A stretch of DNA of 64,000 bases, from contig NZ_VWSH01000004.1 of the NCBI RefSeq assembly GCF_008629695.1, positions 677,093-741,092 of the forward strand, given 5' to 3'. The position numbers were made by a program, and so were the translations under genes. This stretch comes from Taibaiella lutea (GTDB taxonomy: Bacteria; Bacteroidota; Bacteroidia; Chitinophagales; Chitinophagaceae). Positions 1-64,000 of this stretch are shown in pieces; the first letter of the stretch is position 1; every line of letters starts with the position of its first letter. The notes under the pieces are model-generated. The model was not told where the DNA came from and did not search any database. It was given only the letters and a program-made list of their open reading frames with translations.

Positions 1-95
1 TGATTCTTAATTATACGCCTTGTCTGTGTTTTCCTACCTTCTATTAAGGCTTGCACCATTATTGTGCTGAATAGGATTGGTATTTCCTTAATCAT
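1..95 (-). CDS. ASCH-domain phage protein, N-terminal fragment (cut by window edge)
   Basis: An ATG at 95-93 opens a frame that runs off the left edge after 31 codons. The visible residues contain ILFSTIMVQALIEGRKTQTRR, spanning the typical start of phage ASCH-domain proteins, where a short beta strand is followed by the E-G-x-K-T-x-T-R-R motif. ASCH domains are RNA-binding-like beta-barrels; the role in phages is not established. The start overlaps the stop codon of the upstream gene by 8 bases, so it belongs to the same minus-strand operon. Only the N-terminus is visible, so the full length and any other domains are unknown. Confidence 0.72.
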   Translation of the reverse strand, partial: MIKEIPILFSTIMVQALIEGRKTQTRRIIKN

Positions 96-294
96 TGGAA
101 ACCTCCTTTTCGTTTACTTCAAATTTCCCTTCCTGATGAAGCTTTCGGAAATAATGTACTCTTTGTTGATCAATGGAGTGCCTTTCTGCAATTTCGCTAT
201 CAGAATCGCCTTTTACTATCAATCTCTTGATCGATAGTACTTCAGCACCATTTAAGTTTCGCATTTCATGCGCTTTGATAGATTTTTGTTTCAT
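88..294 (-). CDS. Small HTH-like phage protein
   Basis: A 68-residue protein starting at an ATG. Residues about 20-55 (SIKRLIVKGDSDSEIAERH followed by a second helix ending in VHYFRK) read as a homeodomain-like helix-turn-helix of the kind that tests whether a site matches (I-x-x-L-x-x-x-G-x-S-x-x-E-I-A). It may bind DNA. It is the second-last visible gene of the early operon and overlaps the ASCH gene by 8 bases. No specific family is recognised, so the regulatory role is inference. Confidence 0.65.
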   Translation of the reverse strand: MKQKSIKAHEMRNLNGAEVLSIKRLIVKGDSDSEIAERHSIDQQRVHYFRKLHQEGKFEVNEKEVSND

Positions 295-321
295 TTTTAT
301 AATTGCCCATTCGGACCGGTT

Positions 322-933
322 TTAGTTTAATGTCGATTTTTTCGCCCTTTCCTTTATTTCTGACAATATATCCTCATCTTCTGATTCTTCACATTCAAGA
401 AAACAGAAGTCATTTATATCTTCTTCTTTTTTCTTTTTAATCATTTCTTTAATAACCTCTGGGGTATAGGTTACTTTAGACATATTGGTACATTCTTCCA
501 TGAAAATGGACACTCGCTCCATCATTGAAAAAAGATCAAGTACTTCTCCACACATTGCTTCCAGTAAATCTTCTTTGGAAAGGTTCTCCCATCCCCTTAC
601 CATCTCGGGATGTTTTTCACGCATTTGATGTGTATTCGGCATGTTCTTCGGAATAAATCCTTCTGGATGCTCTTCGTATTGCTCTCTATCCAAGTCGGCA
701 GCAATTAAAGCTCCGGCAACAATTTTCCGTGATCTCTCGCTTTTTTGCATAAGACGTGTACAGTAATTAAAATTCCAGTTGGCAGGCAAGGTTCCACTTC
801 CGGTTAAAAGTGTAATAGCTGCCCTTATTAATTGGCCTTTTGAGTTTTCTTCAAAATCAGACTTTACTGTTCTGCCATGTTTTTCGATTTGTTCTTGCCT
901 TTCTTGGGCAATAAGTTCAATCCCTGTTTTCAT
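322..933 (-). CDS. Phage hypothetical protein with ERxxQ motif
   Basis: A 203-residue soluble protein starting at an ATG. The N-terminus carries the pattern L-I-A-x-E-R-x-x-Q-I-x-x-x-G with a following G-x-L-x-x-A-A, and later G-A-L-I-A-A-D-L-D-R near residue 80. This combination recurs in phage proteins that sit among MazG-like or nucleotide-metabolism genes, but no catalytic E-E-x-x-D set of a true MazG pyrophosphatase is evident. The C-terminal third is charged and lysine/glutamate rich. It lies in the early operon between small genes; function unknown. Confidence 0.6.
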   Translation of the reverse strand: MKTGIELIAQERQEQIEKHGRTVKSDFEENSKGQLIRAAITLLTGSGTLPANWNFNYCTRLMQKSERSRKIVAGALIAADLDREQYEEHPEGFIPKNMPNTHQMREKHPEMVRGWENLSKEDLLEAMCGEVLDLFSMMERVSIFMEECTNMSKVTYTPEVIKEMIKKKKEEDINDFCFLECEESEDEDILSEIKERAKKSTLN

Positions 934-985
934 AATGCAATGCCCATCCGGAGCCGGTGTTTAGTTGAGTAAAAGAATATTGTTG

Positions 986-1183
986 TTATTTACAATTACA
1001 AATGGTCCATTTTTTGTCATTGAATTCCTGCAAGGGCATTTCCTGAACACTTAAGTTGTATTTGAATACCTCATTTTTAAATTCGTTTCTTGCCTTCACA
1101 TTTTTGTTGAGCAAGTCTGAGTGAGCGGCCCGAACCCAATTGTTACACTTTGGGCAAACTGATACTTTAACCGGTTGTTCCAT
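986..1183 (-). CDS. Small zinc-ribbon-like phage protein
   Basis: A 65-residue protein starting at an ATG. It has a CPKC pair near residue 10 and a C-N-C pair at the C-terminus, which together could ligate one zinc ion as a minimal zinc ribbon. The middle is helical and basic. It sits in the same strand and spacing as the other early phage genes. The family is not recognised. The cysteine arrangement is the only functional hint. Confidence 0.6.
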   Translation of the reverse strand: MEQPVKVSVCPKCNNWVRAAHSDLLNKNVKARNEFKNEVFKYNLSVQEMPLQEFNDKKWTICNCK

Positions 1184-1235
1184 TTATTATATAATTTGAA
1201 GTGATTGTTGTAATAAATTTTGAAGAAAATTGTAT

Positions 1236-1364
1236 TTAGAATTTTCCACGTAATATTTCATAGCAGGTCCTGATCACCCAACAGATGAAAAACAGCAAGA
1301 GTGCGCATGCCCCCAAAAACTTAATAGGGCCTACATTTTCTATGATCCTCAAAAGTGATTCCAT
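1236..1364 (-). CDS. 42-residue single-pass membrane protein
   Basis: A short frame starting at an ATG at 1364-1362. The protein begins MESLLRIIENVG and then has one clear hydrophobic segment at about residues 15-30 (FLGACALLLFFICWVI) followed by a basic tail ending in RGKF. Its start codon overlaps the stop codon of the upstream gene by one base (TAATG), the arrangement of translational coupling, which supports it being expressed. A single-pass topology with positive C-terminus suggests an inner-membrane microprotein; holin, superinfection-exclusion or regulatory roles are all possible but unproven. Confidence 0.55.
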   Translation of the reverse strand: MESLLRIIENVGPIKFLGACALLLFFICWVIRTCYEILRGKF

Positions 1365-1786
1365 TATAAAAGAATTTGATTATTAGTTTGTAACTCCTGG
1401 TACAGGGTATTTCCATTCTTAGTAACAGCGTAGGGCAGGAATACCTGTGCCATATCGGCCAATTCAGCTTCTATGATTGCCATCTGAGCCTCAACCCAAT
1501 CTTTAATAATTCGCCAGCCAACACGTAGCGCCTGTTCCTTATTACATTTATTGCGTGGTACCTTTTTGTTTTTCTGCATGGCCTTCATCACACCTTCGAA
1601 ATTGCAGGGCATTGAAAAAGCCATATCACGATTGTTCCAGTTAACAGAAAATGTAAGTGCAATCGGATTGCCATCCTTATCATTATCCATCACAACTTTC
1701 CTTGCGCCTCTCTTTGCAAGGATTTGCTGAATTTCTGTGATGGTTTTGTAAGCATCAATGGAGGTTGTGTAGTTTAGTATTGGCAT
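1364..1786 (-). CDS. Conserved phage protein of unknown function
   Basis: A 140-residue protein starting at an ATG. The C-terminal half has the pattern A-L-R-V-G-W-R-I-I-K-D-W-V-E-A-Q followed by E-L-A-D-M-A-Q-V-F-L-P-Y, a helical stretch seen in proteins of Bacteroidota and other phages that sit near replication genes. No enzyme motif is visible. It is followed by a one-base stop/start overlap with the small membrane protein. The function is unknown; a role in nucleic-acid handling is only suggested by context. Confidence 0.7.
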   Translation of the reverse strand: MPILNYTTSIDAYKTITEIQQILAKRGARKVVMDNDKDGNPIALTFSVNWNNRDMAFSMPCNFEGVMKAMQKNKKVPRNKCNKEQALRVGWRIIKDWVEAQMAIIEAELADMAQVFLPYAVTKNGNTLYQELQTNNQILL

Positions 1787-1804
1787 AATTATTAATAATT
1801 ATTG

Positions 1805-2596
1805 TTAGAAATTGTATTTTGGAAAATCCCTTATCCTTAAATCTTCCGGCCATTCATCCATATCACCACCATGCCGGTCTTTTAATTTTAATTGCTTTGA
1901 TAGATGCGTTCCAAGTTGCTTCACGAATACGGAAATGTGTTCTCGTTTGCAGTCATTAATAATCTTTCTAATCCATTCCAATTCGCATGGCCGGTACCGG
2001 TATTTACCGTTTTCATTTCCTGATTCACCTCCGACAATAACCCAATCAATTCCAGGCAATACATGAAACGATTCTTTTAATTGCTCATAATACTTCATCG
2101 CTTTTGATAAGTCGATTTCACCATGCAGGGGTTCTAGGCTTAAAAACTTCACTTTAGCATCTATCTCGGTAACCAGCGATACCATTCTTTCTATTGCCCC
2201 CTGACTTCCTATGCTGGTTCCCAGCCACACATTATCCCAACCTTCACCCCAATCAGCTGGCAGACATTCTGGTATGCGTTCCGGCCTTTTGGTAAGTATC
2301 TGGAAAGTATGCTGCGGGCATCTGCGGATAATATCCCAGGCTTCATGTCGGTAACTATCAATGTCAGGGTGAAAGAAGTCTGTAAGGGAACATGTAAATA
2401 TTCTGCTTGGTTCCTTTATTGTCAATGGCAGATTAAATACTGTCTTTGTCCTGATAACCTGGGCTGGGTCATATCTGGTATTATTAAGGCTCTGCCGGTA
2501 CATGTAACAGAACTTACAATCAGCATCAACCTTGCTGCAGCCACGGGCTATATTCCAAGTGTGATCTGTCCAGGCTATACTACTTTCTTTTCCCAT
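1805..2596 (-). CDS. DUF5131 (phage Gp37/Gp68) family protein
   Basis: A 263-residue protein starting at an ATG. The N-terminus matches the DUF5131 hallmark: I-A-W-T-D-x-T-W-N then C-x6-C-x2-C (CSKVDADCKFC, residues about 20-30), reminiscent of a radical-SAM cluster motif. Later come conserved TSIGS and WVIVGGESG segments, also typical of the family. Members are widespread in phages and some bacteria; the reaction is unknown, though a TIM-barrel iron-sulfur enzyme is plausible. It overlaps the upstream HNH gene by 17 bases. Confidence 0.88.
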   Translation of the reverse strand: MGKESSIAWTDHTWNIARGCSKVDADCKFCYMYRQSLNNTRYDPAQVIRTKTVFNLPLTIKEPSRIFTCSLTDFFHPDIDSYRHEAWDIIRRCPQHTFQILTKRPERIPECLPADWGEGWDNVWLGTSIGSQGAIERMVSLVTEIDAKVKFLSLEPLHGEIDLSKAMKYYEQLKESFHVLPGIDWVIVGGESGNENGKYRYRPCELEWIRKIINDCKREHISVFVKQLGTHLSKQLKLKDRHGGDMDEWPEDLRIRDFPKYNF

Positions 2597-3221
2597 TTCT
2601 TATTTTTTTATTGATATTAACTCCCCAAGTGGGTGTATTTTTATGACATTTACGGCATAGGCATCTACCGTTTTCAACTTCAAAAATTCTTTCATTTAAC
2701 AATGCTTCTTCTATTGTTTTGATATTATCTTCAAACACAATCTTTGCTAATGGAATAATATGATCTGCATCAATCGTTATATTATTTCCAGCTTTTTTCA
2801 CATTGCAATGTGTACATGTAAACTGATCCTTTCTATAAACATCTCTTCTCCATTTTTTATATCTTTCGGTATTCCTTATTTGTAGAATGAGTGAACTAAT
2901 GCCGCCTTTCCAGTTTGGATTTCCAGGTCCTTTATTTATAATTCTCATTTTTTGTTTAGAATCTTCAGTATGTAGTTTGCCTTTAAAAGTTGATACACGT
3001 CCTTTTGTAACGACCTTCACTTTTACTCTTTGACAGAATCTGCACTTAGATACTAATCTATCCCACCTTGAATTGTCAATATTGAATAGTGCTTTTGATA
3101 TCCATTTTCTACATTTAAAGCACCACTTTAACCCATTGCTTACTTGCTGGTTATAAAAGTCTAAGTTCATACCTTCCTTTTTACAGAATTGCTTAATCCG
3201 GCCTTCTCTTGTTGTCCCCAT
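2580..3221 (-). CDS. HNH endonuclease with zinc-finger N-terminus
   Basis: A 213-residue protein if started at the ATG at 3221; a longer reading frame would use TTG at 3287, reaching into the tRNA promoter. The N-terminal half has two Cys pairs (CFKC and CRFC), a zinc knuckle likely used to bind DNA. The C-terminal half is an HNH nuclease: CTHC, then D-A-D-H-I-I-P-L, then N-G-R-C-L-C-R-K-C-H. The basic middle segment resembles free-standing phage HNH homing-type enzymes. It could be a homing nuclease or a phage recombination nuclease. It lies directly beside the plus-strand tRNA-like cassette. Confidence 0.85.
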   Translation of the reverse strand: MGTTREGRIKQFCKKEGMNLDFYNQQVSNGLKWCFKCRKWISKALFNIDNSRWDRLVSKCRFCQRVKVKVVTKGRVSTFKGKLHTEDSKQKMRIINKGPGNPNWKGGISSLILQIRNTERYKKWRRDVYRKDQFTCTHCNVKKAGNNITIDADHIIPLAKIVFEDNIKTIEEALLNERIFEVENGRCLCRKCHKNTPTWGVNINKKIRNGKRK

Positions 3222-3252
3222 CCTATATAATAGTTTATATAATTTAATTTTG

Positions 3253-3260
3253 TACCTTTG
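3253..3260 (+). promoter_or_regulatory. Bacteroidota-type -7 box (TACCTTTG) for tRNA-like gene
   Basis: TACCTTTG matches the Bacteroidota consensus TAnnTTTG exactly. It points toward the tRNA-like sequence that begins about 35 bases downstream, giving a predicted start near 3267. No clear -33 box is seen, so promoter activity is inferred. The same eight bases occur as promoter boxes at 31,081 (minus strand) and 40,256. Confidence 0.5.
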
Positions 3261-3293
3261 AGTTACTCTACTCTCCGAAGTGACCAAGGTTCC

Positions 3294-3380
3294 TTCGGTG
3301 TGTCAGAGTGGTTTATCGTGCTCGCCTTAGAAACGAGTGGCTGTAAAAGGTCCGCAGGTTCGAATCCTGTCGCCTCCGCA
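3294..3380 (+). tRNA. tRNA-like gene with long variable arm (anticodon loop reads UAG, Leu?)
   Basis: The T-arm GCAGG-TTCGAAT-CCTGT and the 3' acceptor strand CGCCTCC followed by G-C-A are clear. An anticodon arm (CTCG/CGAG flanking a loop CTTAGAA, anticodon UAG for leucine) and a long variable region of about 16 bases point to the Leu/Ser class. The 5' acceptor strand TTCGGTG pairs only at four of seven positions and the D-stem is poor, so it is degenerate or an atypical phage tRNA. It is the only plus-strand unit in the left 19 kb. Function as a working tRNA is uncertain. Confidence 0.55.
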
Positions 3381-3386
3381 ATAATT

Positions 3387-3404
3387 TGGCTCCTTCGGGA
3401 GCCA
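3387..3404 (+). terminator. Hairpin after tRNA-like gene
   Basis: A perfect 7-bp stem TGGCTCC/GGAGCCA closed by a stable TTCG tetraloop starts 6 bases after the tRNA-like 3' end. The downstream tract is only weakly T-rich, so it could be a terminator or a processing/stability stem. Confidence 0.55.
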
Positions 3405-3430
3405 CTTTGGATTTTAGGGCAGTAATAATT

Positions 3431-3892
3431 CTATTTCATTTTACGATAAGCTAAAGCAATCAATCCTGCATCTCTCATTTCCTGATTCGTCCGACCTTTC
3501 AATCCTGTTTGCTTTTCAAATTCTTGAGCTGTTATTTTCCTGTCTGGTCCCTTCCAGACCTTCAACAACGGTTTTATTTCCTTGAACGGAACTTTCAGAT
3601 GATCACACATTTCAGATATTTTTTTAGCCACTTCAAAGTTTGCTCCTGTCCTCTCCCCTATTTTGGCATTGATATTTGCAGTTCCCCGAATCTTATGCCA
3701 GTTGCCTTTATTAAGCCATCCGGCCTCTATTACGACGAGTTTTATGTTATCCTTGTGTTCTGTTAAGTATTTATACAATTCAAAGAATTTAAGGCAGGTT
3801 AATTCAAGTTCGTTGGTGACCTGATTTATTGTTGCTACACCTGAAGCATCAACATCAGGATCAATTCCTATTATCAAGGTTTTCATATCCAT
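3431..3892 (-). CDS. RuvC-like Holliday-junction resolvase
   Basis: A 153-residue RNase-H-fold protein starting at an ATG. Acidic motifs are in the right order: I-G-I-D-P-D near residue 10, V-V-I-E-A near residue 58, and a C-terminal R-D-A-G-L-I-A-L-A-Y where the family has its last Asp. Length fits RuvC-like phage resolvases. It would cleave four-way junctions made during RecT-type recombination and replication or before packaging. It overlaps the upstream gene by one base. Confidence 0.8.
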   Translation of the reverse strand: MDMKTLIIGIDPDVDASGVATINQVTNELELTCLKFFELYKYLTEHKDNIKLVVIEAGWLNKGNWHKIRGTANINAKIGERTGANFEVAKKISEMCDHLKVPFKEIKPLLKVWKGPDRKITAQEFEKQTGLKGRTNQEMRDAGLIALAYRKMK

Positions 3893-4203
3893 TAGCTGAC
3901 CTTTGCCATATCATGAATGGTTTTCAATTGCCGTACAACATGTGCGATAGGTTTACTATGGTAATCCTTAATAACCTCCGATATCGCCTTAATGATGGGA
4001 CCTGATTCACTTTTGTTTGCAGATTCAATTACTGCCCTTTCAAATTGTTTCTTAGAATTTGCCGTTTCACTTTCAGCCACCTGCTCCAGATATCTCATAA
4101 CCCTCCCCGAACGTGACTTTGTATGCTCCGGAAGCGTGAAACCAAACTGTGCGGTAAGCAAGTCACGTAAACGATTATAGTTTTCTATTGATTTAGTATT
4201 CAT
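3892..4203 (-). CDS. Phage hypothetical protein (helical)
   Basis: A 103-residue protein, basic and largely helical, starting at an ATG. Nothing in it matches a known catalytic motif. It overlaps its downstream neighbour (RuvC-like gene) by one base and its upstream neighbour by about 11 bases, so it is embedded in the replication operon. Its place between dnaB and a resolvase suggests an accessory replication or recombination role, which is inference. Confidence 0.65.
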   Translation of the reverse strand: MNTKSIENYNRLRDLLTAQFGFTLPEHTKSRSGRVMRYLEQVAESETANSKKQFERAVIESANKSESGPIIKAISEVIKDYHSKPIAHVVRQLKTIHDMAKVS

Positions 4204-4390
4204 TGTCTGATTTTGATTTAATTATTAAATAAACTTTCGTCCCTTCCATCAAATGTGGGCCAATACCGTCCATTATTTTCAATAACACCAACTCATCCTC
4301 TTCCAAACGTTCTATCACATTTGGATTGTCGGAAAGGGAAATAGGGACATTGGTAACATGGCCGTTGGGATGGTGTATTTCGATTCTCAT
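4193..4390 (-). CDS. Phage hypothetical small protein
   Basis: A 65-residue protein starting at an ATG that abuts the dnaB stop codon exactly. It opens MRIEIHHPNGHV and is acidic in the middle, with a likely beta-rich fold. No family is recognised. Confidence 0.6.
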   Translation of the reverse strand: MRIEIHHPNGHVTNVPISLSDNPNVIERLEEDELVLLKIMDGIGPHLMEGTKVYLIIKSKSDNEY

Positions 4391-5884
4391 TTAAAATGGT
4401 GCATCGTCAAACGCCTGCATCTTCTTACCCTCTATCCTTTCATCTGGTGAGGAGGTTGGCATACCGGCAAATGGCTTAAAAGTTGTATTGCGCCCCATGT
4501 AGGCATTTGCTTCCGAGGGGTTCATCCACTTCTGTATATTTCCAAAAAACTTGCATTCCTCCATATCCCCTAAACTGCCATTCCTATGTTTTGCTATTTT
4601 TATGACATTTTTTATCTGGCCGCTTTCGGCATCTTTGGGATGGTGGATAAACATTACTATATCAGCATCCTGTTCTATGGCACCGGATTCTCTTAAATCG
4701 GAAAGCATAGGCTCCTTATCACTTCTTTTTTCAACATCACGGCTCATCTGTGAAAGCGCTATTACCGGTATATCCAATTCTTTGGCAATACCTTTCAGCC
4801 CACGCGATATCTTGCTTATTTCCTGTTCACGGTTGCCTCCCTTTGTTTCGCCGGCCATCAGCTGCAGATAGTCGATAATCAGCAATCCGATATTGTGTTT
4901 CCTTTTTAACCTCTTGGCGCGGGCGCGGAGTTGGGTAATCGAAACCCCAAATGTTTCATCTATGTGAATATTCTTGCTTGCTATGATGTTTAAAGTCTGG
5001 TCAATATGTGATGTTTCGATATCAGAGAGCTGCCCTTTTGTTATTTTTTCCAGCTCTATCAGAGACAAAGCGGAAACAACTCTTTTCATAAGTTGATCAG
5101 CTCCCATCTCAAGGCTGAATATTGCTACCGGTACAGGGTCTTCACCGACGGTAGCATTCAAGGCAAGGTTTAAAGCAAAAGCAGTCTTTCCAACGGAAGG
5201 CCTTGCAGCAAGAATAATTAAATCCGTATTTTGCCAGCCACCGGTTTTATCATTGAGCCATGAATAACCTGTATTTACTCCGGTAATGTCTTTCTTGTTT
5301 TCTTTTGCAGCCTGAAGATTTTCCATGAAGGGAATAATCAAATCCCTGATGGGTTTAGCTTCCGATATATCACCTTCCGAAATAATCCTGATTAGTTCTT
5401 GATCTGCGGCATGCACTATATCGTTTAATGATTCACCATTTTCATAAGACAATGCCATTAATTCGCCGGCAACCTTTATCGATTCACGTCTCTTATAACA
5501 TTCCAGAATATCTTCAGCATGGGAGAGGATTGTGTGATCAAATACTGTCTTGTCTGATAATTTTGTAAGGAAATAACCACCGCCAATCAATTCAAGGTTA
5601 CCTGAATTTGAAAGCTCCGTAGTTACACCAACAAGATCAACTTTCTGGCCCTTACCGTTCATGGTGAGGATTGCATCATAAATCCTCTGATGAGCATCGA
5701 GATAAAAGCATTCACCGGATTTAAGGATTTCCATTACCTCTATCAATCTTCCGGAACCGTTAATCAGCTGACTCAGTACTGCAGATTCCGCCTCTTTGTT
5801 TTGAGGGGGAATTTTGCCGTACATTGGCTGAATAACAGGTTTCTTTTGGCTATTGATCAATTTATTTAATTTAATTGTTTCCAC
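4391..5884 (-). CDS. dnaB: Replicative DNA helicase DnaB
   Basis: A 497-residue DnaB: N-terminal domain from P-P-Q-N-K-E-A-E-S-A-V-L (residues 26-37), then the RecA-like domain with Walker A A-R-P-S-V-G-K-T (227-234) and Walker B L-L-I-I-D-Y-L-Q-L, plus the SQMSRDVEKR and DLRESGAIEQDAD motifs. It would unwind the phage fork as a hexamer and may recruit host primase. The start is GTG at 5884, overlapping the DUF4373 gene by 14 bases; an ATG at 5824 would also leave the domain intact. No helicase loader other than the adjacent DUF4373 protein is visible. Confidence 0.95.
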   Translation of the reverse strand: METIKLNKLINSQKKPVIQPMYGKIPPQNKEAESAVLSQLINGSGRLIEVMEILKSGECFYLDAHQRIYDAILTMNGKGQKVDLVGVTTELSNSGNLELIGGGYFLTKLSDKTVFDHTILSHAEDILECYKRRESIKVAGELMALSYENGESLNDIVHAADQELIRIISEGDISEAKPIRDLIIPFMENLQAAKENKKDITGVNTGYSWLNDKTGGWQNTDLIILAARPSVGKTAFALNLALNATVGEDPVPVAIFSLEMGADQLMKRVVSALSLIELEKITKGQLSDIETSHIDQTLNIIASKNIHIDETFGVSITQLRARAKRLKRKHNIGLLIIDYLQLMAGETKGGNREQEISKISRGLKGIAKELDIPVIALSQMSRDVEKRSDKEPMLSDLRESGAIEQDADIVMFIHHPKDAESGQIKNVIKIAKHRNGSLGDMEECKFFGNIQKWMNPSEANAYMGRNTTFKPFAGMPTSSPDERIEGKKMQAFDDAPF

Positions 5885-6593
5885 GGTTATACCAGTTTGT
5901 AAAAGTGTAATAGGCCGAATTATTCTTTTGATTCAGTAATTTCCAATTGTGCATTTTTAAACAAAGCGACATTATTTCCTCCGATGTACATTTTTCTTTC
6001 AGTTTTAGAAATTGCTCCTGCGTAAATGGCTCTTTCATTTTGGTAACAGCCGGCGCCTTATCCAATAGCCATGCCTGAAATTTTATAAAAGAATCATCGG
6101 AAAGAATTGGCTGTGTCTGAGTTTCGTCAGAAACAATCTCTTCTTTTTCTTTACTTTCCTTTACTTTACTTTTCTTTCCATTTATTGCATTGCTTTTGGT
6201 TTGCTTTTGTAATGCATTTGCATTGGAATTGCTTTCTTCTTTTGATTTATTCCATCTCTCGTGGGCTGCCTGGCTTCTTTTTTGAGATATTTCTTCTTTA
6301 ATATCCATCCTTCTTTTAAGACTTTCGGAGTAGAAACACTTACCACATTCGGTAAAGGAGAATAACCCGAAATCATTAATAATGGATTTTATTTTGGCGG
6401 AATCGGAACGAAGGTCATAGGCTATAACATTATAATCACAGACACTCGTATAGTTCTCGCACTCTCTTAATTTTTCAATAATTGCCCAAAAAAGCCCATA
6501 GCCCTCCCACCCTAACTTCATCCTTAAAGCCACCGTCTTATCATCTCCCCGCGCATTACTATCGTGAGAAAAGTAAAATTTGTCCTTTGCCAT
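5871..6593 (-). CDS. DUF4373 (Lin1244/Lin1753-like) replication protein
   Basis: A 240-residue protein starting at an ATG. Residues 1-95 match DUF4373: K-F-Y-F-S-H-D-S then a winged-helix-like region with G-W-E-G-Y-G-L-F-W and I-I-N-D-F-G-L-F. A low-complexity charged linker follows, then a C-terminal domain ending in W-Y-N-R-G resembling the DnaD/DnaB-II tail. Such proteins initiate phage replication or load the helicase; it sits directly upstream of dnaB with a 14-base overlap, which supports a loader or initiator role. Confidence 0.85.
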   Translation of the reverse strand: MAKDKFYFSHDSNARGDDKTVALRMKLGWEGYGLFWAIIEKLRECENYTSVCDYNVIAYDLRSDSAKIKSIINDFGLFSFTECGKCFYSESLKRRMDIKEEISQKRSQAAHERWNKSKEESNSNANALQKQTKSNAINGKKSKVKESKEKEEIVSDETQTQPILSDDSFIKFQAWLLDKAPAVTKMKEPFTQEQFLKLKEKCTSEEIMSLCLKMHNWKLLNQKNNSAYYTFTNWYNRGNN

Positions 6594-6602
6594 TTCATAT
6601 TT

Positions 6603-6785
6603 TTAACTTGCTTCAAATAATTCTTGTTGCGGGTTCCTTGGTTTCATTTCCTGTTTTATTACGTTGTCCAGGATTGCTTCATATTTTTTCATCCGCTTTC
6701 TAACATTACCATCACGGGTCAATTCATACTTCTTCTGAAGCTGCCTGACTTCGAAAACAAGTAATATGAATTGTGCCGGTGTCAT
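6603..6785 (-). CDS. Small helical phage protein
   Basis: A 60-residue protein beginning MTPAQF, predicted to be a helical hairpin or coiled coil (heptads of L/I/V with many K/R/E). Its ATG overlaps the stop of the C5 methyltransferase (TGATG). No family is recognised. The first four residues and the start-codon context are shared with the next two upstream genes. Confidence 0.55.
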   Translation of the reverse strand: MTPAQFILLVFEVRQLQKKYELTRDGNVRKRMKKYEAILDNVIKQEMKPRNPQQELFEAS

Positions 6786-8806
6786 CAGGCAACTTTTTTA
6801 ATATTACTTCTTTGTAATGACAATTCATTAATGGCCAGTGTCATCCTGTTTGTCCATGCCATTACAACATGCGGCACGACACTATTACCAATAAATTTCT
6901 TCTGGTCTGTTTGGTTGCCATGCAATTTATAGTCGGCAGGGAAACCCTGAATTTTAAGAAGCTCAACAACTTTGAGCATGCGCATTTTAATATCAACAAT
7001 GCCGTACAAAGCCATGAATTCTTTAATTTTTACCACAATCGGCAAATCATCATCATAAACCTGAATTGCTATCTGGCCGGTTTCAGCATTTATAAGATAA
7101 AGTGGCGCCTTATCCTGTCTTGCGACAATAACTGGACAGGGCTTATCAATGCTGCCATTAGCACCGCCCCATGAAGGGTTCACTAAATATGCCCACTTTC
7201 TGTTAGCCGTAATTGTTGGTGCAGGCTGTTCAATAGAAGTAGGAGTATTAGCGTAATTGGTGTTCATTACAAATGCGGTTACAATGTTCATCTTCGGGAC
7301 AGTCATTAATGCCCCTGCAGGTTGTTCTACGCTTTGATGCTGCCCGCCTCCTGAAAAGTTACGGTCAATAAAATGCTGTGTGCTGACAAGACAATGCTTA
7401 TCGTTTGCAAGAATACTGCCTGCAGGCTGCTCCAGGGACTGATGATTGTCTGCCCCTCCATATTGCTTATCCAGAAACTGAGGATGAATGATACTCAGTT
7501 TGTCCTTACAGGTAAGCGTTGGACAAGGGTCGTTTATATCATTGGTACTGGAGCTGTGATGATAATTCACCAGATAATTTGGGTGGACCAATGCACATCT
7601 GTCTTTTGTAGGTATGGTCGGCGCCGGTTCATTGACGCTTGAATTGTTATCTCCATTTCCATAATAAGCGTGTAAGAAAGCAGCCTGAATTAAATCCTGA
7701 TTTCCACCGGTAGATGTTAGCGTTCTTGCGGGTCCTTCAATATCCACAATCTTGCTTTCAGGATCACCGCTATTTCTTTGGGATATAAAGGAGGCCTGTA
7801 CCAATGCCTGGCTGTCAATACATTTAATTGTTCCGGCAGGGCCCTCAACTGAAATGTTTTTACCATCAGGATCACCAGAAAAATACTTGGAAATGAATGC
7901 TACACCTAATCTGTTTTGACAGGCTATTGTCGGACAAGGAGCGTCTGTTGATGGTGGATGGTGTACTCCGGCAGAGGTAGTCGAATTGTATTTTAAAATA
8001 AAGTTTTCTTTACCCCCTGCAATATGTTTAATCAGTCCGGCATAAATGCGATCGAATGTTTTTGGAGAAAGTTCCTTTTTTCTTCTGAAAATGCTTTTAC
8101 CCTCATCTGAAAAATCCAGAACGTCTTTCACCGGCATCCACTTTTTTAAAGGAGTGTCAAACAACTCAGTTGATTCTGAAACTTTCTTTGAATGGGTTGG
8201 TTCAGGCCAAACAATCGGTAATCCTTCTTTAGCAAAGCATCCAAATAGCCTGTTTCGGCTGGTGTAAGCCCCAAAATCAGCACTATTCATTTGTTTCCAC
8301 TCGTCACGATATCCATAAGAACATAATCGGTTACGCCACCTGTTCCAATCGGTACCGTTCTTTCTGCTGACTGGTTTCCCTTTGGCATCTAATGGCCCCC
8401 AACTCATAAACTCGACCACATTCTCAATCTGAACGTAATCAGGCTTTATAGCAAGGATGTAACGGTCCAGGAAATCAGCGAGCGTCCTACTATCTGCATC
8501 ACGCGGTTGACCACCTTTAGCCTTGCTGAAATTGGTACACTCAAGGGATGCCCAAAGGATAAGTTTTGCTTTTGGGTATTTCCGCCGGTAATGCCTGACA
8601 ATATGTTTTAATCCGGCAAGATGTAATGTCCTTATATCTTCCTCAAAGTGTGCAACTTCCGGGTGGTTTGCCCAATGGCTTTTTATTGCAATAGGATCAT
8701 GGTTAACACATGCGATTACCTTCGCCTTTCCATCAGTCATAGAAAAACCTTGAGTCGTCCCGCCTGCGCCACAAAACAAATCGACTACTAAAAATGTTGG
8801 TGTCAT
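6785..8806 (-). CDS. C5-cytosine DNA methyltransferase with tandem-repeat central region
   Basis: A 673-residue protein transferring methyl from SAM to cytosine C5. Motif I D-L-F-C-G-A-G-G (9-16), catalytic Cys90 in S-L-E-C-T-N-F-S (Pro of the usual PC replaced by Glu), motif VI I-E-N-V (127-130), motif VIII S-R-N-R-L-F (183-188), and motifs IX-X near 617-648 ending G-N-S-V-V-P. Between 269 and 575 lie about nine degenerate repeats of 30-40 residues, each an aromatic start, a Ser/Gly-rich turn and a P-A-P-T-I-like strand. The usual length is 330-450, so the repeats account for the excess. No cognate restriction enzyme is adjacent. Probably anti-restriction or epigenetic. Confidence 0.93.
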   Translation of the reverse strand: MTPTFLVVDLFCGAGGTTQGFSMTDGKAKVIACVNHDPIAIKSHWANHPEVAHFEEDIRTLHLAGLKHIVRHYRRKYPKAKLILWASLECTNFSKAKGGQPRDADSRTLADFLDRYILAIKPDYVQIENVVEFMSWGPLDAKGKPVSRKNGTDWNRWRNRLCSYGYRDEWKQMNSADFGAYTSRNRLFGCFAKEGLPIVWPEPTHSKKVSESTELFDTPLKKWMPVKDVLDFSDEGKSIFRRKKELSPKTFDRIYAGLIKHIAGGKENFILKYNSTTSAGVHHPPSTDAPCPTIACQNRLGVAFISKYFSGDPDGKNISVEGPAGTIKCIDSQALVQASFISQRNSGDPESKIVDIEGPARTLTSTGGNQDLIQAAFLHAYYGNGDNNSSVNEPAPTIPTKDRCALVHPNYLVNYHHSSSTNDINDPCPTLTCKDKLSIIHPQFLDKQYGGADNHQSLEQPAGSILANDKHCLVSTQHFIDRNFSGGGQHQSVEQPAGALMTVPKMNIVTAFVMNTNYANTPTSIEQPAPTITANRKWAYLVNPSWGGANGSIDKPCPVIVARQDKAPLYLINAETGQIAIQVYDDDLPIVVKIKEFMALYGIVDIKMRMLKVVELLKIQGFPADYKLHGNQTDQKKFIGNSVVPHVVMAWTNRMTLAINELSLQRSNIKKVA

Positions 8807-11460
8807 GCTCTATTTTCTAATAAATCAAATAATGAGGGAATACCCACTTGTTGCGTTGCTGCCTGACAATGAGAGGCACCATCTAAAAAGTAAGAAGGGT
8901 TAAGTTCGCAGGCCATTCCAAATCGTTTCAAAAGAATGGACCAGTATGGAACAGTCATCAGCCCACCGAAAGGGTCATACACGATATCACCTTCATTGCT
9001 CATCTGGGTAATTACCCTTTTTACAATATCAAATTGCATCGGGCACAAGTGCATTTCCTTTCCTTTGCTCCATTGCTTACCGTTAAGGGTAAGCATCCGC
9101 GTTATATCTGTCCATACTTCGTCGCTCCAGCTCTGGGGTTGGAGGAGCATAAAAGAAGGGGGTAATTTCCCTTTTTGCTCCAACAGTTCACCAACCCTTA
9201 CATGATGTTCAAAATTGTAAACTTCTTCAAGGCTGTGTTTTTTATAAAGCTTGAAAACCTCATCCGCTTTTAGGGACCATAAATCTTCAGGATCAATGAG
9301 CCTGTCGCCTGAACTTCGCGTGAAGCCATGGGCATCCACCTGCCATTTCGCAATACTGTAACCACTTTCAAGTTTGATTGGAAATTTAAGATCCCTGTCA
9401 TAAGGTATCAGGTTTCCTTCAGGAGTAACCATTACGGGCTTCCTTTTCAGTACCGGTTCATCGGCGTATGCATTACTAGTATCTGTCGGCGGCTTACGGA
9501 AAAGCAGAAGGTATTCGGGCATACCGACTCCCATCTTGCTGCCATCCTTACATTGCTCTGACCATCCTAAACGGTATGTTTGATTATTTTCCCTTACTAC
9601 GTCGGTAACAATAGTTTTCATGCCCATATAGGCGAAGCCATGTTTAACCATATGCTGAATGCAATCAATGTGAAAAGGATAAGTTGTCTGGAACCCTAAG
9701 CCTGTAATGCCAGCCGGTATTATCCTGTCTTTGACATGCAGGGCATATATACGACCTGGTTTCAGCACCCTAAATGTATCAGGAGTCAGATAGTCCATTT
9801 GCCTAAAGAATTCTGCATTGCTTTCCGAATGGCCAAAATCCGCGTAGTTAGGGGAATACTCATATTGATTGGAAAATGGCCATGAGGTAAGTATTAAACC
9901 GACGCTGTTAGTTTCTATATTCTTCGTTTCCGGAACATTATCATTTTGGAATATGGCAAATTTGTCGGTACGTATTTCTTTGCGCTCTATGCCCATTTTA
10001 CGCGTGAGCTGCTGGGCCATTGCCGCTTGTGAAAGCCCAAATTTCTTTACGATATCTATCATCTTTTGAACCAGTTTATTGTGTTGTTTCCATTTGCGCT
10101 CAAGAGTCCTGCGGACCTCTCTTTCTGCCTCTGTATAAATAAGATCTACCCTTACCTGATTTTTTTGCAGGAAACGTAGTAACCTGTGTATGCTTTGAAT
10201 GAATTCATTGAACTTAAAACCAATACCCATGTAGATTGCCCATGAACAATATTTTTGAAGGTTGGTACCGGAACCAAGCATGGAAGGTTTCCCCCCGATT
10301 TCAGGAATTAAACCGTTTGAGAAATCAGAAACAATTTGTTCTCTCAATTCAAGTGGTTGGTTACCAAAAACTGTTTTGATGGAAGGGATTGATTTTTCCA
10401 ATGACTCCCGCTCAGATTCAAGGTCATGCCAGATAACACGATGTGCGGATAAATCCTCCAGGCGTAATTCAAGTACTTTTTTGATTCTTGCAGGCAGGCT
10501 TTCCCTTTTTTCTTTTGATGCTCCCTGTAGACCAAGTGCCAGACTACGGAATAAAAGGCCTTGGCCACTCTTTTCGGTACCGGTATCTTCATGGTTACTT
10601 GTAAGCTCATGCCACCTTAAATCAAGTTCAGGTAATATATATCCTTCATCATCTGCGGGATTACCGGTAAGGTCTGATGGCTTCGTGACAAATAAAGCCC
10701 ATGATGCAACCCACAGCCAGAATTCCTCCTCTTTGCTCTCCAATAATGTCAGGTTATCTGCTTTTGTGCTATCCCTTTTGAAGAACCTTGTTTTTGCCTG
10801 GCTAACATCCATTACCCCAAGGAAATCTGCGTATGCCAATAGCTCTATATAATCGTTTGGTGACGGTGTAGCGGTAGCAACAAATCTATACATCACGCAT
10901 TGTACACCACGCCTATTACCATTAGGCCCTGCATCACCTGTAAACAATCTCATGAATTCACGGAAAGTTTTCGATCCTCCAAATCCCCGAAGAATGGACG
11001 CTTCATCAAGAGATACCACATCAAAATATCTTGGGTCTATCTTGCCATCACGTATCGTCTCATAGTTAGTCAGGTAGATATCGTTATCATCTTCAATTTC
11101 TGATAAGCACCTGATGAATTTTGGAAGTTTGTTCCATCCAAGGATGTCTCTGGCGTCATTTATAAATTCAGCCCTGACACCCAATGGGCAAACAATCAAT
11201 CCCTTCCCACTTGTAAGCCTGCCGGCCTTTCCTAATTCGCGAAGCGTACAAAGAACTGTTTCAAGCTGTGTAACCGTCTTATGCAATCCGAAATTTGCAA
11301 AACACGCAGCCCTCCCATTCTCTACCAGCCATTTTACCATTAGCTTGTTATGTGGCTTTAACCTTGGGTTTATTTCGTCTACTCCAATTGAAAAGCCATT
11401 GGAAGCGGCAAGTCTTACCTTGTTTTTCAGGAATTGGTCATATGGTATTGTCGGTGTCAT
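8803..11460 (-). CDS. SNF2-like helicase fused to N4/N6 DNA methyltransferase
   Basis: An 885-residue two-domain protein. The N-terminal SF2 part has F-G-L-H-K-T (57-62; canonical Walker A has G where His is), L-D-E-A-S (151-155), T-A-T-P-S-P-N-D (196-203) and a motif VI-like Q-S-I-H-R-L-L-R-F (422-430). The C-terminal amino-methyltransferase has T-S-W-P-F-S (525-530) at the catalytic (S/D)PP(F/Y) position and the SAM loop D-P-F-G-G-L-M-T (829-836) placed last, as in beta-class enzymes. It overlaps the C5 methyltransferase by 4 bases, so the two are co-translated. Either helicase-coupled methylation of phage DNA or a nucleosome-remodeller-like activity is possible. Confidence 0.88.
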   Translation of the reverse strand: MTPTIPYDQFLKNKVRLAASNGFSIGVDEINPRLKPHNKLMVKWLVENGRAACFANFGLHKTVTQLETVLCTLRELGKAGRLTSGKGLIVCPLGVRAEFINDARDILGWNKLPKFIRCLSEIEDDNDIYLTNYETIRDGKIDPRYFDVVSLDEASILRGFGGSKTFREFMRLFTGDAGPNGNRRGVQCVMYRFVATATPSPNDYIELLAYADFLGVMDVSQAKTRFFKRDSTKADNLTLLESKEEEFWLWVASWALFVTKPSDLTGNPADDEGYILPELDLRWHELTSNHEDTGTEKSGQGLLFRSLALGLQGASKEKRESLPARIKKVLELRLEDLSAHRVIWHDLESERESLEKSIPSIKTVFGNQPLELREQIVSDFSNGLIPEIGGKPSMLGSGTNLQKYCSWAIYMGIGFKFNEFIQSIHRLLRFLQKNQVRVDLIYTEAEREVRRTLERKWKQHNKLVQKMIDIVKKFGLSQAAMAQQLTRKMGIERKEIRTDKFAIFQNDNVPETKNIETNSVGLILTSWPFSNQYEYSPNYADFGHSESNAEFFRQMDYLTPDTFRVLKPGRIYALHVKDRIIPAGITGLGFQTTYPFHIDCIQHMVKHGFAYMGMKTIVTDVVRENNQTYRLGWSEQCKDGSKMGVGMPEYLLLFRKPPTDTSNAYADEPVLKRKPVMVTPEGNLIPYDRDLKFPIKLESGYSIAKWQVDAHGFTRSSGDRLIDPEDLWSLKADEVFKLYKKHSLEEVYNFEHHVRVGELLEQKGKLPPSFMLLQPQSWSDEVWTDITRMLTLNGKQWSKGKEMHLCPMQFDIVKRVITQMSNEGDIVYDPFGGLMTVPYWSILLKRFGMACELNPSYFLDGASHCQAATQQVGIPSLFDLLENRA

Positions 11461-12621
11461 CTATGCTGCTTTTTTAAACGGTACGTCTGTTAGTTGTTTG
11501 CCCTGATTGGCAATGTATAATTGTCCTTTTCTATCCTCCTTAATCAACATTGTTTCAATTTTTCCAAATAGTTCTATGTTGCCTCCCAAATCCACGAACC
11601 AGCCTGAATTCTTATCTTTATGTGGCCTCATTATCCTGCCGATAATCTGATAGTATAATGCCAGTGACATTGTAGACCTTGCCATAAGCACCGCTTCCAA
11701 TTCCGGATAATCAAATCCTGTAGTAAGCACTCCGACGTTTATAACACACCTTATCTTACCTGACTTGAAGTCTTTTAATATGCGGGACCTCTCTCCTCCT
11801 TCTGTTTCACCGGTAATAACTACAGAACCGGGTATGCCTTTTGCCACTTTGTTTGCCTCACTTATAAGCGTACAGAATACAAGCAGGTTCTTTCTTTTAC
11901 TCAACAGCCAATTGGCATATTTAACAGTCAGGCCGGACATGTTGACTTTCTTTTGCATTTCACGAATGGATGCTTCCGTAAAATCAGTTCCCGAACTATT
12001 CAGGGTAAGCAAATTCCTGTCATAGGCCTTTATAGAGAAATATTCAAGCTTGGCCAGGTGCCCTTCATTGAACAGCGTTTCTGTCTGTACATAATAGCTG
12101 ACATTGGTAAACACCCTTGGATAAGTCCTTGTAAGGAATTTCAATTCTGCGCCTTCCGCTCCTGTTGATAATCTATAAGGCGTGGCTGTCATCCCGAGTA
12201 TCTTAGCCTGTGGCATCCGGTCAAAGAACTGTTTGTACATACCATCATCTGAATTAACTAAATGGCATTCGTCGATTATGATATTTTTGACATCTTTAAA
12301 AAGGTGTGCCTTTTTTGCAATGCTGCCAATCGTTGCAAACGTTACAACATCCAGATACTTCTGGCCGGCTGATGCAGAGTATATACCTGCCCGAAAACCG
12401 TAACTCCTGTATTTGGCAACGTTCTGTTCAAGAATTTCTTTTGACGGCTGCAGTACTAATGTCTTACCATGGGCACCTTTCGCGATGTTTGCGATGATTA
12501 CAGATTTTCCGGAACCGGTAGGATAGATTTGTAACGTATTACGATATGTTGTGTAATTATTGAAAAATGACACAGCTATATCAATCCCTTCCTGCTGGTA
12601 CCACCTTGGACTGAATATCAC
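11461..12621 (-). CDS. DEAD/DECH-box helicase
   Basis: A 386-residue SF2 helicase: P-T-G-S-G-K-S Walker A near residue 35, D-E-C-H at about 115, T-A-T-P motif III and a C-terminal I-G-R-I-M-R-P motif VI. It resembles short phage homologues of the XPB/SSL2 group and likely remodels D-loops or forks. The start is GTG at 12621, which makes a 4-base stop/start overlap with the upstream gene, strong support for that start. The next gene begins immediately after its stop. Confidence 0.92.
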   Translation of the reverse strand: MIFSPRWYQQEGIDIAVSFFNNYTTYRNTLQIYPTGSGKSVIIANIAKGAHGKTLVLQPSKEILEQNVAKYRSYGFRAGIYSASAGQKYLDVVTFATIGSIAKKAHLFKDVKNIIIDECHLVNSDDGMYKQFFDRMPQAKILGMTATPYRLSTGAEGAELKFLTRTYPRVFTNVSYYVQTETLFNEGHLAKLEYFSIKAYDRNLLTLNSSGTDFTEASIREMQKKVNMSGLTVKYANWLLSKRKNLLVFCTLISEANKVAKGIPGSVVITGETEGGERSRILKDFKSGKIRCVINVGVLTTGFDYPELEAVLMARSTMSLALYYQIIGRIMRPHKDKNSGWFVDLGGNIELFGKIETMLIKEDRKGQLYIANQGKQLTDVPFKKAA

Positions 12622-13361
12622 ACCCTGTTGCTTTCAAGGTCAATATCTGCAGGATCTAAACCTTCGGTTTCGTCGCTTTCGTCATCGGTACCTGTGTCAC
12701 TATTCTCTCCTTCCGTTTCCTTAATCTGGTCTAAAATGGTACGTTGCTTAATATGCTTACCTTTTTCTTTGTGAGATAATTCTTCATCTTCTGAATCAGG
12801 AAGCGTATATTTCCCTTCTTTGTATAGAGAAACTTCTTCACGGATAAGGTTTATTAATGCTCTTAACTCGTTGTGCCACTGATAAGATGATAACTCATCA
12901 AAAGGAATACGAGGGGTTGAGAAACCTGTTCTACCGCCGGTACAGCTAATATGTTTACTTCCAGTTATAACGACCGTTTCATTTTCTTCAGCTCCTACAA
13001 TCTTTATACTGGTAACGTGGTAAAGCGAGGTTAATTCGTGGATGTGAAACTTATCGATGTCATCAATTTCGGTGTTGCTATGCTTGAATACATCATCAAT
13101 ACATGCGAAGTGGACATGTAGCTTTCCAAAGGCCTCCCCCAAATCGTTTTTATAAAGGCCGGCTCCTTTTACGTTGGGGTGCTGGTCACCTAAGCCAACA
13201 CCTTCGGTCACTTCGAATCCATAATTACAGAATCCATCATTGATGCTGGCCGATACAATTTTGTAAGGACGTTTTGTTTCTTTCAATCCTAAAGCTTCCG
13301 CTACCGATGCAACTACTTTTGAATTATTGCCTAAAGTGACGGTTAGTTTTTTTCTACTCAT
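12618..13361 (-). CDS. Phage protein with acidic C-terminal tail (ssDNA-binding candidate)
   Basis: A 247-residue protein starting at an ATG. Residues 1-190 look like one mixed fold with a basic N-terminus (MSRKKLTV) and histidine-rich middle; the last 45 residues are very acidic (runs of E, D, T, S). An acidic tail recruiting partners is typical of single-strand-binding proteins, and no canonical OB-fold SSB exists elsewhere in the operon, but no family was recognised and this is inference. Its leader carries the alternative-pairing RNA element at 13394-13529. Confidence 0.7.
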   Translation of the reverse strand: MSRKKLTVTLGNNSKVVASVAEALGLKETKRPYKIVSASINDGFCNYGFEVTEGVGLGDQHPNVKGAGLYKNDLGEAFGKLHVHFACIDDVFKHSNTEIDDIDKFHIHELTSLYHVTSIKIVGAEENETVVITGSKHISCTGGRTGFSTPRIPFDELSSYQWHNELRALINLIREEVSLYKEGKYTLPDSEDEELSHKEKGKHIKQRTILDQIKETEGENSDTGTDDESDETEGLDPADIDLESNRV

Positions 13362-13393
13362 TTTGTTTTAATTTATTGTTTGAAAAATAGCTT

Positions 13394-13529
13394 GCGGGCG
13401 ATATCGGGTTCGAACCAACATTGACTAATAAAGGACCTGTCATATTACCGTTGATTTACTTCGCGTGTCTCGGCCAACATAACCACCTATCCAAGGCACC
13501 CATATAAGCCCGCCCATGCATAGCGGGCT
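13394..13529 (-). ncRNA. Structured leader RNA with mutually exclusive pairings
   Basis: On the minus strand, AGCCCGC (13529-13523) and GCGGGCT (13513-13507) form a 7-bp hairpin with a 9-base loop. The same GCGGGC can instead pair with GCCCGC at 13399-13394, and beside it AUAU and GGGU also find partners, giving a long-range helix that encloses about 90 bases. A palindromic GGTTCGAACC resembling a T-loop sits in the 3' part. The 3' end is about 30 bases before the ATG of the next gene and is followed by a U-rich run. This is either a regulatory leader or a degraded tRNA-like RNA; the alternatives are not resolvable by eye. Confidence 0.45.
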
Positions 13530-13750
13530 CATTTCAGTTTGTGTGATGAAATCCTGTTTTATCCTTGCAGGTAAAGACTTAAACTATTTCATTCTGCAAT
13601 GTTTTGTTGAGATTCCCTTCTTCAGTTTCGCCCAACCTTATCGTTTGCGACATCAGGAACCTTTAATGGTTGGTTCATTCAAAAATTAAATTCCTTAAAC
13701 CCTTACACCATAGAAATAGTCAGGGTAAACACTCACTCATATACAGCTTC
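13530..13750. other. Intergenic stretch, nothing further recognised
   Basis: Together with the structured element above this is a 390-base gap between the ninB-like gene and the next gene in an operon that is otherwise tightly packed. I see no reading frame of plausible coding content and no hairpin with a T-run in it. Confidence 0.5.
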
Positions 13751-14185
13751 TTAATAATCAAATGTTGTCTGTTCATTGGGATTTGGAATGTTTATTCCCA
13801 ACATGTTGGCTGCAAAAAATTGAATCCTTTCTACGTAAACCATAAAATTAACCGTTGTCATTTCTGTTGTAGAACCAGGTACTTTTATAGTGTGCCCGTT
13901 GTCCAATTCCACTTCCTTCAGATTAAATTCCTTCTTTAAAAATTCATGTACTTCTTCTTTTAGCAGGTTATGGCCTAAGTCATTAATGCCCTGTTGTATT
14001 AATGGGACACATACACCCCAGTAATAAGCATTTTGTACAGTACTACGGTTTCTTCTCTTTATTTCGACAGTGAGCTTTACGTCCTTGCCCTTATTCTTGA
14101 ATAACCAATCAGTTAATTGAATCCTTAGCGGAATATTCAACCTGCCGTCATTTAATACATGTCCGTTCAATTCTAACTTTTCCAT
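13751..14185 (-). CDS. ninB: NinB-like recombination protein
   Basis: A 144-residue protein starting at an ATG. The central K-R-R-N-R-S-T-V-Q-N-A-Y-Y-W-G segment is the signature of NinB/Orf family recombination mediators, which bind SSB and single strands and aid RecA-independent recombination in lambda-type phages. The C-terminus continues with a short conserved helix. It overlaps the exonuclease gene by one base, consistent with a shared recombination module with RecT. Confidence 0.85.
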   Translation of the reverse strand: MEKLELNGHVLNDGRLNIPLRIQLTDWLFKNKGKDVKLTVEIKRRNRSTVQNAYYWGVCVPLIQQGINDLGHNLLKEEVHEFLKKEFNLKEVELDNGHTIKVPGSTTEMTTVNFMVYVERIQFFAANMLGINIPNPNEQTTFDY

Positions 14186-14937
14186 TAATAACCTTGAAGC
14201 AGCATTTCACATATATTGTTCGTATCCGGATTGAAATCAGCCTTGAAATACATCCAATGAATAAAATCCAGATGCTCACTTGCTGGTTGCCCCCTGTATT
14301 TTCCAAAGTTTATCAGTATATCTCCGGCATCATTGCTAGTAAACTTCCCGGATATGTCTAGTATTGGGCTATCATAATTGCTTATCAGCGCCAATTCGGA
14401 AACATCACTGGGCAAATCTTCATACCGATCCAATTGAGATGCCAGCACTTCAGCGGTAGCAACGGTGTCCGCCTCCGCACCGTGCGCACCTTCCAAGTCT
14501 TTATTACAATAGAATTTATAAGCAGCGGTAAGTGTACGCTGTTCCTTTATCTTGAAAATATTTCCTACATCAACGAGGTATGATGCTTTGTAATTCCATT
14601 CTATTCCCGCCCGTCTGAACTCATTGTAAAGAAGTGGGAAATCATATCTTAGGCTATTGAATCCTGCAAAGTCGCATTCAGATATAAAGTCAATTAGACT
14701 CTTGGCAAGTAGTTTGAATGTCGGCTCGTTTGCAATATCATCATTAGTAATTCCATGAATTGCTGTTGCAGATTCAGGTATTGGTATAATTGGATTTATC
14801 CTTCTGGTTTTTATTTCTCGTTCGCCATTGGGGTGTAATTTGACAAGCGATAATTCAACTATACGATCGACATCACAATCGATACCAGTACCTTCAATGT
14901 CTATGAAAACAATTGGTCTTTTAAGTTGTAGTTTCAT
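14185..14937 (-). CDS. DnaQ-like DEDDh 3'-5' exonuclease
   Basis: Motifs in order: ExoI F-I-D-I-E-G-T-G near the N-terminus, H-G-I-T-N-D-D, ExoII F-A-G-F-N-S-L-R-Y-D-F, and ExoIII H-G-A-E-A-D, giving the D-E-D-D(h) set. Start chosen at the ATG 14937, one base after the stop of the upstream gene and directly before the MKLQLKRP-I-V-F-I-D-I-E start typical of the family; an upstream ATG at 14967 would overlap that gene by 29 bases. About 250 residues. It would process 3' ends or proofread, likely with the recombination genes around it. Confidence 0.9.
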   Translation of the reverse strand: MKLQLKRPIVFIDIEGTGIDCDVDRIVELSLVKLHPNGEREIKTRRINPIIPIPESATAIHGITNDDIANEPTFKLLAKSLIDFISECDFAGFNSLRYDFPLLYNEFRRAGIEWNYKASYLVDVGNIFKIKEQRTLTAAYKFYCNKDLEGAHGAEADTVATAEVLASQLDRYEDLPSDVSELALISNYDSPILDISGKFTSNDAGDILINFGKYRGQPASEHLDFIHWMYFKADFNPDTNNICEMLLQGY

Positions 14938-14938
14938 T

Positions 14939-15673
14939 TTAAATAGCTGATTTATTAAAATTTTCAATTACTATCCCGGCGTCTGCAATTGTCACCTTCT
15001 TTCCCGTGGCCGCAACTATCTTCTTCTCAAATTCCATTGCATTGCTATTGCTATCCGAAAGGTGTATCAATACTATATTGTTTACGGCACTTAAATCATT
15101 GGCTAAAAGAAAATCCCTGCAGGTGTTGATGCTCATGTGAGAGTTGATAACCCTATCCCTTAAAAACTTCTTATCTGCTAACAATTTTTCATAAATGATA
15201 TCCTCGCAATAATTAGCCTCAACTATTATATTGTTTAAGCCGGGGAACTTATAGTTACAATAAGTAGTGTCTGTCAAAAAACACACCAAACCACATTCCT
15301 CATGCCTGATTAAAAATCCAAGTGGTTCCGGAACATCATGGTGTATATCAAAGGCCAGTATTTCAAAATTTCCAACCTTTATTTTCTGGCCCTTTCTGAT
15401 ATGAGTTATACCATGATGCTGCACATTCTTGGCCTCGGTGGTTCCTTTGCTGACAATCACTTTGATACCGGCATTTAAAGCGTCTGACAATGATTTCGAA
15501 TGGTCATTGTGGTTGTGGGTACAAAGAGCCGCAGTAACCTTTGATAAATCAAAACCTAAACCCTGCTTAATTTTGCTGAATGGAATACCCAGTTCAATTA
15601 CCAATGATTCTATGTCATTTTCAAGGATGTAACAATTCCCATTACTGCCGGTACCTAAAACTTTTAACCTCAT
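14939..15673 (-). CDS. Metallo-beta-lactamase-fold hydrolase (YycJ/WalJ-like nuclease)
   Basis: A 244-residue protein starting at an ATG. The signature H-N-H-N-D-H near residue 54 (HxHxDH) plus G-T-G-S-N-G-N-C-Y at the start match the YycJ/WalJ type, which acts as a 5'-3' exonuclease in mismatch repair contexts. Later D-T-T-Y and S-H-M-S-I metal residues are present. Beside recT it may supply the 5'-resecting exonuclease that RecT-type annealing needs. It overlaps recT by 4 bases. Confidence 0.85.
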   Translation of the reverse strand: MRLKVLGTGSNGNCYILENDIESLVIELGIPFSKIKQGLGFDLSKVTAALCTHNHNDHSKSLSDALNAGIKVIVSKGTTEAKNVQHHGITHIRKGQKIKVGNFEILAFDIHHDVPEPLGFLIRHEECGLVCFLTDTTYCNYKFPGLNNIIVEANYCEDIIYEKLLADKKFLRDRVINSHMSINTCRDFLLANDLSAVNNIVLIHLSDSNSNAMEFEKKIVAATGKKVTIADAGIVIENFNKSAI

Positions 15674-16509
15674 ATTGGACAGGGATCTGAACCTTCACCA
15701 TCTTTAATTTCTTCTGCATCATCAAATGACATCGTTCCGGAATTGGCATTGTCATTTATATCGTTTTTTACGCTTTCAACCGCCGCATCATTATCAATGT
15801 CCTGATTCATTGCTCCAGCCATTTCTACCGATAAGAAACCATAATGGGATAAAAGATTACGCAAGACTGTCTTTGTAGCCATTTCATCAAAGTTTGATTT
15901 CCAAGGGCTGCTGGTTGAATTATAGGATTTGCTGTATCGCTTTGCATGTGCATCTACTTTATCCTTAGTCATGTATAAAGTCTTTGAAAACCCATTCAGC
16001 ATCTCAATATGTGCGAAGTAGCCTATAACAGTTTCACTTTTCTTCTCACCTGTCAAATCAAATTCACCGGTGAGCTTATTCTTTGTTTTGAACTCACCTT
16101 CATATACCAAATCAGCATTAATGATTTTATACTGCCCGGTTCTCATTGCTAATTGGATATATCCTTTATAGCCCAATTGAAATGTAGGCTCCATGACTTT
16201 AATCCACTTCCCTTCAGCATCCTTTCCCTTTGTATTATTGAAACCAATCACATAAGCAAAGCCCAGGGATTTGTTGATCGGTAGTTTAAGTACAGCAGCT
16301 TTTAAGCATTCTTTTACTACGGCTCCGGCATCACATTGTTGAAGGCTTGAATCGCTACCATATAAATCGATTACGGATGCAATGAACATATCTGAATGTT
16401 CTTTCAATGCATTTTTGAATTGAACTGTTACGCTTTCGGCAGAAAGGACACTTTTTAATTTGTCTATGGATGACTTTTGTAATTGTTGGTTATTGTTATC
16501 AGCTGACAT
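15670..16509 (-). CDS. recT: RecT single-strand annealing protein
   Basis: A 279-residue RecT family protein starting at an ATG. Recognisable segments are G-F-A-Y-V-I-G-F-N-N, P-T-F-Q-L-G-Y-K-G-Y-I-Q-L-A-M-R-T-G and W-K-S-N-F-D-E-M-A-x-K-T-V-L-R, which mark the RecT core. It would bind single-stranded DNA and anneal complementary strands in phage homologous recombination. The tail is acidic. It precedes the MBL nuclease (4-base overlap) and follows the Rad50-like gene. Confidence 0.93.
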   Translation of the reverse strand: MSADNNNQQLQKSSIDKLKSVLSAESVTVQFKNALKEHSDMFIASVIDLYGSDSSLQQCDAGAVVKECLKAAVLKLPINKSLGFAYVIGFNNTKGKDAEGKWIKVMEPTFQLGYKGYIQLAMRTGQYKIINADLVYEGEFKTKNKLTGEFDLTGEKKSETVIGYFAHIEMLNGFSKTLYMTKDKVDAHAKRYSKSYNSTSSPWKSNFDEMATKTVLRNLLSHYGFLSVEMAGAMNQDIDNDAAVESVKNDINDNANSGTMSFDDAEEIKDGEGSDPCPI

Positions 16510-16597
16510 AGCTATAAGATTTTAAATTTTTAAAGAGTTGTTTTTAATAACCGGCTGTATAAACAGCCAGTCTAAACCAATTCACCATGAAAAAAGG

Positions 16598-18685
16598 TTA
16601 TACTGCTTCCAGCATGCCAACCGATTCGGTTATGGTTAGCTTTTCATGAGCAGGTGAAACAATAAGATTGATTATTTGGGTAACAGTGTCGATAAGCTCC
16701 GTAACCGATTCTCGGCCATCTATGAACATCGGCGCATAGATGTTATAGTGCTTACTGAGCGTATTGATGATGTCCACACCGGCATTTATAATTGAAGCAG
16801 TATTTACCGCGCCGCCATGGATAGGCTTGCCATTTACGAGGCATTCACAATCCTCATCAATTTCACCGTTAATCTGTGTCCTAAACATTTTGAATGAAAC
16901 GTAGCTGAACATTTTGTTTACAATGTTTTCTACCTCATCCATCTGCTTTAAGCTGAACTGTAACATGTAAAATTCCTTTTTCTCCAGGTCAGCCACTTGC
17001 TGGGATAATATTTTTTCCTGAGCTTTCAGCTCTTCAATTCTGAGAAGGTTATTTTTGATAAGCACTTCGTTTTGTAGGTCCTTGCTTATTACCTCTAAGG
17101 ATGCCCTGATTTCATTTTTACGGATAATCAATACGCTATTATCTACCGGCTTGAATTCAGCAAGTTCAGCGTCGATTTCATGTACCTTAGCCGTAAGGAT
17201 TTTGTACTCCTCGTTTTTATCAAGGGCTTCGTTCAACACTTCATCAGGAGATTGCCTGTCTTCTTTAGGCTTATTAAGATGGGCTTGTAATGTATTTTGA
17301 TTATTGGAAATTCGCAATTTGATATCGCTTACTTCTTTTTCCTTTTCAACAATATCTTTTTTGATAAGGGTTATTGCCTCATTGTATTCGGAAAGCTTAT
17401 CAGTTTCTGCTTTCAATTTATCCTTTTCTGCATCCGATTTTTCAACGAAAGAATCCAATGACTGTTTTTTTGTGATATTGAAAGTTTCAATAAGTTCCTG
17501 CTTCTTTATAGCGATATCACTTTCTTCATAGCCACGCTTACACGTCGGGCAACAGAATTCTTTCTCGTCGAAAGTGATGGTCTTACCATTTAACTCAATC
17601 CACCTTGAACGATAATCAGCAATAGACTCATTTAATGATTTGATATCCTTGTTACAGGTGTCAATTTTGGCATTACCCGATTCAATCCGTTGGTTAAGAT
17701 ATATAAGGTCTTTGTTTGCGTCATCTACGAGTTGGACATCTGTTTTAATTTCCTGTTCAAACTTCATCTTAGTTTCATCAGGGCTATTATATTTTGCTGA
17801 AATGCTTGTTTTTAAAGCATCGGATATTAATTGCGCCTGGCTGCTAAGGTTGTAACGTTCTTTCCTAAGTTCATCAATTTTTCTATCCTGCAAGCTGTTG
17901 GCTTCATTCTTGTTGTTTATGGCATTTTCAATACTGGATAATTCTTCATCCAGCTTTGCCTTTTCTGCTTTAAGCCTTTCAAAAGGATGTTGAAGGCTGT
18001 TATTGGCTCGTTGGACTTCATCAATGCGTGATGGAATCAATTCCAGTTCATCTTTGGCCTTTCTTCTTTCAGCCGCTATCTGTGTTTTAAACTCTTTGAA
18101 TGATTTCTTTTGCCCTAAGAATTCACCAATGAAAGAGTAATTCGGGTTTGAGGCAATCAATGCATTTGTATCAACACCACCGGCCATGTCAATTAATACC
18201 GCTCGTCTTTCATTCCACTTTAGCGAATTGAAATAACCTGTATTGCTGAACAGCTTCAATTTATCTTCGGGTATGAATTGGGAAATCTTTAGCTGGTATT
18301 CCTTCATGTTAACCGGTACGCCATTATAGAAATAAGTAGTTTCATTGCCTTTGAATTCATCCTCCAGTTGGCCTTTTGGTTTTTTCCATTTTTCGGAATG
18401 AACCTTTTTAAGCGTTATTTCTTCACCATCCATTTCAAACACACCTTCAACGATATTGTCAAGCTTTTGGGAACGGTTACCGCTTTGGTCAATAGGTTTT
18501 ATTTCAAAGTCTTTTTCGTCATTACTATTCTTGCCTGTCATTAACCAATGATAAGCGTCGGATATAGTAGTCTTGCCTGAACCGTTGGCACCAAACACGA
18601 AATTTTCTTTCTCATTGAATTGGATTGAAAAATCAGATATGCCTTTGAAATTTGTTATCCGGAGTGATTTAAGTATAAGTTTCAT
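16598..18685 (-). CDS. Rad50/SMC-like ATPase with zinc hook
   Basis: A 695-residue AAA protein starting at an ATG. Walker A is G-A-N-G-S-G-K-T (32-39), a long coiled coil follows, and C-C-P-T-C near 379-382 is a Rad50-type zinc hook (CxxC). The C-terminal lobe has a Walker-B-like M-F-I-D-G-R-E-S at about 653-660. It probably tethers DNA ends and partners with a nuclease; the MBL-fold and DnaQ-like nucleases are the nearest candidates, since no SbcD-type nuclease is seen. It lies first in the recombination block. Confidence 0.9.
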   Translation of the reverse strand: MKLILKSLRITNFKGISDFSIQFNEKENFVFGANGSGKTTISDAYHWLMTGKNSNDEKDFEIKPIDQSGNRSQKLDNIVEGVFEMDGEEITLKKVHSEKWKKPKGQLEDEFKGNETTYFYNGVPVNMKEYQLKISQFIPEDKLKLFSNTGYFNSLKWNERRAVLIDMAGGVDTNALIASNPNYSFIGEFLGQKKSFKEFKTQIAAERRKAKDELELIPSRIDEVQRANNSLQHPFERLKAEKAKLDEELSSIENAINNKNEANSLQDRKIDELRKERYNLSSQAQLISDALKTSISAKYNSPDETKMKFEQEIKTDVQLVDDANKDLIYLNQRIESGNAKIDTCNKDIKSLNESIADYRSRWIELNGKTITFDEKEFCCPTCKRGYEESDIAIKKQELIETFNITKKQSLDSFVEKSDAEKDKLKAETDKLSEYNEAITLIKKDIVEKEKEVSDIKLRISNNQNTLQAHLNKPKEDRQSPDEVLNEALDKNEEYKILTAKVHEIDAELAEFKPVDNSVLIIRKNEIRASLEVISKDLQNEVLIKNNLLRIEELKAQEKILSQQVADLEKKEFYMLQFSLKQMDEVENIVNKMFSYVSFKMFRTQINGEIDEDCECLVNGKPIHGGAVNTASIINAGVDIINTLSKHYNIYAPMFIDGRESVTELIDTVTQIINLIVSPAHEKLTITESVGMLEAV

Positions 18686-18714
18686 GTGTATTGATTTTAT
18701 GCTGTGATTGGATT

Positions 18715-18927
18715 TTATACTACCTTTTGAAGAGTTGTTAGGGTTAGTGGCACACCGGTGATGTGTTTATATTGAATTCTTGCCAATGCAAGCAACTCAC
18801 TTGTACCAACAGGTGCCGTATCAGATTCTAATAATGTATTGAGCTCAGTTGCGTACTCCAAAAGCTGAGGAGCGTCCATTTCTCTTATTTGTTTTTCTTC
18901 GCTTACTGAATGAGGTATGAAATTCAT
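18715..18927 (-). CDS. Small phage hypothetical protein
   Basis: A 70-residue protein starting at an ATG. The middle (APQLLEYATELNTLL) is an amphipathic helix and the C-terminal part is hydrophobic/beta-like. No family recognised. It is the first gene upstream of the Rad50-like gene on the same strand with a 30-base gap. Confidence 0.5.
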   Translation of the reverse strand: MNFIPHSVSEEKQIREMDAPQLLEYATELNTLLESDTAPVGTSELLALARIQYKHITGVPLTLTTLQKVV

Positions 18928-19011
18928 TTGTGAAATAATTTATGGTTTTGAAAAGTTGGTTTTGAATAAGAAGGCCAGAGAATATCGCGATAGATGGTAT
19001 CAGGTAGGTTA

Positions 19012-19323
19012 TCATGTTAGCTTACTTTGCCTGAGTATATAATCACCGTATTCAACTCTTAGTTCCTGCAACCTTATTTCATCCTTACTTATGAAGGCAT
19101 CCATCATATCGATTTCGTGAACCAAATCTTTGAACCTTACACAGCTGTAATCTTTCGGCTGCAATACTTTCTCAGCGCAAAAGCGGAATGCCTCCAGATG
19201 CTCCGATGTCTTGCATGCATAAAGCTGCTTGAACAGATAAGCAAATCTTCTATCCTGCATTAACCTTTTTGCGTTCCGGTTATAGAATATCCAATTGATA
19301 AAGCGTTTGTAAAGACGTTTCAT
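19012..19323 (-). CDS. Basic phage hypothetical protein
   Basis: A 103-residue protein starting at an ATG. The N-terminus is strongly basic and aromatic (MKRLYKRFINWIFYNRN), possibly RNA- or DNA-binding, followed by a helical region with conserved-looking Cys/Trp-free segments. No family recognised. It is in the early minus-strand operon, near its promoter end. Confidence 0.55.
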   Translation of the reverse strand: MKRLYKRFINWIFYNRNAKRLMQDRRFAYLFKQLYACKTSEHLEAFRFCAEKVLQPKDYSCVRFKDLVHEIDMMDAFISKDEIRLQELRVEYGDYILRQSKLT

Positions 19324-19394
19324 GACAAGAAATTTGAATGGTGAGTAATCGGAGTATCAGGAATAACCCCATGAGGAACTCTTCTGAACTGGCG

Positions 19395-19574
19395 CTAGCC
19401 GAGCGTTTCATGAATTACCTTCATAGAGGTAATCTCTGTATGGCATTTGTCCAGAAGCTTATCGGCATTATCAAGATCTAAAATCATTGATTCAGACCAT
19501 AGAAGCTGCAGCTGCTTTTGCGCTTTTTCAAGAAAAGCTTTTTGTTGTAGGAATTTTTCTTCGTTACTTTGCAT
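19395..19574 (-). CDS. 59-residue helical phage protein
   Basis: A reading frame starting at ATG 19574-19572 and ending at TAG 19397-19395. The product is 59 residues, mostly helical with alternating charged and leucine residues (MQSNEEKFLQQKAFLEKAQ at the start) and one Cys near the C-terminus, and has coding-like composition. It fills what would otherwise be a 300-base gap between two early genes. No family recognised. Confidence 0.5.
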   Translation of the reverse strand: MQSNEEKFLQQKAFLEKAQKQLQLLWSESMILDLDNADKLLDKCHTEITSMKVIHETLG

Positions 19575-19601
19575 GATTATAACTTTAGAGAGTGAATAAT
19601 T

Positions 19602-19628
19602 GCCTCCATTGCCGTGGGGGCTTTTTTT
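19602..19628 (+). terminator. Plus-strand hairpin with T-run inside minus operon
   Basis: A 6-bp stem GCCTCC/GGGGGC followed by seven T's is terminator-shaped only when read on the plus strand, while the flanking genes are on the minus strand. On the minus strand the hairpin is followed by no T-run. Confidence 0.4.
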
Positions 19629-19631
19629 ATT

Positions 19632-19886
19632 TTAAGAAATTGCTTTTTGATATAGTTTATCCCGTTGCTCATCGGATAGATACTGTTTCTTTATCCGTTT
19701 CCCCTTTCGGGGGGAAGAGGTAGAAACCTCTTCCTTTCTCTTTAATAAAAGTGTAGCACGGTTGGAATAGATACTTACCTGTTTCAGGCAAAATGATATC
19801 TCTTCATCAGTATTTTTAAATGATGCTGCCATCTTGTTTATAAGTTTAAAAGCCCTACTTGTTGCCTTTCGGGCTTTATCATACAT
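19632..19886 (-). CDS. Basic phage hypothetical protein
   Basis: An 84-residue protein starting at an ATG. Residues 1-55 form helices with two Cys-containing segments; the C-terminal third is very basic (SPRKGKRIKKQYLSDEQRD), suggesting nucleic-acid binding. No family recognised. It is the most promoter-proximal minus-strand gene of the right half before the divergent small gene at 19911. Confidence 0.55.
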   Translation of the reverse strand: MYDKARKATSRAFKLINKMAASFKNTDEEISFCLKQVSIYSNRATLLLKRKEEVSTSSPRKGKRIKKQYLSDEQRDKLYQKAIS

Positions 19887-19910
19887 TTACAGTAACCAAA
19901 CCTTATTTGT

Positions 19911-20099
19911 ATGAGTAATTCTATTGTTTCTAAATTATCTGCATTCACATGTCCTGTTTGCAATGAGAAGCCTAATATATCTTTTGGCTCAGATGGGTCA
20001 TTAAAAATCGAAACATGCTGTGAGGCTTTTCAAAAGTTTATGGAGTCAAAAATTGATGACCTTCCTTTTCTTGATCAACCTGAATCAGAGACTATTTGA
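19911..20099 (+). CDS. Small zinc-ribbon-like protein
   Basis: A 62-residue protein starting at an ATG on the plus strand. It has CPVC near residue 14 and C-C near residue 36, which could bind one zinc ion. The acidic tail overlaps the 3' end of the minus-strand gene at 20075. It diverges from the gene ending at 19886 and is one of the few plus-strand genes here. The family is unknown. Confidence 0.55.
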   Translation: MSNSIVSKLSAFTCPVCNEKPNISFGSDGSLKIETCCEAFQKFMESKIDDLPFLDQPESETI

Positions 20100-20278
20100 A
20101 CATCGGTGTTTGAATTGGAAACAACTATAATTGCTCCGATACTTACCCAGCTTTTTTGATCGTTTGTAAACTCATCTTGTATAGTTTTTTTCAATCGATC
20201 TAGCCATGCTATTGCTTCTGCTTGCGATTCAGTTTTAATCCTGTCATTAAAAGGAAATTTGTAAACCCTGGTTATCAT
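20075..20278 (-). CDS. Small phage hypothetical protein
   Basis: A 67-residue protein starting at an ATG that overlaps the upstream Cro-like gene by 4 bases, so it is likely in the same transcript. It is compact, with an amphipathic helix (AEAIAWLDRLKKTIQDEF) and a C-terminal beta hairpin. No family recognised. Confidence 0.5.
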   Translation of the reverse strand: MITRVYKFPFNDRIKTESQAEAIAWLDRLKKTIQDEFTNDQKSWVSIGAIIVVSNSNTDVQIVSDSG

Positions 20279-20556
20279 ATCGCTTCTTTTATATAGTCAT
20301 CAACATTGGCATCGTCTCCTTTGAAGTACTTCACAAGCGTTTCAAGACTTTTACGTTGAATCCTTTTCCCGTCAATCACGTTTTTGAAAGTCTGCCTCAA
20401 AACGCCTGTTTTCTCTTCCATCAATACCGCATTTCCCCGCTTGCTATATTTCCTTTTAATCAATCTCCTGAACGATGGCAGAACATCTACCGAACGATGG
20501 GTATTTTCGATTGAACCCGACATTTTATTGATTATGTTATTATCTTTACTTTCCAT
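20275..20556 (-). CDS. Cro-like HTH regulator
   Basis: A 93-residue protein starting at an ATG. Residues about 30-80 read as a lambda-Cro/XRE-like fold: A-V-L-M-E-E-K-T-G-V-L-R-Q-T-F-K-N-V-I-D-G-K-R-I then S-L-E-T-L-V-K-Y-F. It is divergent from the CI-like gene 125 bases away and starts within 1 base of an inverted repeat. Position and size make it the likely early antirepressor; DNA binding is inferred. Confidence 0.75.
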   Translation of the reverse strand: MESKDNNIINKMSGSIENTHRSVDVLPSFRRLIKRKYSKRGNAVLMEEKTGVLRQTFKNVIDGKRIQRKSLETLVKYFKGDDANVDDYIKEAI

Positions 20557-20602
20557 TTCAATTACATTTGTAGTTTGTAATTGAATTACCGTTTCAATTA
20601 CA
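20557..20602. promoter_or_regulatory. TTCAATTACA operator sites (10-bp dyad plus half-site)
   Basis: TTCAATTACA at 20557-20566 and its perfect reverse complement TGTAATTGAA at 20576-20585 form a 10-bp inverted repeat with a 9-base spacer; a third direct copy lies at 20593-20602. It sits between the Cro-like start and the divergent repressor, and is a different sequence from the neighbouring dyads, so it may be recognised by a different regulator. Confidence 0.65.
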
Positions 20603-20610
20603 ATGCAAAT

Positions 20611-20659
20611 ATTCGAAACTTATTTCGAATTAAAAAATTATTTCGAAACTTTTTTCGAT
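20611..20659. promoter_or_regulatory. Paired TTTCGAA repressor operators
   Basis: ATTCGAAA-N4-TTTCGAAT (20611-20630) is a perfect 8-bp inverted repeat, and a second copy with 6-bp arms, TTCGAAA-N4-TTTCGAT, lies at 20642-20659. Copies are about 30 bp apart, near three helical turns. The second overlaps a TATAAT-like box (20659-20664) upstream of the repressor, so binding would block or tune that promoter. Confidence 0.75.
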
Positions 20660-20680
20660 ATAATTACATATTAATTAATA

Positions 20681-21199
20681 ATGAAATTATTTCAAAATAG
20701 ATTACAGGAGCTTATAAACGAGTTCGCAAAAGGTAATAATTCAAGATTTGCATCATTAGTAAACTCTGATGAAGCCAAAATCCGTAATTACTTAAAGGGA
20801 ACCCAGCCAAAACTTGATTTTATACAATCGGTAATGAATAAATTCGAAATAAATTTCGAGTGGTTCATTTTAGGAAAGGGAAGTATGTTTGAGAAGGAAC
20901 AAAAAAAAATAATTATTGACTCATGTTCAAACGAAAATGAAACCAATAATTCAAAAGTGGTTGAAATAAGTGAAGGCATAATGTCCTTACTAGAACTTAT
21001 TAGAAATGACCAAAAAGATTTAATTACTAATTTAAAGAATATACAGGTTCTTTCTGAAACAAGTCAAGAAAAGCTTTTGGATGTATCTCACAATTCTGAT
21101 GACGAACGAGAAGTCGCAAAATTAAAGGCGGATCTTGCTGCTGGAAAATTGAGCGTAAGGAACCCTCCGGTAAAACGTAAGGCTTCCGAGAAGAAATAG
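20681..21199 (+). CDS. CI-like phage repressor (HTH)
   Basis: A 172-residue protein starting at an ATG. The N-terminal 70 residues are an XRE-type HTH (R-F-A-S-L-V-N-S-D-E-A-K-I-R-N-Y-L then F-I-L-G-K-G). A charged central linker and a basic tail ending K-R-K-A-S-E-K-K follow; no peptidase (LexA-type) Ser-Lys pair is evident, so induction need not be RecA-driven. It is plus-strand, divergent from the Cro-like gene, with operators at both ends, as expected for an autoregulated lysogeny repressor. Confidence 0.8.
   Translation: MKLFQNRLQELINEFAKGNNSRFASLVNSDEAKIRNYLKGTQPKLDFIQSVMNKFEINFEWFILGKGSMFEKEQKKIIIDSCSNENETNNSKVVEISEGIMSLLELIRNDQKDLITNLKNIQVLSETSQEKLLDVSHNSDDEREVAKLKADLAAGKLSVRNPPVKRKASEKK
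20843..20860. promoter_or_regulatory. Third TTCGAAA operator inside repressor gene
   Basis: TTCGAAA-N4-TTTCGAG lies inside the repressor coding sequence with the same 4-base spacing as the two intergenic dyads and only one arm mismatch. It encodes N-K-F-E-I-N-F-E-W, so could be fortuitous, but the exact spacing favours an operator used for looping or auxiliary binding. Confidence 0.5.
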
Positions 21200-21276
21200 A
21201 GTTCTTAATTGAATTAGATATTGGTGTTATTTTTTTCATGCTAATAAAAAACGAAATGCAAAACAACAGTACGTGT

Positions 21277-21293
21277 ACGCCATTAAATGGCGT
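21277..21293. promoter_or_regulatory. Palindrome ACGCCATT-A-AATGGCGT
   Basis: A perfect 8-bp inverted repeat with a one-base centre, 17 bases before the lipoprotein start. Its short spacing is operator-like rather than terminator-like, and there is no T-run. The HTH protein at 22516 is a candidate binder. Confidence 0.5.
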
Positions 21294-21310
21294 TATGTAA
21301 ATAATTAATT

Positions 21311-21925
21311 ATGGGACGAAAGATTACATTTAACTTTTATTTTCTATTTGCTTTACTAACGACATTTTCATCATGTAAATCAAAAGAAGAAAATCTATAT
21401 AATAATATTTATACGGACTTTAAAGCAGCTATAAACGACTCAAATCAATACGAAATATATAGTTATGCATTAATAATTTCATCTGATTCTGAAGGATTTG
21501 ATACAAAACAAATAAAAGAAGCCAACTTTTGGATTAACAGATATAAAGTTGATTCTACAAAAGATGCAGAAATTAAGAAAGAAATTACCTTCAATGATTC
21601 CGTTAGATTTTACAAGATGGGAACTTGGGAAATTATTAGGATTGATGATCAAGAGGAGAAGTGTAACAGAAAGCAATTGCACATGTTACTAAAAACAAAG
21701 TCTTATGATACATCGGAGTTAGCTTTTGCTGCTAAATACCTTGCAGAGCATGCATTAATGACAATAAAAGAAAATCCAGAATGTTCATTCCCAAAAATGA
21801 GTTCTGCATTTATTTATAAAAATACTAGTGATTATTATGATGGACAAGGACCTGTTGCGGGTTGCAGTTTTACTCCAAGTGATTACAAGGGAATTGTTTT
21901 TATAAATAATTTTATGCTTAAGTAA
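21311..21925 (+). CDS. Phage-borne lipoprotein, hypothetical
   Basis: A 204-residue protein starting at an ATG. It has a signal peptide ending L-T-T-F-S-S-C (lipobox with Cys22) and a mature part without recognisable domains, rich in aromatic and charged residues. The lipid-anchored location is inferred from the lipobox. It is the first of three plus-strand genes between the repressor and the attachment site and so is lysogenic cargo rather than virion machinery. Confidence 0.75.
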   Translation: MGRKITFNFYFLFALLTTFSSCKSKEENLYNNIYTDFKAAINDSNQYEIYSYALIISSDSEGFDTKQIKEANFWINRYKVDSTKDAEIKKEITFNDSVRFYKMGTWEIIRIDDQEEKCNRKQLHMLLKTKSYDTSELAFAAKYLAEHALMTIKENPECSFPKMSSAFIYKNTSDYYDGQGPVAGCSFTPSDYKGIVFINNFMLK

Positions 21926-21956
21926 ATTATTAAGCAATAAATTTTAAAACTTGCTA

Positions 21957-22496
21957 ATGAAAAAACTACTATTCACTTTACTAATTATATCTCCAGCATT
22001 TGCAAGTGCTCAAATCGCTGGCTTTAGTCCGTATGTAGACATTGGTTTAACATATAATGGTGGAGAAAATGGAAAGAGCGGAACATTTACGGCTGGAGGT
22101 TCAGCAACTATTGATTACAGCATCATTAAGTATCTGCAGGTAGGTATAGGCGCAATTCTCTATTCTTATAATTCAGTAAGATTCAATGGAGACTTTTCAA
22201 TGACGAGTGCATATATCGATATCAAACCAAAATATGATTACAAGAAGAATACTTTTTTCGCACTCGGACAAATAGGCAAAACATTTAAGACAATCAATGG
22301 CCTTGTCGAATCGGAAAAATATGGTTTATACTATGCTGCCGGTGCAGGAGCTGGACACAAGTTTACAAAATATGCCGGTATTTATCTTAGCGCCAAGGTT
22401 GTAAATACAAACTTCAAAGTTTTAGTAAACAGCGTAGAAAATCCAACTAATTACAATAATAATGCCATGGTACTTTCAGTGGGCTATTATTTTTAA
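21957..22496 (+). CDS. Small outer-membrane beta-barrel, secreted
   Basis: A 179-residue protein started at ATG 21957 (a TTG at 21951 would add two residues). A signal peptide (MKKLLFTLLIISPAFASAQ) is cleaved after A-S-A-Q. The mature part has alternating aromatic/hydrophobic strands with G-x-G turns and ends in a C-terminal G-Y-Y-F, as in 8-stranded OmpA/OprF-like barrels. Function unknown; a surface change in the lysogen, such as phage exclusion, is possible. It starts 31 bases after the lipoprotein. Confidence 0.75.
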   Translation: MKKLLFTLLIISPAFASAQIAGFSPYVDIGLTYNGGENGKSGTFTAGGSATIDYSIIKYLQVGIGAILYSYNSVRFNGDFSMTSAYIDIKPKYDYKKNTFFALGQIGKTFKTINGLVESEKYGLYYAAGAGAGHKFTKYAGIYLSAKVVNTNFKVLVNSVENPTNYNNNAMVLSVGYYF

Positions 22497-22515
22497 TTCG
22501 ATAAACAAATAAGAC

Positions 22516-22896
22516 TTGGAAAGGGTAACCAAAAAGAAAGCAACACCAAAACTATTCATAGCAGATCAAAGAATGCTGGAGTTAATGAAACACATTGTTT
22601 CAGTGAACTTAAAAGATGTCACTACCCAGCAGGACTTCTGCGAAGCAATCGGAATTTTAAAGGGAGGAATTGCGCCAATCAGAAAAGGAGAAAGACATTT
22701 TACCACGGCTCAGATTCTAAATGCATGCAGGTATTTCAATGTCGATGTGAACTGGCTCTTTGGATTTACTGAGAATATGTTCAGGAGCCAGGATAAAACG
22801 GCATTAGAATTGTTGAAAGAAGCGGTTATAGCAGTTGATACTGCCTATGGGCCGAAAACAAATACTAACGCACGTGCTTATAATAAAAAGAAGTAA
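22516..22896 (+). CDS. HTH-type regulator
   Basis: A 126-residue protein if started at the TTG at 22516; an ATG at 22573 (residue 20) would also keep the HTH. Residues about 40-85 read as a CI/XRE-like HTH: T-T-Q-Q-D-F-C-E-A-I-G-I-L-K-G-G-I-A then Y-F-N-V-D-V-N-W-L-F-G-F, the latter like the dimerisation linker of CI repressors. Last gene before the attachment site; it may regulate the two membrane-protein genes before it. Confidence 0.65.
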   Translation: MERVTKKKATPKLFIADQRMLELMKHIVSVNLKDVTTQQDFCEAIGILKGGIAPIRKGERHFTTAQILNACRYFNVDVNWLFGFTENMFRSQDKTALELLKEAVIAVDTAYGPKTNTNARAYNKKK

Positions 22897-23015
22897 TCTT
22901 CAGCAAATAGGAAGGTATAAAAATCGCATAAAAAATATATAAACCGACGTAAACAATCAAAGACTAAAAAATTAACTATCAGTTACTTAGAAAAACAAAA
23001 ACACATTTTTTCCTT

Positions 23016-23061
23016 TTGTGGTTCCGAAGGTCGTGGGTTCGAGACCCATTATCCTCCCCCA
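23016..23061 (+). other. Phage attachment site: 3' part of tRNA-His(GTG)
   Basis: TTGTGGT-TCCGA, a variable AGGTC, the T-arm GTGGG-TTCGAGA-CCCAT and an acceptor strand ending near CCCA reproduce the 3' half of a tRNA from anticodon loop to 3' end; the GTG anticodon context best fits tRNA-His. There is no 5' half upstream, so it is a truncated gene copy, as left when a tyrosine integrase recombines into a tRNA. It marks the right end of the prophage; the intact copy should be at the left end, outside the window. Confidence 0.75.
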
Positions 23062-23096
23062 AAAAAGGGTTGTTTCGAAAGAAGCAATCCTTTTTT
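23061..23096 (+). terminator. tRNA-His terminator
   Basis: GGGTTG/CAATCC stem (one G-U pair) with A-run and T-run on either side, directly after the tRNA fragment, as expected for the host tRNA terminator. Confidence 0.75.
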
Positions 23097-23113
23097 GCTT
23101 GAATAAAACCCCG

Positions 23114-24106
23114 CTAAAAATCCCATTCCATCCATTGCTTTATTAAAGCTACTCTGCCCTTTATAAAACGTTCATTAAAAAAAATGCTTGACCAGTCATC
23201 AAATTGTTCAAAATGAAACTGAAAGTAAAACATCCAAAACCCGAATCCGAATAATTTTATACTTTTTAATTCATCATCTGACAACGAACGAATAGCGCTG
23301 TAATGTGCTACAAAAACGGCGAAACATCTTTTAGCTTCTTCTACTGAAATTTTGTTGCTTACATTTTCCAGAAAATAATGAATAAAAAAAGAGGTGATAT
23401 CGTTTATCAAATAACCTTTACCGGCAAAATCGAAATCGAAAAATGTGATGTTTTCAGCATTTTCAAAATGAAAGTTCTTAGGAAGAAAATCATAATGACA
23501 ATAACCGTAGCCGAATTTATTTATATCCAGCTTAGACATTTCTTCTGCCACAAATGATACGGTATTATTCAGGTATTCATATTCAGCCTCCAGATTTCCA
23601 AATGCGGGCCTGATAACTTTTATTGGATCAAATAAAGTTGTCTGTACATTATATTCTTTGCGGTAAAATGGGAGTTCGACAGAGGAAGTAATGTTATGAA
23701 TCTTTGCCATTTCCGTTCCAAGCAAAGCTAACTGTTCATCTGACAAATTATAAGCGACTTCACCTTTGGCATAAGCAAACAATACACCGTTACGGATGCC
23801 TTCAATAGCCTGAAAATGCTGAATTTGCTGACCTTCCAAATCTGTTATCGGATAAGCAACTTTTGCTCCATTTTCCTTTAATACATTCAGCAATGCGAGT
23901 TCTCCTTTAATCTCTTCTAAAGAACGGTGCGCATCTCTGTAAATCTTGAAGATGTATTTTGAAGTTTCGTTTTCAAGAATATAAGTATCGCTTACATTAC
24001 GAATCAGCAAACGACAGGTGGTGTCGTTCAACCCATAAGCCTTCTGTAAAGCAATGTTCAAAGCCGATGCCGATAATGTGGAATATTGGGCAGGAAAAAT
24101 TTCCAT
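23114..24106 (-). CDS. Aminoglycoside-phosphotransferase-fold kinase
   Basis: About 330 residues. Catalytic H-Y-D-F-L-P-K-N loop and D-F-D metal motif match the APH family (HxDxxxxN ... DFD), which includes homoserine, choline and aminoglycoside kinases; the substrate cannot be told. I chose the ATG at 24106: the longer frame would need TTG at 24127 and overlap the upstream gene. It follows the TcdA-like gene by 10 bases and is likely co-transcribed with it. Confidence 0.85.
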   Translation of the reverse strand: MEIFPAQYSTLSASALNIALQKAYGLNDTTCRLLIRNVSDTYILENETSKYIFKIYRDAHRSLEEIKGELALLNVLKENGAKVAYPITDLEGQQIQHFQAIEGIRNGVLFAYAKGEVAYNLSDEQLALLGTEMAKIHNITSSVELPFYRKEYNVQTTLFDPIKVIRPAFGNLEAEYEYLNNTVSFVAEEMSKLDINKFGYGYCHYDFLPKNFHFENAENITFFDFDFAGKGYLINDITSFFIHYFLENVSNKISVEEAKRCFAVFVAHYSAIRSLSDDELKSIKLFGFGFWMFYFQFHFEQFDDWSSIFFNERFIKGRVALIKQWMEWDF

Positions 24107-24116
24107 TGAGGTATAA

Positions 24117-24839
24117 TTAAATTGCAATTAAATCACGGATAACAACCGAAGCAGCAGTAGCGCCAAAGGTTGCAGGCATATAAGAAACAGTACCATAAGC
24201 AGATTTCTTATAATTGGAGCCATCTGTCAGCATCAAAGAATTTTTATCTGTTTCTTCAGGCGAAAAAACCACTTTAATACCTTTATAAATACCTTCTTTC
24301 TTCAACATCTTACGCACCTGTTGTGCAAAAGGACAATTATAGCTTTTAGAAATGTCATCTACTTTTAATAACGTGGGATCAACTTTTCCTCCGGCACCCA
24401 TCGAGCTTACAATCCTCAAACCTTTGTCGTAAGCAGCTTTCATAAAAGTGAGTTTGGGCGTTACGCTGTCAATAGCATCAATCACATAATCATAATTCCC
24501 CGATAATATTTCTGCAACGGCTTCAGGTTTTACAAAGTCCTTAATAACATGGAGTTTTAATTCGGGGTTAATAGCCTTTAATCTTTCTGCCATGATTTCC
24601 GCCTTGCTTTGGCCATGTGTTGTGGCAAGTGCGGGCAACTGGCGATTACGGTTGCTCGGGTCAACAATATCGCCATCTACTATGGTCATTTCCCCTACTC
24701 CGCTTCTGCAAATAAATTCCGCCGCAAAAGAACCGACACCACCTAAACCAACTACTAAAACGTGTGATGACATCAGCTTTTCAAGCTTTTGCCTGCCAAT
24801 TAATAACTCTGTCCTCGACAACCATGCGGTATCTTCCAT
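24117..24839 (-). CDS. tcdA: tRNA threonylcarbamoyladenosine dehydratase (TcdA-like)
   Basis: A 240-residue E1-like ThiF-fold enzyme starting at an ATG. Nucleotide-binding G-L-G-G-V-G-S-F (30s), D-G-D-I-V-D-P-S-N-R-N-R-Q, D-A-I-D-S and a C-P-F-A loop match TcdA, which makes cyclic t6A37 in tRNAs. The ATP-dependent dehydratase role follows from the family. Its start overlaps the TatD-like stop by one base, so the three genes form an operon. Confidence 0.88.
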   Translation of the reverse strand: MEDTAWLSRTELLIGRQKLEKLMSSHVLVVGLGGVGSFAAEFICRSGVGEMTIVDGDIVDPSNRNRQLPALATTHGQSKAEIMAERLKAINPELKLHVIKDFVKPEAVAEILSGNYDYVIDAIDSVTPKLTFMKAAYDKGLRIVSSMGAGGKVDPTLLKVDDISKSYNCPFAQQVRKMLKKEGIYKGIKVVFSPEETDKNSLMLTDGSNYKKSAYGTVSYMPATFGATAASVVIRDLIAI

Positions 24840-25489
24840 TATATATTAAATACGGTTTTGAAATTTTCCTGAACCTGCAAAATAATCGCATCTTCCGCAG
24901 TTTTCCGAATTCTGCCACCGGCTTTATAGATTTCCTTGATATCAACCATGCTGTCATCCGTTTCAAAAAAGATTTGCTTAACCGGCACTGCACTAAATAC
25001 TGCATAAGCAGCAGCATGCTCTTTCAATAAATCTGCACCGAAAGACAGATAATAGCCTTGTTTCAATATATCTTCCGCCACCGATAACTTTTTATTGAAC
25101 CCATGAAAAATGACCGGAACTTTTGCCTGCTTCAATAAGGAAAGAGTCTGAGGAAAGGCACGTACACAATGAATGATTAAGGGTTTATTGCATTCATTTG
25201 CCAGAAGAATTTGCATTCGAAATGTTTCCGCCTGTAATTCAAGTGAAACGCCACGCAACGCATCCAGGCCACATTCTCCTATTGCTATTATATTCGGCTG
25301 ATTAATGGATTCTTTCAAGTCATTGAACTGAGACTCAAAATCCTGAATATACCAGGGATGAATACCAATGCTGTACTGCTTTTCAGGTAAAAGAGTCTGA
25401 AATGTATCGTATTTACTATAAATAGTCAATACATCGTTATCATGTTCGGTTCCATGTTTATGAATATCAATATAAGGCTGAAGAAGCAT
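24839..25489 (-). CDS. TatD-family metallohydrolase
   Basis: A 216-residue TIM-barrel protein starting at an ATG. D-I-H-K-H-G near residue 8 matches the D-x-H-x-H metal motif; G-I-H-P-W, G-E-C-G-L-D and I-I-H-C-V-R are further TatD hallmarks, and the final F-E-T-D-D is the last metal Asp. TatD enzymes are Mg-dependent 3'-5' DNases in some bacteria. It is first in a three-gene operon with the TcdA-like and phosphotransferase genes. Confidence 0.85.
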   Translation of the reverse strand: MLLQPYIDIHKHGTEHDNDVLTIYSKYDTFQTLLPEKQYSIGIHPWYIQDFESQFNDLKESINQPNIIAIGECGLDALRGVSLELQAETFRMQILLANECNKPLIIHCVRAFPQTLSLLKQAKVPVIFHGFNKKLSVAEDILKQGYYLSFGADLLKEHAAAYAVFSAVPVKQIFFETDDSMVDIKEIYKAGGRIRKTAEDAIILQVQENFKTVFNI

Positions 25490-25619
25490 GATAACGACTT
25501 ATGATTTCAGGCAAATCTATTCATTTCTCTTATAACTGACAGATTCAATTTTATTAAAAGAGTTAACCTTATTTAACGTTATTTGGGCTGCGCTTAACTT
25601 CCTGAATTGCTTGCTATAC

Positions 25620-25627
25620 TATTTTTG
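25620..25627 (+). promoter_or_regulatory. -7 box TATTTTTG upstream of sensor kinase
   Basis: Matches TAnnTTTG and lies about 100 bases before the kinase start. No clear -33 element is seen, so it is a weaker candidate. Confidence 0.35.
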
Positions 25628-25727
25628 CTTTGTTAGTTATAGTCAGGTTATCAACATAATCCCGGCTATTAAATTTTTTATTATTTTACGTAATGAATTT
25701 ACGGTTAAGCAACCAATGATATAGATA

Positions 25728-27188
25728 TTGAAACCTGCGTTACAACATAAAAAACTTAAAAGAATTGGCTTGTTAATGCTTGCAAGCGAATTTGTGTTGC
25801 TGTTATTCATCGGCGTATGGATATGGGGACAATATGAGTTGCAGGAAACCCACATGGACAAAGACTTACAGCTTGCGTTTGACAAAAGCTATGAAAAACT
25901 CACCAATAATATACTCGACATAAGGGTCGATTCAATTTTACACGACAATGCTGCAAAGAAACCTGTTGCCTTTCACATAAAAATGGATGGCAATTTAAAT
26001 TCCAAAGATACTATTGCAGCATTCCGCATGCAGCCATCAGGTAATTTTACAAAAACAGTTATTATAAAAAGTCCGGCAGTACAAGGAATAAAAACCACAC
26101 GCACTGACAGCTATTTCATCAAAAATTTCAATGAAGGTGCTGCTTTTTCCGATACAGGTGCGCCGGTGCCTCCCGATGTAAAGAAAATGCTGCGGGTGGT
26201 ACTCAATCAATCATTAGGCAATATTATTGTAAAGACAAGGGTTGATTCGATACTTCTAAAGAAAGAATTCTTAAACTCGGTTCATAAAAATTATCAGGGA
26301 CTTGATGCAAGATGGATTGAAGATTCTGCACACCATAAGTTCAAATACAGACCTGCAAATCTTGAAAAAGAAGCTCTGCAGGTTAACGGTTACAAACATT
26401 ACTTGTTTATTGCAATTTTGCCGCAAATAGGTTTTACCATTTTTATATCAGGCCTTACAGGTATCGCGTTCTGGATGGCATACAGAAACATGAAAAGGCA
26501 ATTAAGATTTGCTACGCAAAAAGATAGTTTCATCAGCAATATTTCACATGAATTGAAAACGCCGGTGGCCACGACCAAAGTGGCTTTGGAAGCTTTAAGT
26601 ACTTATCATGCCATTGACGATCCGGAACGAACCAAAAGATATTTGAAAGTAGCCATGCTGGAGATGGACAGACTGGCAGCATTGATTAACCGCGTGCTGA
26701 ATACTTTACAGACAGAAGACGGATTGCTGCATTTAGAATTAGAAAGCTTGAATCTTTTTGAGTTAATCAAAGAAGTGGCTGAAACTTTATCACCCATACT
26801 ACAGGAAAATAAAATAGCATTTACATTAGAGGTAATGCAACATGACATTTTTGTCAAAGCAGACAGAGTGCATCTTACCGGCGTATTTTATAATCTTATA
26901 GACAATGCTGTTAAATATGGCTCCGGTATCGTGAAGATTTCTGTTGATGAAAAAGATGATTGGGTTACTGTAAACATTATGAACAACGGTAACCGTATAG
27001 ATGCAGAATACAGGGATAAAGTATTTGAGAAATTTTTCAGGATTCCGCATGGCAATAGACACACTGTAAAAGGGCATGGATTAGGGCTTAGCTATGCGCA
27101 GTATATAGTAAGGGCGCATGGCGGAAATATAAACCTGGAGAGTAAGGTCGACGAAACCGTTTTTTCCGTAACACTTCCAAAATCATAA
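25728..27188 (+). CDS. Two-component sensor histidine kinase
   Basis: About 486 residues using the TTG at 25728; the next ATG is inside the first membrane segment, so the TTG start is preferred. Two membrane helices (about 12-33 and 224-248) bracket a periplasmic sensor domain. HisKA has S-H-E-L-K-T-P (the phosphoacceptor His) and the ATPase domain has N-L-I-D-N-A-V-K-Y-G (N box) and G-H-G-L-G-L-S-Y-A (G box). The response regulator follows 4 bases later. The signal is unknown. Confidence 0.92.
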   Translation: MKPALQHKKLKRIGLLMLASEFVLLLFIGVWIWGQYELQETHMDKDLQLAFDKSYEKLTNNILDIRVDSILHDNAAKKPVAFHIKMDGNLNSKDTIAAFRMQPSGNFTKTVIIKSPAVQGIKTTRTDSYFIKNFNEGAAFSDTGAPVPPDVKKMLRVVLNQSLGNIIVKTRVDSILLKKEFLNSVHKNYQGLDARWIEDSAHHKFKYRPANLEKEALQVNGYKHYLFIAILPQIGFTIFISGLTGIAFWMAYRNMKRQLRFATQKDSFISNISHELKTPVATTKVALEALSTYHAIDDPERTKRYLKVAMLEMDRLAALINRVLNTLQTEDGLLHLELESLNLFELIKEVAETLSPILQENKIAFTLEVMQHDIFVKADRVHLTGVFYNLIDNAVKYGSGIVKISVDEKDDWVTVNIMNNGNRIDAEYRDKVFEKFFRIPHGNRHTVKGHGLGLSYAQYIVRAHGGNINLESKVDETVFSVTLPKS

Positions 27189-27191
27189 CCC

Positions 27192-27899
27192 TTGTCCTAT
27201 AAAGTATTATATATAGAAGACGAAGAGCACCTTGCTGGCATAGTAAAAGAAACTATGGAGCTAAAAGGTTATACGGTATTGCACCAAACACATGGCGTGA
27301 AAATACTGGACCTTATGAATAGTTTTGAGCCTGACATTTGCGTGCTTGATGTGATGCTTCCTTATCTCGACGGATTCAGCATCGGCAATAACATCAGGAA
27401 GATATATAAGGACATGCCCATTATTTTTCTTACGGCAAAAAGCCAGACTGCAGATGTTCTGGAAGGATTTGCATCCGGAGGAAACGATTATCTCAAAAAG
27501 CCATTCAGCATGGAAGAATTGATGGCGAGAATGGAAAACTTAATACAGCTGAGACAAGGTAAACACTCTGAAAATCATGCTCCTAAGGCTACGGGACAAA
27601 ATTTCGTTTTGGGCAGTTTCGTATATAGTCCGCAAAAAATGGAGTTGCTCAACAGCGGACAGGTTATAAAACTGTCCAACCGTGAAGCTGAAATCATGAA
27701 TATATTTTGCCTGCATCTCAATACTGCTATCGACCGCAGGGAATTGATGCAGATAGTATGGGGAGATGATTCTTATTTTATCAGCAGGAACCTGGATGTT
27801 TACATAAGAAGATTAAGGGACTATTTTGCAACAGGTAAAGGTGTTGAAATCATTACGCTAAAAGGCAAGGGCTATCATTTTAGTGTAGAAGGAACATAA
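27192..27899 (+). CDS. OmpR-family response regulator
   Basis: A 235-residue regulator starting at a TTG. Receiver Asp lies in C-V-L-D-V-M-L-P and the Lys in D-Y-L-K-K-P-F. The C-terminal winged helix begins G-S-F-V-Y-S-P and includes L-S-N-R-E-A-E-I and the wing L-D-V-Y-I-R-R-L-R. Its TTG start is 4 bases past the kinase stop, so they form one operon. It is likely phosphorylated by that kinase. Confidence 0.93.
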   Translation: MSYKVLYIEDEEHLAGIVKETMELKGYTVLHQTHGVKILDLMNSFEPDICVLDVMLPYLDGFSIGNNIRKIYKDMPIIFLTAKSQTADVLEGFASGGNDYLKKPFSMEELMARMENLIQLRQGKHSENHAPKATGQNFVLGSFVYSPQKMELLNSGQVIKLSNREAEIMNIFCLHLNTAIDRRELMQIVWGDDSYFISRNLDVYIRRLRDYFATGKGVEIITLKGKGYHFSVEGT

Positions 27900-27904
27900 G
27901 CACT

Positions 27905-27949
27905 TTGATAATAACAAGAGTGCAGGATCGGCACTGTTGTTATTATCAA
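27905..27949. terminator. 19-bp hairpin between convergent genes
   Basis: A 19-base arm with a single mismatch, a 7-base loop, and its partner, placed between the response-regulator end and the convergent small gene. No T-run, so a structured bidirectional stop or RNA-stability element is likely rather than a classical terminator. Confidence 0.5.
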
Positions 27950-27960
27950 GAGATGATATA

Positions 27961-28206
27961 TTATGCCTGCGGTTCGGGTATGGATTCGGTAGCGGCATCA
28001 TCCATAACAGGTTTCTTTTTCTTTGCGTAAGAATAGGTCATTGCAGCAATGAAAGCACTGTTCAGTGTCATTGTGGTAATGTTATTTATTTTGACATCTT
28101 CTGTTTTTTCATCCTTATATAATTCCCGGATGAAATCATTTACATCTTTTTCCAATGCAGACAATGTCGGCTGCGTAAATGTTTTGTAATGCGTTTTGTG
28201 AGACAT
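27961..28206 (-). CDS. Small hypothetical protein
   Basis: An 81-residue protein starting at an ATG, convergent with the two-component operon. The N-terminal half is helical and charged (TLSALEKDVNDFIREL); a short hydrophobic segment A-F-I-A-A-M-T-Y follows, then a low-complexity tail rich in Pro/Glu. No family recognised. A membrane-associated role is possible from the hydrophobic stretch. Confidence 0.5.
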   Translation of the reverse strand: MSHKTHYKTFTQPTLSALEKDVNDFIRELYKDEKTEDVKINNITTMTLNSAFIAAMTYSYAKKKKPVMDDAATESIPEPQA

Positions 28207-28334
28207 CGGTATTTGATTTTGGTTGTATACACAAGATAAAAACTAATTTGAATTTATAGGAGCAAATGGCCGGAATAAATTAGCAATTGTATTTATAACT
28301 TACAAAACCGTTTTACATGCACTTTCAGCTACAT

Positions 28335-28360
28335 AAAAAAGCCGATTCAAATGAACCGGC
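28335..28360 (-). terminator. Rho-independent terminator of the DUF885 gene
   Basis: GCCG-A-TTCA/TGAA-C-CGGC stem; on the minus strand the following bases are a T-run of six. Confidence 0.6.
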
Positions 28361-28383
28361 CTTTATACAGTTTTGTTTCAAAA

Positions 28384-30144
28384 TCAATTTAACATCAATG
28401 CGCTTATATATTTAACCGGAGCACTGCCGTAACTCAGGAATTTTTCGTGAAAGACGCGCAGGTCAAACCGTTTGCCTTCTTTTGCTTTTATCTTTTCGCG
28501 TAAATCATAAATGGCTTTATATCCTGCAAAATAACTGGTAAGCTGAACGCTGGTAACGCTTACTCTTTTCCATTTGCCTTCGGCTTCGGCTTGTTGCTGA
28601 AATGCTTCTTGGGTCAATAAATTCATTGCCTGTTCTTTACTCATATCTCCTGCATGAACGCTGTAATCTAATATAGTATTGCAAACGGTTCTCAAATGCC
28701 ATTTATACCACATCAGCCACATTTCAGGAGCATTATCGCCAAAACCGTTTTCGAGCATCATTTGCTCTGTGTAAACGGCCCAGCCTTCAACCATTGCACC
28801 ATTACCAAATATAGCTTTGATAAGGCTTGGCGATCTATTGGCATACACCAGTTGCGTGTAATGGCCGGGAATAGCTTCGTGAATACAAAGTATCTGAAGT
28901 ATGTATTGGTTATACTCTCTCAAATAACTTTCTGCTTTGTCGGCAGGCCAACCTTCAAGGGAACCAACATTGTAATAAGTCTTCCCTTCCTTGTCATAAG
29001 GTCCGGGCGCACTGATAGAAGCACCTGCAACACCTGCCATATAAGCCGGTTCTTTCCTTATTACCAATGGTTTGGTAGAATCAATGTACAATAAGTTTTT
29101 GGTTTTGATAAACTGTACCAATGTCGGAATTTCTTTCTCAATGGCTGATTGAAAATCTTCGGGCTTTACATGCACCATTGAAAGTGTATCAATCATTGCA
29201 GCAATCAATTGCAGGTTATCGGAAGGCATTGTTTTACTACCAAAATATTTCGGCCAAAGCTGCTTACTGATTTTAGCCATTTCACCATGAAGAAAATCTT
29301 TACGCTCCAAAGCCGCTTTATAAGTTTCTTCCGCTGTTAAATTCGATTGAATATCCAGCTCAAATTTCTTTGCATATAAATCTTTGCCCAGCCTGAAACT
29401 ACGTGGCGTATAGCCTTTCATGGATTTAAGATAAGCAACATAACCTTTTATTGCATGAGCCGCATTCTTTGCAGCTAATAACATTTTGTATTTTTTTTCT
29501 TCTGAAAAATTACTTGCCTTAACTGAATCCACAAAATCACTTTCTATCACTGAAAGGCCGCCTTCATTTTGAGCAATACCTAATGATTTTAATTCATCTA
29601 CAGGATTCTTAAGATTTGCTTTAGCCGCTTCATAATAAGCAGGCACTTGTTGCATACGTTTGTAAACATTTTCCAGGCGAATATCTGCAGGTTGATCGTT
29701 CGATGCAACCATAAATGCAATCAATCCTGTAATGTTATAGGCAGAAGGGTCCCACTCAAATTGCTTTAAAGTCTGAATACCCCATTGTTTTGACTCCAGG
29801 TAATTTTGAATCATCTTCATATCCGTAAGATGTGAAGGCGTAAGCATTGAAGTATCGAATGCTTTTAATGTTTCAAGATTGGAATTGACAAAAGCCAACC
29901 CTTCATTCCAATATGCATCATTCGGTATTTTCAAAACAGAGTCGTTCAGATGATAGCCTTGTTGGGTAGCCATTTCAGGCTCTTGTTTCCAAAGTTCCGT
30001 CAGAAATTTATTACTATAATCGTCAAAACTGATGTTCAGGCTGTCGTCATTTTTGGGTGTTGCAGCATGTTTTGCATTTTGAGTATTGTTACAGGATGCA
30101 AAGCTTATTAAAGCAAATGCTGCGATATAAAAACTGTTTTTCAT
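28384..30144 (-). CDS. DUF885 lipoprotein (putative peptidase)
   Basis: A 586-residue protein starting at an ATG with a lipobox F-A-S-C at Cys19, so probably an outer-membrane-anchored periplasmic lipoprotein. Most of it is DUF885, with a zinc-metallopeptidase-like H-E-A-I-P-G-H near residue 420 (HExxxxH variant). The family is common in Bacteroidota; substrates are not established. It is co-directional with the hydrolase upstream (16-base gap) under one promoter, and a paralogue is at 61946. Confidence 0.85.
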   Translation of the reverse strand: MKNSFYIAAFALISFASCNNTQNAKHAATPKNDDSLNISFDDYSNKFLTELWKQEPEMATQQGYHLNDSVLKIPNDAYWNEGLAFVNSNLETLKAFDTSMLTPSHLTDMKMIQNYLESKQWGIQTLKQFEWDPSAYNITGLIAFMVASNDQPADIRLENVYKRMQQVPAYYEAAKANLKNPVDELKSLGIAQNEGGLSVIESDFVDSVKASNFSEEKKYKMLLAAKNAAHAIKGYVAYLKSMKGYTPRSFRLGKDLYAKKFELDIQSNLTAEETYKAALERKDFLHGEMAKISKQLWPKYFGSKTMPSDNLQLIAAMIDTLSMVHVKPEDFQSAIEKEIPTLVQFIKTKNLLYIDSTKPLVIRKEPAYMAGVAGASISAPGPYDKEGKTYYNVGSLEGWPADKAESYLREYNQYILQILCIHEAIPGHYTQLVYANRSPSLIKAIFGNGAMVEGWAVYTEQMMLENGFGDNAPEMWLMWYKWHLRTVCNTILDYSVHAGDMSKEQAMNLLTQEAFQQQAEAEGKWKRVSVTSVQLTSYFAGYKAIYDLREKIKAKEGKRFDLRVFHEKFLSYGSAPVKYISALMLN

Positions 30145-30160
30145 CTGAAAATATTTTCTG

Positions 30161-31033
30161 TTAATTAATATTATTCACAAAAGAACGGATAAAACCATTT
30201 ACCTGTGCAGCTTTTTCCCATTGGATAAAATGCCCGCATTGTGAAATAATCTCTACTTCAGCGTTTTTAAATTGTTTGGCTGCAGTATTTGCGACATTTT
30301 TGGTAGATGTAGGATGAATAAATTTATTAGGGATAAGGTTATCACGTTCACCAAACAAAATCAAAACAGGAATCTTTATTTCACCCAGCCTTTGATATAC
30401 CGGTTCGTCCAGCATAGCGCCAATACAACCATCCAGCATATATCTGTAATGCCCTTTCTCCTGTAATTTCATCATGTTTACCAATTGTTGTGTAAACGAG
30501 GGTACATTATCGGGCATAATATAGAAGCTGTTCTGAATAGCCTTGCGCAAACTGCTTTCTTCATTGCTTACCATATCCACAAAATACATTGTATTGCGAT
30601 ACAAGCTTTTTTCCCAGTCATTAAATGTTTCAAAACCGGCAGGAGCGCACAACACCAGCCCTTTCAGGATCTGTGGGTGTAATAAAGAATAAGTGATGGC
30701 AATTTGTCCGCCCATGGAGTGTCCGACTAAAACTACATTCTTTAATTGCCTTGCTTCCATAAAATGATGAATAACTTCAGCAAAGAAATGCATGCTGTAT
30801 GGATACTTTCCTGTTGCTGAAAGTCCGTTACCGGGTAAATCAATGGCAATGCAACGGTAATATTGTTTCAGGTAATCTATATTCTTTGCCCAACCCAACA
30901 AGGAATGGCCCAGGCCATGCACAAATAGTAAAGTTGTATCTCCTGTTCCTTCATCTACAAAAGCAATATCAACGGCGTCATTAATCAATTTTTGCCTGTG
31001 AACAGGATAAGGATAAACTACGGATTCAATCAT
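30161..31033 (-). CDS. Alpha/beta hydrolase
   Basis: A 290-residue alpha/beta-hydrolase fold enzyme starting at an ATG. The nucleophile elbow is G-H-S-M-G-G (Ser in the middle), the acid lies in F-G-E-R-D and the His in C-G-H-F-I-Q-W-E. This is the pattern of soluble esterases or haloalkane dehalogenase-like enzymes; the substrate cannot be told. It precedes the DUF885 gene by 16 bases, under the promoter at 31081. Confidence 0.88.
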   Translation of the reverse strand: MIESVVYPYPVHRQKLINDAVDIAFVDEGTGDTTLLFVHGLGHSLLGWAKNIDYLKQYYRCIAIDLPGNGLSATGKYPYSMHFFAEVIHHFMEARQLKNVVLVGHSMGGQIAITYSLLHPQILKGLVLCAPAGFETFNDWEKSLYRNTMYFVDMVSNEESSLRKAIQNSFYIMPDNVPSFTQQLVNMMKLQEKGHYRYMLDGCIGAMLDEPVYQRLGEIKIPVLILFGERDNLIPNKFIHPTSTKNVANTAAKQFKNAEVEIISQCGHFIQWEKAAQVNGFIRSFVNNIN

Positions 31034-31080
31034 TCAAATATTATTGGTGAAAAAAATGAGTTTTTTCAACTCGGAGGCGG

Positions 31081-31088
31081 CAAAGGTA
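31081..31088 (-). promoter_or_regulatory. -7 box (TACCTTTG on minus strand)
   Basis: Exact match of the Bacteroidota consensus pointing into the hydrolase gene 48 bases downstream; same sequence as at 3253 and 40256. A -33 box is not evident. Confidence 0.5.
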
Positions 31089-31121
31089 CAATAGTGAATC
31101 TGCAATCCACTATTATAAAAT

Positions 31122-32069
31122 TTATGCTACTGTTTGTTGTTTATTTATTTTAACCGGATAAAAAACAAAATACCACAAGATAAAAGCCAGAGAACAGGCT
31201 AATATAGAGATGCTTAGCCATATAGGCATCTCAGTATGGCGGGTAACATAACCTTCAAAGGTTGCAGCCACAATCAATACCGGGATAAGTGATATTAAAA
31301 TTTTAATACCTTCCTTGGCGCCGCGCTTAAATGAGATAAGCCGGCTATATGTACCGGGAAATAAAATGGAATTGCCCATAACCATGCCGGCCCCGCCGGC
31401 AAGAATAATAGCTGAAATTTCCAATGTACCATGAATAAAAACGACTAAAACAGATTTGGTGCCCAAATCATGCGCAAAAAACATCTGCTCGAACACACCC
31501 AGCATCAGTCCGTTATTGAACATAAACCACAAGGTACCTACTGAACAGGTAATGCCTAATGTAAAACACATCAAGGTTACCCTGATATTGTTCCATGCGA
31601 TGCTTAGAAACATCACAAATTCATTTTCACTTTTATACACGCCGAAAGGATCGCCTTTGGCTATATTATCTTCCGTCATGTTTACATAACCATCTCCCAA
31701 AACGCTTCTCACAAATCTCGGATCCTGCCATGCAGAGAAAATACCGATAATCATAAAAGCAACAAAAAATAACAGCGCGAAGCGCAATACCTTTCTGTTA
31801 CGATACAATATCAACGGCAATTCTGTTTTGAAAAAAGTGATAAAACGATGACTTTTCTCCTTTTTATTTTTATATATGGAAAGATATATTCCGGCGGCGA
31901 TGCCATTGACATACTTAGTGATTTTGCTGAAAGGGTAATGCGTTTTTGCATAACCCAAATCATCTACCAGATAAGTAAACCGTTTTGCCATTTCATCAGG
32001 GTCATCTGTTGGTTCCTGATAACTATCCCAACGTTCTTTGTTTTGTTTTATAAATTGGCCTTCGCGCAT
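31122..32069 (-). CDS. SpoIIM-like (stage II sporulation M family) membrane protein
   Basis: A 315-residue inner-membrane protein starting at an ATG. It opens M-R-E-G-Q-F-I-K-Q-N-K-E-R-W, the hallmark of the Bacteroidota DUF95/SpoIIM proteins, then has about five to six hydrophobic helices with a conserved G-T-L-E-I-S segment. Sporulation is not expected in this phylum, so a general membrane or cell-envelope role is likely. No partner (e.g. RDD protein) is adjacent. Its upstream region is part of the repeat at 32075. Confidence 0.85.
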   Translation of the reverse strand: MREGQFIKQNKERWDSYQEPTDDPDEMAKRFTYLVDDLGYAKTHYPFSKITKYVNGIAAGIYLSIYKNKKEKSHRFITFFKTELPLILYRNRKVLRFALLFFVAFMIIGIFSAWQDPRFVRSVLGDGYVNMTEDNIAKGDPFGVYKSENEFVMFLSIAWNNIRVTLMCFTLGITCSVGTLWFMFNNGLMLGVFEQMFFAHDLGTKSVLVVFIHGTLEISAIILAGGAGMVMGNSILFPGTYSRLISFKRGAKEGIKILISLIPVLIVAATFEGYVTRHTEMPIWLSISILACSLAFILWYFVFYPVKINKQQTVA

Positions 32070-32074
32070 TGCTT

Positions 32075-32137
32075 TAGTTGATAGTCGTTAATCGTTAGTT
32101 GATAGGTGAATATTTTCTTACTAACGACTATCGACTA
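32075..32137. repeat. Inverted repeat TAGT(T/C)GATAGTCGTTA left of IVP gene
   Basis: TAGTTGATAGTCGTTA (32075-32090) and the reverse complement of TAGTCGATAGTCGTTA (32122-32137) form an inverted repeat, 15 of 16 bases matching. The right arm (actaacgactatcgacta, 32120-32137) recurs almost exactly at 32570-32587, so it also flanks the four-helix-bundle gene as a direct repeat. Confidence 0.65.
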
Positions 32138-32138
32138 A

Positions 32139-32483
32139 TTATTTTAAACTTTTAATTAATCCATTTAATATTTTCAGTTCTTCATTGCATTTCTCTAAAA
32201 TCTCATCTCTTTCTTCCTTGTTAATATATTTAATTCTGGCTGCTAAATGAGTCATTGATTTAACTTCTACACAAGAACCTTTGGAAATTTTAAGGAAATG
32301 GGCGAAAGATGCTTTACTTCCCCTTTCAAAACCTTCTGCAATATTATTAGAAATGGAAACAACGGCATCACAAATCTGATTTCTGAAACCATAATCTTTA
32401 TTAATACTGAATAAGGTATAAATATCTACCGCCAAATCCTGTCCTTTTTGCCAGGCAATTAAATCTTCAAATTTTTGAATCAT
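32139..32483 (-). CDS. Four-helix-bundle (S23/IVP) protein
   Basis: A 114-residue protein starting at an ATG. W-Q-K-G-Q-D-L-A and I-S-N-N-I-A-E-G-F-E-R-G-S are typical of the S23/intervening-sequence protein family, first described in split 23S rRNA intervening sequences and widespread in Bacteroidota as scattered single genes. It stops one base after the left repeat and is bounded on the right by the near-identical repeat, an unusual setting for this small gene. Confidence 0.85.
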   Translation of the reverse strand: MIQKFEDLIAWQKGQDLAVDIYTLFSINKDYGFRNQICDAVVSISNNIAEGFERGSKASFAHFLKISKGSCVEVKSMTHLAARIKYINKEERDEILEKCNEELKILNGLIKSLK

Positions 32484-32569
32484 AGATGATGTTTTGTAAA
32501 GATGTTCAATACTTAACCACCTGCAAAAAGCGTGCCAGTTTTCAAAAAAGCACTCACCACCAATAAAAC

Positions 32570-32587
32570 ACTAACGACCATCGACTA
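32570..32587. repeat. Direct-repeat copy right of IVP gene
   Basis: ACTAACGACCATCGACTA matches the copy at 32120-32137 at 17 of 18 bases and in the same orientation, 450 bp away. Further degenerate bases continue to about 32600 and supply the stop codon of the acylase gene. Confidence 0.6.
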
Positions 32588-32591
32588 TCCA

Positions 32592-35129
32592 CTAATGACT
32601 AATAAAATTAGCCTCATAATATTTGCCTTTTACCCAATAATCCAGAAAATCAGCATAATACTTACTTCCGGGATTCCCGCTTTGTCCGCCGGGATAAACG
32701 ACATAAGCATGAATAGCTTTAGGGTTCATCTGGACTATCATTCTCCAGCTCGGCCCATGATTTTGCTTCATGGCATTAATGGTGTTACCCCAACCACCTG
32801 TTTTAAGATGATCATAACTAAAGGCCGGAAGCTTTGCCAGATGCGTAACGGAAGTGTTTTTTACTTTATACCATTCTGCCCCACCGTTTTTTTCCAAAAC
32901 ATCAAAACTATCTTTTGCCTGCTTATAACTCAACGTTACCATGTCTTTCAATGTTTCTACTTTATTGGCAGTTGTTACATCATCATAATATTTAGAAGTT
33001 GTATCATCAAGAATTAAAAACATCGTTCTTTCTGATGAAGGATATAGTTTATCCGGGAAATTTTGAAATTCGTCCTGCCAGATGTTTTGGTAGAGATTTG
33101 ACCAGAAGATTTGGAAAAAAGTAGCATATTTCGAGTTTGCTAATAAATTTTCACCAGGTGGTTCTGGCTTTACAGATGGTTCACTTTGAGGAAATCTTAT
33201 AATTGTCCTATTCTCATACATTGATCTATTCAAAAGTGCAAGTCTTAAAATAGAAAAAGTAGAATTCTGTAATTTCTGATTATAATCCAAATCACCTTCC
33301 TTTGGCATATTATCTTCATAAGGCAATTGAAAATAATATGGACTATATAAATTGTATGGAAAAGCTTTCAAAAATAAAGTAGTATCAACTTTTTTCGCAT
33401 TAATACCATATGAAACAAAATGGTTTATTAATCCTTGATTTATCTCCCAACTCCTGAACTCCGTAAAATCACCGTTATAATAATAAGGATACGTCTCATC
33501 TGTAACATTTTGATTGGCGCTTGCAACATAGCCCTGTGGTGGATTATAGACATGCGGATTTTCGGCCATCGGAATGGTATCGCCCCAAAGCGTTGCACTT
33601 ATATCGCCACGCATCACATACTTTCCCTGGTCTTTCCATTTGTTGATGAATCGGCCCTGTCCCCAGATAGCTACATTACCATGCCGGTCGGAAAAAGCAA
33701 AATTCTGAGCAGGGCACTCAAAATGCTGAATAGCATTTACCCAGGTATCATAATCGGTTGCACGATTGTATAAATAAACAGATAGCAGTTCATTGGTTCC
33801 TCTATGTGCCATCCAGGTCATTGCAAGCATTTTACCGCTGCCTGAAGGTTCCGGAAAAGTTTTATCGTACATCACAGGCCCATGAATAGTGAAACGGATT
33901 GTATCTACAAATGGCTCTTTCTTTCCCTTAATATAAATTTTTTCGTAGCGTTCATTGAAAGGGACTTCCTTACCATCAAAAACATATAGGCGTGAATCAG
34001 TTGATTTGATTTCGTAATAATCCTTTACGTCTCTGTAGTTGTTGGTAAATCCCCAACTGATGCTGTCATTAAAACCAATGATAATGCCGGGTGCACCGGG
34101 GATAGAAACCCCATAACAATTAATGCCCGGTGCCGTCAATTGTTGTTCATACCAAATGGAAGGAAGATTCAAACCCAGATGCGGGTCATTACAAAGTATG
34201 GCTGCACTGTCTGATGTCAGTTTACCACCAATAGCCCAGTTGTTAGAGCCGATGCCGGAAGATGGTTTTGAATTTTCATCCCAGTTGAAAGCGGTCGGAT
34301 GCTCTTTTTGATTTTTCAGGTTTGCATTAGATGCTGCCGTATCAAAATGTGCAAACAAATCACCTTGAGGAACGGAAGGTATTCCGAGCGACGGTGCATT
34401 AAATGCAGTACCCGCAGGGATTACCGGCTGGTTCATTTTGATTTTATCAGGGAATAAATCGTCCAGCTCATTTGCAGGCATTGCATCCCTTAAATAGGTC
34501 ATAGCTATATCATCAACATTTCCCGTTAAGTCATCGGCCATGTATTTCAATAACAAGGCACATTTAAGGTTTGTCCATGCTTCGGGAGCAAACCCCATCA
34601 ATTTATATTCTAAAGGATAATCTTTGTATTGTAAATGCTGAATAAACAAATTAACGCCTTCGGTATAAGCATTCAACATTTCCCGAGTAAGCGGATTTGC
34701 TTCCATTGCTTTCAATGAATTTTCAGCGGCCCAGACCATGCCTTTTCTTCTTTGCTTCCTGTCAAAATCAAAAGCTTTATCTCCAATTACTTCACTTATC
34801 CTGCCAGCTGCAGCACGGGTCTGCATATCCATTTGCCACAGACGGTAATAAGCATGAATATAGCCTTGTGCCAGATACAAATCATGATTGTTTTGCGCAA
34901 CAACATGAGGCACTAATCTTCCATCAAAATCAACCTTAATGCTTTTTGATATTTTATCAGGAAAATGAAACTCGCTTGCAACATCTTTTACCGGTTCTGC
35001 ATTTCCCCAAAAGCCGTTGTAAGGATCGAGCAATTTGCCCAATGCAGGCAAACTACCTTTGGGTGCATTCAGGAACCAAATCCATAAGGCACTTAACGCT
35101 ATAGCAACAAAGAGATTAACGAAACGCAT
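32592..35129 (-). CDS. Penicillin-acylase family amidase
   Basis: An 845-residue Ntn-hydrolase precursor starting at an ATG with an N-terminal signal-like helix. The catalytic N-terminal Ser of the beta chain is in G-I-G-S-N-N-W, after which the enzyme is expected to autoprocess. Substrates in Bacteroidota are unclear; N-acyl homoserine lactones, peptides or cell-wall fragments are possible. The last five codons (to a TAG) overlap the repeat bordering the four-helix-bundle gene. Confidence 0.88.
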   Translation of the reverse strand: MRFVNLFVAIALSALWIWFLNAPKGSLPALGKLLDPYNGFWGNAEPVKDVASEFHFPDKISKSIKVDFDGRLVPHVVAQNNHDLYLAQGYIHAYYRLWQMDMQTRAAAGRISEVIGDKAFDFDRKQRRKGMVWAAENSLKAMEANPLTREMLNAYTEGVNLFIQHLQYKDYPLEYKLMGFAPEAWTNLKCALLLKYMADDLTGNVDDIAMTYLRDAMPANELDDLFPDKIKMNQPVIPAGTAFNAPSLGIPSVPQGDLFAHFDTAASNANLKNQKEHPTAFNWDENSKPSSGIGSNNWAIGGKLTSDSAAILCNDPHLGLNLPSIWYEQQLTAPGINCYGVSIPGAPGIIIGFNDSISWGFTNNYRDVKDYYEIKSTDSRLYVFDGKEVPFNERYEKIYIKGKKEPFVDTIRFTIHGPVMYDKTFPEPSGSGKMLAMTWMAHRGTNELLSVYLYNRATDYDTWVNAIQHFECPAQNFAFSDRHGNVAIWGQGRFINKWKDQGKYVMRGDISATLWGDTIPMAENPHVYNPPQGYVASANQNVTDETYPYYYNGDFTEFRSWEINQGLINHFVSYGINAKKVDTTLFLKAFPYNLYSPYYFQLPYEDNMPKEGDLDYNQKLQNSTFSILRLALLNRSMYENRTIIRFPQSEPSVKPEPPGENLLANSKYATFFQIFWSNLYQNIWQDEFQNFPDKLYPSSERTMFLILDDTTSKYYDDVTTANKVETLKDMVTLSYKQAKDSFDVLEKNGGAEWYKVKNTSVTHLAKLPAFSYDHLKTGGWGNTINAMKQNHGPSWRMIVQMNPKAIHAYVVYPGGQSGNPGSKYYADFLDYWVKGKYYEANFISH

Positions 35130-35183
35130 AGCGTAAAGTTAATGATTAAACAGAGATTACAAAGGGGGATTTTGAACACAAAA

Positions 35184-35225
35184 GAAAATGGAAACAGCAC
35201 AATAAACCTGCTATCTCCATTTTCT
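35184..35225 (-). terminator. Terminator of the PadR-linked membrane gene
   Basis: AAAATGGAAACAGC and GCTATCTCCATTTT pair with two mismatches, loop of about 11 bases, and the minus strand continues TTTTCTTTT. Confidence 0.5.
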
Positions 35226-35244
35226 TTTACCTGTCAGATCCAAA

Positions 35245-36390
35245 TCATCTTATCGCCATTACAGTCTTGTCGGAGCAGGAGCTTGCAACGTAAATCTGTA
35301 ATTGTGTGAGGTTGTTTAACGCATAAACGTTCTCCATCCTGCTGAATTCCTGCTTGTCAATATCAAGGAATGCAAAACCATCGGGAATCTTATTGCTTGC
35401 TACAAGTTGAGCCTGGTTGTATTTTTTCACATTCACCTGTAGGTCCTGCAATAGCTCCAATACTTTTCCATAGCGGCCATCTCTGCCCAGATAGCTTAAC
35501 GCATCCACTTTAAGTTCCGTTGGAATTGTATAATTATCAGGCTTAGGCAAAGAAGTCAGGTCCAGAATCGCATTCTTTAATTTATCGCTGCTTTGCAATA
35601 CTGCCATAACTTCCGGCTCATCGCTGACATGTTGTTTTGCGTTGATCTTGTTCCAAATCATTTCACTTTGCGAATAGGCAATCCAATCATCTACTTGTCT
35701 GGAAGTCGGGCCATTAACATTCACCGATAAAAATGTTACAGCTGTAAACCCTATTAATAGAATAGATGTGAGGCTGGTGTTTAATCGTGTTTCCGGTTTT
35801 CTGTATCCGCTGAAAAAATAAAGCGGAATAAAAATGAAAAACGAAAAAGCTACCATAGTAATAACCAATAGACTCGCTCCCGGCCAGTGCTGTACTTTAA
35901 ACAGAATAGACAGACAAAACATAATACCAAGAATAGTTCCAAATGCAACAACCAATTTTTCAAGCCCGGAATTTACCTCTTTAGCTTTGATGATAAACAA
36001 CAAAGGCAGGAACAAGAGACTAAACACCGCTACAGCCAGAGTCAACAGAACAGCGGCTCCCGGCCAGTGCATAACTTTAAAAAAGGAGCCGAACAAAAAG
36101 GCAAATGTTGAAAATACACCGCCTGCAATCATTATTTTCTTCATCATAAAGTAATTTTTGAATGTTAATAATCGGATGGTTTCATCTTCTATCTCCTTTA
36201 GCTCTTTTGTATAAAATTGCTTTATGGCACGATGATAGAATTCCTCAAAGTCATCCTGTTCCTTGAGGTTATATTCAACGAGGCAGCAAATATGATCCAG
36301 GAGGTTTAACTGCAGGTCCTCCATTTGGATTCCATTACGTCTAATGTCATCCAGGATATAATTCACTTGCTTTTCGGTGATTTGATACAT
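35245..36390 (-). CDS. PadR-associated GldL-like membrane protein
   Basis: A 381-residue protein starting at an ATG. An N-terminal soluble domain of about 80 residues is followed by membrane helices with two near-identical segments F-K-V-M-H-W-P-G-A and F-K-V-Q-H-W-P-G-A, resembling GldL-type transmembrane pairs used for proton-driven gliding and secretion motors. A soluble C-terminal domain follows. The start overlaps the PadR stop, so PadR probably controls it. GldL identity is only suggestive. Confidence 0.7.
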   Translation of the reverse strand: MYQITEKQVNYILDDIRRNGIQMEDLQLNLLDHICCLVEYNLKEQDDFEEFYHRAIKQFYTKELKEIEDETIRLLTFKNYFMMKKIMIAGGVFSTFAFLFGSFFKVMHWPGAAVLLTLAVAVFSLLFLPLLFIIKAKEVNSGLEKLVVAFGTILGIMFCLSILFKVQHWPGASLLVITMVAFSFFIFIPLYFFSGYRKPETRLNTSLTSILLIGFTAVTFLSVNVNGPTSRQVDDWIAYSQSEMIWNKINAKQHVSDEPEVMAVLQSSDKLKNAILDLTSLPKPDNYTIPTELKVDALSYLGRDGRYGKVLELLQDLQVNVKKYNQAQLVASNKIPDGFAFLDIDKQEFSRMENVYALNNLTQLQIYVASSCSDKTVMAIR

Positions 36391-36731
36391 TAGGTTGTTT
36401 TCAATTTAAGGTCAAGCAAAAATTTCATGGTTTCCATAAATTCTGTCAATTCACTTATCTTCTCTTTGGTTTTTGTTTTTCCGCTTGGACTAAGGCTGTA
36501 ATATTTCCTTACGCGTTTACCAATATATTCCGTTTCAGTGGTCAGCAAACCTTCCACCTCCAAAGCGTGTAATGTAGGGTACAAGGCTCCTTCCGATATC
36601 TGTATCCTGTCCATTGTAAGTTCTTTTACGCGTTGCGTAATTTCGTAACCATACATCTTTTTATTGTCTGAAAGCAGCTTTAATACTATAGTCTTAAGAG
36701 TTCCTTTAATTAATTCTGTAGAGAAGATCAT
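36390..36731 (-). CDS. PadR-family transcriptional regulator
   Basis: A 113-residue winged-helix protein starting at an ATG. It has the PadR core Y-G-Y-E-I-T-Q-R-V then I-S-E-G-A-L-Y-P-T-L-H-A-L-E and E-Y-I-G-K-R-V-R-K-Y-Y-S-L. It probably senses a small molecule and represses its own operon with the downstream membrane protein (1-base overlap). A matching operator lies in its promoter. Confidence 0.9.
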   Translation of the reverse strand: MIFSTELIKGTLKTIVLKLLSDNKKMYGYEITQRVKELTMDRIQISEGALYPTLHALEVEGLLTTETEYIGKRVRKYYSLSPSGKTKTKEKISELTEFMETMKFLLDLKLKTT

Positions 36732-36755
36732 GAGCTTATTTTTAATAACCTAAGA

Positions 36756-36778
36756 CAAAGATACATCTGAATCAGATG
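36756..36778 (-). promoter_or_regulatory. PadR promoter (-7 box) and operator palindrome
   Basis: On the minus strand TATCTTTG (36763-36756) is a TAnnTTTG -7 box 25 bases before the padR start. Directly upstream is CATCTGA-A-TCAGATG (36764-36778), a perfect 7-bp palindrome with one-base centre, so a bound PadR dimer would block sigma contact. Predicted transcription start near 36749. Confidence 0.65.
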
Positions 36779-36811
36779 CATTGTATAAAAATGATAAAAT
36801 ATTTTTTTAAA

Positions 36812-36840
36812 CAAAAAAAATAGCACCAAAAGATGCTATT
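36812..36840 (-). terminator. pgi terminator
   Basis: AATAGCA/TGCTATT stem with an 8-base loop; on the minus strand a run of eight T's follows. Confidence 0.65.
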
Positions 36841-36905
36841 AAAATCACTACCGGGCAATAAGAATGTGCTTTATCATTTTCAGAACCCTGAAAATATTAT
36901 TGCTC

Positions 36906-38555
36906 CTATTTCCTCCAATCTTTATATTTATTAATCAGCGCGTTGGTGGAGCTGTCATGTGTATCAATTTCCTTTTCGTTTTCCAATTCCGGCAATATGG
37001 CTTTTGCAAGTTGTTTACCTAATTCAACACCCCATTGGTCAAAGCTGTAAATATTCCAGATAATACCCTGTACAAAAATCTTGTGTTCGTATAAAGCAAT
37101 TAAAGAACCCAGATTTTTCGGGGTTATTTTTTTCAACAGAAATGAATTGGTTGGTCTGTTGCCTTCAAATGTTCTGTAGGGAAGCACTTTTTTTATATCA
37201 GTTTCACTTACTCCGTCATCCATCATCTCTTTGCTTACTTGTTCCGCTGTTTTACCATTCATTAAAGCCTCCGTTTGCGCAAAGAAATTGGAGAGCAATA
37301 TTGGATGATGTTGCCCTATCGGATTGTGGGATATGGCAGGCGCTATGAAATCGCAGGGTATCAATCTTGTTCCCTGGTGTATTAATTGATAAAATGCATG
37401 CTGGCCATTGGTACCGGGCTCTCCCCATATAACCGGCCCTGTATTATAAGTAACAGACGCACCGTTTCTGTCCATATGCTTACCGTTACTTTCCATATCG
37501 GCTTGTTGGAAATAAGCCGCAAAACGATGCATATATTGATCGTATGGAAAGATAGCATGTGTAGCGGCTCCATAAAATTGCATATACCAGAAACCAATCA
37601 AAGCCTGTAATACGGGTATATTTTTATCAAACGCCGTGTTCCTGAAATGAACATCGGTTTCATAAGCACCTTGCAATAACTGATCATAATTATCGTAACC
37701 AATGCCGAGGCAAATAGAAAGGCCGATAGCGCTCCAAAGCGAATAACGCCCTCCTACCCAATCCCAAAACACAAACATGTTGTTCGGGTCAATACCAAAC
37801 TTGGTAACACCTTCTTTGTTGGTAGATAACGCGGCAAAATGTTTCGCAATGTCTGTTTCTTTTGCCCCGCTTTTAAGAAACCAGTTTCTTGCGGTATTAG
37901 CATTAGTCATTGTTTCCTGCGTCGTAAATGTTTTGGACGCAACCAGAAACAAAGTTGTTTCAGGATTCAATGGCTTCAATGTTTCTGCTATATGCGTTCC
38001 ATCAATATTCGACACAAAATGTATATTCAAATGATTCCGGTAAGCCTTCAACGATTCATAAGCCATAACCGGGCCAAGATCGGAACCGCCGATGCCAATA
38101 TTTACTACGTCGGTAATGTTCTTATTGGTATAACCTTTATGTTCGCCGTTAATAACTGCATTGCTAAAACTTTTCATTTTACCCTGCACAGCTTTAATTT
38201 CAGGCATTACATCTTTTCCGTCCAATAAAACAGGATTATTGCTTTTGTTTCTTAGTGCCGTATGCAATACTGCCCTGTCCTCTGTAGCATTTATCTTTTC
38301 GGCTGCAAACATGGCTTCAATTGCTTCTGCAACTTTACATTCTTTTGCAAGTGATAATAATAATGCTATCGTTTCATTATCAACATTGTTTTTAGCAAAG
38401 TCAAAGTAGATTTCATTAAAAACCACACCAAAATGTATTGCTCTGTCTGGGTCCGTTTCAAACAAGCTTTTAATGCTTCTTTCTTTATGAAATCCGAAAT
38501 GCGCTTGCAGCTTTTTATATGCCGTTGTTGTGGTAAAATTTATGGCAGGGAACAT
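36906..38555 (-). CDS. pgi: Glucose-6-phosphate isomerase
   Basis: A 549-residue enzyme starting at an ATG; normal length for Pgi. [21 protein letters not shown] (PGI signature 1) and [18 protein letters not shown] are all present. It interconverts glucose-6-P and fructose-6-P, linking glycolysis to the pentose-phosphate operon at 48,170. It is a single-gene unit. Confidence 0.96.
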
Positions 38556-38694
38556 GTATCAGTCTTTTAAAATGAAGATGTGAAATTAACGAATCCACAT
38601 TTTAAAAACGCTGTAAAAATATTTTTCCACCATTAATCAATAAATTATTTCTATACCTAATCTCTTCGATCGTTGCCGATAAGTTATATCTTAT

Positions 38695-38727
38695 TATATT
38701 TGACATAAATAACCATTTCAATGGTTA
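38695..38727 (+). promoter_or_regulatory. araC-type promoter with start-site palindrome
   Basis: TATATTTG (38695-38702) is a consensus -7 box; TAACCATT-N2-AATGGTTA (38710-38727), a perfect 8-bp inverted repeat, spans the predicted start (about 38709). The AraC protein could bind it and control its own transcription. Confidence 0.6.
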
Positions 38728-38748
38728 GACTTTACCAAACATTTAAGA

Positions 38749-39672
38749 ATGAGCGTAACAATTCAAGAAAAAATCTTGGAGAAAGATGAACTTATTAAGT
38801 ACAGGACAATAAGCCATTTTACCACAGATTTTGGTACCGAACCGAGGAGATTATCTGAAGAGAAATTTGCTTACATGATTATCTATGTCAAACAGGGCAA
38901 TGGCAATTGCAGGATTGACACAGATGAAATTCCCTTAAGGCCGGGGTCCATACTTATGGTAAACCCTTTTGCCTTTCTTCAATTGAAAGACACACAATTG
39001 GTTCAGGGAGTTGTATTAATCTTCACCGAAGAATTTCTTTGCAGGACCCACCTTCAGGAACAACTGCTTTACAAAACTATTTACGGCCCTAATATGCGTT
39101 GCTTTTTCCAACTGGATAGCAATGAAACAGGGCTGAATTTCATACAGTCGCAAATAACTATGTTCGGCTGGGAATATAGGTTTGGTAAAGATGTCTTTCT
39201 TAAATTTGATTTGCTGCACAATATGTTGCTTGGTGTCATTCTTTATCTGCACAAGTTACAATTGGAAAGAGAAGGCCAGACTATGGATTTGGTGGAACCA
39301 TTGGCTAAAAGCCAGGTTGTACAGTTCATTCAACTATTGAACGTATATTTCAAGAAAGAAAGTTCTTTGCAATTTTATGCAGATCAGATGAATGTGACCA
39401 TGAAGCAATTGGTATTGATTTGCAAGAAAGGTGTAGGCTGGTCTCCAAAGGCTATCATGCAGGAAAAATTATTGAGAGAAGCCAAGAGGCTATTGCTTTT
39501 TGATGTAATGTCCATTAAGGAACTCAGCTATGATTTGGGCTTTTCTGAAACAACCAATTTTGTAAAATTTTTCCAGCAACATACCGGTATCTCTCCCAAA
39601 AATTTCAAGATCAATAATTGTGTTGCCGGACTGGAATATAAAGGTGGCGATGATGAGGATGGTGATTTATAA
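38749..39672 (+). CDS. AraC-family transcriptional regulator
   Basis: A 307-residue regulator starting at an ATG. The N-terminal cupin-like sensor is followed by two HTHs in the last 100 residues: T-M-K-Q-L-V-L-I-C-K and I-K-E-L-S-Y-D-L-G-F-S-E-T-T-N-F-V-K-F-F, the second being the AraC consensus. It stands alone; its targets are not visible. Nothing in the window suggests a particular sugar or stress signal. Confidence 0.9.
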   Translation: MSVTIQEKILEKDELIKYRTISHFTTDFGTEPRRLSEEKFAYMIIYVKQGNGNCRIDTDEIPLRPGSILMVNPFAFLQLKDTQLVQGVVLIFTEEFLCRTHLQEQLLYKTIYGPNMRCFFQLDSNETGLNFIQSQITMFGWEYRFGKDVFLKFDLLHNMLLGVILYLHKLQLEREGQTMDLVEPLAKSQVVQFIQLLNVYFKKESSLQFYADQMNVTMKQLVLICKKGVGWSPKAIMQEKLLREAKRLLLFDVMSIKELSYDLGFSETTNFVKFFQQHTGISPKNFKINNCVAGLEYKGGDDEDGDL

Positions 39673-39690
39673 AAACAATTTTTATAATAA

Positions 39691-39724
39691 AAGAATGCCG
39701 GTACATAGTATCGGCATTCTTTTA
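39691..39724 (+). terminator. Terminator after AraC gene
   Basis: AAGAATGCCG and CGGCATTCTT with a 10-base loop, followed by TTTA. Confidence 0.7.
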
Positions 39725-40255
39725 TTTAAATTACCTTAACATAAATCAAGATAATTTAAGCTATTCTATCACATTGAAAATGCACTTTTATCAACAATAC
39801 GTGTACATACAATAAAGGATGATAAATTTAGTCATTTTTCACCATTATTAGTTGCGAATTCATGATTTTAAATCTCTGATTGGTGTGACATTTGCATATA
39901 TCTGAACAGGGGAATTTAGATTATTTAAAGATACAGCGAAACCAGACATCAAAACCAAACCAAAATTACCCGCTTTCTTGCGGAAAAGTCTTACTAAATA
40001 GCGTTATTAAAAAAGAAAAGGAATTCAGAATTACAGAAGTTTTTGCGTTGTTTATTAGATTGGTTCAATTAGGTCCTATAGTTTATTCTATAGGATCTTT
40101 GCCATTATAGACGTTTCAGCCTCAAATCGTGTAAAAATATTTTTTAACAAAATACCAAAAGCTTACTGGGCATGCATAACACTATCTCAAGTCTGTTAAT
40201 TGTAAAAAAAATACAGTTTGTGAAAAAAAATTATGCTTAAAATTAAATTATTCCA
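39725..40255. other. 530-base non-coding stretch before phasin promoter
   Basis: No protein-like reading frame. Only a perfect 8-bp hairpin (TCCTATAG/CTATAGGA, 40074-40095) was seen, followed by CTTTG; its role is unclear. Confidence 0.5.
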
Positions 40256-40263
40256 TACCTTTG
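40256..40263 (+). promoter_or_regulatory. -7 box TACCTTTG upstream of PhaE-like gene
   Basis: Exact TAnnTTTG match at 163 bases before the start codon, giving a long leader of about 155 bases. Confidence 0.5.
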
Positions 40264-40425
40264 CGCCCGAAAGCGAAAAACTATTGATAATTTATTCAGG
40301 TTTTTGGAGGCGTTGAATTCTTGCTCGGGTTAATTGATAATAATGTAACAATGTAAATTAGAATTGCAACTTAATTTTGACATTGTAAAACAAATATTGA
40401 ACACATTCTTTTAAATAAAATAAAA

Positions 40426-41931
40426 ATGGCTACTCAAAACGGCAAAAACTTTGTGGAATCAGTACTTGATGCACAAAAAAACTTGGTTGAAAATATGGTT
40501 GAAAATACCAAAAAAGTAACCAACGGTAACAACTTTATCAATGAAGCAATTGATAAAAGCACCGAAACCTACAAAAAGTGGATGGAGCAACAAAAAAATG
40601 TGATGAGCGGTGTAAACCAAAAAGCTGAAACTGTTCAGGAGACTGCTAAAGAGAACATCAATAAAGTAAATGAGTTTAACCAAAACTGGTTGAACAATCA
40701 AATCAACTGGGTTAAACAAGCCTGGGAAATGAATCAGAACTTCATTAAAAATAATACACCAAACGCCGATAGTTTCAAAACTGCAGCTAACCCAATGGAA
40801 ATGTTCAATACAATGAGCAACAATTGGAACAAAATGCAAAGCTGGATGAATCAGGCAAACGAAGCAACAAATTACGCTAACCAATGGATGGAAATGATGC
40901 AAAAATTTTCTCCTGCTAATGCTTCTGAAAATTTCAAACAAGCTACAGAAAATTATACCGGCCTTTTCAATCAATATTTTGAAATGTTGAACAATTCTTT
41001 CGCAGAAATGCAAAAGAATATGCAAAACGGTACTTCTAAAGATGTTTATGGTAATATGATGAATGCAGCTTCCAGCTTTGGTAAATTCAGCGAAATCTGG
41101 GCCCCATTCTTCAAGTCTATCCAGGACAAAAGTTTTAATGCTGATGCATTCAAAAAAACCTTCAATGCTGGTGCATATAAAGAAATGATGGATAAATTTT
41201 TCGGTTTTATGCCTGAAAATAGCCGTCAGTACATGCAACAAGCAACTGAATGGATGAATAACGGCACAAAAGGTTTTACTGATTTTGGTAAAAACGGTTT
41301 TGCCCAAGGTCGTGAATTCATGAACAATATGAACCCGTTTGCAGGTCAGAATGTTTTTGAAAACATGATGAACGGTTACCAACAACTGCAATCAACATTC
41401 CAGAATGCAGTTGCTCCCATTGCTAAAATGGTTACTCCAAACCAATTTACAAAAAGTGCTGCTCAATGGTCTGACATTGCTGACCGTATGGCAATCTTCA
41501 ACATCAAGAATTCCGAGTTGCAATACATGATGTACCAACAAGGCAATAAGGTAATGGACAAATTAGTTGAAAACATTACCAACAAAGTTGAAAACGGTAC
41601 TGAAATCAGCAGCATGACTGCATTGTATCAGGAGTGGTTGAACATCAGCGATAAAGTTTATGTTGAATTATTTGAAAGCGATGAATACAGCAAACTAATG
41701 GCTGAAGTAAGCGCTTTGCAAATGAAACTACGTAAAGAAATGGATCTTCAGGCTGAAAAAATGTTAGGTGGTTTGCCTGTAGCTACCCGCAGCGAAATGG
41801 ACGAACTTTATAAAGTTATCTATGATTTGAAAAAAGAAGTACGTCAACTGGAAAAAATGATGGAAATCGATTCAACTGAAACTGTTGCGCCTGAAGCTAC
41901 TGCTGCGAAGAAAACAACTGTTAAGAAATAA
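40426..41931 (+). CDS. PhaE/phasin-like protein
   Basis: A 501-residue protein starting at an ATG, strongly Met/Asn/Gln/Lys-rich and almost entirely helical, with long amphipathic repeats. The C-terminal L-P-V-A-T-R-S-E-M-D-E-L-Y-K-V-I-Y matches the conserved tail of PhaE and PHA-synthase-associated phasins, which activate or localise PHA synthase on polyester granules. Length (usual PhaE about 330-450) is on the long side. No phaC, phaA or phaB lies in the window, so it is an orphan candidate. Confidence 0.75.
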   Translation: MATQNGKNFVESVLDAQKNLVENMVENTKKVTNGNNFINEAIDKSTETYKKWMEQQKNVMSGVNQKAETVQETAKENINKVNEFNQNWLNNQINWVKQAWEMNQNFIKNNTPNADSFKTAANPMEMFNTMSNNWNKMQSWMNQANEATNYANQWMEMMQKFSPANASENFKQATENYTGLFNQYFEMLNNSFAEMQKNMQNGTSKDVYGNMMNAASSFGKFSEIWAPFFKSIQDKSFNADAFKKTFNAGAYKEMMDKFFGFMPENSRQYMQQATEWMNNGTKGFTDFGKNGFAQGREFMNNMNPFAGQNVFENMMNGYQQLQSTFQNAVAPIAKMVTPNQFTKSAAQWSDIADRMAIFNIKNSELQYMMYQQGNKVMDKLVENITNKVENGTEISSMTALYQEWLNISDKVYVELFESDEYSKLMAEVSALQMKLRKEMDLQAEKMLGGLPVATRSEMDELYKVIYDLKKEVRQLEKMMEIDSTETVAPEATAAKKTTVKK

Positions 41932-41967
41932 TCGCGTCATCCGATTAAATATTTTAAAGAGTAAAAA

Positions 41968-41999
41968 AATCCCGGCTCAATGAGCCGGGATTTTTTTTA
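41968..41999 (+). terminator. Strong terminator after PhaE-like gene
   Basis: ATCCCGGCTC/GAGCCGGGAT, 10-bp GC-rich stem, then eight T's. Confidence 0.9.
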
Positions 42000-42722
42000 T
42001 GTTAAAAGGAACCTTGAAAAATGCAATGCTTTTTAATTTGCAATAATCATCCCCCTCCCAATGACAGAAATGCCGTTCTGAAACGTATGCACTCTCTCCG
42101 ATATTTCCGTGAAAGTCATTTTTGTTCAAAAATGAATGGAAATAAAATTCAATTACATATGAATTTGCTGGCTGATAGATTTTACTCCATGCATTACGTA
42201 AATAAAATTTTAAATGAAATGATTAAAGTCAACAAACAATAGTTATAAACCAGGGAATGTACTTTATTGTCGTGATTATGTTAATGCCATGTTGATTGTT
42301 ATTTTTTTAACAATTAATTAAACAATTGGTAACGGCCATTCCTTTGAGTTGGCCATTATTTTGTTTTAAATAACATTTATTTAATCAAATTTTATACCAA
42401 AGCGTTGATGGTCAATAATAATAAATAATATTAACATTGTTTTTTAAAGTAATATAATTGTAGTTTAAATTGTTTTATTTAAAGTAAAAATAACCGCATA
42501 AATATGCGGTTATTTTTTTAATACAAATATGACGTTAAACATTACCCTGACAAATTTGTACTTTGACATGAAAAATAACTAAATATTTCGTACCCAGCGA
42601 AATTGATATCCAATTTAACCGGCCTTACACTGATTGAAAAACTGCGACGCACCGATAATACCAATAACCAAACATAGGGGAATGCCGAAAACCTTTCAAG
42701 AGTAGGCGAAATAACCGAATCT
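42000..42722. other. 720-base intergenic stretch with two hairpins
   Basis: No convincing protein-coding frame (a 73-codon frame at 42021 is not coding-like). A small GGCCA/TGGCC hairpin with a weakly T-rich tail is at 42334-42360, and a good hairpin AATAACCGCAT/ATGCGGTTATT with T-run is at 42489-42519. A partial promoter box lies near 42559 before a leader of about 130 bases leading into the T9SS gene. Confidence 0.5.
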
Positions 42723-45700
42723 ATGCCAAAATTAAATTTTACACATTTAAAAACCCGGATGCTTTCAGGTTCCTTATTATTGCTCGGTGCACTTTTGGGG
42801 CCAAATGAAAAAATTAATGCACAAATACTGATTAATGAAGATTTTAGTACTGCAAATGGTCTTGTACCTCCTTCCAATTGGCTTAACCAGGATGCAGGCG
42901 GTTCTGATGGACAACAAATCTGGACATTTAATAATCCTGGGGGAAGAAATATTACAGGAGGCACTCCCGGCTTCAGCGGGCAGTTTGCCATAATAGATTC
43001 TGATGACGAAGGTAATGGTAATACTCAAAACAGTAACCTCGTTACACCTGCCTTCAGTGCATCAAATACAACACAAAGTTATGTTTTGGAATTTGATGAC
43101 AACTGGGAACAATGCTGTGGCGCTGTTGGACAAGTACAGGTTTTTAACGGAACTACATGGACTACCGTTTTTTCAGAGCCATCAACAGGCGACGGCGATG
43201 GCGATGAAGATCCGTCCGTACACAGGTCTATTAATATTACAGCAGGAACAGGTAATTCCGCTGCTGCAAAAGTAAGATTTCATTACGAGGGTGATTGGGA
43301 TTACTGGTGGGCGATAGACAACGTAAAGATTACGGCTATTTCCTGTACAGCTCCTGCTGCAACCTTTACAGCTGCCCTTGATTGTGCTAACAGTCAATTT
43401 TCTGTAAGCGTTAACGTTACAAATATGGGTAGTGCAACCAGCTTGTCATTAAGCGATGGAACTACTACTTATGGCTCTCCGATTACAGCCACGGGAACTT
43501 ATACTGCCGGCCCTTTTTCAAGTGGTACTACTCAGACTATCACATTGATTCACAATGCAAGTGCTTATTGTAATCTTGAATCGTCTCAAATATCTTATAA
43601 CTGCAGCTTGCCAAACGACAATTGTGAATACGCTGCTTCGGTTACTCCTTCAACAACTTGTACTCCTACAAGCGGTAGTACTATTGGGGCTACCGTATCA
43701 AGTCCGTCTGTTGACCCGGGATGTATAGATGCAGAAGCAGGTAATGATGTCTGGTTTAGTTTTACTGCAACTACTGCTTTGGCAAGTGTCAAAGTATCTA
43801 ATTTGCAACCTTCCAATAGTGATGCCATCATCGGAGAAGTGGGATTTTCCGTTTATGAAGCGAACTGCGCTGCTTTAGGTACCCCTCTTAACTGTGGTTA
43901 TTCATACTATTTCGATACAGATATTAGCGATGATCCATTATTAGTGTCTGGCTTAACTGTAGGACAGGATTATTTAATCAGGGTTCATAGTGATTTTGCT
44001 GCAGATGTTGATTTTAACCAGGTTACCTCTGATTACAATTTTGATGTTTGCGTGCAGTCGGTAACTCCTGTGCCTAATGATTTAATCTGTGATGCTATAA
44101 CATTAACTATTGACGGGCCGACTGACTGCCAAAATACGGCAACCGCTACTGCTAATAATGATCCGAGTGATATTAATAACTGCAGTACTCCCAACAATAC
44201 GGTATGGTACAAATTTACGCCAGCTACAAACGGACCTGTATTGGTAAATATTAAAGATCCTGCTGCAGGAGATCCATTATATGCTTGGGTATTTATGTAT
44301 AGCGTAACTGATCCATGTGGCTCGCCTGCATACACACAAATTCCTTTCAGCGCAAATACTTGTCAGGCTGGTTCTGATGGTGTAAACGGTTCATTAACGT
44401 CTTCACTTTCAGGCACCCTTACAGCCGGCCAGACCTATTACATTGTTCTTGATGGTAACAGTGGTGACGTAGGTGAGTATTGCATTTCTATTTCTTCACC
44501 GCCACCACCTCCTGGTTGTGTCACAAATATTTCCCCTACAAATGGTGAAACCAATATAATAGTTGACGCCGGAACTGATCCTTCCTTTAGCTGGAATGCT
44601 GAAAGCGGAGCCACTTCTTATGATGTTTATCTGGGAACAACCGCAGGAGGAGAAACCAACATCGGAAACGTAACAGGAACTTCCACAACAATAAGCGGCC
44701 TGACCATCGATACTACTTATTATTGGTATGTTGTTCCGGTTGGCCCTGGCGGACCGGCAACAGGATGCGTATCCAATGAATTCTCATTTACAACCTCTGC
44801 GGCAACACTACCTCCTAACTGTACTTATTTGAATTCACCGGATGACGGCAGCACCGTCGGTAATTTCCCTACATTAAATTGGGGCGCAGCTGACTACACT
44901 GAAAGCTATAACATATACCTGGACATGAATACAACACCGACAACTTTATATGGCACTACAACAACCCAAACTCAATACACAGGTTCCGCTGCATTGGCAC
45001 CAGGTACTTATTACTGGTATGTGCAGCCTGTAAACTCAATAGGTGCAGCCACAGGTTGCGAATCATCCGTATATTCCTTTACGGTAGTTCCTTCTCCGAC
45101 AAACGATGTGCCGACAGGTGCAACTGTAATAAATGTAGGCCAGCCATGTACAGGCAATTCCTTTACAAACGAATTTGCCAATCATAATCCCGGTGAACCA
45201 TATCCAAACTGTCAGATTCAAAGTCAGGGAGAACACTCTGTTTGGTTTCAGTTTGTGGCTCCGACAAGCGGTGGTGTAAAAATATCTACCGATATCGGCA
45301 CTTTGGGAACTTTGACCGACACTAAAATCGGACTATTCTCTGTAGGAGAAGCGAGCAACTATTCGACTTTTAACCTGATTGCATGTGACGATGATAATGG
45401 TGTGATTGATGACGGATATACTTCAACCATATTTACAACTGCTCTTACTGGTGGCCAGACATATTATGTTGAGGTTGACGGATATAGTAACAGTGACCAG
45501 GGAACTTTCTGCCTGGAAGTAACAGAAATAAATCCTACCATGTTATCAAGTACCGCTTCTTGTGCTGATTTACAAACACCTGTGGGCAATAATCCTGCTT
45601 ACAATGGCTGGATCACATTATTGGATGAAGATGGGGCACTTGTAGCAAATGTGCGTAATACAGCAGGTGGTCAGGCAAATGAATACAGTGGTTCCTATAA

Positions 45701-46577
45701 TGTTGACGGTAACGGGTTCGGAACACCGAGACAAGATGCAAACGGCAGATATTACCTGAGCAGAAATTACATGATCAGCAATCCCGGCATCAGCACACCT
45801 GTTGATGTAAGATTCTATTTCCATCCGGGTGAAATTGCGACTTTGGCAGGTGTTACATCTAATGCAACCAATCTTTCAAACCTGAATGTAACAAAGCAGG
45901 AAAGCAATACCTGTAACGCTAACTACGCAGATGGTAACGGAGCAACTTCTATTCTTTTGCAAAATTTAAACGGTTCTGTTAATGGCGTAAGCTGGATTCA
46001 GGTTTCAACCTCAAGTTTCTCCAATTTCTATTTAATGGGAGGCATTACACCGTTGGCTATCGATCTTAAATCTATAAGCGCAACCAATATCGGAAATGCC
46101 AATCAAGTAAACTGGATTACTGCTAAAGAAGAAACAGGCGATTATTTTGAACTGGAAAGAAGCAGCAACGGAAAAAATTTCAGTTTCCTTGCTAAGATAA
46201 ATTCCAAAGGAAGACCTTCTGATTATACTTTCTACGATAATAATCCGTTTGAAAATGAAAATTACTATCGTTTAAAATTGATCAATAAAGATGGTAAATT
46301 CATTTATTCAAAAGTTGTCGAAGCAACAGTAAACGTAAAAGGAAGCTTTACTGTAGAAGCTTATCCTAATCCTGCTAAAAACAATGTAAACGTAAAAGTA
46401 TTCGGCTCTCAGAATGGAGACATTACTTTGGCAGATATTGCAGGACGCGTTATTTATCAAAGTAAAGTAAAAGGCAATGAAATCAATATCGACTTGACAA
46501 AAGTCGCGAATGGTGTATATTTCCTTAAATACGTTGATAATAATCTGACCAAAACAATTAAATTAAACAAACAATAA
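42723..46577 (+). CDS. T9SS-secreted multidomain adhesin-like protein
   Basis: A 1284-residue secreted protein starting at an ATG. Signal peptide ends near I-N-A-Q. Domains in order: an N-terminal choice-of-anchor/jelly-roll domain (L-I-N-E-D-F-S ... to residue about 205), three pre-peptidase-C-like repeats (C-x-N-x-W-x-x-F-T or similar), with two fibronectin-III-like domains between (the second around T-Y-Y-W-Y-V-Q-P), and a type A T9SS C-terminal sorting domain (Y-P-N-P-A-K to V-K ending K-L-N-K-Q). Ca-binding D-G-D-G-D-G-D sits near residue 155. Surface attachment or secreted adhesin/enzyme accessory is inferred. Confidence 0.88.
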   Translation: MPKLNFTHLKTRMLSGSLLLLGALLGPNEKINAQILINEDFSTANGLVPPSNWLNQDAGGSDGQQIWTFNNPGGRNITGGTPGFSGQFAIIDSDDEGNGNTQNSNLVTPAFSASNTTQSYVLEFDDNWEQCCGAVGQVQVFNGTTWTTVFSEPSTGDGDGDEDPSVHRSINITAGTGNSAAAKVRFHYEGDWDYWWAIDNVKITAISCTAPAATFTAALDCANSQFSVSVNVTNMGSATSLSLSDGTTTYGSPITATGTYTAGPFSSGTTQTITLIHNASAYCNLESSQISYNCSLPNDNCEYAASVTPSTTCTPTSGSTIGATVSSPSVDPGCIDAEAGNDVWFSFTATTALASVKVSNLQPSNSDAIIGEVGFSVYEANCAALGTPLNCGYSYYFDTDISDDPLLVSGLTVGQDYLIRVHSDFAADVDFNQVTSDYNFDVCVQSVTPVPNDLICDAITLTIDGPTDCQNTATATANNDPSDINNCSTPNNTVWYKFTPATNGPVLVNIKDPAAGDPLYAWVFMYSVTDPCGSPAYTQIPFSANTCQAGSDGVNGSLTSSLSGTLTAGQTYYIVLDGNSGDVGEYCISISSPPPPPGCVTNISPTNGETNIIVDAGTDPSFSWNAESGATSYDVYLGTTAGGETNIGNVTGTSTTISGLTIDTTYYWYVVPVGPGGPATGCVSNEFSFTTSAATLPPNCTYLNSPDDGSTVGNFPTLNWGAADYTESYNIYLDMNTTPTTLYGTTTTQTQYTGSAALAPGTYYWYVQPVNSIGAATGCESSVYSFTVVPSPTNDVPTGATVINVGQPCTGNSFTNEFANHNPGEPYPNCQIQSQGEHSVWFQFVAPTSGGVKISTDIGTLGTLTDTKIGLFSVGEASNYSTFNLIACDDDNGVIDDGYTSTIFTTALTGGQTYYVEVDGYSNSDQGTFCLEVTEINPTMLSSTASCADLQTPVGNNPAYNGWITLLDEDGALVANVRNTAGGQANEYSGSYNVDGNGFGTPRQDANGRYYLSRNYMISNPGISTPVDVRFYFHPGEIATLAGVTSNATNLSNLNVTKQESNTCNANYADGNGATSILLQNLNGSVNGVSWIQVSTSSFSNFYLMGGITPLAIDLKSISATNIGNANQVNWITAKEETGDYFELERSSNGKNFSFLAKINSKGRPSDYTFYDNNPFENENYYRLKLINKDGKFIYSKVVEATVNVKGSFTVEAYPNPAKNNVNVKVFGSQNGDITLADIAGRVIYQSKVKGNEINIDLTKVANGVYFLKYVDNNLTKTIKLNKQ

Positions 46578-46597
46578 TTCTGTTAAAATGGAATTAT

Positions 46598-46632
46598 AAA
46601 ATGGGCTGCCTTCATTGGCAGCCCATTTTTAT
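46598..46632 (+). terminator. Terminator after T9SS gene
   Basis: AATGGGCTGCC/GGCAGCCCATT stem with a 6-base loop, then T-run. Confidence 0.85.
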
Positions 46633-46722
46633 GTTTTAAATCTTTATATCTTTATATCATTACACTGTTTATATACAACAATCTGTATTTTTCGTTGTTC
46701 TGAAATTTATAAATATCAATGT

Positions 46723-46995
46723 ATGAAAATAAAACTCAGTCTCACAGCTCCCGAATACGCGCCCCTTATAGTCAATTACGACGACTGGTTTCATGAAAAC
46801 CATGCCTATTCGCTCGAATGGGGTTACCCCGTCCTTCCCGGCAAAGGTCAGTTCATCGCATTTAGCTTCATTGCCGATTTAATAAAAGAGCATATCGATA
46901 TTATTAAGTTGCCTGCTCATTGGGAAATTGTAGATATTCACTGGAATCAGGAAAATAATACTGTCATTCCTACCCTGTTTGTTGTCGGTAAATAA
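46723..46995 (+). CDS. Small hypothetical protein
   Basis: A 90-residue protein using ATG 46723 (an upstream start would read through the terminator of the preceding gene). Compact with several aromatic residues (WGYPVLPGKGQ, W-E-I-V-D-I-H-W). No family recognised. It is followed 29 bases later by another small gene in the same direction. Confidence 0.6.
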   Translation: MKIKLSLTAPEYAPLIVNYDDWFHENHAYSLEWGYPVLPGKGQFIAFSFIADLIKEHIDIIKLPAHWEIVDIHWNQENNTVIPTLFVVGK

Positions 46996-47024
46996 TTGCA
47001 CATCTTTGCAGCTTTATAAGATTT

Positions 47025-47207
47025 ATGGAATTAGACCTGAATGATGAAAACAATCGCCGCATGCGCGATGAACAGGATGAAAATGAAGATATCAAGGCAA
47101 CAGTCAAGCTTGCACAATCTTTTATTGACAGCAATATCATGACCGAGAAAGAAGCGCTCAAATATTTCAATATCCCGAAAGCAATTTTTGATCGCTTCAG
47201 TCAATAA
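47025..47207 (+). CDS. Small acidic-helical protein
   Basis: A 60-residue protein starting at an ATG. N-terminal half charged, C-terminal half has T-E-K-E-A-L-K-Y-F-N-I-P-K, an HTH-like second helix. It may partner with the preceding 90-residue protein. Function unknown. Confidence 0.55.
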   Translation: MELDLNDENNRRMRDEQDENEDIKATVKLAQSFIDSNIMTEKEALKYFNIPKAIFDRFSQ

Positions 47208-47272
47208 ATATCAGGATCTTGCTAACCTCAGTATTAGCATAAAGATTTAACAAAACAAAAAAATAACTACGG

Positions 47273-47330
47273 ATGTTTAAATGATAAGTACAGCAGTAAT
47301 GCTGCTTATTATTTAAACATTTTCTTTTGT
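47273..47330 (+). terminator. Large hairpin before DUF4142 gene
   Basis: ATGTTTAAAT and ATTTAAACAT outer arms with an inner CAGCA/TGCTG stem, followed by TTTTC. Likely ends the preceding small-gene transcript. Confidence 0.55.
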
Positions 47331-47433
47331 GTATCAGCAATGAATGCAAATAAAATCTCAACATTTTTTGATTTGAATGAACAATTGATTTCCTTGAACG
47401 TTACTATCCTAATCAAACTTAAAAACAACAATT

Positions 47434-48012
47434 ATGAAAAAGAACACAATCTATGCTTTTGGCTTTATGGCACTCACAATCGGTGGTTTAACGGCTTGTA
47501 ACAGCGGAACTCCCGAAAATGATTCAGTCGATTCAGCTCAGAAAGTGAACGAAGTCACACAAGACAACACTGCTCCTGCCGCATCTACAGAAGATGCAGA
47601 CTTTGCAGTAATGGCTACTAATGCAGGCATGACCGAAATTGAAGCAAGCAAACTTGCTCTAAATACTTCTTCCAATGCAAACGTGAAAAAGTATGCCCAG
47701 ATGATTATTGACGAACATACTGCAGCTGGTTCAAAATTAGGTGCCTTGGCTACTTCAAAAAATATATCTGTACCAACTGTATTGAGCACCGATAGCCAGG
47801 ATAAAATCAATGACCTTGGTAAAAAAACAGGAAAAGACTTTGACAAAGCTTATATCGACATGATGGTAAGCGATCATAAAGATGCAGTTGATGCTTTCCA
47901 GAAAGAAAATACAAATACTACAGATGGTGATTTAAAAGCCTTTACAGCAGAAACAATTCCTGTGTTACAAAAACATTTGGATGATGCAAAAGCATGGCAG
48001 TCTAAAATGTAA
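47434..48012 (+). CDS. DUF4142 lipoprotein
   Basis: A 192-residue protein starting at an ATG. A signal peptide ends at L-T-A-C (lipobox Cys22). The core is DUF4142 (bacterioferritin-like four-helix bundle): K-L-A-L-N-T-S-S-N-A-N-V-K-K-Y-A-Q-M-I-I-D-E-H, then Y-I-D-M-M-V-S-D-H and V-L-Q-K-H-L. These proteins are often stress-induced. Single gene with its own terminator. Confidence 0.9.
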   Translation: MKKNTIYAFGFMALTIGGLTACNSGTPENDSVDSAQKVNEVTQDNTAPAASTEDADFAVMATNAGMTEIEASKLALNTSSNANVKKYAQMIIDEHTAAGSKLGALATSKNISVPTVLSTDSQDKINDLGKKTGKDFDKAYIDMMVSDHKDAVDAFQKENTNTTDGDLKAFTAETIPVLQKHLDDAKAWQSKM

Positions 48013-48036
48013 ATTATCGCTTGTTAATAATAACTT

Positions 48037-48068
48037 AGAGAGGGCTTCTGTTTGAAGCCCTCTCTTTA
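48037..48068 (+). terminator. Terminator after DUF4142 gene
   Basis: AGAGAGGGCTT/AAGCCCTCTCT stem with a 7-base loop and T-run. Confidence 0.85.
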
Positions 48069-48169
48069 ATTTACACCCAATCCATGAAAATATTATTGGT
48101 TTGTTATTGATGCCGGCCAATACAACTTATAGCCATATTGTGTTGTTATACAATTATTAAAGACAGTTT

Positions 48170-50179
48170 ATGCTTTCAGATCAAAACATTGAAGAGCACT
48201 GCATTAATACAATAAGGCTTTTGGCAGCCGATGCAGTACAAAAAGCAAATTCAGGCCATCCAGGAATGCCCATGGGTGCTGCGCCCATGGCACACGTCTT
48301 ATGGACCAGGTATATGAATTATAATCCGGAAAATCCCGACTGGCCTAACAGGGACAGATTCGTATTGTCTGCAGGACACGGATGCATGCTTCAATATAGT
48401 TTGCTACATCTTACAGGATATGACCTTTCATTAGATGATATAAAAAACTTCAGGCAATTGCATAGCAAAACACCCGGTCATCCCGAATATGGCCTGACAC
48501 CCGGAGTGGAAGTTACCACCGGACCTTTGGGGCAGGGCTTTGCAAATGCAATAGGCATGGCCATAGCGCAAAAATATTTGAAAGCACATTACAACCGGCC
48601 TGAATTCCCAATCATCGATTACCATATTTATGCCATCTGCAGCGATGGCGACATGATGGAAGGAATTACTTCGGAAGCAGCTTCCATAGCAGGTCACCTT
48701 GAATTGGGCAACCTTATATACCTTTACGATGACAATCATATATCCATAGAAGGCAGCACAGACCTGGCTTTCAACGAGGATGTAGGTAAAAGATTTGAAG
48801 CCTATAACTGGCATGTGCAAATCGTAGAAAATGGCAACGACCTTGAAGCTATTTCCAATGCCATCAGAAATGCAAAAGTAGAGATTCAAAGACCTTCATT
48901 AATAAAAGTCCGTACCCAAATCGGTTATGGCAGTCCCAATAAAATAGATAAAGCAGATGCTCACGGTTCACCTCTTGGCGAAGACGAAGTAAAAAAAACA
49001 AAAACAAACCTGGGCTTCGATCCTGATAAATATTTTCAAATACCCAAGTCCGTAAAGGACTTTTACGAAAAAGTAAAAGAAGAAGGCATCCGGAAAGAAA
49101 AAGAATGGAACGTATTATATAAGAACTATCAAAAAGCATTTCCGGAGTTATCAAAAGAACTTGAACAACTGCGTGACGGAAAACCAAAACCCGACTGGCA
49201 TAAAGCATTGCCCGATTTTAAAGACATTGAAAAGATTGCCACCAGAAAAGCTTCCGGTAAAGTACTCAACGCAATAGCTTCTTATTTTCCAGGATTAATA
49301 GGCGGTTCCGCAGATCTGGCTCCATCCACAGACACTCAGCTTAAAGCATTCAACGACTTTTCCCCCGAAGACAGATCCGGCCGTAATTTTCATTTCGGCG
49401 TAAGAGAACATTCGATGGGAGCTATCTTAAACGGAATGGCCCTCACCAACGGCATCATTCCTTACGGAGCTACCTTTCTTATTTTCTCCGAATACATGCG
49501 GCCGCCCATAAGGCTTGCTGCAATTATGAAGATTAAACCCATTTTCATTTTCACACATGACAGCATAGGTTTAGGAGAAGACGGAACAACACATCAACCC
49601 GTTGAACAACTATTATCATTAAGGTCAATCCCTAACCTGACACTTATAAGACCCGCTGATGCAAATGAAACAGTTGCGGCCTGGCAGGCTGCGTTGGAAC
49701 ATACAGGAGGCCCGGTAGCAATGGTATTGACCCGTCAGGATCTTCCCGTAATCAGCCAGTCAAAATACGCAAAAGCTTCCGGGCTCTTAAAAGGCGCTTA
49801 CACATTATCTGAGGCTGCTCAAAAACCACAACTCATTTTGATCGGGACAGGCTCTGAAGTACATTTACTTTTAGAAGCACAAACCGTTTTATCAAAAGAC
49901 GGAATAGACGCAAATGTTGTCAGCATGCCTTCATGGGAACTTTTCGACAAACAACCGGAAACTTATAAGGAAAAGATTTTGCCAAAAACAATAAGGAAAA
50001 GATTGGTTGTTGAAGCAGGCACATCCTTAGGCTGGCAAAAATATGCCACAGATGATGGTATAATAATCGGCATAGATACCTTTGGTTCATCCGCACCCGC
50101 CGATGCCCTTTTTAAGGAATATGGCTTTACAGTTGAAAACATAGTAAACAAAGCAAAAGAACTTTTATCCCGAAAATAG
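48170..50179 (+). CDS. tkt: Transketolase
   Basis: A 669-residue TPP enzyme starting at an ATG; standard length. [20 protein letters not shown] (Mg/TPP motif), and [10 protein letters not shown] are present. It moves two-carbon units between pentose and hexose phosphates in the non-oxidative branch. It heads the operon tkt-gnd-zwf-pgl (6-base gap to gnd); transaldolase is not in the window. Confidence 0.97.
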
Positions 50180-50185
50180 CGATCA

Positions 50186-51622
50186 ATGGAAACAATACAA
50201 GCAGGCTTTGATTTTGGAATGATAGGCCTCGGTACAATGGGGCGTAATTTGCTGCTGAATATGTCTGAACACGGCATAAAAGGCGCAGGATATGACAAAG
50301 ACACAACCAAGATTCCACTACTGGAACAAGAAGACGAAGATCATAACACAAAAGGATTTGATGATATCACAGCATTTATAAAAAGTATCAAACCGCCCCG
50401 TGCCATCATGATGCTTGTTCCTGCTGGAAAAATTGTGGACGATGTGCTGGAAGAGCTGATACCGCTACTGGATAAAGGCGACATTCTGATAGACGGTGGC
50501 AACTCCTTTTTTCAGGATACAAGACGCAGGGATATTTATCTGCAATCCAAAGGACTTCATTTTTTCGGAATGGGCATATCAGGAGGCGAAGAAGGCGCAC
50601 GCTATGGCCCCAGCATGATGCCCGGAGGCGATAAAACCGCGTACGAAGTCATGAAACCAATACTCGAAGCCATAGCAGCCAAAGTAGATGGCGAAGCCTG
50701 CGTAACCTATATAGGACCCGAAGCATCCGGTCACTTTGTAAAAACAGTTCACAACGGCATTGAATATGGACTCATGCAACTCATTGCTGAAACATACGAA
50801 TACCTTAAATATTTTCTCAAACTTGACAATGCTGCTATTGCCGCACTATTTGAGAAATGGAATAACGGCAGATTGCAATCCTTCCTTATCGAAATAACTT
50901 CTGAAATTTTCACCTATAAAGAGAAAGGCGAAAATCATATCCTCCTTGATGACATCAAAGATGAAGCAAAAGCAAAAGGCACCGGCAAATGGACGTCACA
51001 GATTGCTATGGATCTGGATGTACCTATACCTACAATAGATACTGCGGTTGCAATGCGCAACCTCAGCATATATAAATCCCTGAGAACCTTATTGGGAGAT
51101 AAGTATAAGACTGAAACACATCCCGAAGAGGCAGTGGACATCGGCCATCAGACAAAGCTATTGGAAGATGCATTTTATTTTGCCATGATAAGCACTTATG
51201 CCCAGGGAATGCACCTGCTTTCAAAAGCCTCTGAAGCTTACAAATATGATTTGAATATTGCTGACATCGCAAGGATCTGGCGTGGCGGCTGTATCATCCG
51301 CTCTGAATTTCTGAACACTATTTATAAAGCCTATAGCAATGATAAAGAACTTGATCACCTGTTCATGAATAAAAATGTTGAAAGCGAGCTGAAAGAGACA
51401 GAAACAGGCATCAGGAGTATATTGCAAACTGCAATAGGCAATGGTTTGGGAATGCCCGCATTTGCAGCCTCGCTCGGCTATTTTGACAGTTTAAAAAAAG
51501 CATCTTCAGGCAGTAATCTTATTCAGGCTCAAAGAGATTTTTTCGGTGCGCATCAATATGAAAAGATAAATGTTTCCGGTACTTTCCATACACAATGGAC
51601 CGGCATTAAATCTTCAAAATAA
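50186..51622 (+). CDS. gnd: 6-phosphogluconate dehydrogenase (decarboxylating)
   Basis: A 478-residue enzyme starting at an ATG. NADP-binding [15 protein letters not shown], and the [19 protein letters not shown] active-site run match the standard long-form Gnd. It makes ribulose-5-P, CO2 and NADPH. Second in the pentose-phosphate operon. Confidence 0.97.
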
Positions 51623-51647
51623 TTTTTCTTCATTCAAAAAATCCGTG

Positions 51648-53171
51648 ATGAATAATAACCTCAATCGCGAGCCGGTAATATTCGTTTTGTTTGGTGCCAC
51701 CGGAGATTTAAGCCAGCGCAAACTCGCGCCTGCATTATATAATCTGTTTCTCGACAGCTGGCTTTCCGAAACCTTCTGCATAATAGGAACAGGCAGAACC
51801 AAAATGACGGACAAATCATTTGCCGCAACATTAAAAGACAGCGTCCGCAAATTTTCAAGAAGAAACAAAGTTGACACCAAAGAATGGACCTCCTTTGCAC
51901 AACATATCACCTATGCAGTTGCTGATGTAAAGCAGATTTCATCTTATGAAAAAATAGGTAAGCAGATTAACGATTTAAAGCTAAAGTGGAAAAGCAAATC
52001 TGTACAAGTCATTTACTATCTCGCCGTCTCACCCGAATTATTTCCCGTTATAAGCCAGCAGCTCTACAAAGCCGGCCTGATGAAAGACACCTCACATACC
52101 CGCATTGTTTTGGAAAAACCATTTGGCCATGACTTTGAAAGCGCAAGGGAGTTAAATCAGCTTCTGGAAAAAATGTATGATGAAAAACAGATTTACCGCA
52201 TTGATCATTACTTAGGCAAAGAAACCGTTCAGAACATCCTGGCATTCCGCTTTGCCAACAGCATTATAGAACCTTTATGGAACCGCGATTTCATTGAGCA
52301 CGTACAGATATCAGTAACAGAACAATTAGGCGTGGAAAGCCGCGGGGCTTACTACGAACATGCAGGCGCATTAAAAGACATGATTCAGAATCATGTCTTG
52401 CAGCTGCTTTGCCTTGTGGCCATGGAGCCCCCTATCAGTTTCAATGCCGATGAAATAAGAGATAAAAAAGTAGCCGTACTCAATGCCATGAGGGCCTTTG
52501 AAAAAGAAGAAATAAGATTAAACACCGTACGGGGTCAATATGCTGAAGGCTGGGTACAGGGCGATGAAGTGCCCGGTTACAGACAGGAGCCCGATGTAGA
52601 CAAAGACTCTAATACCGAAACCTTTGCAGCATTAAAATTCTATGTCGATAACTGGCGTTGGCAAGGCGTTCCTTTTTATGTGCGCAGCGGTAAAAGAATG
52701 CATCAGACATCTTCTGTTATATCCATTCAGTTTAAAGACGTACCCCATAAAGTATTTCCCGGCGAAACGATGGAAAGCTGGCAACAAAACCGGTTGGTAA
52801 TAAGCATACAGCCCGAAATGAGTATCAGGCTGCAACTACAGGCCAAGCGCCCTGGTCTGGATATGATGCTGAATACCGTAGATATGGTATTTGACTACAA
52901 TGGTGTTTATACCACACAAACTCCGGAAGCCTACGAAACCCTGTTACTCGATATTATGTCAGGCGATCAGACCTTGTTTATGAGAGGCGATCAGGTTGAA
53001 ACCGCATGGGCCTTGCTGATGCCTGTCATTAATACATGGCAGGGCAGAAAAAGCATACATTTTCCCAATTATGCAGCCGATTCCTGGGGACCCGAAGAAG
53101 CAGAAGCTTTGATAGCAAGAGATGGTTTCCATTGGTTCACCCTTCCTTTAAAAGACAGCAAACAGGAATAA
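51648..53171 (+). CDS. zwf: Glucose-6-phosphate dehydrogenase
   Basis: About 507 residues from ATG 51648; upstream in-frame starts overlap gnd. [11 protein letters not shown] nucleotide motif and [13 protein letters not shown] active-site peptide (His catalysis) define G6PDH. It makes 6-phosphogluconolactone and NADPH. Gene order tkt-gnd-zwf-pgl with 25-base spacing from gnd. Confidence 0.97.
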
Positions 53172-53173
53172 AT

Positions 53174-53887
53174 ATGATGCTGAGTATATCACCCACAAAA
53201 AAAGAAGCAATCCATTCCATAGCATTGCATATTGTCTCCCTTGCTAAAAAAAATATTGCAGAAAAGAATGCTTTCACATTAGTATTATCCGGTGGCCAGA
53301 CGCCTGAAGAACTCTACAAGTTGCTTGCTGCCCCGCCATTCAATGAAGCCGTAAACTGGTCCAAAGTATTTTTCTTTTTTGGCGATGAACGCTTTGTTCC
53401 CCCTACAGACGAAGAAAGTAATTACAGAATGGCTGCAGCAACACTACTTACCCCTTTGCAAATCCCTCCCGAACAGATTTTCTTTATAGATACCGCTGTT
53501 GCAATAAATAAAGCTGCCGAACTTTATCAGCAAAAACTAAAAAGTTTCTTTGGCAACAGTGAAATGTCCTTTGACCTGATATTATTAGGGCTTGGCGAGA
53601 ACCTGCACGTCGCCTCCCTGTTTCCCCATACCGCAATTCTACATGACACAGAACCCGCCGTAAAGGCTGTCAAAACAGATGATAAAAACGCATACAGGAT
53701 AACAATGAACGCCCCCCTAATCAATAAAGCAAAGTGCATTTATTTTCTCGTTTCAGGTAAAAACAAAGCATCCGCCATCCGGCAGGCGCTTAAAGGCCCG
53801 ATAGATACGGACGCATTTCCCGTACAGCTTATTAAAACCCCACGTGTACATTGGTTTATAGATAAAGATGCCGGTACTGGTTTATAA
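53174..53887 (+). CDS. pgl: 6-phosphogluconolactonase
   Basis: About 237 residues, DevB/NagB-like, started at ATG 53174, 2 bases after the zwf stop (a longer frame overlaps zwf). F-T-L-V-L-S-G-G-Q-T-P-E-E-L-Y (substrate loop) and F-F-G-D-E-R are clear. The active-site loop is G-L-G-E-N-L-H-V-A-S-L-F-P; most family members have D-G-H-T where this has N-L-H-V, but the His is kept. It hydrolyses 6-phosphogluconolactone to finish the oxidative branch. Confidence 0.93.
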   Translation: MMLSISPTKKEAIHSIALHIVSLAKKNIAEKNAFTLVLSGGQTPEELYKLLAAPPFNEAVNWSKVFFFFGDERFVPPTDEESNYRMAAATLLTPLQIPPEQIFFIDTAVAINKAAELYQQKLKSFFGNSEMSFDLILLGLGENLHVASLFPHTAILHDTEPAVKAVKTDDKNAYRITMNAPLINKAKCIYFLVSGKNKASAIRQALKGPIDTDAFPVQLIKTPRVHWFIDKDAGTGL

Positions 53888-53925
53888 TGCCCCGATGCTT
53901 TTTATGCTATTATTGCTTTAGTCGT

Positions 53926-53933
53926 TACTTTTG
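53926..53933 (+). promoter_or_regulatory. -7 box TACTTTTG before ABC ATPase
   Basis: TAnnTTTG match 42 bases before the chosen ATG 53975; suggests a promoter separate from the pentose-phosphate operon. Confidence 0.45.
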
Positions 53934-53974
53934 CCATTTGTAATAAACGATTGATACAATTGCACCAGCACCAC

Positions 53975-54955
53975 ATGCCCATCTTAGAAGTATCGGAAGT
54001 CGGAAGAAATATCGCGGAATCTTTTTCTCTTAAGCACATTTCATTTAAACTCCATTCAGGCCAAAAACTTGGCATTGCAGGTGCTACAGGTTCCGGCAAA
54101 AGTACTTTGCTTAAAATAATTGCAGGCTTGGATGATGCCGACGCAGGAGTTGTTTATTTTGATTCAAAAAAAGTAAAAGGACCAAAATACAGGCTCATTC
54201 CCGGGCAGCCCGGCATAGCTTATTTGTCGCAGCATTACGAATTACGCAACCATCAGAGAATGGAAGAAATTCTGTCCTATGCAAATACCATGACAGAAGA
54301 AAAAGCAATGCAATTGTTTGATCTGTGCAAAATAAGCCATCTGTTAAAACGCACAACCTTTCAGCTTTCAGGCGGAGAAAAACAAAGAATAGCTTTGGCA
54401 AGACTACTGTTGACTGCTCCGCGATTGCTTATATTAGACGAGCCCTTTTCCAATCTCGACTTGATTCATAAATCTATATTGAAAAACATACTCGAAGATA
54501 TTGGCACCGAACTCGGTCTTACCTGTATAATAGCTTCTCATGACCCGCTCGATCTTTTATCATGGGCAGATAAAATGATTATTTTAAAAGAAGGCAGCTT
54601 ATTACAGGAAGACAGCCCGATGGAAATTTACTTCAAACCCGTAGATGTCTATGCAGGTGCATTACTCGGAAAATATAATTTGCTCAATGAAGCAACAGCC
54701 CGCTTATTCGATGCTTCATTAACCCTAAACGGCAAAAATTTATTCGTAAGGCCCGAACAGTTTGCTGTTGCAACAAAAGGAAATAACGGAGTAGCCGGTA
54801 TTATTGAAAAGATTGTTTTCTGGGGCAACTATCATGAATTAAAAATCCGTATTCATGAAAACATCATCAGCCTTATTACAACCTCCGGCGATTTTGAAGC
54901 CGGCCAAAAAATAGCAATACAATTAAAGGAAGAAAAGAATTATTGGACATTATAA
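53975..54955 (+). CDS. ABC transporter ATP-binding protein (PotA/CysA-like, TOBE)
   Basis: 326 residues from ATG 53975; an upstream TTG is less likely. Walker A G-A-T-G-S-G-K-S-T, signature L-S-G-G-E-K-Q-R, Walker B L-L-I-L-D-E-P. The extra 80 residues at the end (L-F-V-R-P-E-Q-F onward) read as a TOBE domain, as in importers of metal-oxyanions, polyamines or sugars. No permease or binding protein is adjacent, so the substrate is unknown. Confidence 0.88.
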   Translation: MPILEVSEVGRNIAESFSLKHISFKLHSGQKLGIAGATGSGKSTLLKIIAGLDDADAGVVYFDSKKVKGPKYRLIPGQPGIAYLSQHYELRNHQRMEEILSYANTMTEEKAMQLFDLCKISHLLKRTTFQLSGGEKQRIALARLLLTAPRLLILDEPFSNLDLIHKSILKNILEDIGTELGLTCIIASHDPLDLLSWADKMIILKEGSLLQEDSPMEIYFKPVDVYAGALLGKYNLLNEATARLFDASLTLNGKNLFVRPEQFAVATKGNNGVAGIIEKIVFWGNYHELKIRIHENIISLITTSGDFEAGQKIAIQLKEEKNYWTL

Positions 54956-54997
54956 TAAATACCACAACAAACCCATTATCAGCATAGCTTTCATCCA

Positions 54998-56905
54998 ATG
55001 AATTATTTTAAGGAATTACAGGATTTATTAAAGATAGAACAGGAAGAAGACAAGAATAGCTTCATAAAAATGAACGCTACCGCATCTGTTTCCGAAAGAA
55101 GAACAAATGGCATTACATGGTATCCATTAGCTATTAAAGGTGTGGAACCCGGTAAAGGCGATTACGTAACTGTTGAACTGGAGCGCACCACCCATCAGGA
55201 TATTATACACCAGTTCAGGTCGGGAATGCCCGCTGCATTGTTTTCCAATCATAATGCAAAAGAAGACAGAGTTGAAGGAATTGTATCCCATGTATATGGC
55301 AATAAACTAAAACTTGCATTAAGAACGGAAGAATTGCCCGAATGGAGCCGTAATGGCAAGCTCGGTATAGATTTGCTGTTTGATGAAAACAGTTATGACG
55401 AAATGTTTATTGCACTTAAAGCAGCAGGAGATTTAAGTGACAACGACAAAGAAGGACATCTGGTTCAGACATTGATTGGCAACAAACACCCCACATTTAA
55501 TAATGCAGTAACCACACCTGCTTCCTCAAAGCTTAATGCCTCTCAAAACAATGCAGTTCAGAAAATCATCGCTTCAAATGAATTGGCTATAGTGCACGGT
55601 CCTCCCGGAACAGGTAAAACAACCACCCTGGTAGCAGCCATAAAAGCCATTCTTCAAAAAGAAGAAAAACAAATACTGGTTGTTGCGCCCAGCAATGCAG
55701 CAGTTGATTTGTTAAGCGAAAAGCTGGCCGATGAAGGCCTGAAAGTAGTGCGCGCAGGCAATCCTGCCCGGGTAACCGAAAAGTTATTATCCCTAACCCT
55801 CGACGGAAAAACCGCCGAAGACACCCGTATGAAAGAAGTGAAACGCTTAAAAAAACAGGCGCAATCTTTCAGGGATATGGCACATAAATATAAACGCAAC
55901 TTCGGGAAAGCAGAAAGGGAACAACGCAAAGCATTATTCGACGAGGCGCATAAAGTGATGAAAGAAGCGGAGAAGACAGAACAATATATAACCGAAGCAT
56001 TGCTCAACGAAGCACAGGTTATTACAGCCACACTCGTTGGTTCCAATCATTATTCCATCAAAAACAGGAAATACCATACCGTTATTATTGACGAAGCCGG
56101 ACAGGCCATTGAACCTGCTTGCTGGATTCCGGTTCTGAAAGCACAAAGATTAATAATGGCAGGTGATCACAATCAATTGCCACCTACCATAAAATCGCAG
56201 GAAGCCGCAAAAAAAGGATTGGAACATACCTTAATGGCTAAATGTGTGGAACTGTTTCCTGACGCGGTTGTTTTACTGGAAGAACAATACAGAATGCATG
56301 AACAGATTATGGGTTATTCCTCTGCTGTATTTTATAACAATGCATTGAAAGCGCACATCTCTGTCGCTCAGCATCTATTGTTCCCGGAAGATTTACCATT
56401 AACCTTTATAGACACCGCAGGAAGCGGCTTTGAAGAAAAACAGGAAGGTAGCAGCATCAGCAATCCGGAAGAAGCGGCCTTTCTGATAAAACATTTTACC
56501 CAATTTATTACTGGGCTGGAAACACATTATAATCAGGATAACTTCCCGACAATCGGTATTATATCACCATACAAGCAACAAGTATTATTGCTTCAGGAAC
56601 TCATGCGGGAACATGAATTAATGCTTAAATACAGGCATAAAATTTCAGTAAATACCATTGACAGCTTTCAGGGACAGGAGCGTGACATAGTTTATATCAG
56701 CATGACAAGAAGCAATACAGATAACAATGTGGGCTTCCTTACAGATACACGGAGAATGAACGTTGCCATGACCCGCGCAAGAAAAAAGCTGATTGTTATC
56801 GGCGACAGTTCCACCCTGGCTTCCATTCCTTTTTATGAAGGTTTCATTGCTTATGCCGAAGCCCATAACGCATGGCAAAGCTGTTGGGAATTTTCAGATT
56901 TGTAA
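54998..56905 (+). CDS. SF1 helicase, UPF1/IGHMBP2-like
   Basis: A 635-residue protein starting at an ATG. H-G-P-P-G-T-G-K-T-T (Walker A), V-I-I-D-E-A-G-Q-A (DEAx), P-S-N-A-A-V-D (motif Ia), and the late S-F-Q-G-Q-E-R-D-I-V-Y-I and V-A-M-T-R-A-R-K-K-L motifs of SF1B helicases are present. IGHMBP2-like bacterial homologues unwind RNA or DNA; the role is not established. It sits 42 bases after the ABC gene and converges with the regulator at 56908. Confidence 0.9.
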   Translation: MNYFKELQDLLKIEQEEDKNSFIKMNATASVSERRTNGITWYPLAIKGVEPGKGDYVTVELERTTHQDIIHQFRSGMPAALFSNHNAKEDRVEGIVSHVYGNKLKLALRTEELPEWSRNGKLGIDLLFDENSYDEMFIALKAAGDLSDNDKEGHLVQTLIGNKHPTFNNAVTTPASSKLNASQNNAVQKIIASNELAIVHGPPGTGKTTTLVAAIKAILQKEEKQILVVAPSNAAVDLLSEKLADEGLKVVRAGNPARVTEKLLSLTLDGKTAEDTRMKEVKRLKKQAQSFRDMAHKYKRNFGKAEREQRKALFDEAHKVMKEAEKTEQYITEALLNEAQVITATLVGSNHYSIKNRKYHTVIIDEAGQAIEPACWIPVLKAQRLIMAGDHNQLPPTIKSQEAAKKGLEHTLMAKCVELFPDAVVLLEEQYRMHEQIMGYSSAVFYNNALKAHISVAQHLLFPEDLPLTFIDTAGSGFEEKQEGSSISNPEEAAFLIKHFTQFITGLETHYNQDNFPTIGIISPYKQQVLLLQELMREHELMLKYRHKISVNTIDSFQGQERDIVYISMTRSNTDNNVGFLTDTRRMNVAMTRARKKLIVIGDSSTLASIPFYEGFIAYAEAHNAWQSCWEFSDL

Positions 56906-56907
56906 GC

Positions 56908-58251
56908 CTACTCAATATTATACTTCTGCATTTTGGCATAAAGCGTGCTCCTGTCAATGTTCAGGAGCTTTGCTGTTTTAGACTTATTATGTTTCGTTTC
57001 TTTGAGCGTTTGTAAAATCAATTCCCGTTCCTTGTTCTCCTGCAATACCTTTAAATCAGTTCCCTCCTTTGGCTGGGATTGTTCCATATCCAATAACATT
57101 TCCTCCGGAAGATCTTCTTTAACCGCCATATCCCCTTTAGCCAGCAATACCAATCGCTTCACAATATTCTTTAACTCCCTTATATTGCCCGGCCAGTCAT
57201 ACTTCCTGAAAATATCCAAAACCTCGGGCGACAACTGCCTTACATTTCTTTTCAGGATAGCATTCGACTCTCTGATGAAATAATCTATAAACAATATAAT
57301 ATCATTCCCCCGCTTTCTTAAAGGCGGTACAACCACTTTAAATTCATTTAAACGATGGTATAAGTCCTCGCGGAATTTGCCCTCGCTAATCCTGTTATTC
57401 AAATCTTCATTTGTCGCAACAATGACCCTTATGTCAAATTTAATTTCCTTGTTGCCGCCAACAGGAGTAATGACACGTTCCTGTAAAGCACGCAAAAGCT
57501 TTACCTGAACCTCATAACTAAGATTTCCTATTTCATCCAGGAACAATGTACCCCCGTTAGCATCTTCAAATTTACCCGTCTTATTTTGCAAAGCGCCCGT
57601 AAAGGCCCCCTTCATATGTCCGAAAAGCTCGCTGGCAGCCAGTTCCGTTGAAAGTGTGCCGCAATCTACGGCAATAAACGTTTTATCGCTCCTGTCACTC
57701 AATGTATGGATAAGCCTTGCCACATACTCCTTGCCCGTTCCGCTTTCACCATTGATAATAACCGACATATCCGTTGGAGCAATCAGCCTTATCTGTTCAT
57801 GAAGCCGCTTTGACTCAGCGCTTTCACCCTCAACAAAATGAGGCGGTGCATTTACAGATACATCTGGCGTTACGACATCTTCCTTTTCAATAGCCTGCTC
57901 TATCAGCATCAGCAGCTCATCCTGGTTCACAGGCTTCGTAATATAATCGAAAGCCCCCGAATGCATGGCTTTTACCGCTGTCCTTACATCATTGAAACTC
58001 GTCATGATAATAGAAGGCGTCTTTATCCCTTTGTTATGTGCTGCATTCAATATATCAAGCCCTGTACCATCCGGCAGGCGATAATCCAACAAATGCAAAG
58101 CATATAATTTACTGTCCAAAACAGCGACAGCTTCTTTTATATTATAGCAAACATCAATTATATAACCTTTTCTGCTTAAAAAGCTTTCCAGAATTTTGGC
58201 AAACGTATGGTCATCATCTACTACAAGTATTGGGTGCATGGATTCGGTCAT
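56908..58251 (-). CDS. Sigma-54-dependent response regulator (NtrC/AtoC-like)
   Basis: 447 residues from ATG 58251; a longer frame (GTG at 58302) would start inside a terminator hairpin. Receiver with L-L-D-Y-R-L-P-D-G (phospho-Asp) and K-P-V; AAA+ with G-E-S-G-T-G-K-E, the sigma-54 loop G-A-F-T-G-A, and C-terminal Fis-type HTH N-K-S-K-T-A-K-L-L-N-I-D-R. It activates sigma-54 promoters upon phosphorylation. No partner kinase is adjacent, so it is an orphan in this window. Confidence 0.93.
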   Translation of the reverse strand: MTESMHPILVVDDDHTFAKILESFLSRKGYIIDVCYNIKEAVAVLDSKLYALHLLDYRLPDGTGLDILNAAHNKGIKTPSIIMTSFNDVRTAVKAMHSGAFDYITKPVNQDELLMLIEQAIEKEDVVTPDVSVNAPPHFVEGESAESKRLHEQIRLIAPTDMSVIINGESGTGKEYVARLIHTLSDRSDKTFIAVDCGTLSTELAASELFGHMKGAFTGALQNKTGKFEDANGGTLFLDEIGNLSYEVQVKLLRALQERVITPVGGNKEIKFDIRVIVATNEDLNNRISEGKFREDLYHRLNEFKVVVPPLRKRGNDIILFIDYFIRESNAILKRNVRQLSPEVLDIFRKYDWPGNIRELKNIVKRLVLLAKGDMAVKEDLPEEMLLDMEQSQPKEGTDLKVLQENKERELILQTLKETKHNKSKTAKLLNIDRSTLYAKMQKYNIE

Positions 58252-58281
58252 AATTAATTTGAAGCATCCAAAAATATAAAA

Positions 58282-58309
58282 AAAGGCTGTGGAAAATTCC
58301 ACAGCCTTT
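58282..58309 (-). terminator. Terminator of the small secreted gene
   Basis: GGCTGTGGAA/TTCCACAGCC perfect stem; on the minus strand seven T's follow. Confidence 0.85.
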
Positions 58310-58328
58310 GTAAAAGCATGCCAAAAAA

Positions 58329-58637
58329 TTACTTGATAATTTGCCCCTCTTTATCAAGCTTTACGGTTTGCTTTTCTTCACCATTCACCAAATCAACTTT
58401 AAAATATTCAGTTTCTCCCTCTTTTACAACTGAAGCTGCAGATACAGTCCATTTTGCAAAAGCATCGGATGCAAGTGTTTTCTTTACTGTTTCCGGTAAA
58501 TCGGCGGGTTTAATCGGAGTTTCGTCTGCTGTAGTAGCAGCAACAGCTGTTACTTCTTGTGTTGCAGATGGTTGAGCATTTACACTAACAAACGAAACAG
58601 ATGCCAAAATCAAAGTGGCTAAAACGATTCTTTTCAT
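58329..58637 (-). CDS. Small secreted PepSY-like protein
   Basis: A 102-residue protein starting at an ATG with a signal peptide (cleavage near S-V-N-A-Q). The mature domain is a small beta-alpha protein: I-K-P-A-D-L-P-E-T-V-K-K-T-L then Y-F-K-V-D-L-V-N-G-E-E, which resembles the BLIP/PepSY-like DUF2874 fold; the assignment is tentative. It is periplasmic or secreted, with its own terminator. Confidence 0.75.
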   Translation of the reverse strand: MKRIVLATLILASVSFVSVNAQPSATQEVTAVAATTADETPIKPADLPETVKKTLASDAFAKWTVSAASVVKEGETEYFKVDLVNGEEKQTVKLDKEGQIIK

Positions 58638-58751
58638 AAAACGATATTTTTTAAGTAAGTAATACTATACTATATCGAAAAATCGTGCCAGAAAATAAAT
58701 TTAAATGCAAAAAGCTCATTATCAACAAACTAAGAAAACACGTATCATTTT

Positions 58752-58790
58752 CAACCTGTTGGATTCTCCTGCAACCTGTTGGATTTTCCT
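58752..58790. repeat. Two 20-bp tandem repeats in intergenic region
   Basis: CAACCTGTTGGATT(C/T)TCCT occurs at 58752-58770 and 58772-58790. Its T-T-G-G-A-N-n-T-G-C-A part is weakly like a -24/-12 promoter. No coding frame covers it. Confidence 0.6.
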
Positions 58791-58904
58791 ACAAATAAAT
58801 CCTACAATTTAAAGTAATTTACAATATATTAGACACTTTCGATGTGTTATTTTGCTGCTGACAAACGATATATGGACACATACTGACTCAACGATACTGT
58901 CCAA

Positions 58905-58980
58905 GCCATACAGAATGCTGTCCAAGCGATACATGACCCTGTAAGAATGGTACATGACCCTGCAGGAGCGATACATGGAC
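58905..58980. repeat. 21-bp degenerate tandem repeats
   Basis: Four units start at 58905, 58926, 58947 and 58968, sharing (G/A)(C/T)(C/G)(A/G)TACA-gaccctg pattern; related fragments occur at 58864, 58891 and 59031. A 71-codon antisense frame covers them but is only periodic, not protein-like. Confidence 0.6.
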
Positions 58981-58983
58981 ATT

Positions 58984-59024
58984 TGTTATGTGTCGTACAC
59001 CTCGAAGGTGTCCGACACATAACA
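58984..59024. repeat. 19-bp inverted repeat with 3-base loop
   Basis: TGTTATGTGTCG-T-ACACCT / AGGTGT-C-CGACACATAACA pair with one mismatch around CGA. No T-run. It directly follows the 21-bp repeats. Confidence 0.7.
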
Positions 59025-59172
59025 ACCTCAACGATACATAATACTATCCAGCGGTATATCATTGCGTTAAAAGATCGGCTGCTTGCTTTTCGCCATTATT
59101 GCCTTCAACTAAAAACACTTAATACTGTTATAAAGCTGAAAATTAACAGACAATCATAATCAAATAAAAAAT

Positions 59173-60381
59173 ATGGATTTATACGCAGGACTACCTTATT
59201 GGCTTATCAAAAATCCATTGTTTAATAGTGAGCATGCTTTAAAGGAAAATATAAATATCGATGTGGCAATAATCGGCTCAGGCATTACGGGCGCTTTGGT
59301 AGCGCACGAATTATGCAGTCACGGAATAGAATGTGCAGTGATTGACAAACGCCCGTTATGTACCGGAAGTTCTGCCGCAAGTACAGCACAATTACAATAT
59401 GAAATTGACATTCCCTTATATCAGCTATTGAAAAAAATATCGGAACAAACTGCTGTAACCGCTTATCAGTCAAGCTTGCAATCTATTAAGGATATACAGG
59501 CAGTATTTCAGCAAACGAAACTGGATGCCGAATTTGAACGTAAGCCAACCTTATATTTAGCATCAGATAAAAAAGGGCTGAAAGAAATTGAGAAAGAATA
59601 TAAAGTAAGGAAACAATACGACTTACCCGTTGAATTTCTTGACCATACTCTTTTGCAAAGCGAATACAGTATTGACAAACCCGGTGCTTTAAGAAATTAC
59701 GAATCCGCACAAATGGATGCCTACAAATCTGCTATCCTGCTTTTGGATTATCATCGTAAACACAACGATCTCAAACTTTATCCATACACTCCGGTAACGA
59801 GTTATACACAAAACAGCAACGGATATGAGCTAAGTACAGAGCAAGGCCATACAATCCATTGCAAATACCTTGTAATAGCCGCCGGATATGAAGCGGGCAA
59901 ATTCCTTCCGAAGAAAATAATGGATTTGCTCAGCACTTATGCATTAGTATCAGAACCAGTACCCAAGGAAGCCTTATGGAAAGATGAATGCCTTATCTGG
60001 GAAACAGCAAGACCTTACTTTTATATGAGGACAACAAGAGACAATAGAATCATGTTGGGCGGTGAAGACATTAAATTCAAAAATGAAAACTTACGGGACG
60101 CTTTACTGGACCGCAAAACAAACAACCTGATTTCAAATTTTGAAAAACTATTCCCTGATAAAAAAATCAAAGTTGACATGTCATGGTGTGGAACATTCAG
60201 TGCCACCAAAGATGGTTTGCCCTACATAGGAGAATACCCCGGAATGAAGCAGATGTATTTCGCCCTCGGCTATGGCGGAAACGGCATTACATTCAGCATG
60301 ATAGCAGCACAAATAATCCGCAAAAAAATAAAAGGGCAAAGCGATAGCAGAGAAATGGTGTTTGGCTTTGACAGAAAGTGA
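59173..60381 (+). CDS. FAD-dependent oxidoreductase (DAO family)
   Basis: A 402-residue enzyme starting at an ATG. The N-terminal Rossmann motif I-G-S-G-I-T-G-A-L-V-A (residue about 35) binds FAD; the C-terminal G-Y-G-G-N-G-I-T-F-S is the second FAD signature. It belongs to the D-amino-acid-oxidase/glycine-oxidase-type group; the substrate amine is unknown. It is a single gene next to the repeat-rich intergenic region. Confidence 0.88.
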   Translation: MDLYAGLPYWLIKNPLFNSEHALKENINIDVAIIGSGITGALVAHELCSHGIECAVIDKRPLCTGSSAASTAQLQYEIDIPLYQLLKKISEQTAVTAYQSSLQSIKDIQAVFQQTKLDAEFERKPTLYLASDKKGLKEIEKEYKVRKQYDLPVEFLDHTLLQSEYSIDKPGALRNYESAQMDAYKSAILLLDYHRKHNDLKLYPYTPVTSYTQNSNGYELSTEQGHTIHCKYLVIAAGYEAGKFLPKKIMDLLSTYALVSEPVPKEALWKDECLIWETARPYFYMRTTRDNRIMLGGEDIKFKNENLRDALLDRKTNNLISNFEKLFPDKKIKVDMSWCGTFSATKDGLPYIGEYPGMKQMYFALGYGGNGITFSMIAAQIIRKKIKGQSDSREMVFGFDRK

Positions 60382-60491
60382 GATCTGTTTAACTCACACA
60401 AAATCTATTCCCTTTTTTGAAGAAATATTTCCCATAACTGACATCATTTTATCAATGCAAAGCTGAAGTTTGTATTCATAAACATAAACTT

Positions 60492-60818
60492 ATGTGCGAA
60501 TTTCAATCTTTATATTACAGCGATGATGGCTATGTGGCACAATGCAAAGATTGTGGCTATTATCAGGTGGCATTCGGAAACACAATGCTTTCTTTAAGTA
60601 CAAAGGATTATATCACACTTCGTAAAGTTGTTAAAAAGAAGTGTAATGATATTGATTATGCTTCTTTTGAAAATACACGGAACATAGTGATACCAACTCC
60701 TTCAGCAGGTTTGTTTATATTGCTTACAAAAGAAGAAGTCAACAGCTTTCACCGGATATTGGAAGCTGCCGACACCGAAGAAAAAGCACAACAATTGATG
60801 GCCCTGTTCCATCTGTAA
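60492..60818 (+). CDS. Small cysteine-containing hypothetical protein (DUF6686-like)
   Basis: A 108-residue protein starting at an ATG. N-terminal C-E-F-Q-S-L-Y-Y-S-D-D-G-Y-V-A-Q-C-K-D-C (C-x-n-C-x-x-C) looks like a metal-binding ribbon. The helical C-terminal part is conserved in Bacteroidota as DUF6686, assigned from memory. Convergent with the histone-like gene. Confidence 0.7.
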   Translation: MCEFQSLYYSDDGYVAQCKDCGYYQVAFGNTMLSLSTKDYITLRKVVKKKCNDIDYASFENTRNIVIPTPSAGLFILLTKEEVNSFHRILEAADTEEKAQQLMALFHL

Positions 60819-60911
60819 AATATAAAGCCCGGGCAAACTGACAATCTTAATCACAACGCACAAACATGATTCAATTGTAAAATGGTTTGCACCGGCACCA
60901 ATTCTAAAAAG

Positions 60912-60947
60912 ACAATACCTGCAAATATTTTGCAGGTATTGTTTTTT
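60912..60947. terminator. Bidirectional terminator
   Basis: ACAATACCTGCA/TGCAGGTATTGT stem with A/T-runs on both sides, lying between two convergent genes. Confidence 0.85.
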
Positions 60948-61227
60948 ATCCTTTCTTTTTAGGGGCAGATTTCTTTGGGGCCGACTTCTTCACTGCAGAT
61001 TTTTTTGGAGCAGATTTTTTAGCAGCAGACTTTTTTGCGGGAGATTTTTTCGCTGCAGCTTTCTTTGGTACTTTGGCACCCGCATCTCTCGCCTCGGAAA
61101 GACCGATAGCTATAGCCTGCTTTTTGCTCGTAACCTTTTTACCGGAACCACTTTTTAATGTGCCTTCATGCATTTCGTGCATTGCCCTTTCTACTTTCTT
61201 GCCTGCTTTTTCTGAGTACTTTACCAT
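60946..61227 (-). CDS. Histone-H1-like / DUF6496 protein
   Basis: A 93-residue protein starting at an ATG. The first 45 residues match the short DUF6496-type domain (V-K-Y-S-E-K-A-G-K-K-V, G-L-S-E-A-R), and the remaining tail is a Lys/Ala/Ser/Pro repeat (K-K-S-A-P-K-K units), resembling the histone H1 C-terminus and AlgP-type tails. It likely binds DNA or RNA through charge. A nucleoid role is inferred. Confidence 0.85.
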   Translation of the reverse strand: MVKYSEKAGKKVERAMHEMHEGTLKSGSGKKVTSKKQAIAIGLSEARDAGAKVPKKAAAKKSPAKKSAAKKSAPKKSAVKKSAPKKSAPKKKG

Positions 61228-61332
61228 GATATAAATTTATTGTTGTGAATAAATCTTTCTATCTAAACAATCAACCTATATTAAGGATGCATGAGCTGCG
61301 TTAATATTTTTCAAATAAAAAATATTGTTTAG

Positions 61333-61340
61333 TAAATTTG
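61333..61340 (+). promoter_or_regulatory. -7 box TAAATTTG 5 bases before the crp ATG
   Basis: TAAATTTG is a consensus -7 box and the ATG is at 61346, so transcription would start at or next to the ATG, giving a leaderless mRNA. Confidence 0.5.
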
Positions 61341-61345
61341 AAAGC

Positions 61346-61924
61346 ATGTATACAGCCATCAATCAATACGTACTCAGATACGCTGCCTTCAGCAATGAGG
61401 AATTAGATCGTTTCAACGATTTGCTTTTGCTTCAGGAAATCCCGCGAAAAACAATGCTGTTAAAGGAAGGCGATGTTTGCCATTTTGAAAGTTTTGTAAA
61501 CAAAGGCTGTATCCGTAACTATTATATCGATGAAAAAGGAGATGAAGTTACCTTACAGTTCGCCATAGAAAATTGGTGGGTAAGCGACATTACAAGTTTC
61601 CATGATCGTGTGCCAAGTCATATGTTTATTGAAACCTTGGAAGATGTAGAAGTATTGACCCTTACACTTGAAAACAAAGAAATATTATTAAAAGAGATCC
61701 CGAAATTTGAAAGAATATTTCGTTTAATGGTGCAAAAGAATCTTGCCAATCTGCAACAAAGATTATTCAAAACCATTGCAACAACCGCAACAGAAAAGTA
61801 TCTGGATTTTCTGAAACGCTACCCTACTATTCCGCAACGCGTGGCACAGCATTATATAGCATCTTTTCTTGGTTTTACGCCGGAGTTTCTTAGTAAAGTA
61901 AGAGCCAGGCTTGCTAAACAATGA
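61346..61924 (+). CDS. Crp/Fnr-family transcriptional regulator
   Basis: A 192-residue protein started at ATG 61346, which coincides with the promoter; a TTG at 61325 would add seven residues. A cyclic-nucleotide-binding-fold N-terminus (L-L-K-E-G-D-V-C-H-F-E-S-F-V-N-K-G-C) and a short C-terminal HTH (Y-I-A-S-F-L-G-F-T-P-E-F-L-S-K-V) are visible. Bacteroidota have many such regulators with unknown ligands. Its 3' end lies in a hairpin. Confidence 0.88.
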   Translation: MYTAINQYVLRYAAFSNEELDRFNDLLLLQEIPRKTMLLKEGDVCHFESFVNKGCIRNYYIDEKGDEVTLQFAIENWWVSDITSFHDRVPSHMFIETLEDVEVLTLTLENKEILLKEIPKFERIFRLMVQKNLANLQQRLFKTIATTATEKYLDFLKRYPTIPQRVAQHYIASFLGFTPEFLSKVRARLAKQ

Positions 61925-61950
61925 ACCTGGCTCTTACCTGATTTTTTATT
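61898..61950. terminator. Bidirectional terminator overlapping crp 3' end
   Basis: GTAAGAGCCAGG (61898-61909) and CCTGGCTCTTAC (61926-61937) form a perfect 12-bp stem; the crp stop codon lies in its loop. T-run (61942-61947) on the plus side ends crp; the convergent DUF885 gene also ends there. Confidence 0.75.
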
Positions 61951-63736
61951 TTGCTTCCCAGCTATGAATATGTTGTTCTAATACATTCAGCGGCATACAA
62001 CCATATTTAAGCACTTCGTCATGGAAGGCTGAAATATTGAAATGCTTACCCATTTTTTCGGTACATTCTTTACGCAAACGTGCAATAGTAATAGAACCGA
62101 TTTTGTAACCCAAAGCTTGCCCCGGCCAGTTCATATATCTCTCAATTTCGATGGTCGCACCTTCTTCATTAATCTGTTCATTGTCCATCATATACTTAAT
62201 AGCCTCTTCCCTTGTCATCTTTTTGGAATGCATACCTGCATCCACAACCAATCTGATAGCTCGGTGCATTTCTGCGCCAAGCGCACCCATGTGCTGATAC
62301 GGATCTGTGTATAATCCAAGTTCTTTGCCAAGGCTTTCGCAATACAAAGCCCAGCCTTCTATATAAGCATTATAGCCAAATGAAAAGCGCCTGAAATCAG
62401 GTAAGCCCGTATCCTCCTGTTGCAATGAAATCTGGTAATGGTGACCCGGAATAGCTTCATGTAAAAACAGACTTTCCATTTGCTCTGCAACAACATTGTA
62501 TTTTGCAGGATCTAAAATCAGGACGTAAAATATACCGGGACGGCTTCCGTCAGGACTTCCCGGATTATATTCCGATGATGCGCTCTTAGCCCTGAAAGCT
62601 TCTACCTGTCTTATTTCAAATGGAGTTTTAGGCGTATTCACAAACAACTTTTTAAGTTGCGGCTGCATCTTGTTATAAATATCGTGATAAGCATTCAGTA
62701 TTTGTGAATCAGTGGTATATGGAGTAAATTTCTTTGCAGTATCGAGATAAGTGAAGAATGATTTTAAATCACCTTTAAATCCGGTATTATTTTTAACTGT
62801 CTCCATTTCACCTTTAATACGTGCAACCTCTGATAAGCCGAGATTATAAATTTCATCAGCAGTCATATCAGTTGATGTACCCTGATGCACACAGAAATTA
62901 TAGAAATTCGCGCCATCAGGTAAATCCCATACGCCTGCTGTATTCCTTGCCTGCGGCAGATATTCATTCTTCAGATAATCGCCTACTTTTCTATAGGCAG
63001 GCATTACTACATCTGTAATAGTTGCAGTAAAATCCTTTTGAAGTCTTTGCTTATCTGCATCTGAAAAGTCCTTAGGGAAATTCTGGATAGGTTTGTAAAA
63101 AAGGGAAGTTGTAATATCACTTGCCTGCATGCTTTCCATTTGAGGAATCATCTTTGACACCAATGCTTTGGGCAATACCCAATGTGTGTTTACGCCCTTC
63201 TTAAAATAAACAATCACACTATCCATATAAGGGCCAAAAGCCTGCATACGCTTCATCCAATTATCATAATCCGCAACCGTTTTAAAAGGCTGGATGGAAG
63301 TACCACTGCCCATCTGAGCAAACAATAAATGAAATCCGCCTATCTGCCCCAAAGGCATGTAATTGCTATGAAATTTGAAAGATTCAAGGCTCTGATTTAC
63401 ATCATACACAAAGCAATCGTAATCGATTTGTTCTTCCGTACTTAATTCAGCACGATTAACTTTTTCAATCTCTTGTTTGTATTTATTGTAAAAAGCGGCA
63501 AGTTTATCACGGTAACTATCTGTAAAATCCGCGTATAGTTTATCGTTAAAACGATTATCTCCATTCGAAGTAGCTTCTATTGGAAAAAGGGCCAAACGCT
63601 CCTGGTAATAATTTTTAAATATTTCTTCCAAAGCAGGACTTGCCTTCCTTTCAGAAGTTGCCCCATTTTGATTACAGGCCGTAAAACCAAGTGATAAGCT
63701 TAACAATAACGGCAACATACTTTTTGCTTTGAACAT
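61946..63736 (-). CDS. DUF885 lipoprotein (putative peptidase), paralogue
   Basis: A 596-residue protein starting at an ATG. Signal peptide with lipobox F-T-A-C at Cys21. DUF885 with F-L-H-E-A-I-P-G-H-H-Y near residue 430. Same family and length as the gene at 28384, sharing that catalytic segment, but otherwise divergent. Periplasmic lipoprotein peptidase-like; the substrate is unknown. Confidence 0.87.
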   Translation of the reverse strand: MFKAKSMLPLLLSLSLGFTACNQNGATSERKASPALEEIFKNYYQERLALFPIEATSNGDNRFNDKLYADFTDSYRDKLAAFYNKYKQEIEKVNRAELSTEEQIDYDCFVYDVNQSLESFKFHSNYMPLGQIGGFHLLFAQMGSGTSIQPFKTVADYDNWMKRMQAFGPYMDSVIVYFKKGVNTHWVLPKALVSKMIPQMESMQASDITTSLFYKPIQNFPKDFSDADKQRLQKDFTATITDVVMPAYRKVGDYLKNEYLPQARNTAGVWDLPDGANFYNFCVHQGTSTDMTADEIYNLGLSEVARIKGEMETVKNNTGFKGDLKSFFTYLDTAKKFTPYTTDSQILNAYHDIYNKMQPQLKKLFVNTPKTPFEIRQVEAFRAKSASSEYNPGSPDGSRPGIFYVLILDPAKYNVVAEQMESLFLHEAIPGHHYQISLQQEDTGLPDFRRFSFGYNAYIEGWALYCESLGKELGLYTDPYQHMGALGAEMHRAIRLVVDAGMHSKKMTREEAIKYMMDNEQINEEGATIEIERYMNWPGQALGYKIGSITIARLRKECTEKMGKHFNISAFHDEVLKYGCMPLNVLEQHIHSWEAK

Positions 63737-63771
63737 TTTGGTCTGTTGAGATGTGAAGATTTAATGGAGAC

Positions 63772-63779
63772 CAAATTTA
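63772..63779 (-). promoter_or_regulatory. -7 box (TAAATTTG on minus strand) for DUF885 gene
   Basis: TAAATTTG 36 bases upstream of the gene start, with predicted transcription start near 63765. Confidence 0.45.
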
Positions 63780-63852
63780 TAAATTTATTGGTATTATTAT
63801 TTACTTTCTTCTTTGAATTCCAGTACGTTTATTCGATAGGTCAAAGTTTCGT

Positions 63853-63890
63853 GCACAAAAAAACCTTCAACTATTTAAGTTGAAGGTTTT
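63853..63890 (-). terminator. rRNA operon terminator
   Basis: AAAACCTTCAACT/AGTTGAAGGTTTT stem; on the minus strand the T-run follows, 10 bases past the 5S 3' end. Confidence 0.8.
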
Positions 63891-63900
63891 GTAATAAATA

Positions 63901-64000
<100 letters not shown>

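Follow-up and report, generated by a model that had tools for sequence, protein, structure and literature searches.

Within the 64,000-nucleotide stretch of Taibaiella lutea DNA analysed here (the window), a prophage encodes a predicted C5-cytosine DNA methyltransferase, an open reading frame with an ATG start in which nine repeat units stand between the catalytic half and the C-terminal motifs (Table 1). Upstream on the same strand lie SbcC-like, RecT, metallo-hydrolase, exonuclease, NinB, SF2 helicase and helicase plus N6/N4-type methylase genes, and downstream a 60-aa ORF, a Lin1244-like gene and DnaB. The adjoining gene (8803-11460, minus strand, 885 aa) joins a helicase part (phrog_16, phrog_62) to an N6/N4-type DNA methylase (PF01555) and overlaps the C5 gene by four bases, and a ResIII-type helicase gene occupies 11461-12621. 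No partner restriction nuclease was recognised among the 15 genes scanned, the C5 gene included; 12618-13361, nearby, has no assigned function, and a gene with weak HNH and NUMOD3 matches (2580-3287) also lies near. Positions 4000-13500 gave no match to an Rfam family.

Among phage records, 337 match the window protein; in 63 the match covers at least 80% of its length, and the hosts of the matching phages extend from Bacteroides and Cellulophaga through Pseudomonas, Gordonia and Mycobacterium. The gene is present at 100% identity on a viral contig from IMG/VR (L005; 64,654 bases). Within the host family a match is present in 19 of 195 genomes, its own included (four others fall below 1e-50, one of these in a 163-aa frame), while the three other genomes of the host genus contain none.

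Table 1. The predicted methyltransferase gene, its catalytic parts and its repeat units, listed from the N-terminus
Feature	Position	Strand	Residues	Basis and remarks
C5-cytosine DNA methyltransferase gene, nine-unit array	6785..8806	-	673 aa	
Catalytic half, motifs I-VIII	8042..8806	-	1-255	PF00145; DLFCGAGG, S-L-E-C90, E128-N-V, R184/R186 (nearly) invariant in 87 sequences
Unit 1, type 1	7898..8026	-	261-303	Unit profile and clustering
Unit 2, type 3	7796..7909	-	300-337	Unit profile and clustering
Unit 3, type 11	7688..7816	-	331-373	Unit profile and clustering
Unit 4, type 12	7580..7705	-	368-409	Unit profile and clustering
Unit 5, type 16	7481..7597	-	404-442	Unit profile and clustering
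Unit 6, type 17	7379..7501	-	436-476	Unit profile and clustering; core Thr replaced by Ser
Unit 7, type 21	7274..7384	-	475-511	Unit profile and clustering; core Thr replaced by Ala
Unit 8, type 8	7175..7288	-	507-544	Unit profile and clustering; type 8 precedes type 5 in 94/98
Unit 9, type 5	7085..7204	-	535-574	Unit profile and clustering; core Thr replaced by Val; type 5 terminal in 153/153
Motifs IX-X and C-terminal helices	6824..7039	-	590-661	Invariant G640-N641 and others; solved C5 enzymes match about 608-650

The protein has the C5 methyltransferase fold and a complete set of catalytic motifs, comprising the motif IV Cys, the motif VI E-N-V, the motif VIII R-x-R and motifs IX-X. It matches PF00145 in two stretches, the better of which covers residues 7-221 at 101.4 bits against a cut-off of 22, and also phrog_116, “DNA methyltransferase” (E 1.5e-70). 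Its score against NCBIfam TIGR00675 (dcm) is 82.9 bits, under the curated cut-off of 100.65, and the protein is therefore not filed under that model. Across 87 aligned sequences C90, E128-N129-V130, R184/R186 and G640-N641 are invariant. The nucleophile C90 is preceded by Glu (residues 87-90, S-L-E-C), where Pro is the usual residue in C5 methyltransferases. The initial annotation had described this motif as unusual; its presence is borne out, but Glu precedes the Cys in 267 of 275 family members (247 with S-L-E-C, 16 with S-P-E-C), so that by sequence S-L-E-C is a trait of the whole clade. A residue other than Pro is probably tolerated at this position, because the phage enzyme Pyei1_p05 has S-P-D-C and its published relatives are active.

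About nine tandem units had been proposed for the region between the catalytic half and motifs IX-X, and nine were found: diverged, overlapping units of 37-43 residues that together span residues 261-574. A core of the form P-x-x-[TSAV]-[IL] occurs nine times, at residues 290, 323, 359, 394, 427, 461, 496, 528 and 556, with 28-36 residues from one core to the next, and the unit consensus for the family is NNEALVQPAFLMKYYSGGPGKNSSIDEPAPTITTRDRLALVVP. In 255 proteins the catalytic domain is less than 60% identical to that of the window protein or gave no alignment with it; a profile made from their units recovered all nine at 20.4-48.4 bits. Shuffling residues 255-580 500 times gave a best score of 7.1 bits, and 0/500 shuffles contained a domain at 10 bits or more. 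At the DNA level, Tandem Repeats Finder reported no tandem repeats over the array at score 30, which indicates that the array is old or that its units arrived separately. Apart from the units, the stretch between motifs VIII and IX of the window protein contains no target-recognition domain (TRD).

The anatomy of a unit was examined by comparing variation within and between types at each of 43 columns, using the 23 types represented by 20 or more members. Types are separated by at least 1.0 bit at 17 columns, ten of them in columns 12-23, six in columns 33-39, plus column 30. Pro28 holds the majority in 23/23 types and Thr31 in 19/23. Across all 23 types compared jointly, the two blocks are conserved inside each type and vary from one type to the next. 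A unit is thus a conserved P-x-x-T-[IL] core flanked by two type-specific blocks. Thr250 of M.HhaI is the conserved TRD threonine, and a T250G mutant structure is among the structure matches. In ordinary C5 methyltransferases the target is read by TRD loops, in M.MpeI residues 292-309 and 315-329 (PMC10899764), and it is likely that the two blocks resemble such a pair of recognition loops.

Homologues had been suggested as a check on variation in repeat number, a single fixed number being named as an outcome that would count against the proposal; that outcome is not seen, and the number is not fixed. In 515 proteins (360 from protein searches and 155 ORFs from loci) we found 0 to 11 units: none in 2, one in 5, two in 18, three in 39, four in 50, five in 103, six in 106, seven in 88, eight in 80, nine in 18, ten in 5 and eleven in 1. 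Each protein search retained the best 120 of 7999 scored candidates sharing most words, and two of the locus searches retained the best 80, so that locus counts mean “at least”; the sample leans to nearer relatives, the counts are chiefly those of the family's nearer members, and the window protein occurs more than once among the 515 (P0001, L001, L005), which precede the non-redundancy step. For the 360 database proteins, length equals 343 plus 38.7 residues per unit (r = 0.96), which in terms of sequence is a core matching a small C5 methyltransferase in size, to which a variable number of modules is added.

At the clustering level chosen, 2732 of 2988 units fall into 58 clusters, or types, with at least five members; the number of types depends on that level, and a comparison of levels gave 93 to 300 clusters. 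The window protein reads 1-3-11-12-16-17-21-8-5, and 266 different arrays occur in 437 non-redundant proteins. Types 1, 3 and 20 stand near the array start, and type 2 (169/169), type 5 (153/153) and type 13 (81/82) stand last. Counting the array end and unclassified units as one neighbour each, types 1 and 3 have 22 different right-hand neighbours and types 11 and 12 have 19. Both orders were seen for 27 pairs of types, and order is otherwise mostly kept; together with the fixed end types, this constraint indicates that units are not freely interchangeable, and the last unit, which is always at the end, may belong structurally to the small domain. Only 3 of 1854 units in the first set (275 proteins) had their best match within the same protein, which argues that most arrays did not arise by recent internal duplication.

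Close relatives capture units being gained, lost and replaced. With the comparison restricted to proteins in which every unit was classified, 376 pairs share at least 85% identity in their catalytic domains; arrays differ in 250 of these pairs and unit number in 171. P0136 and P0163 have 100% identical catalytic domains, and their first three units and last unit (types 1-4-6 and 2) are identical or nearly so, yet 14-9 in one replaces 26-10 in the other; P0145 and P0169 (98.9%) have 14-9 versus 10. Over greater distances, 76% of 1853 units resemble their best partner more closely than the corresponding catalytic domains resemble each other; unit 4 of the window protein, for example, shares 88% identity with a unit of P0052, the two catalytic domains sharing 50%. 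Where catalytic domains are 40-55% identical, a partner at 85% or more exists for 3.4% of 2542 units. Eight catalytic windows served as a control in the same pairs: six reached 0.5% or less, a seventh 6.7% and the one over motif IV 89%. Medians were alike (0.67 and 0.68). Exchange between distant enzymes, as read from excess unit similarity, was set aside, since catalytic windows picked in the same way largely match it; the claim of exchange rests on the near-identical pairs and on the arrays.

A structural comparison had also been suggested, and it was only partly decisive. The model of the window protein has a pLDDT of 30-63, mostly below 50, over the unit region, perhaps as a result of misaligned relatives with other unit numbers. 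Because these units were poorly modelled, a four-unit relative (P0271) was folded instead, and its last unit alone was modelled with confidence. Searched against solved structures, the unit profile found no TRD, its sole match being RNase H (E 0.98). It did not match L195, the host's own C5 enzyme, and the units bear no clear sequence relation to SPbeta MtbP (4.2 bits at 358-373; hhalign probability 3.5 at 357-371). When a piece of L163 comprising one unit plus motifs IX-X was searched, one entry (1svu_A, E 0.02) aligned over M.HhaI 229-318, but we rejected this as a link to the M.HhaI TRD: other HhaI entries align over motifs IX-X only, and a shorter piece loses the match.

The m5C enzymes Pyei1_p05, ARM81mr_p29 and Phi2LM21_p23 of proteobacterial phages have catalytic parts homologous to that of the window protein and carry 8, 5 and 6 units, those of Phi2LM21_p23 scoring weakly; unit counts in such distant members come from a profile iterated on those same members. 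These functionally tested groups are about 28% identical to the window protein (27.8% over 95% for Pyei1_p05), and both Pyei1_p05 and ARM81mr_p29 have S-P-D-C, versus S-L-E-C in the window protein, at motif IV. A search with Pyei1_p05 gave at least 32 IMG/VR loci; of the 28 ORFs that retain the motif IV text, 27 have 6-9 units and one has 3. Two prophage m5C enzymes of Paracoccus aminophilus (JCM7686_0772 and _2655), cloned in E. coli, are reported to be relaxed in specificity, to protect several 4- to 5-base sites partially and to give no protection against R.PamI. Pyei1_p05 is about 69% identical to them (PMC6536676), and the unit content of the P. aminophilus group is taken from Pyei1_p05 at that identity and not from the P. 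aminophilus sequences. In PMC5537653, the m5C enzymes of the ARM81 phages are likewise termed relaxed, and Phi2LM21_p23 gave no protection at all in E. coli. The part of the published account available for this group does not offer the repeats as an explanation of relaxed specificity.

In light of these observations, we propose that the nine modules in the slot of a single TRD are probably each a small TRD of their own, so that one catalytic domain would methylate several short sites. Specificity unit by unit is the likely meaning of the position of the units in the TRD slot, their two-block pattern, their gain, loss and replacement, and the relaxed specificity of the distant groups. The two type-specific blocks would act as recognition loops, one unit at a time would dock on the catalytic domain and set its target, and the array as a whole would confer multi-specificity. 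The neighbouring genes serve phage replication and recombination, and no partner nuclease was recognised in those scanned, which points to probable anti-restriction methylation of phage DNA: the enzyme would methylate replicating phage DNA, probably shielding it from a wide range of host restriction enzymes, and swapping units would refresh the repertoire of protected sites. A bolder form of this proposal, to which we give an even chance, is a combinatorial library, kept by a widespread family of phage methyltransferases, of up to 11 units per enzyme, with dozens of types swapped as cassettes at a shared boundary strand and each type reading one short target; “relaxed” specificity would then be a sum of exact specificities, and an array would list the restriction systems escaped.

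Several observations sit less easily with an array of TRDs, namely the failure of six-unit Phi2LM21_p23 to protect in E. coli, the constrained order and fixed end types, the poor resolution of most units in the models, and a unit profile that meets no TRD in solved structures, misses L195 and scores weakly on SPbeta MtbP. The incomplete protection by the P. aminophilus enzymes, with none against R.PamI, would equally suit a loose single specificity. One unit, perhaps the terminal one, might indeed be a loose TRD, with the remaining units serving as non-specific DNA contacts or being spare copies in the course of diverging; terminal types fixed in place, a P0271 model confident in its last unit only and published activity described as relaxed and partial would all agree with this. 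Spare copies would drift, however, whereas the blocks are kept within types and differ between types in every type examined, and entire units give way to those of other established types, which makes a single loose TRD unlikely.

Tandem units with unit-specific residues, varying in number and mostly kept in order, are also what would be expected of a continuous TALE-like surface in which each unit reads one to three bases and one long target grows with the array. We consider such a composite reader decidedly improbable, since each single unit contains the two blocks and the core that make up a complete TRD, some members have just one unit, and the multi-unit group enzymes partially protect several short sites. 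The initial annotation had weighed multi-specificity against a scaffold, and the evidence favours the former. A protein-binding array that reads no DNA, for instance one that binds the adjoining helicase/N-methylase fusion, would accord with the four-base overlap of the two genes and with a homologue of that neighbour in the fetched flanks of 22 of 79 viral loci; the flanks of the other 57, many of them short, contain no such neighbour, the units occupy the TRD slot, and without them the protein would have no TRD between motifs VIII and IX. With no direct support, a scaffold is very hard to credit, although the last unit may be structural.

Known multispecific C5 enzymes of Bacillus phages have two to a few TRDs, and M.HhaI and other single-TRD C5 methyltransferases read a single target with one TRD, against nine units in the window protein. 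Several tandem TRDs in one polypeptide are described for the Bacillus-phage enzymes (PMC8936443, PMC5923457, PMC12707154). The window family is like these enzymes (SPR, SPbeta, phi3T, H2 and others) in being phage-encoded and in having tandem modules between motifs VIII and IX, and unlike them in its up to 11 units, its recurring exchangeable types and the Glu-Cys of motif IV. Its best reading is that it would work like the multispecific Bacillus-phage enzymes, but as a larger and combinatorial system. In Type I systems the TRDs of HsdS are exchanged while the remainder of the protein stays, an evolution by module replacement like that of the window family, although HsdS is a different protein in which two TRDs read one bipartite site. 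Type I TRDs are also treated in PMC12707154. Tandem TRDs in phage C5 enzymes are already known, and what sets the present family apart is its scale, the combinatorial use of recurring types, the Glu-Cys motif and units that bear no clear sequence relation to SPbeta MtbP. A literature search for multiple or tandem TRDs in such enzymes, with subscription journals mostly outside its scope, returned no paper on such arrays, and their absence from the literature is unproven.

Should every unit type prove to have one fixed target, the methylation sets of thousands of phage enzymes could be predicted from sequence once a few dozen types were decoded (each protein search reached its ceiling of 7999 scored candidates), and the decoded types would reveal which restriction systems shaped these enzymes. 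The unit array offers a concrete cause for the published “relaxed” m5C methyltransferases, and the unit types may be thought of as a natural part list for C5 target recognition. Natural pairs such as P0136 and P0163, in which the catalytic domains are identical but the arrays differ, open the link from unit to target to a direct test.

The host genome also encodes a second, ordinary C5 methyltransferase (L195; G000:C2:102543-103544, minus strand), 341 aa from its first Met and with one TRD by appearance; it adjoins a 495-aa ORF, with which it perhaps forms a restriction-modification pair. Elsewhere in the window, 2580-3287 (minus strand) has weak HNH and NUMOD3 matches and is perhaps a homing endonuclease, and 1805-2596 (minus strand) encodes a DUF5131 protein with a strong PF07505 match and no assigned function. 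Two long ORFs, 42723-46577 (plus strand, 1284 aa) and 32592-35129 (minus strand, 845 aa), have no PHROG match at 0.001, and the 549-aa product of 36906-38555 (minus strand) matches phrog_9408, a family of unknown function, over its full length (E 1.5e-176).
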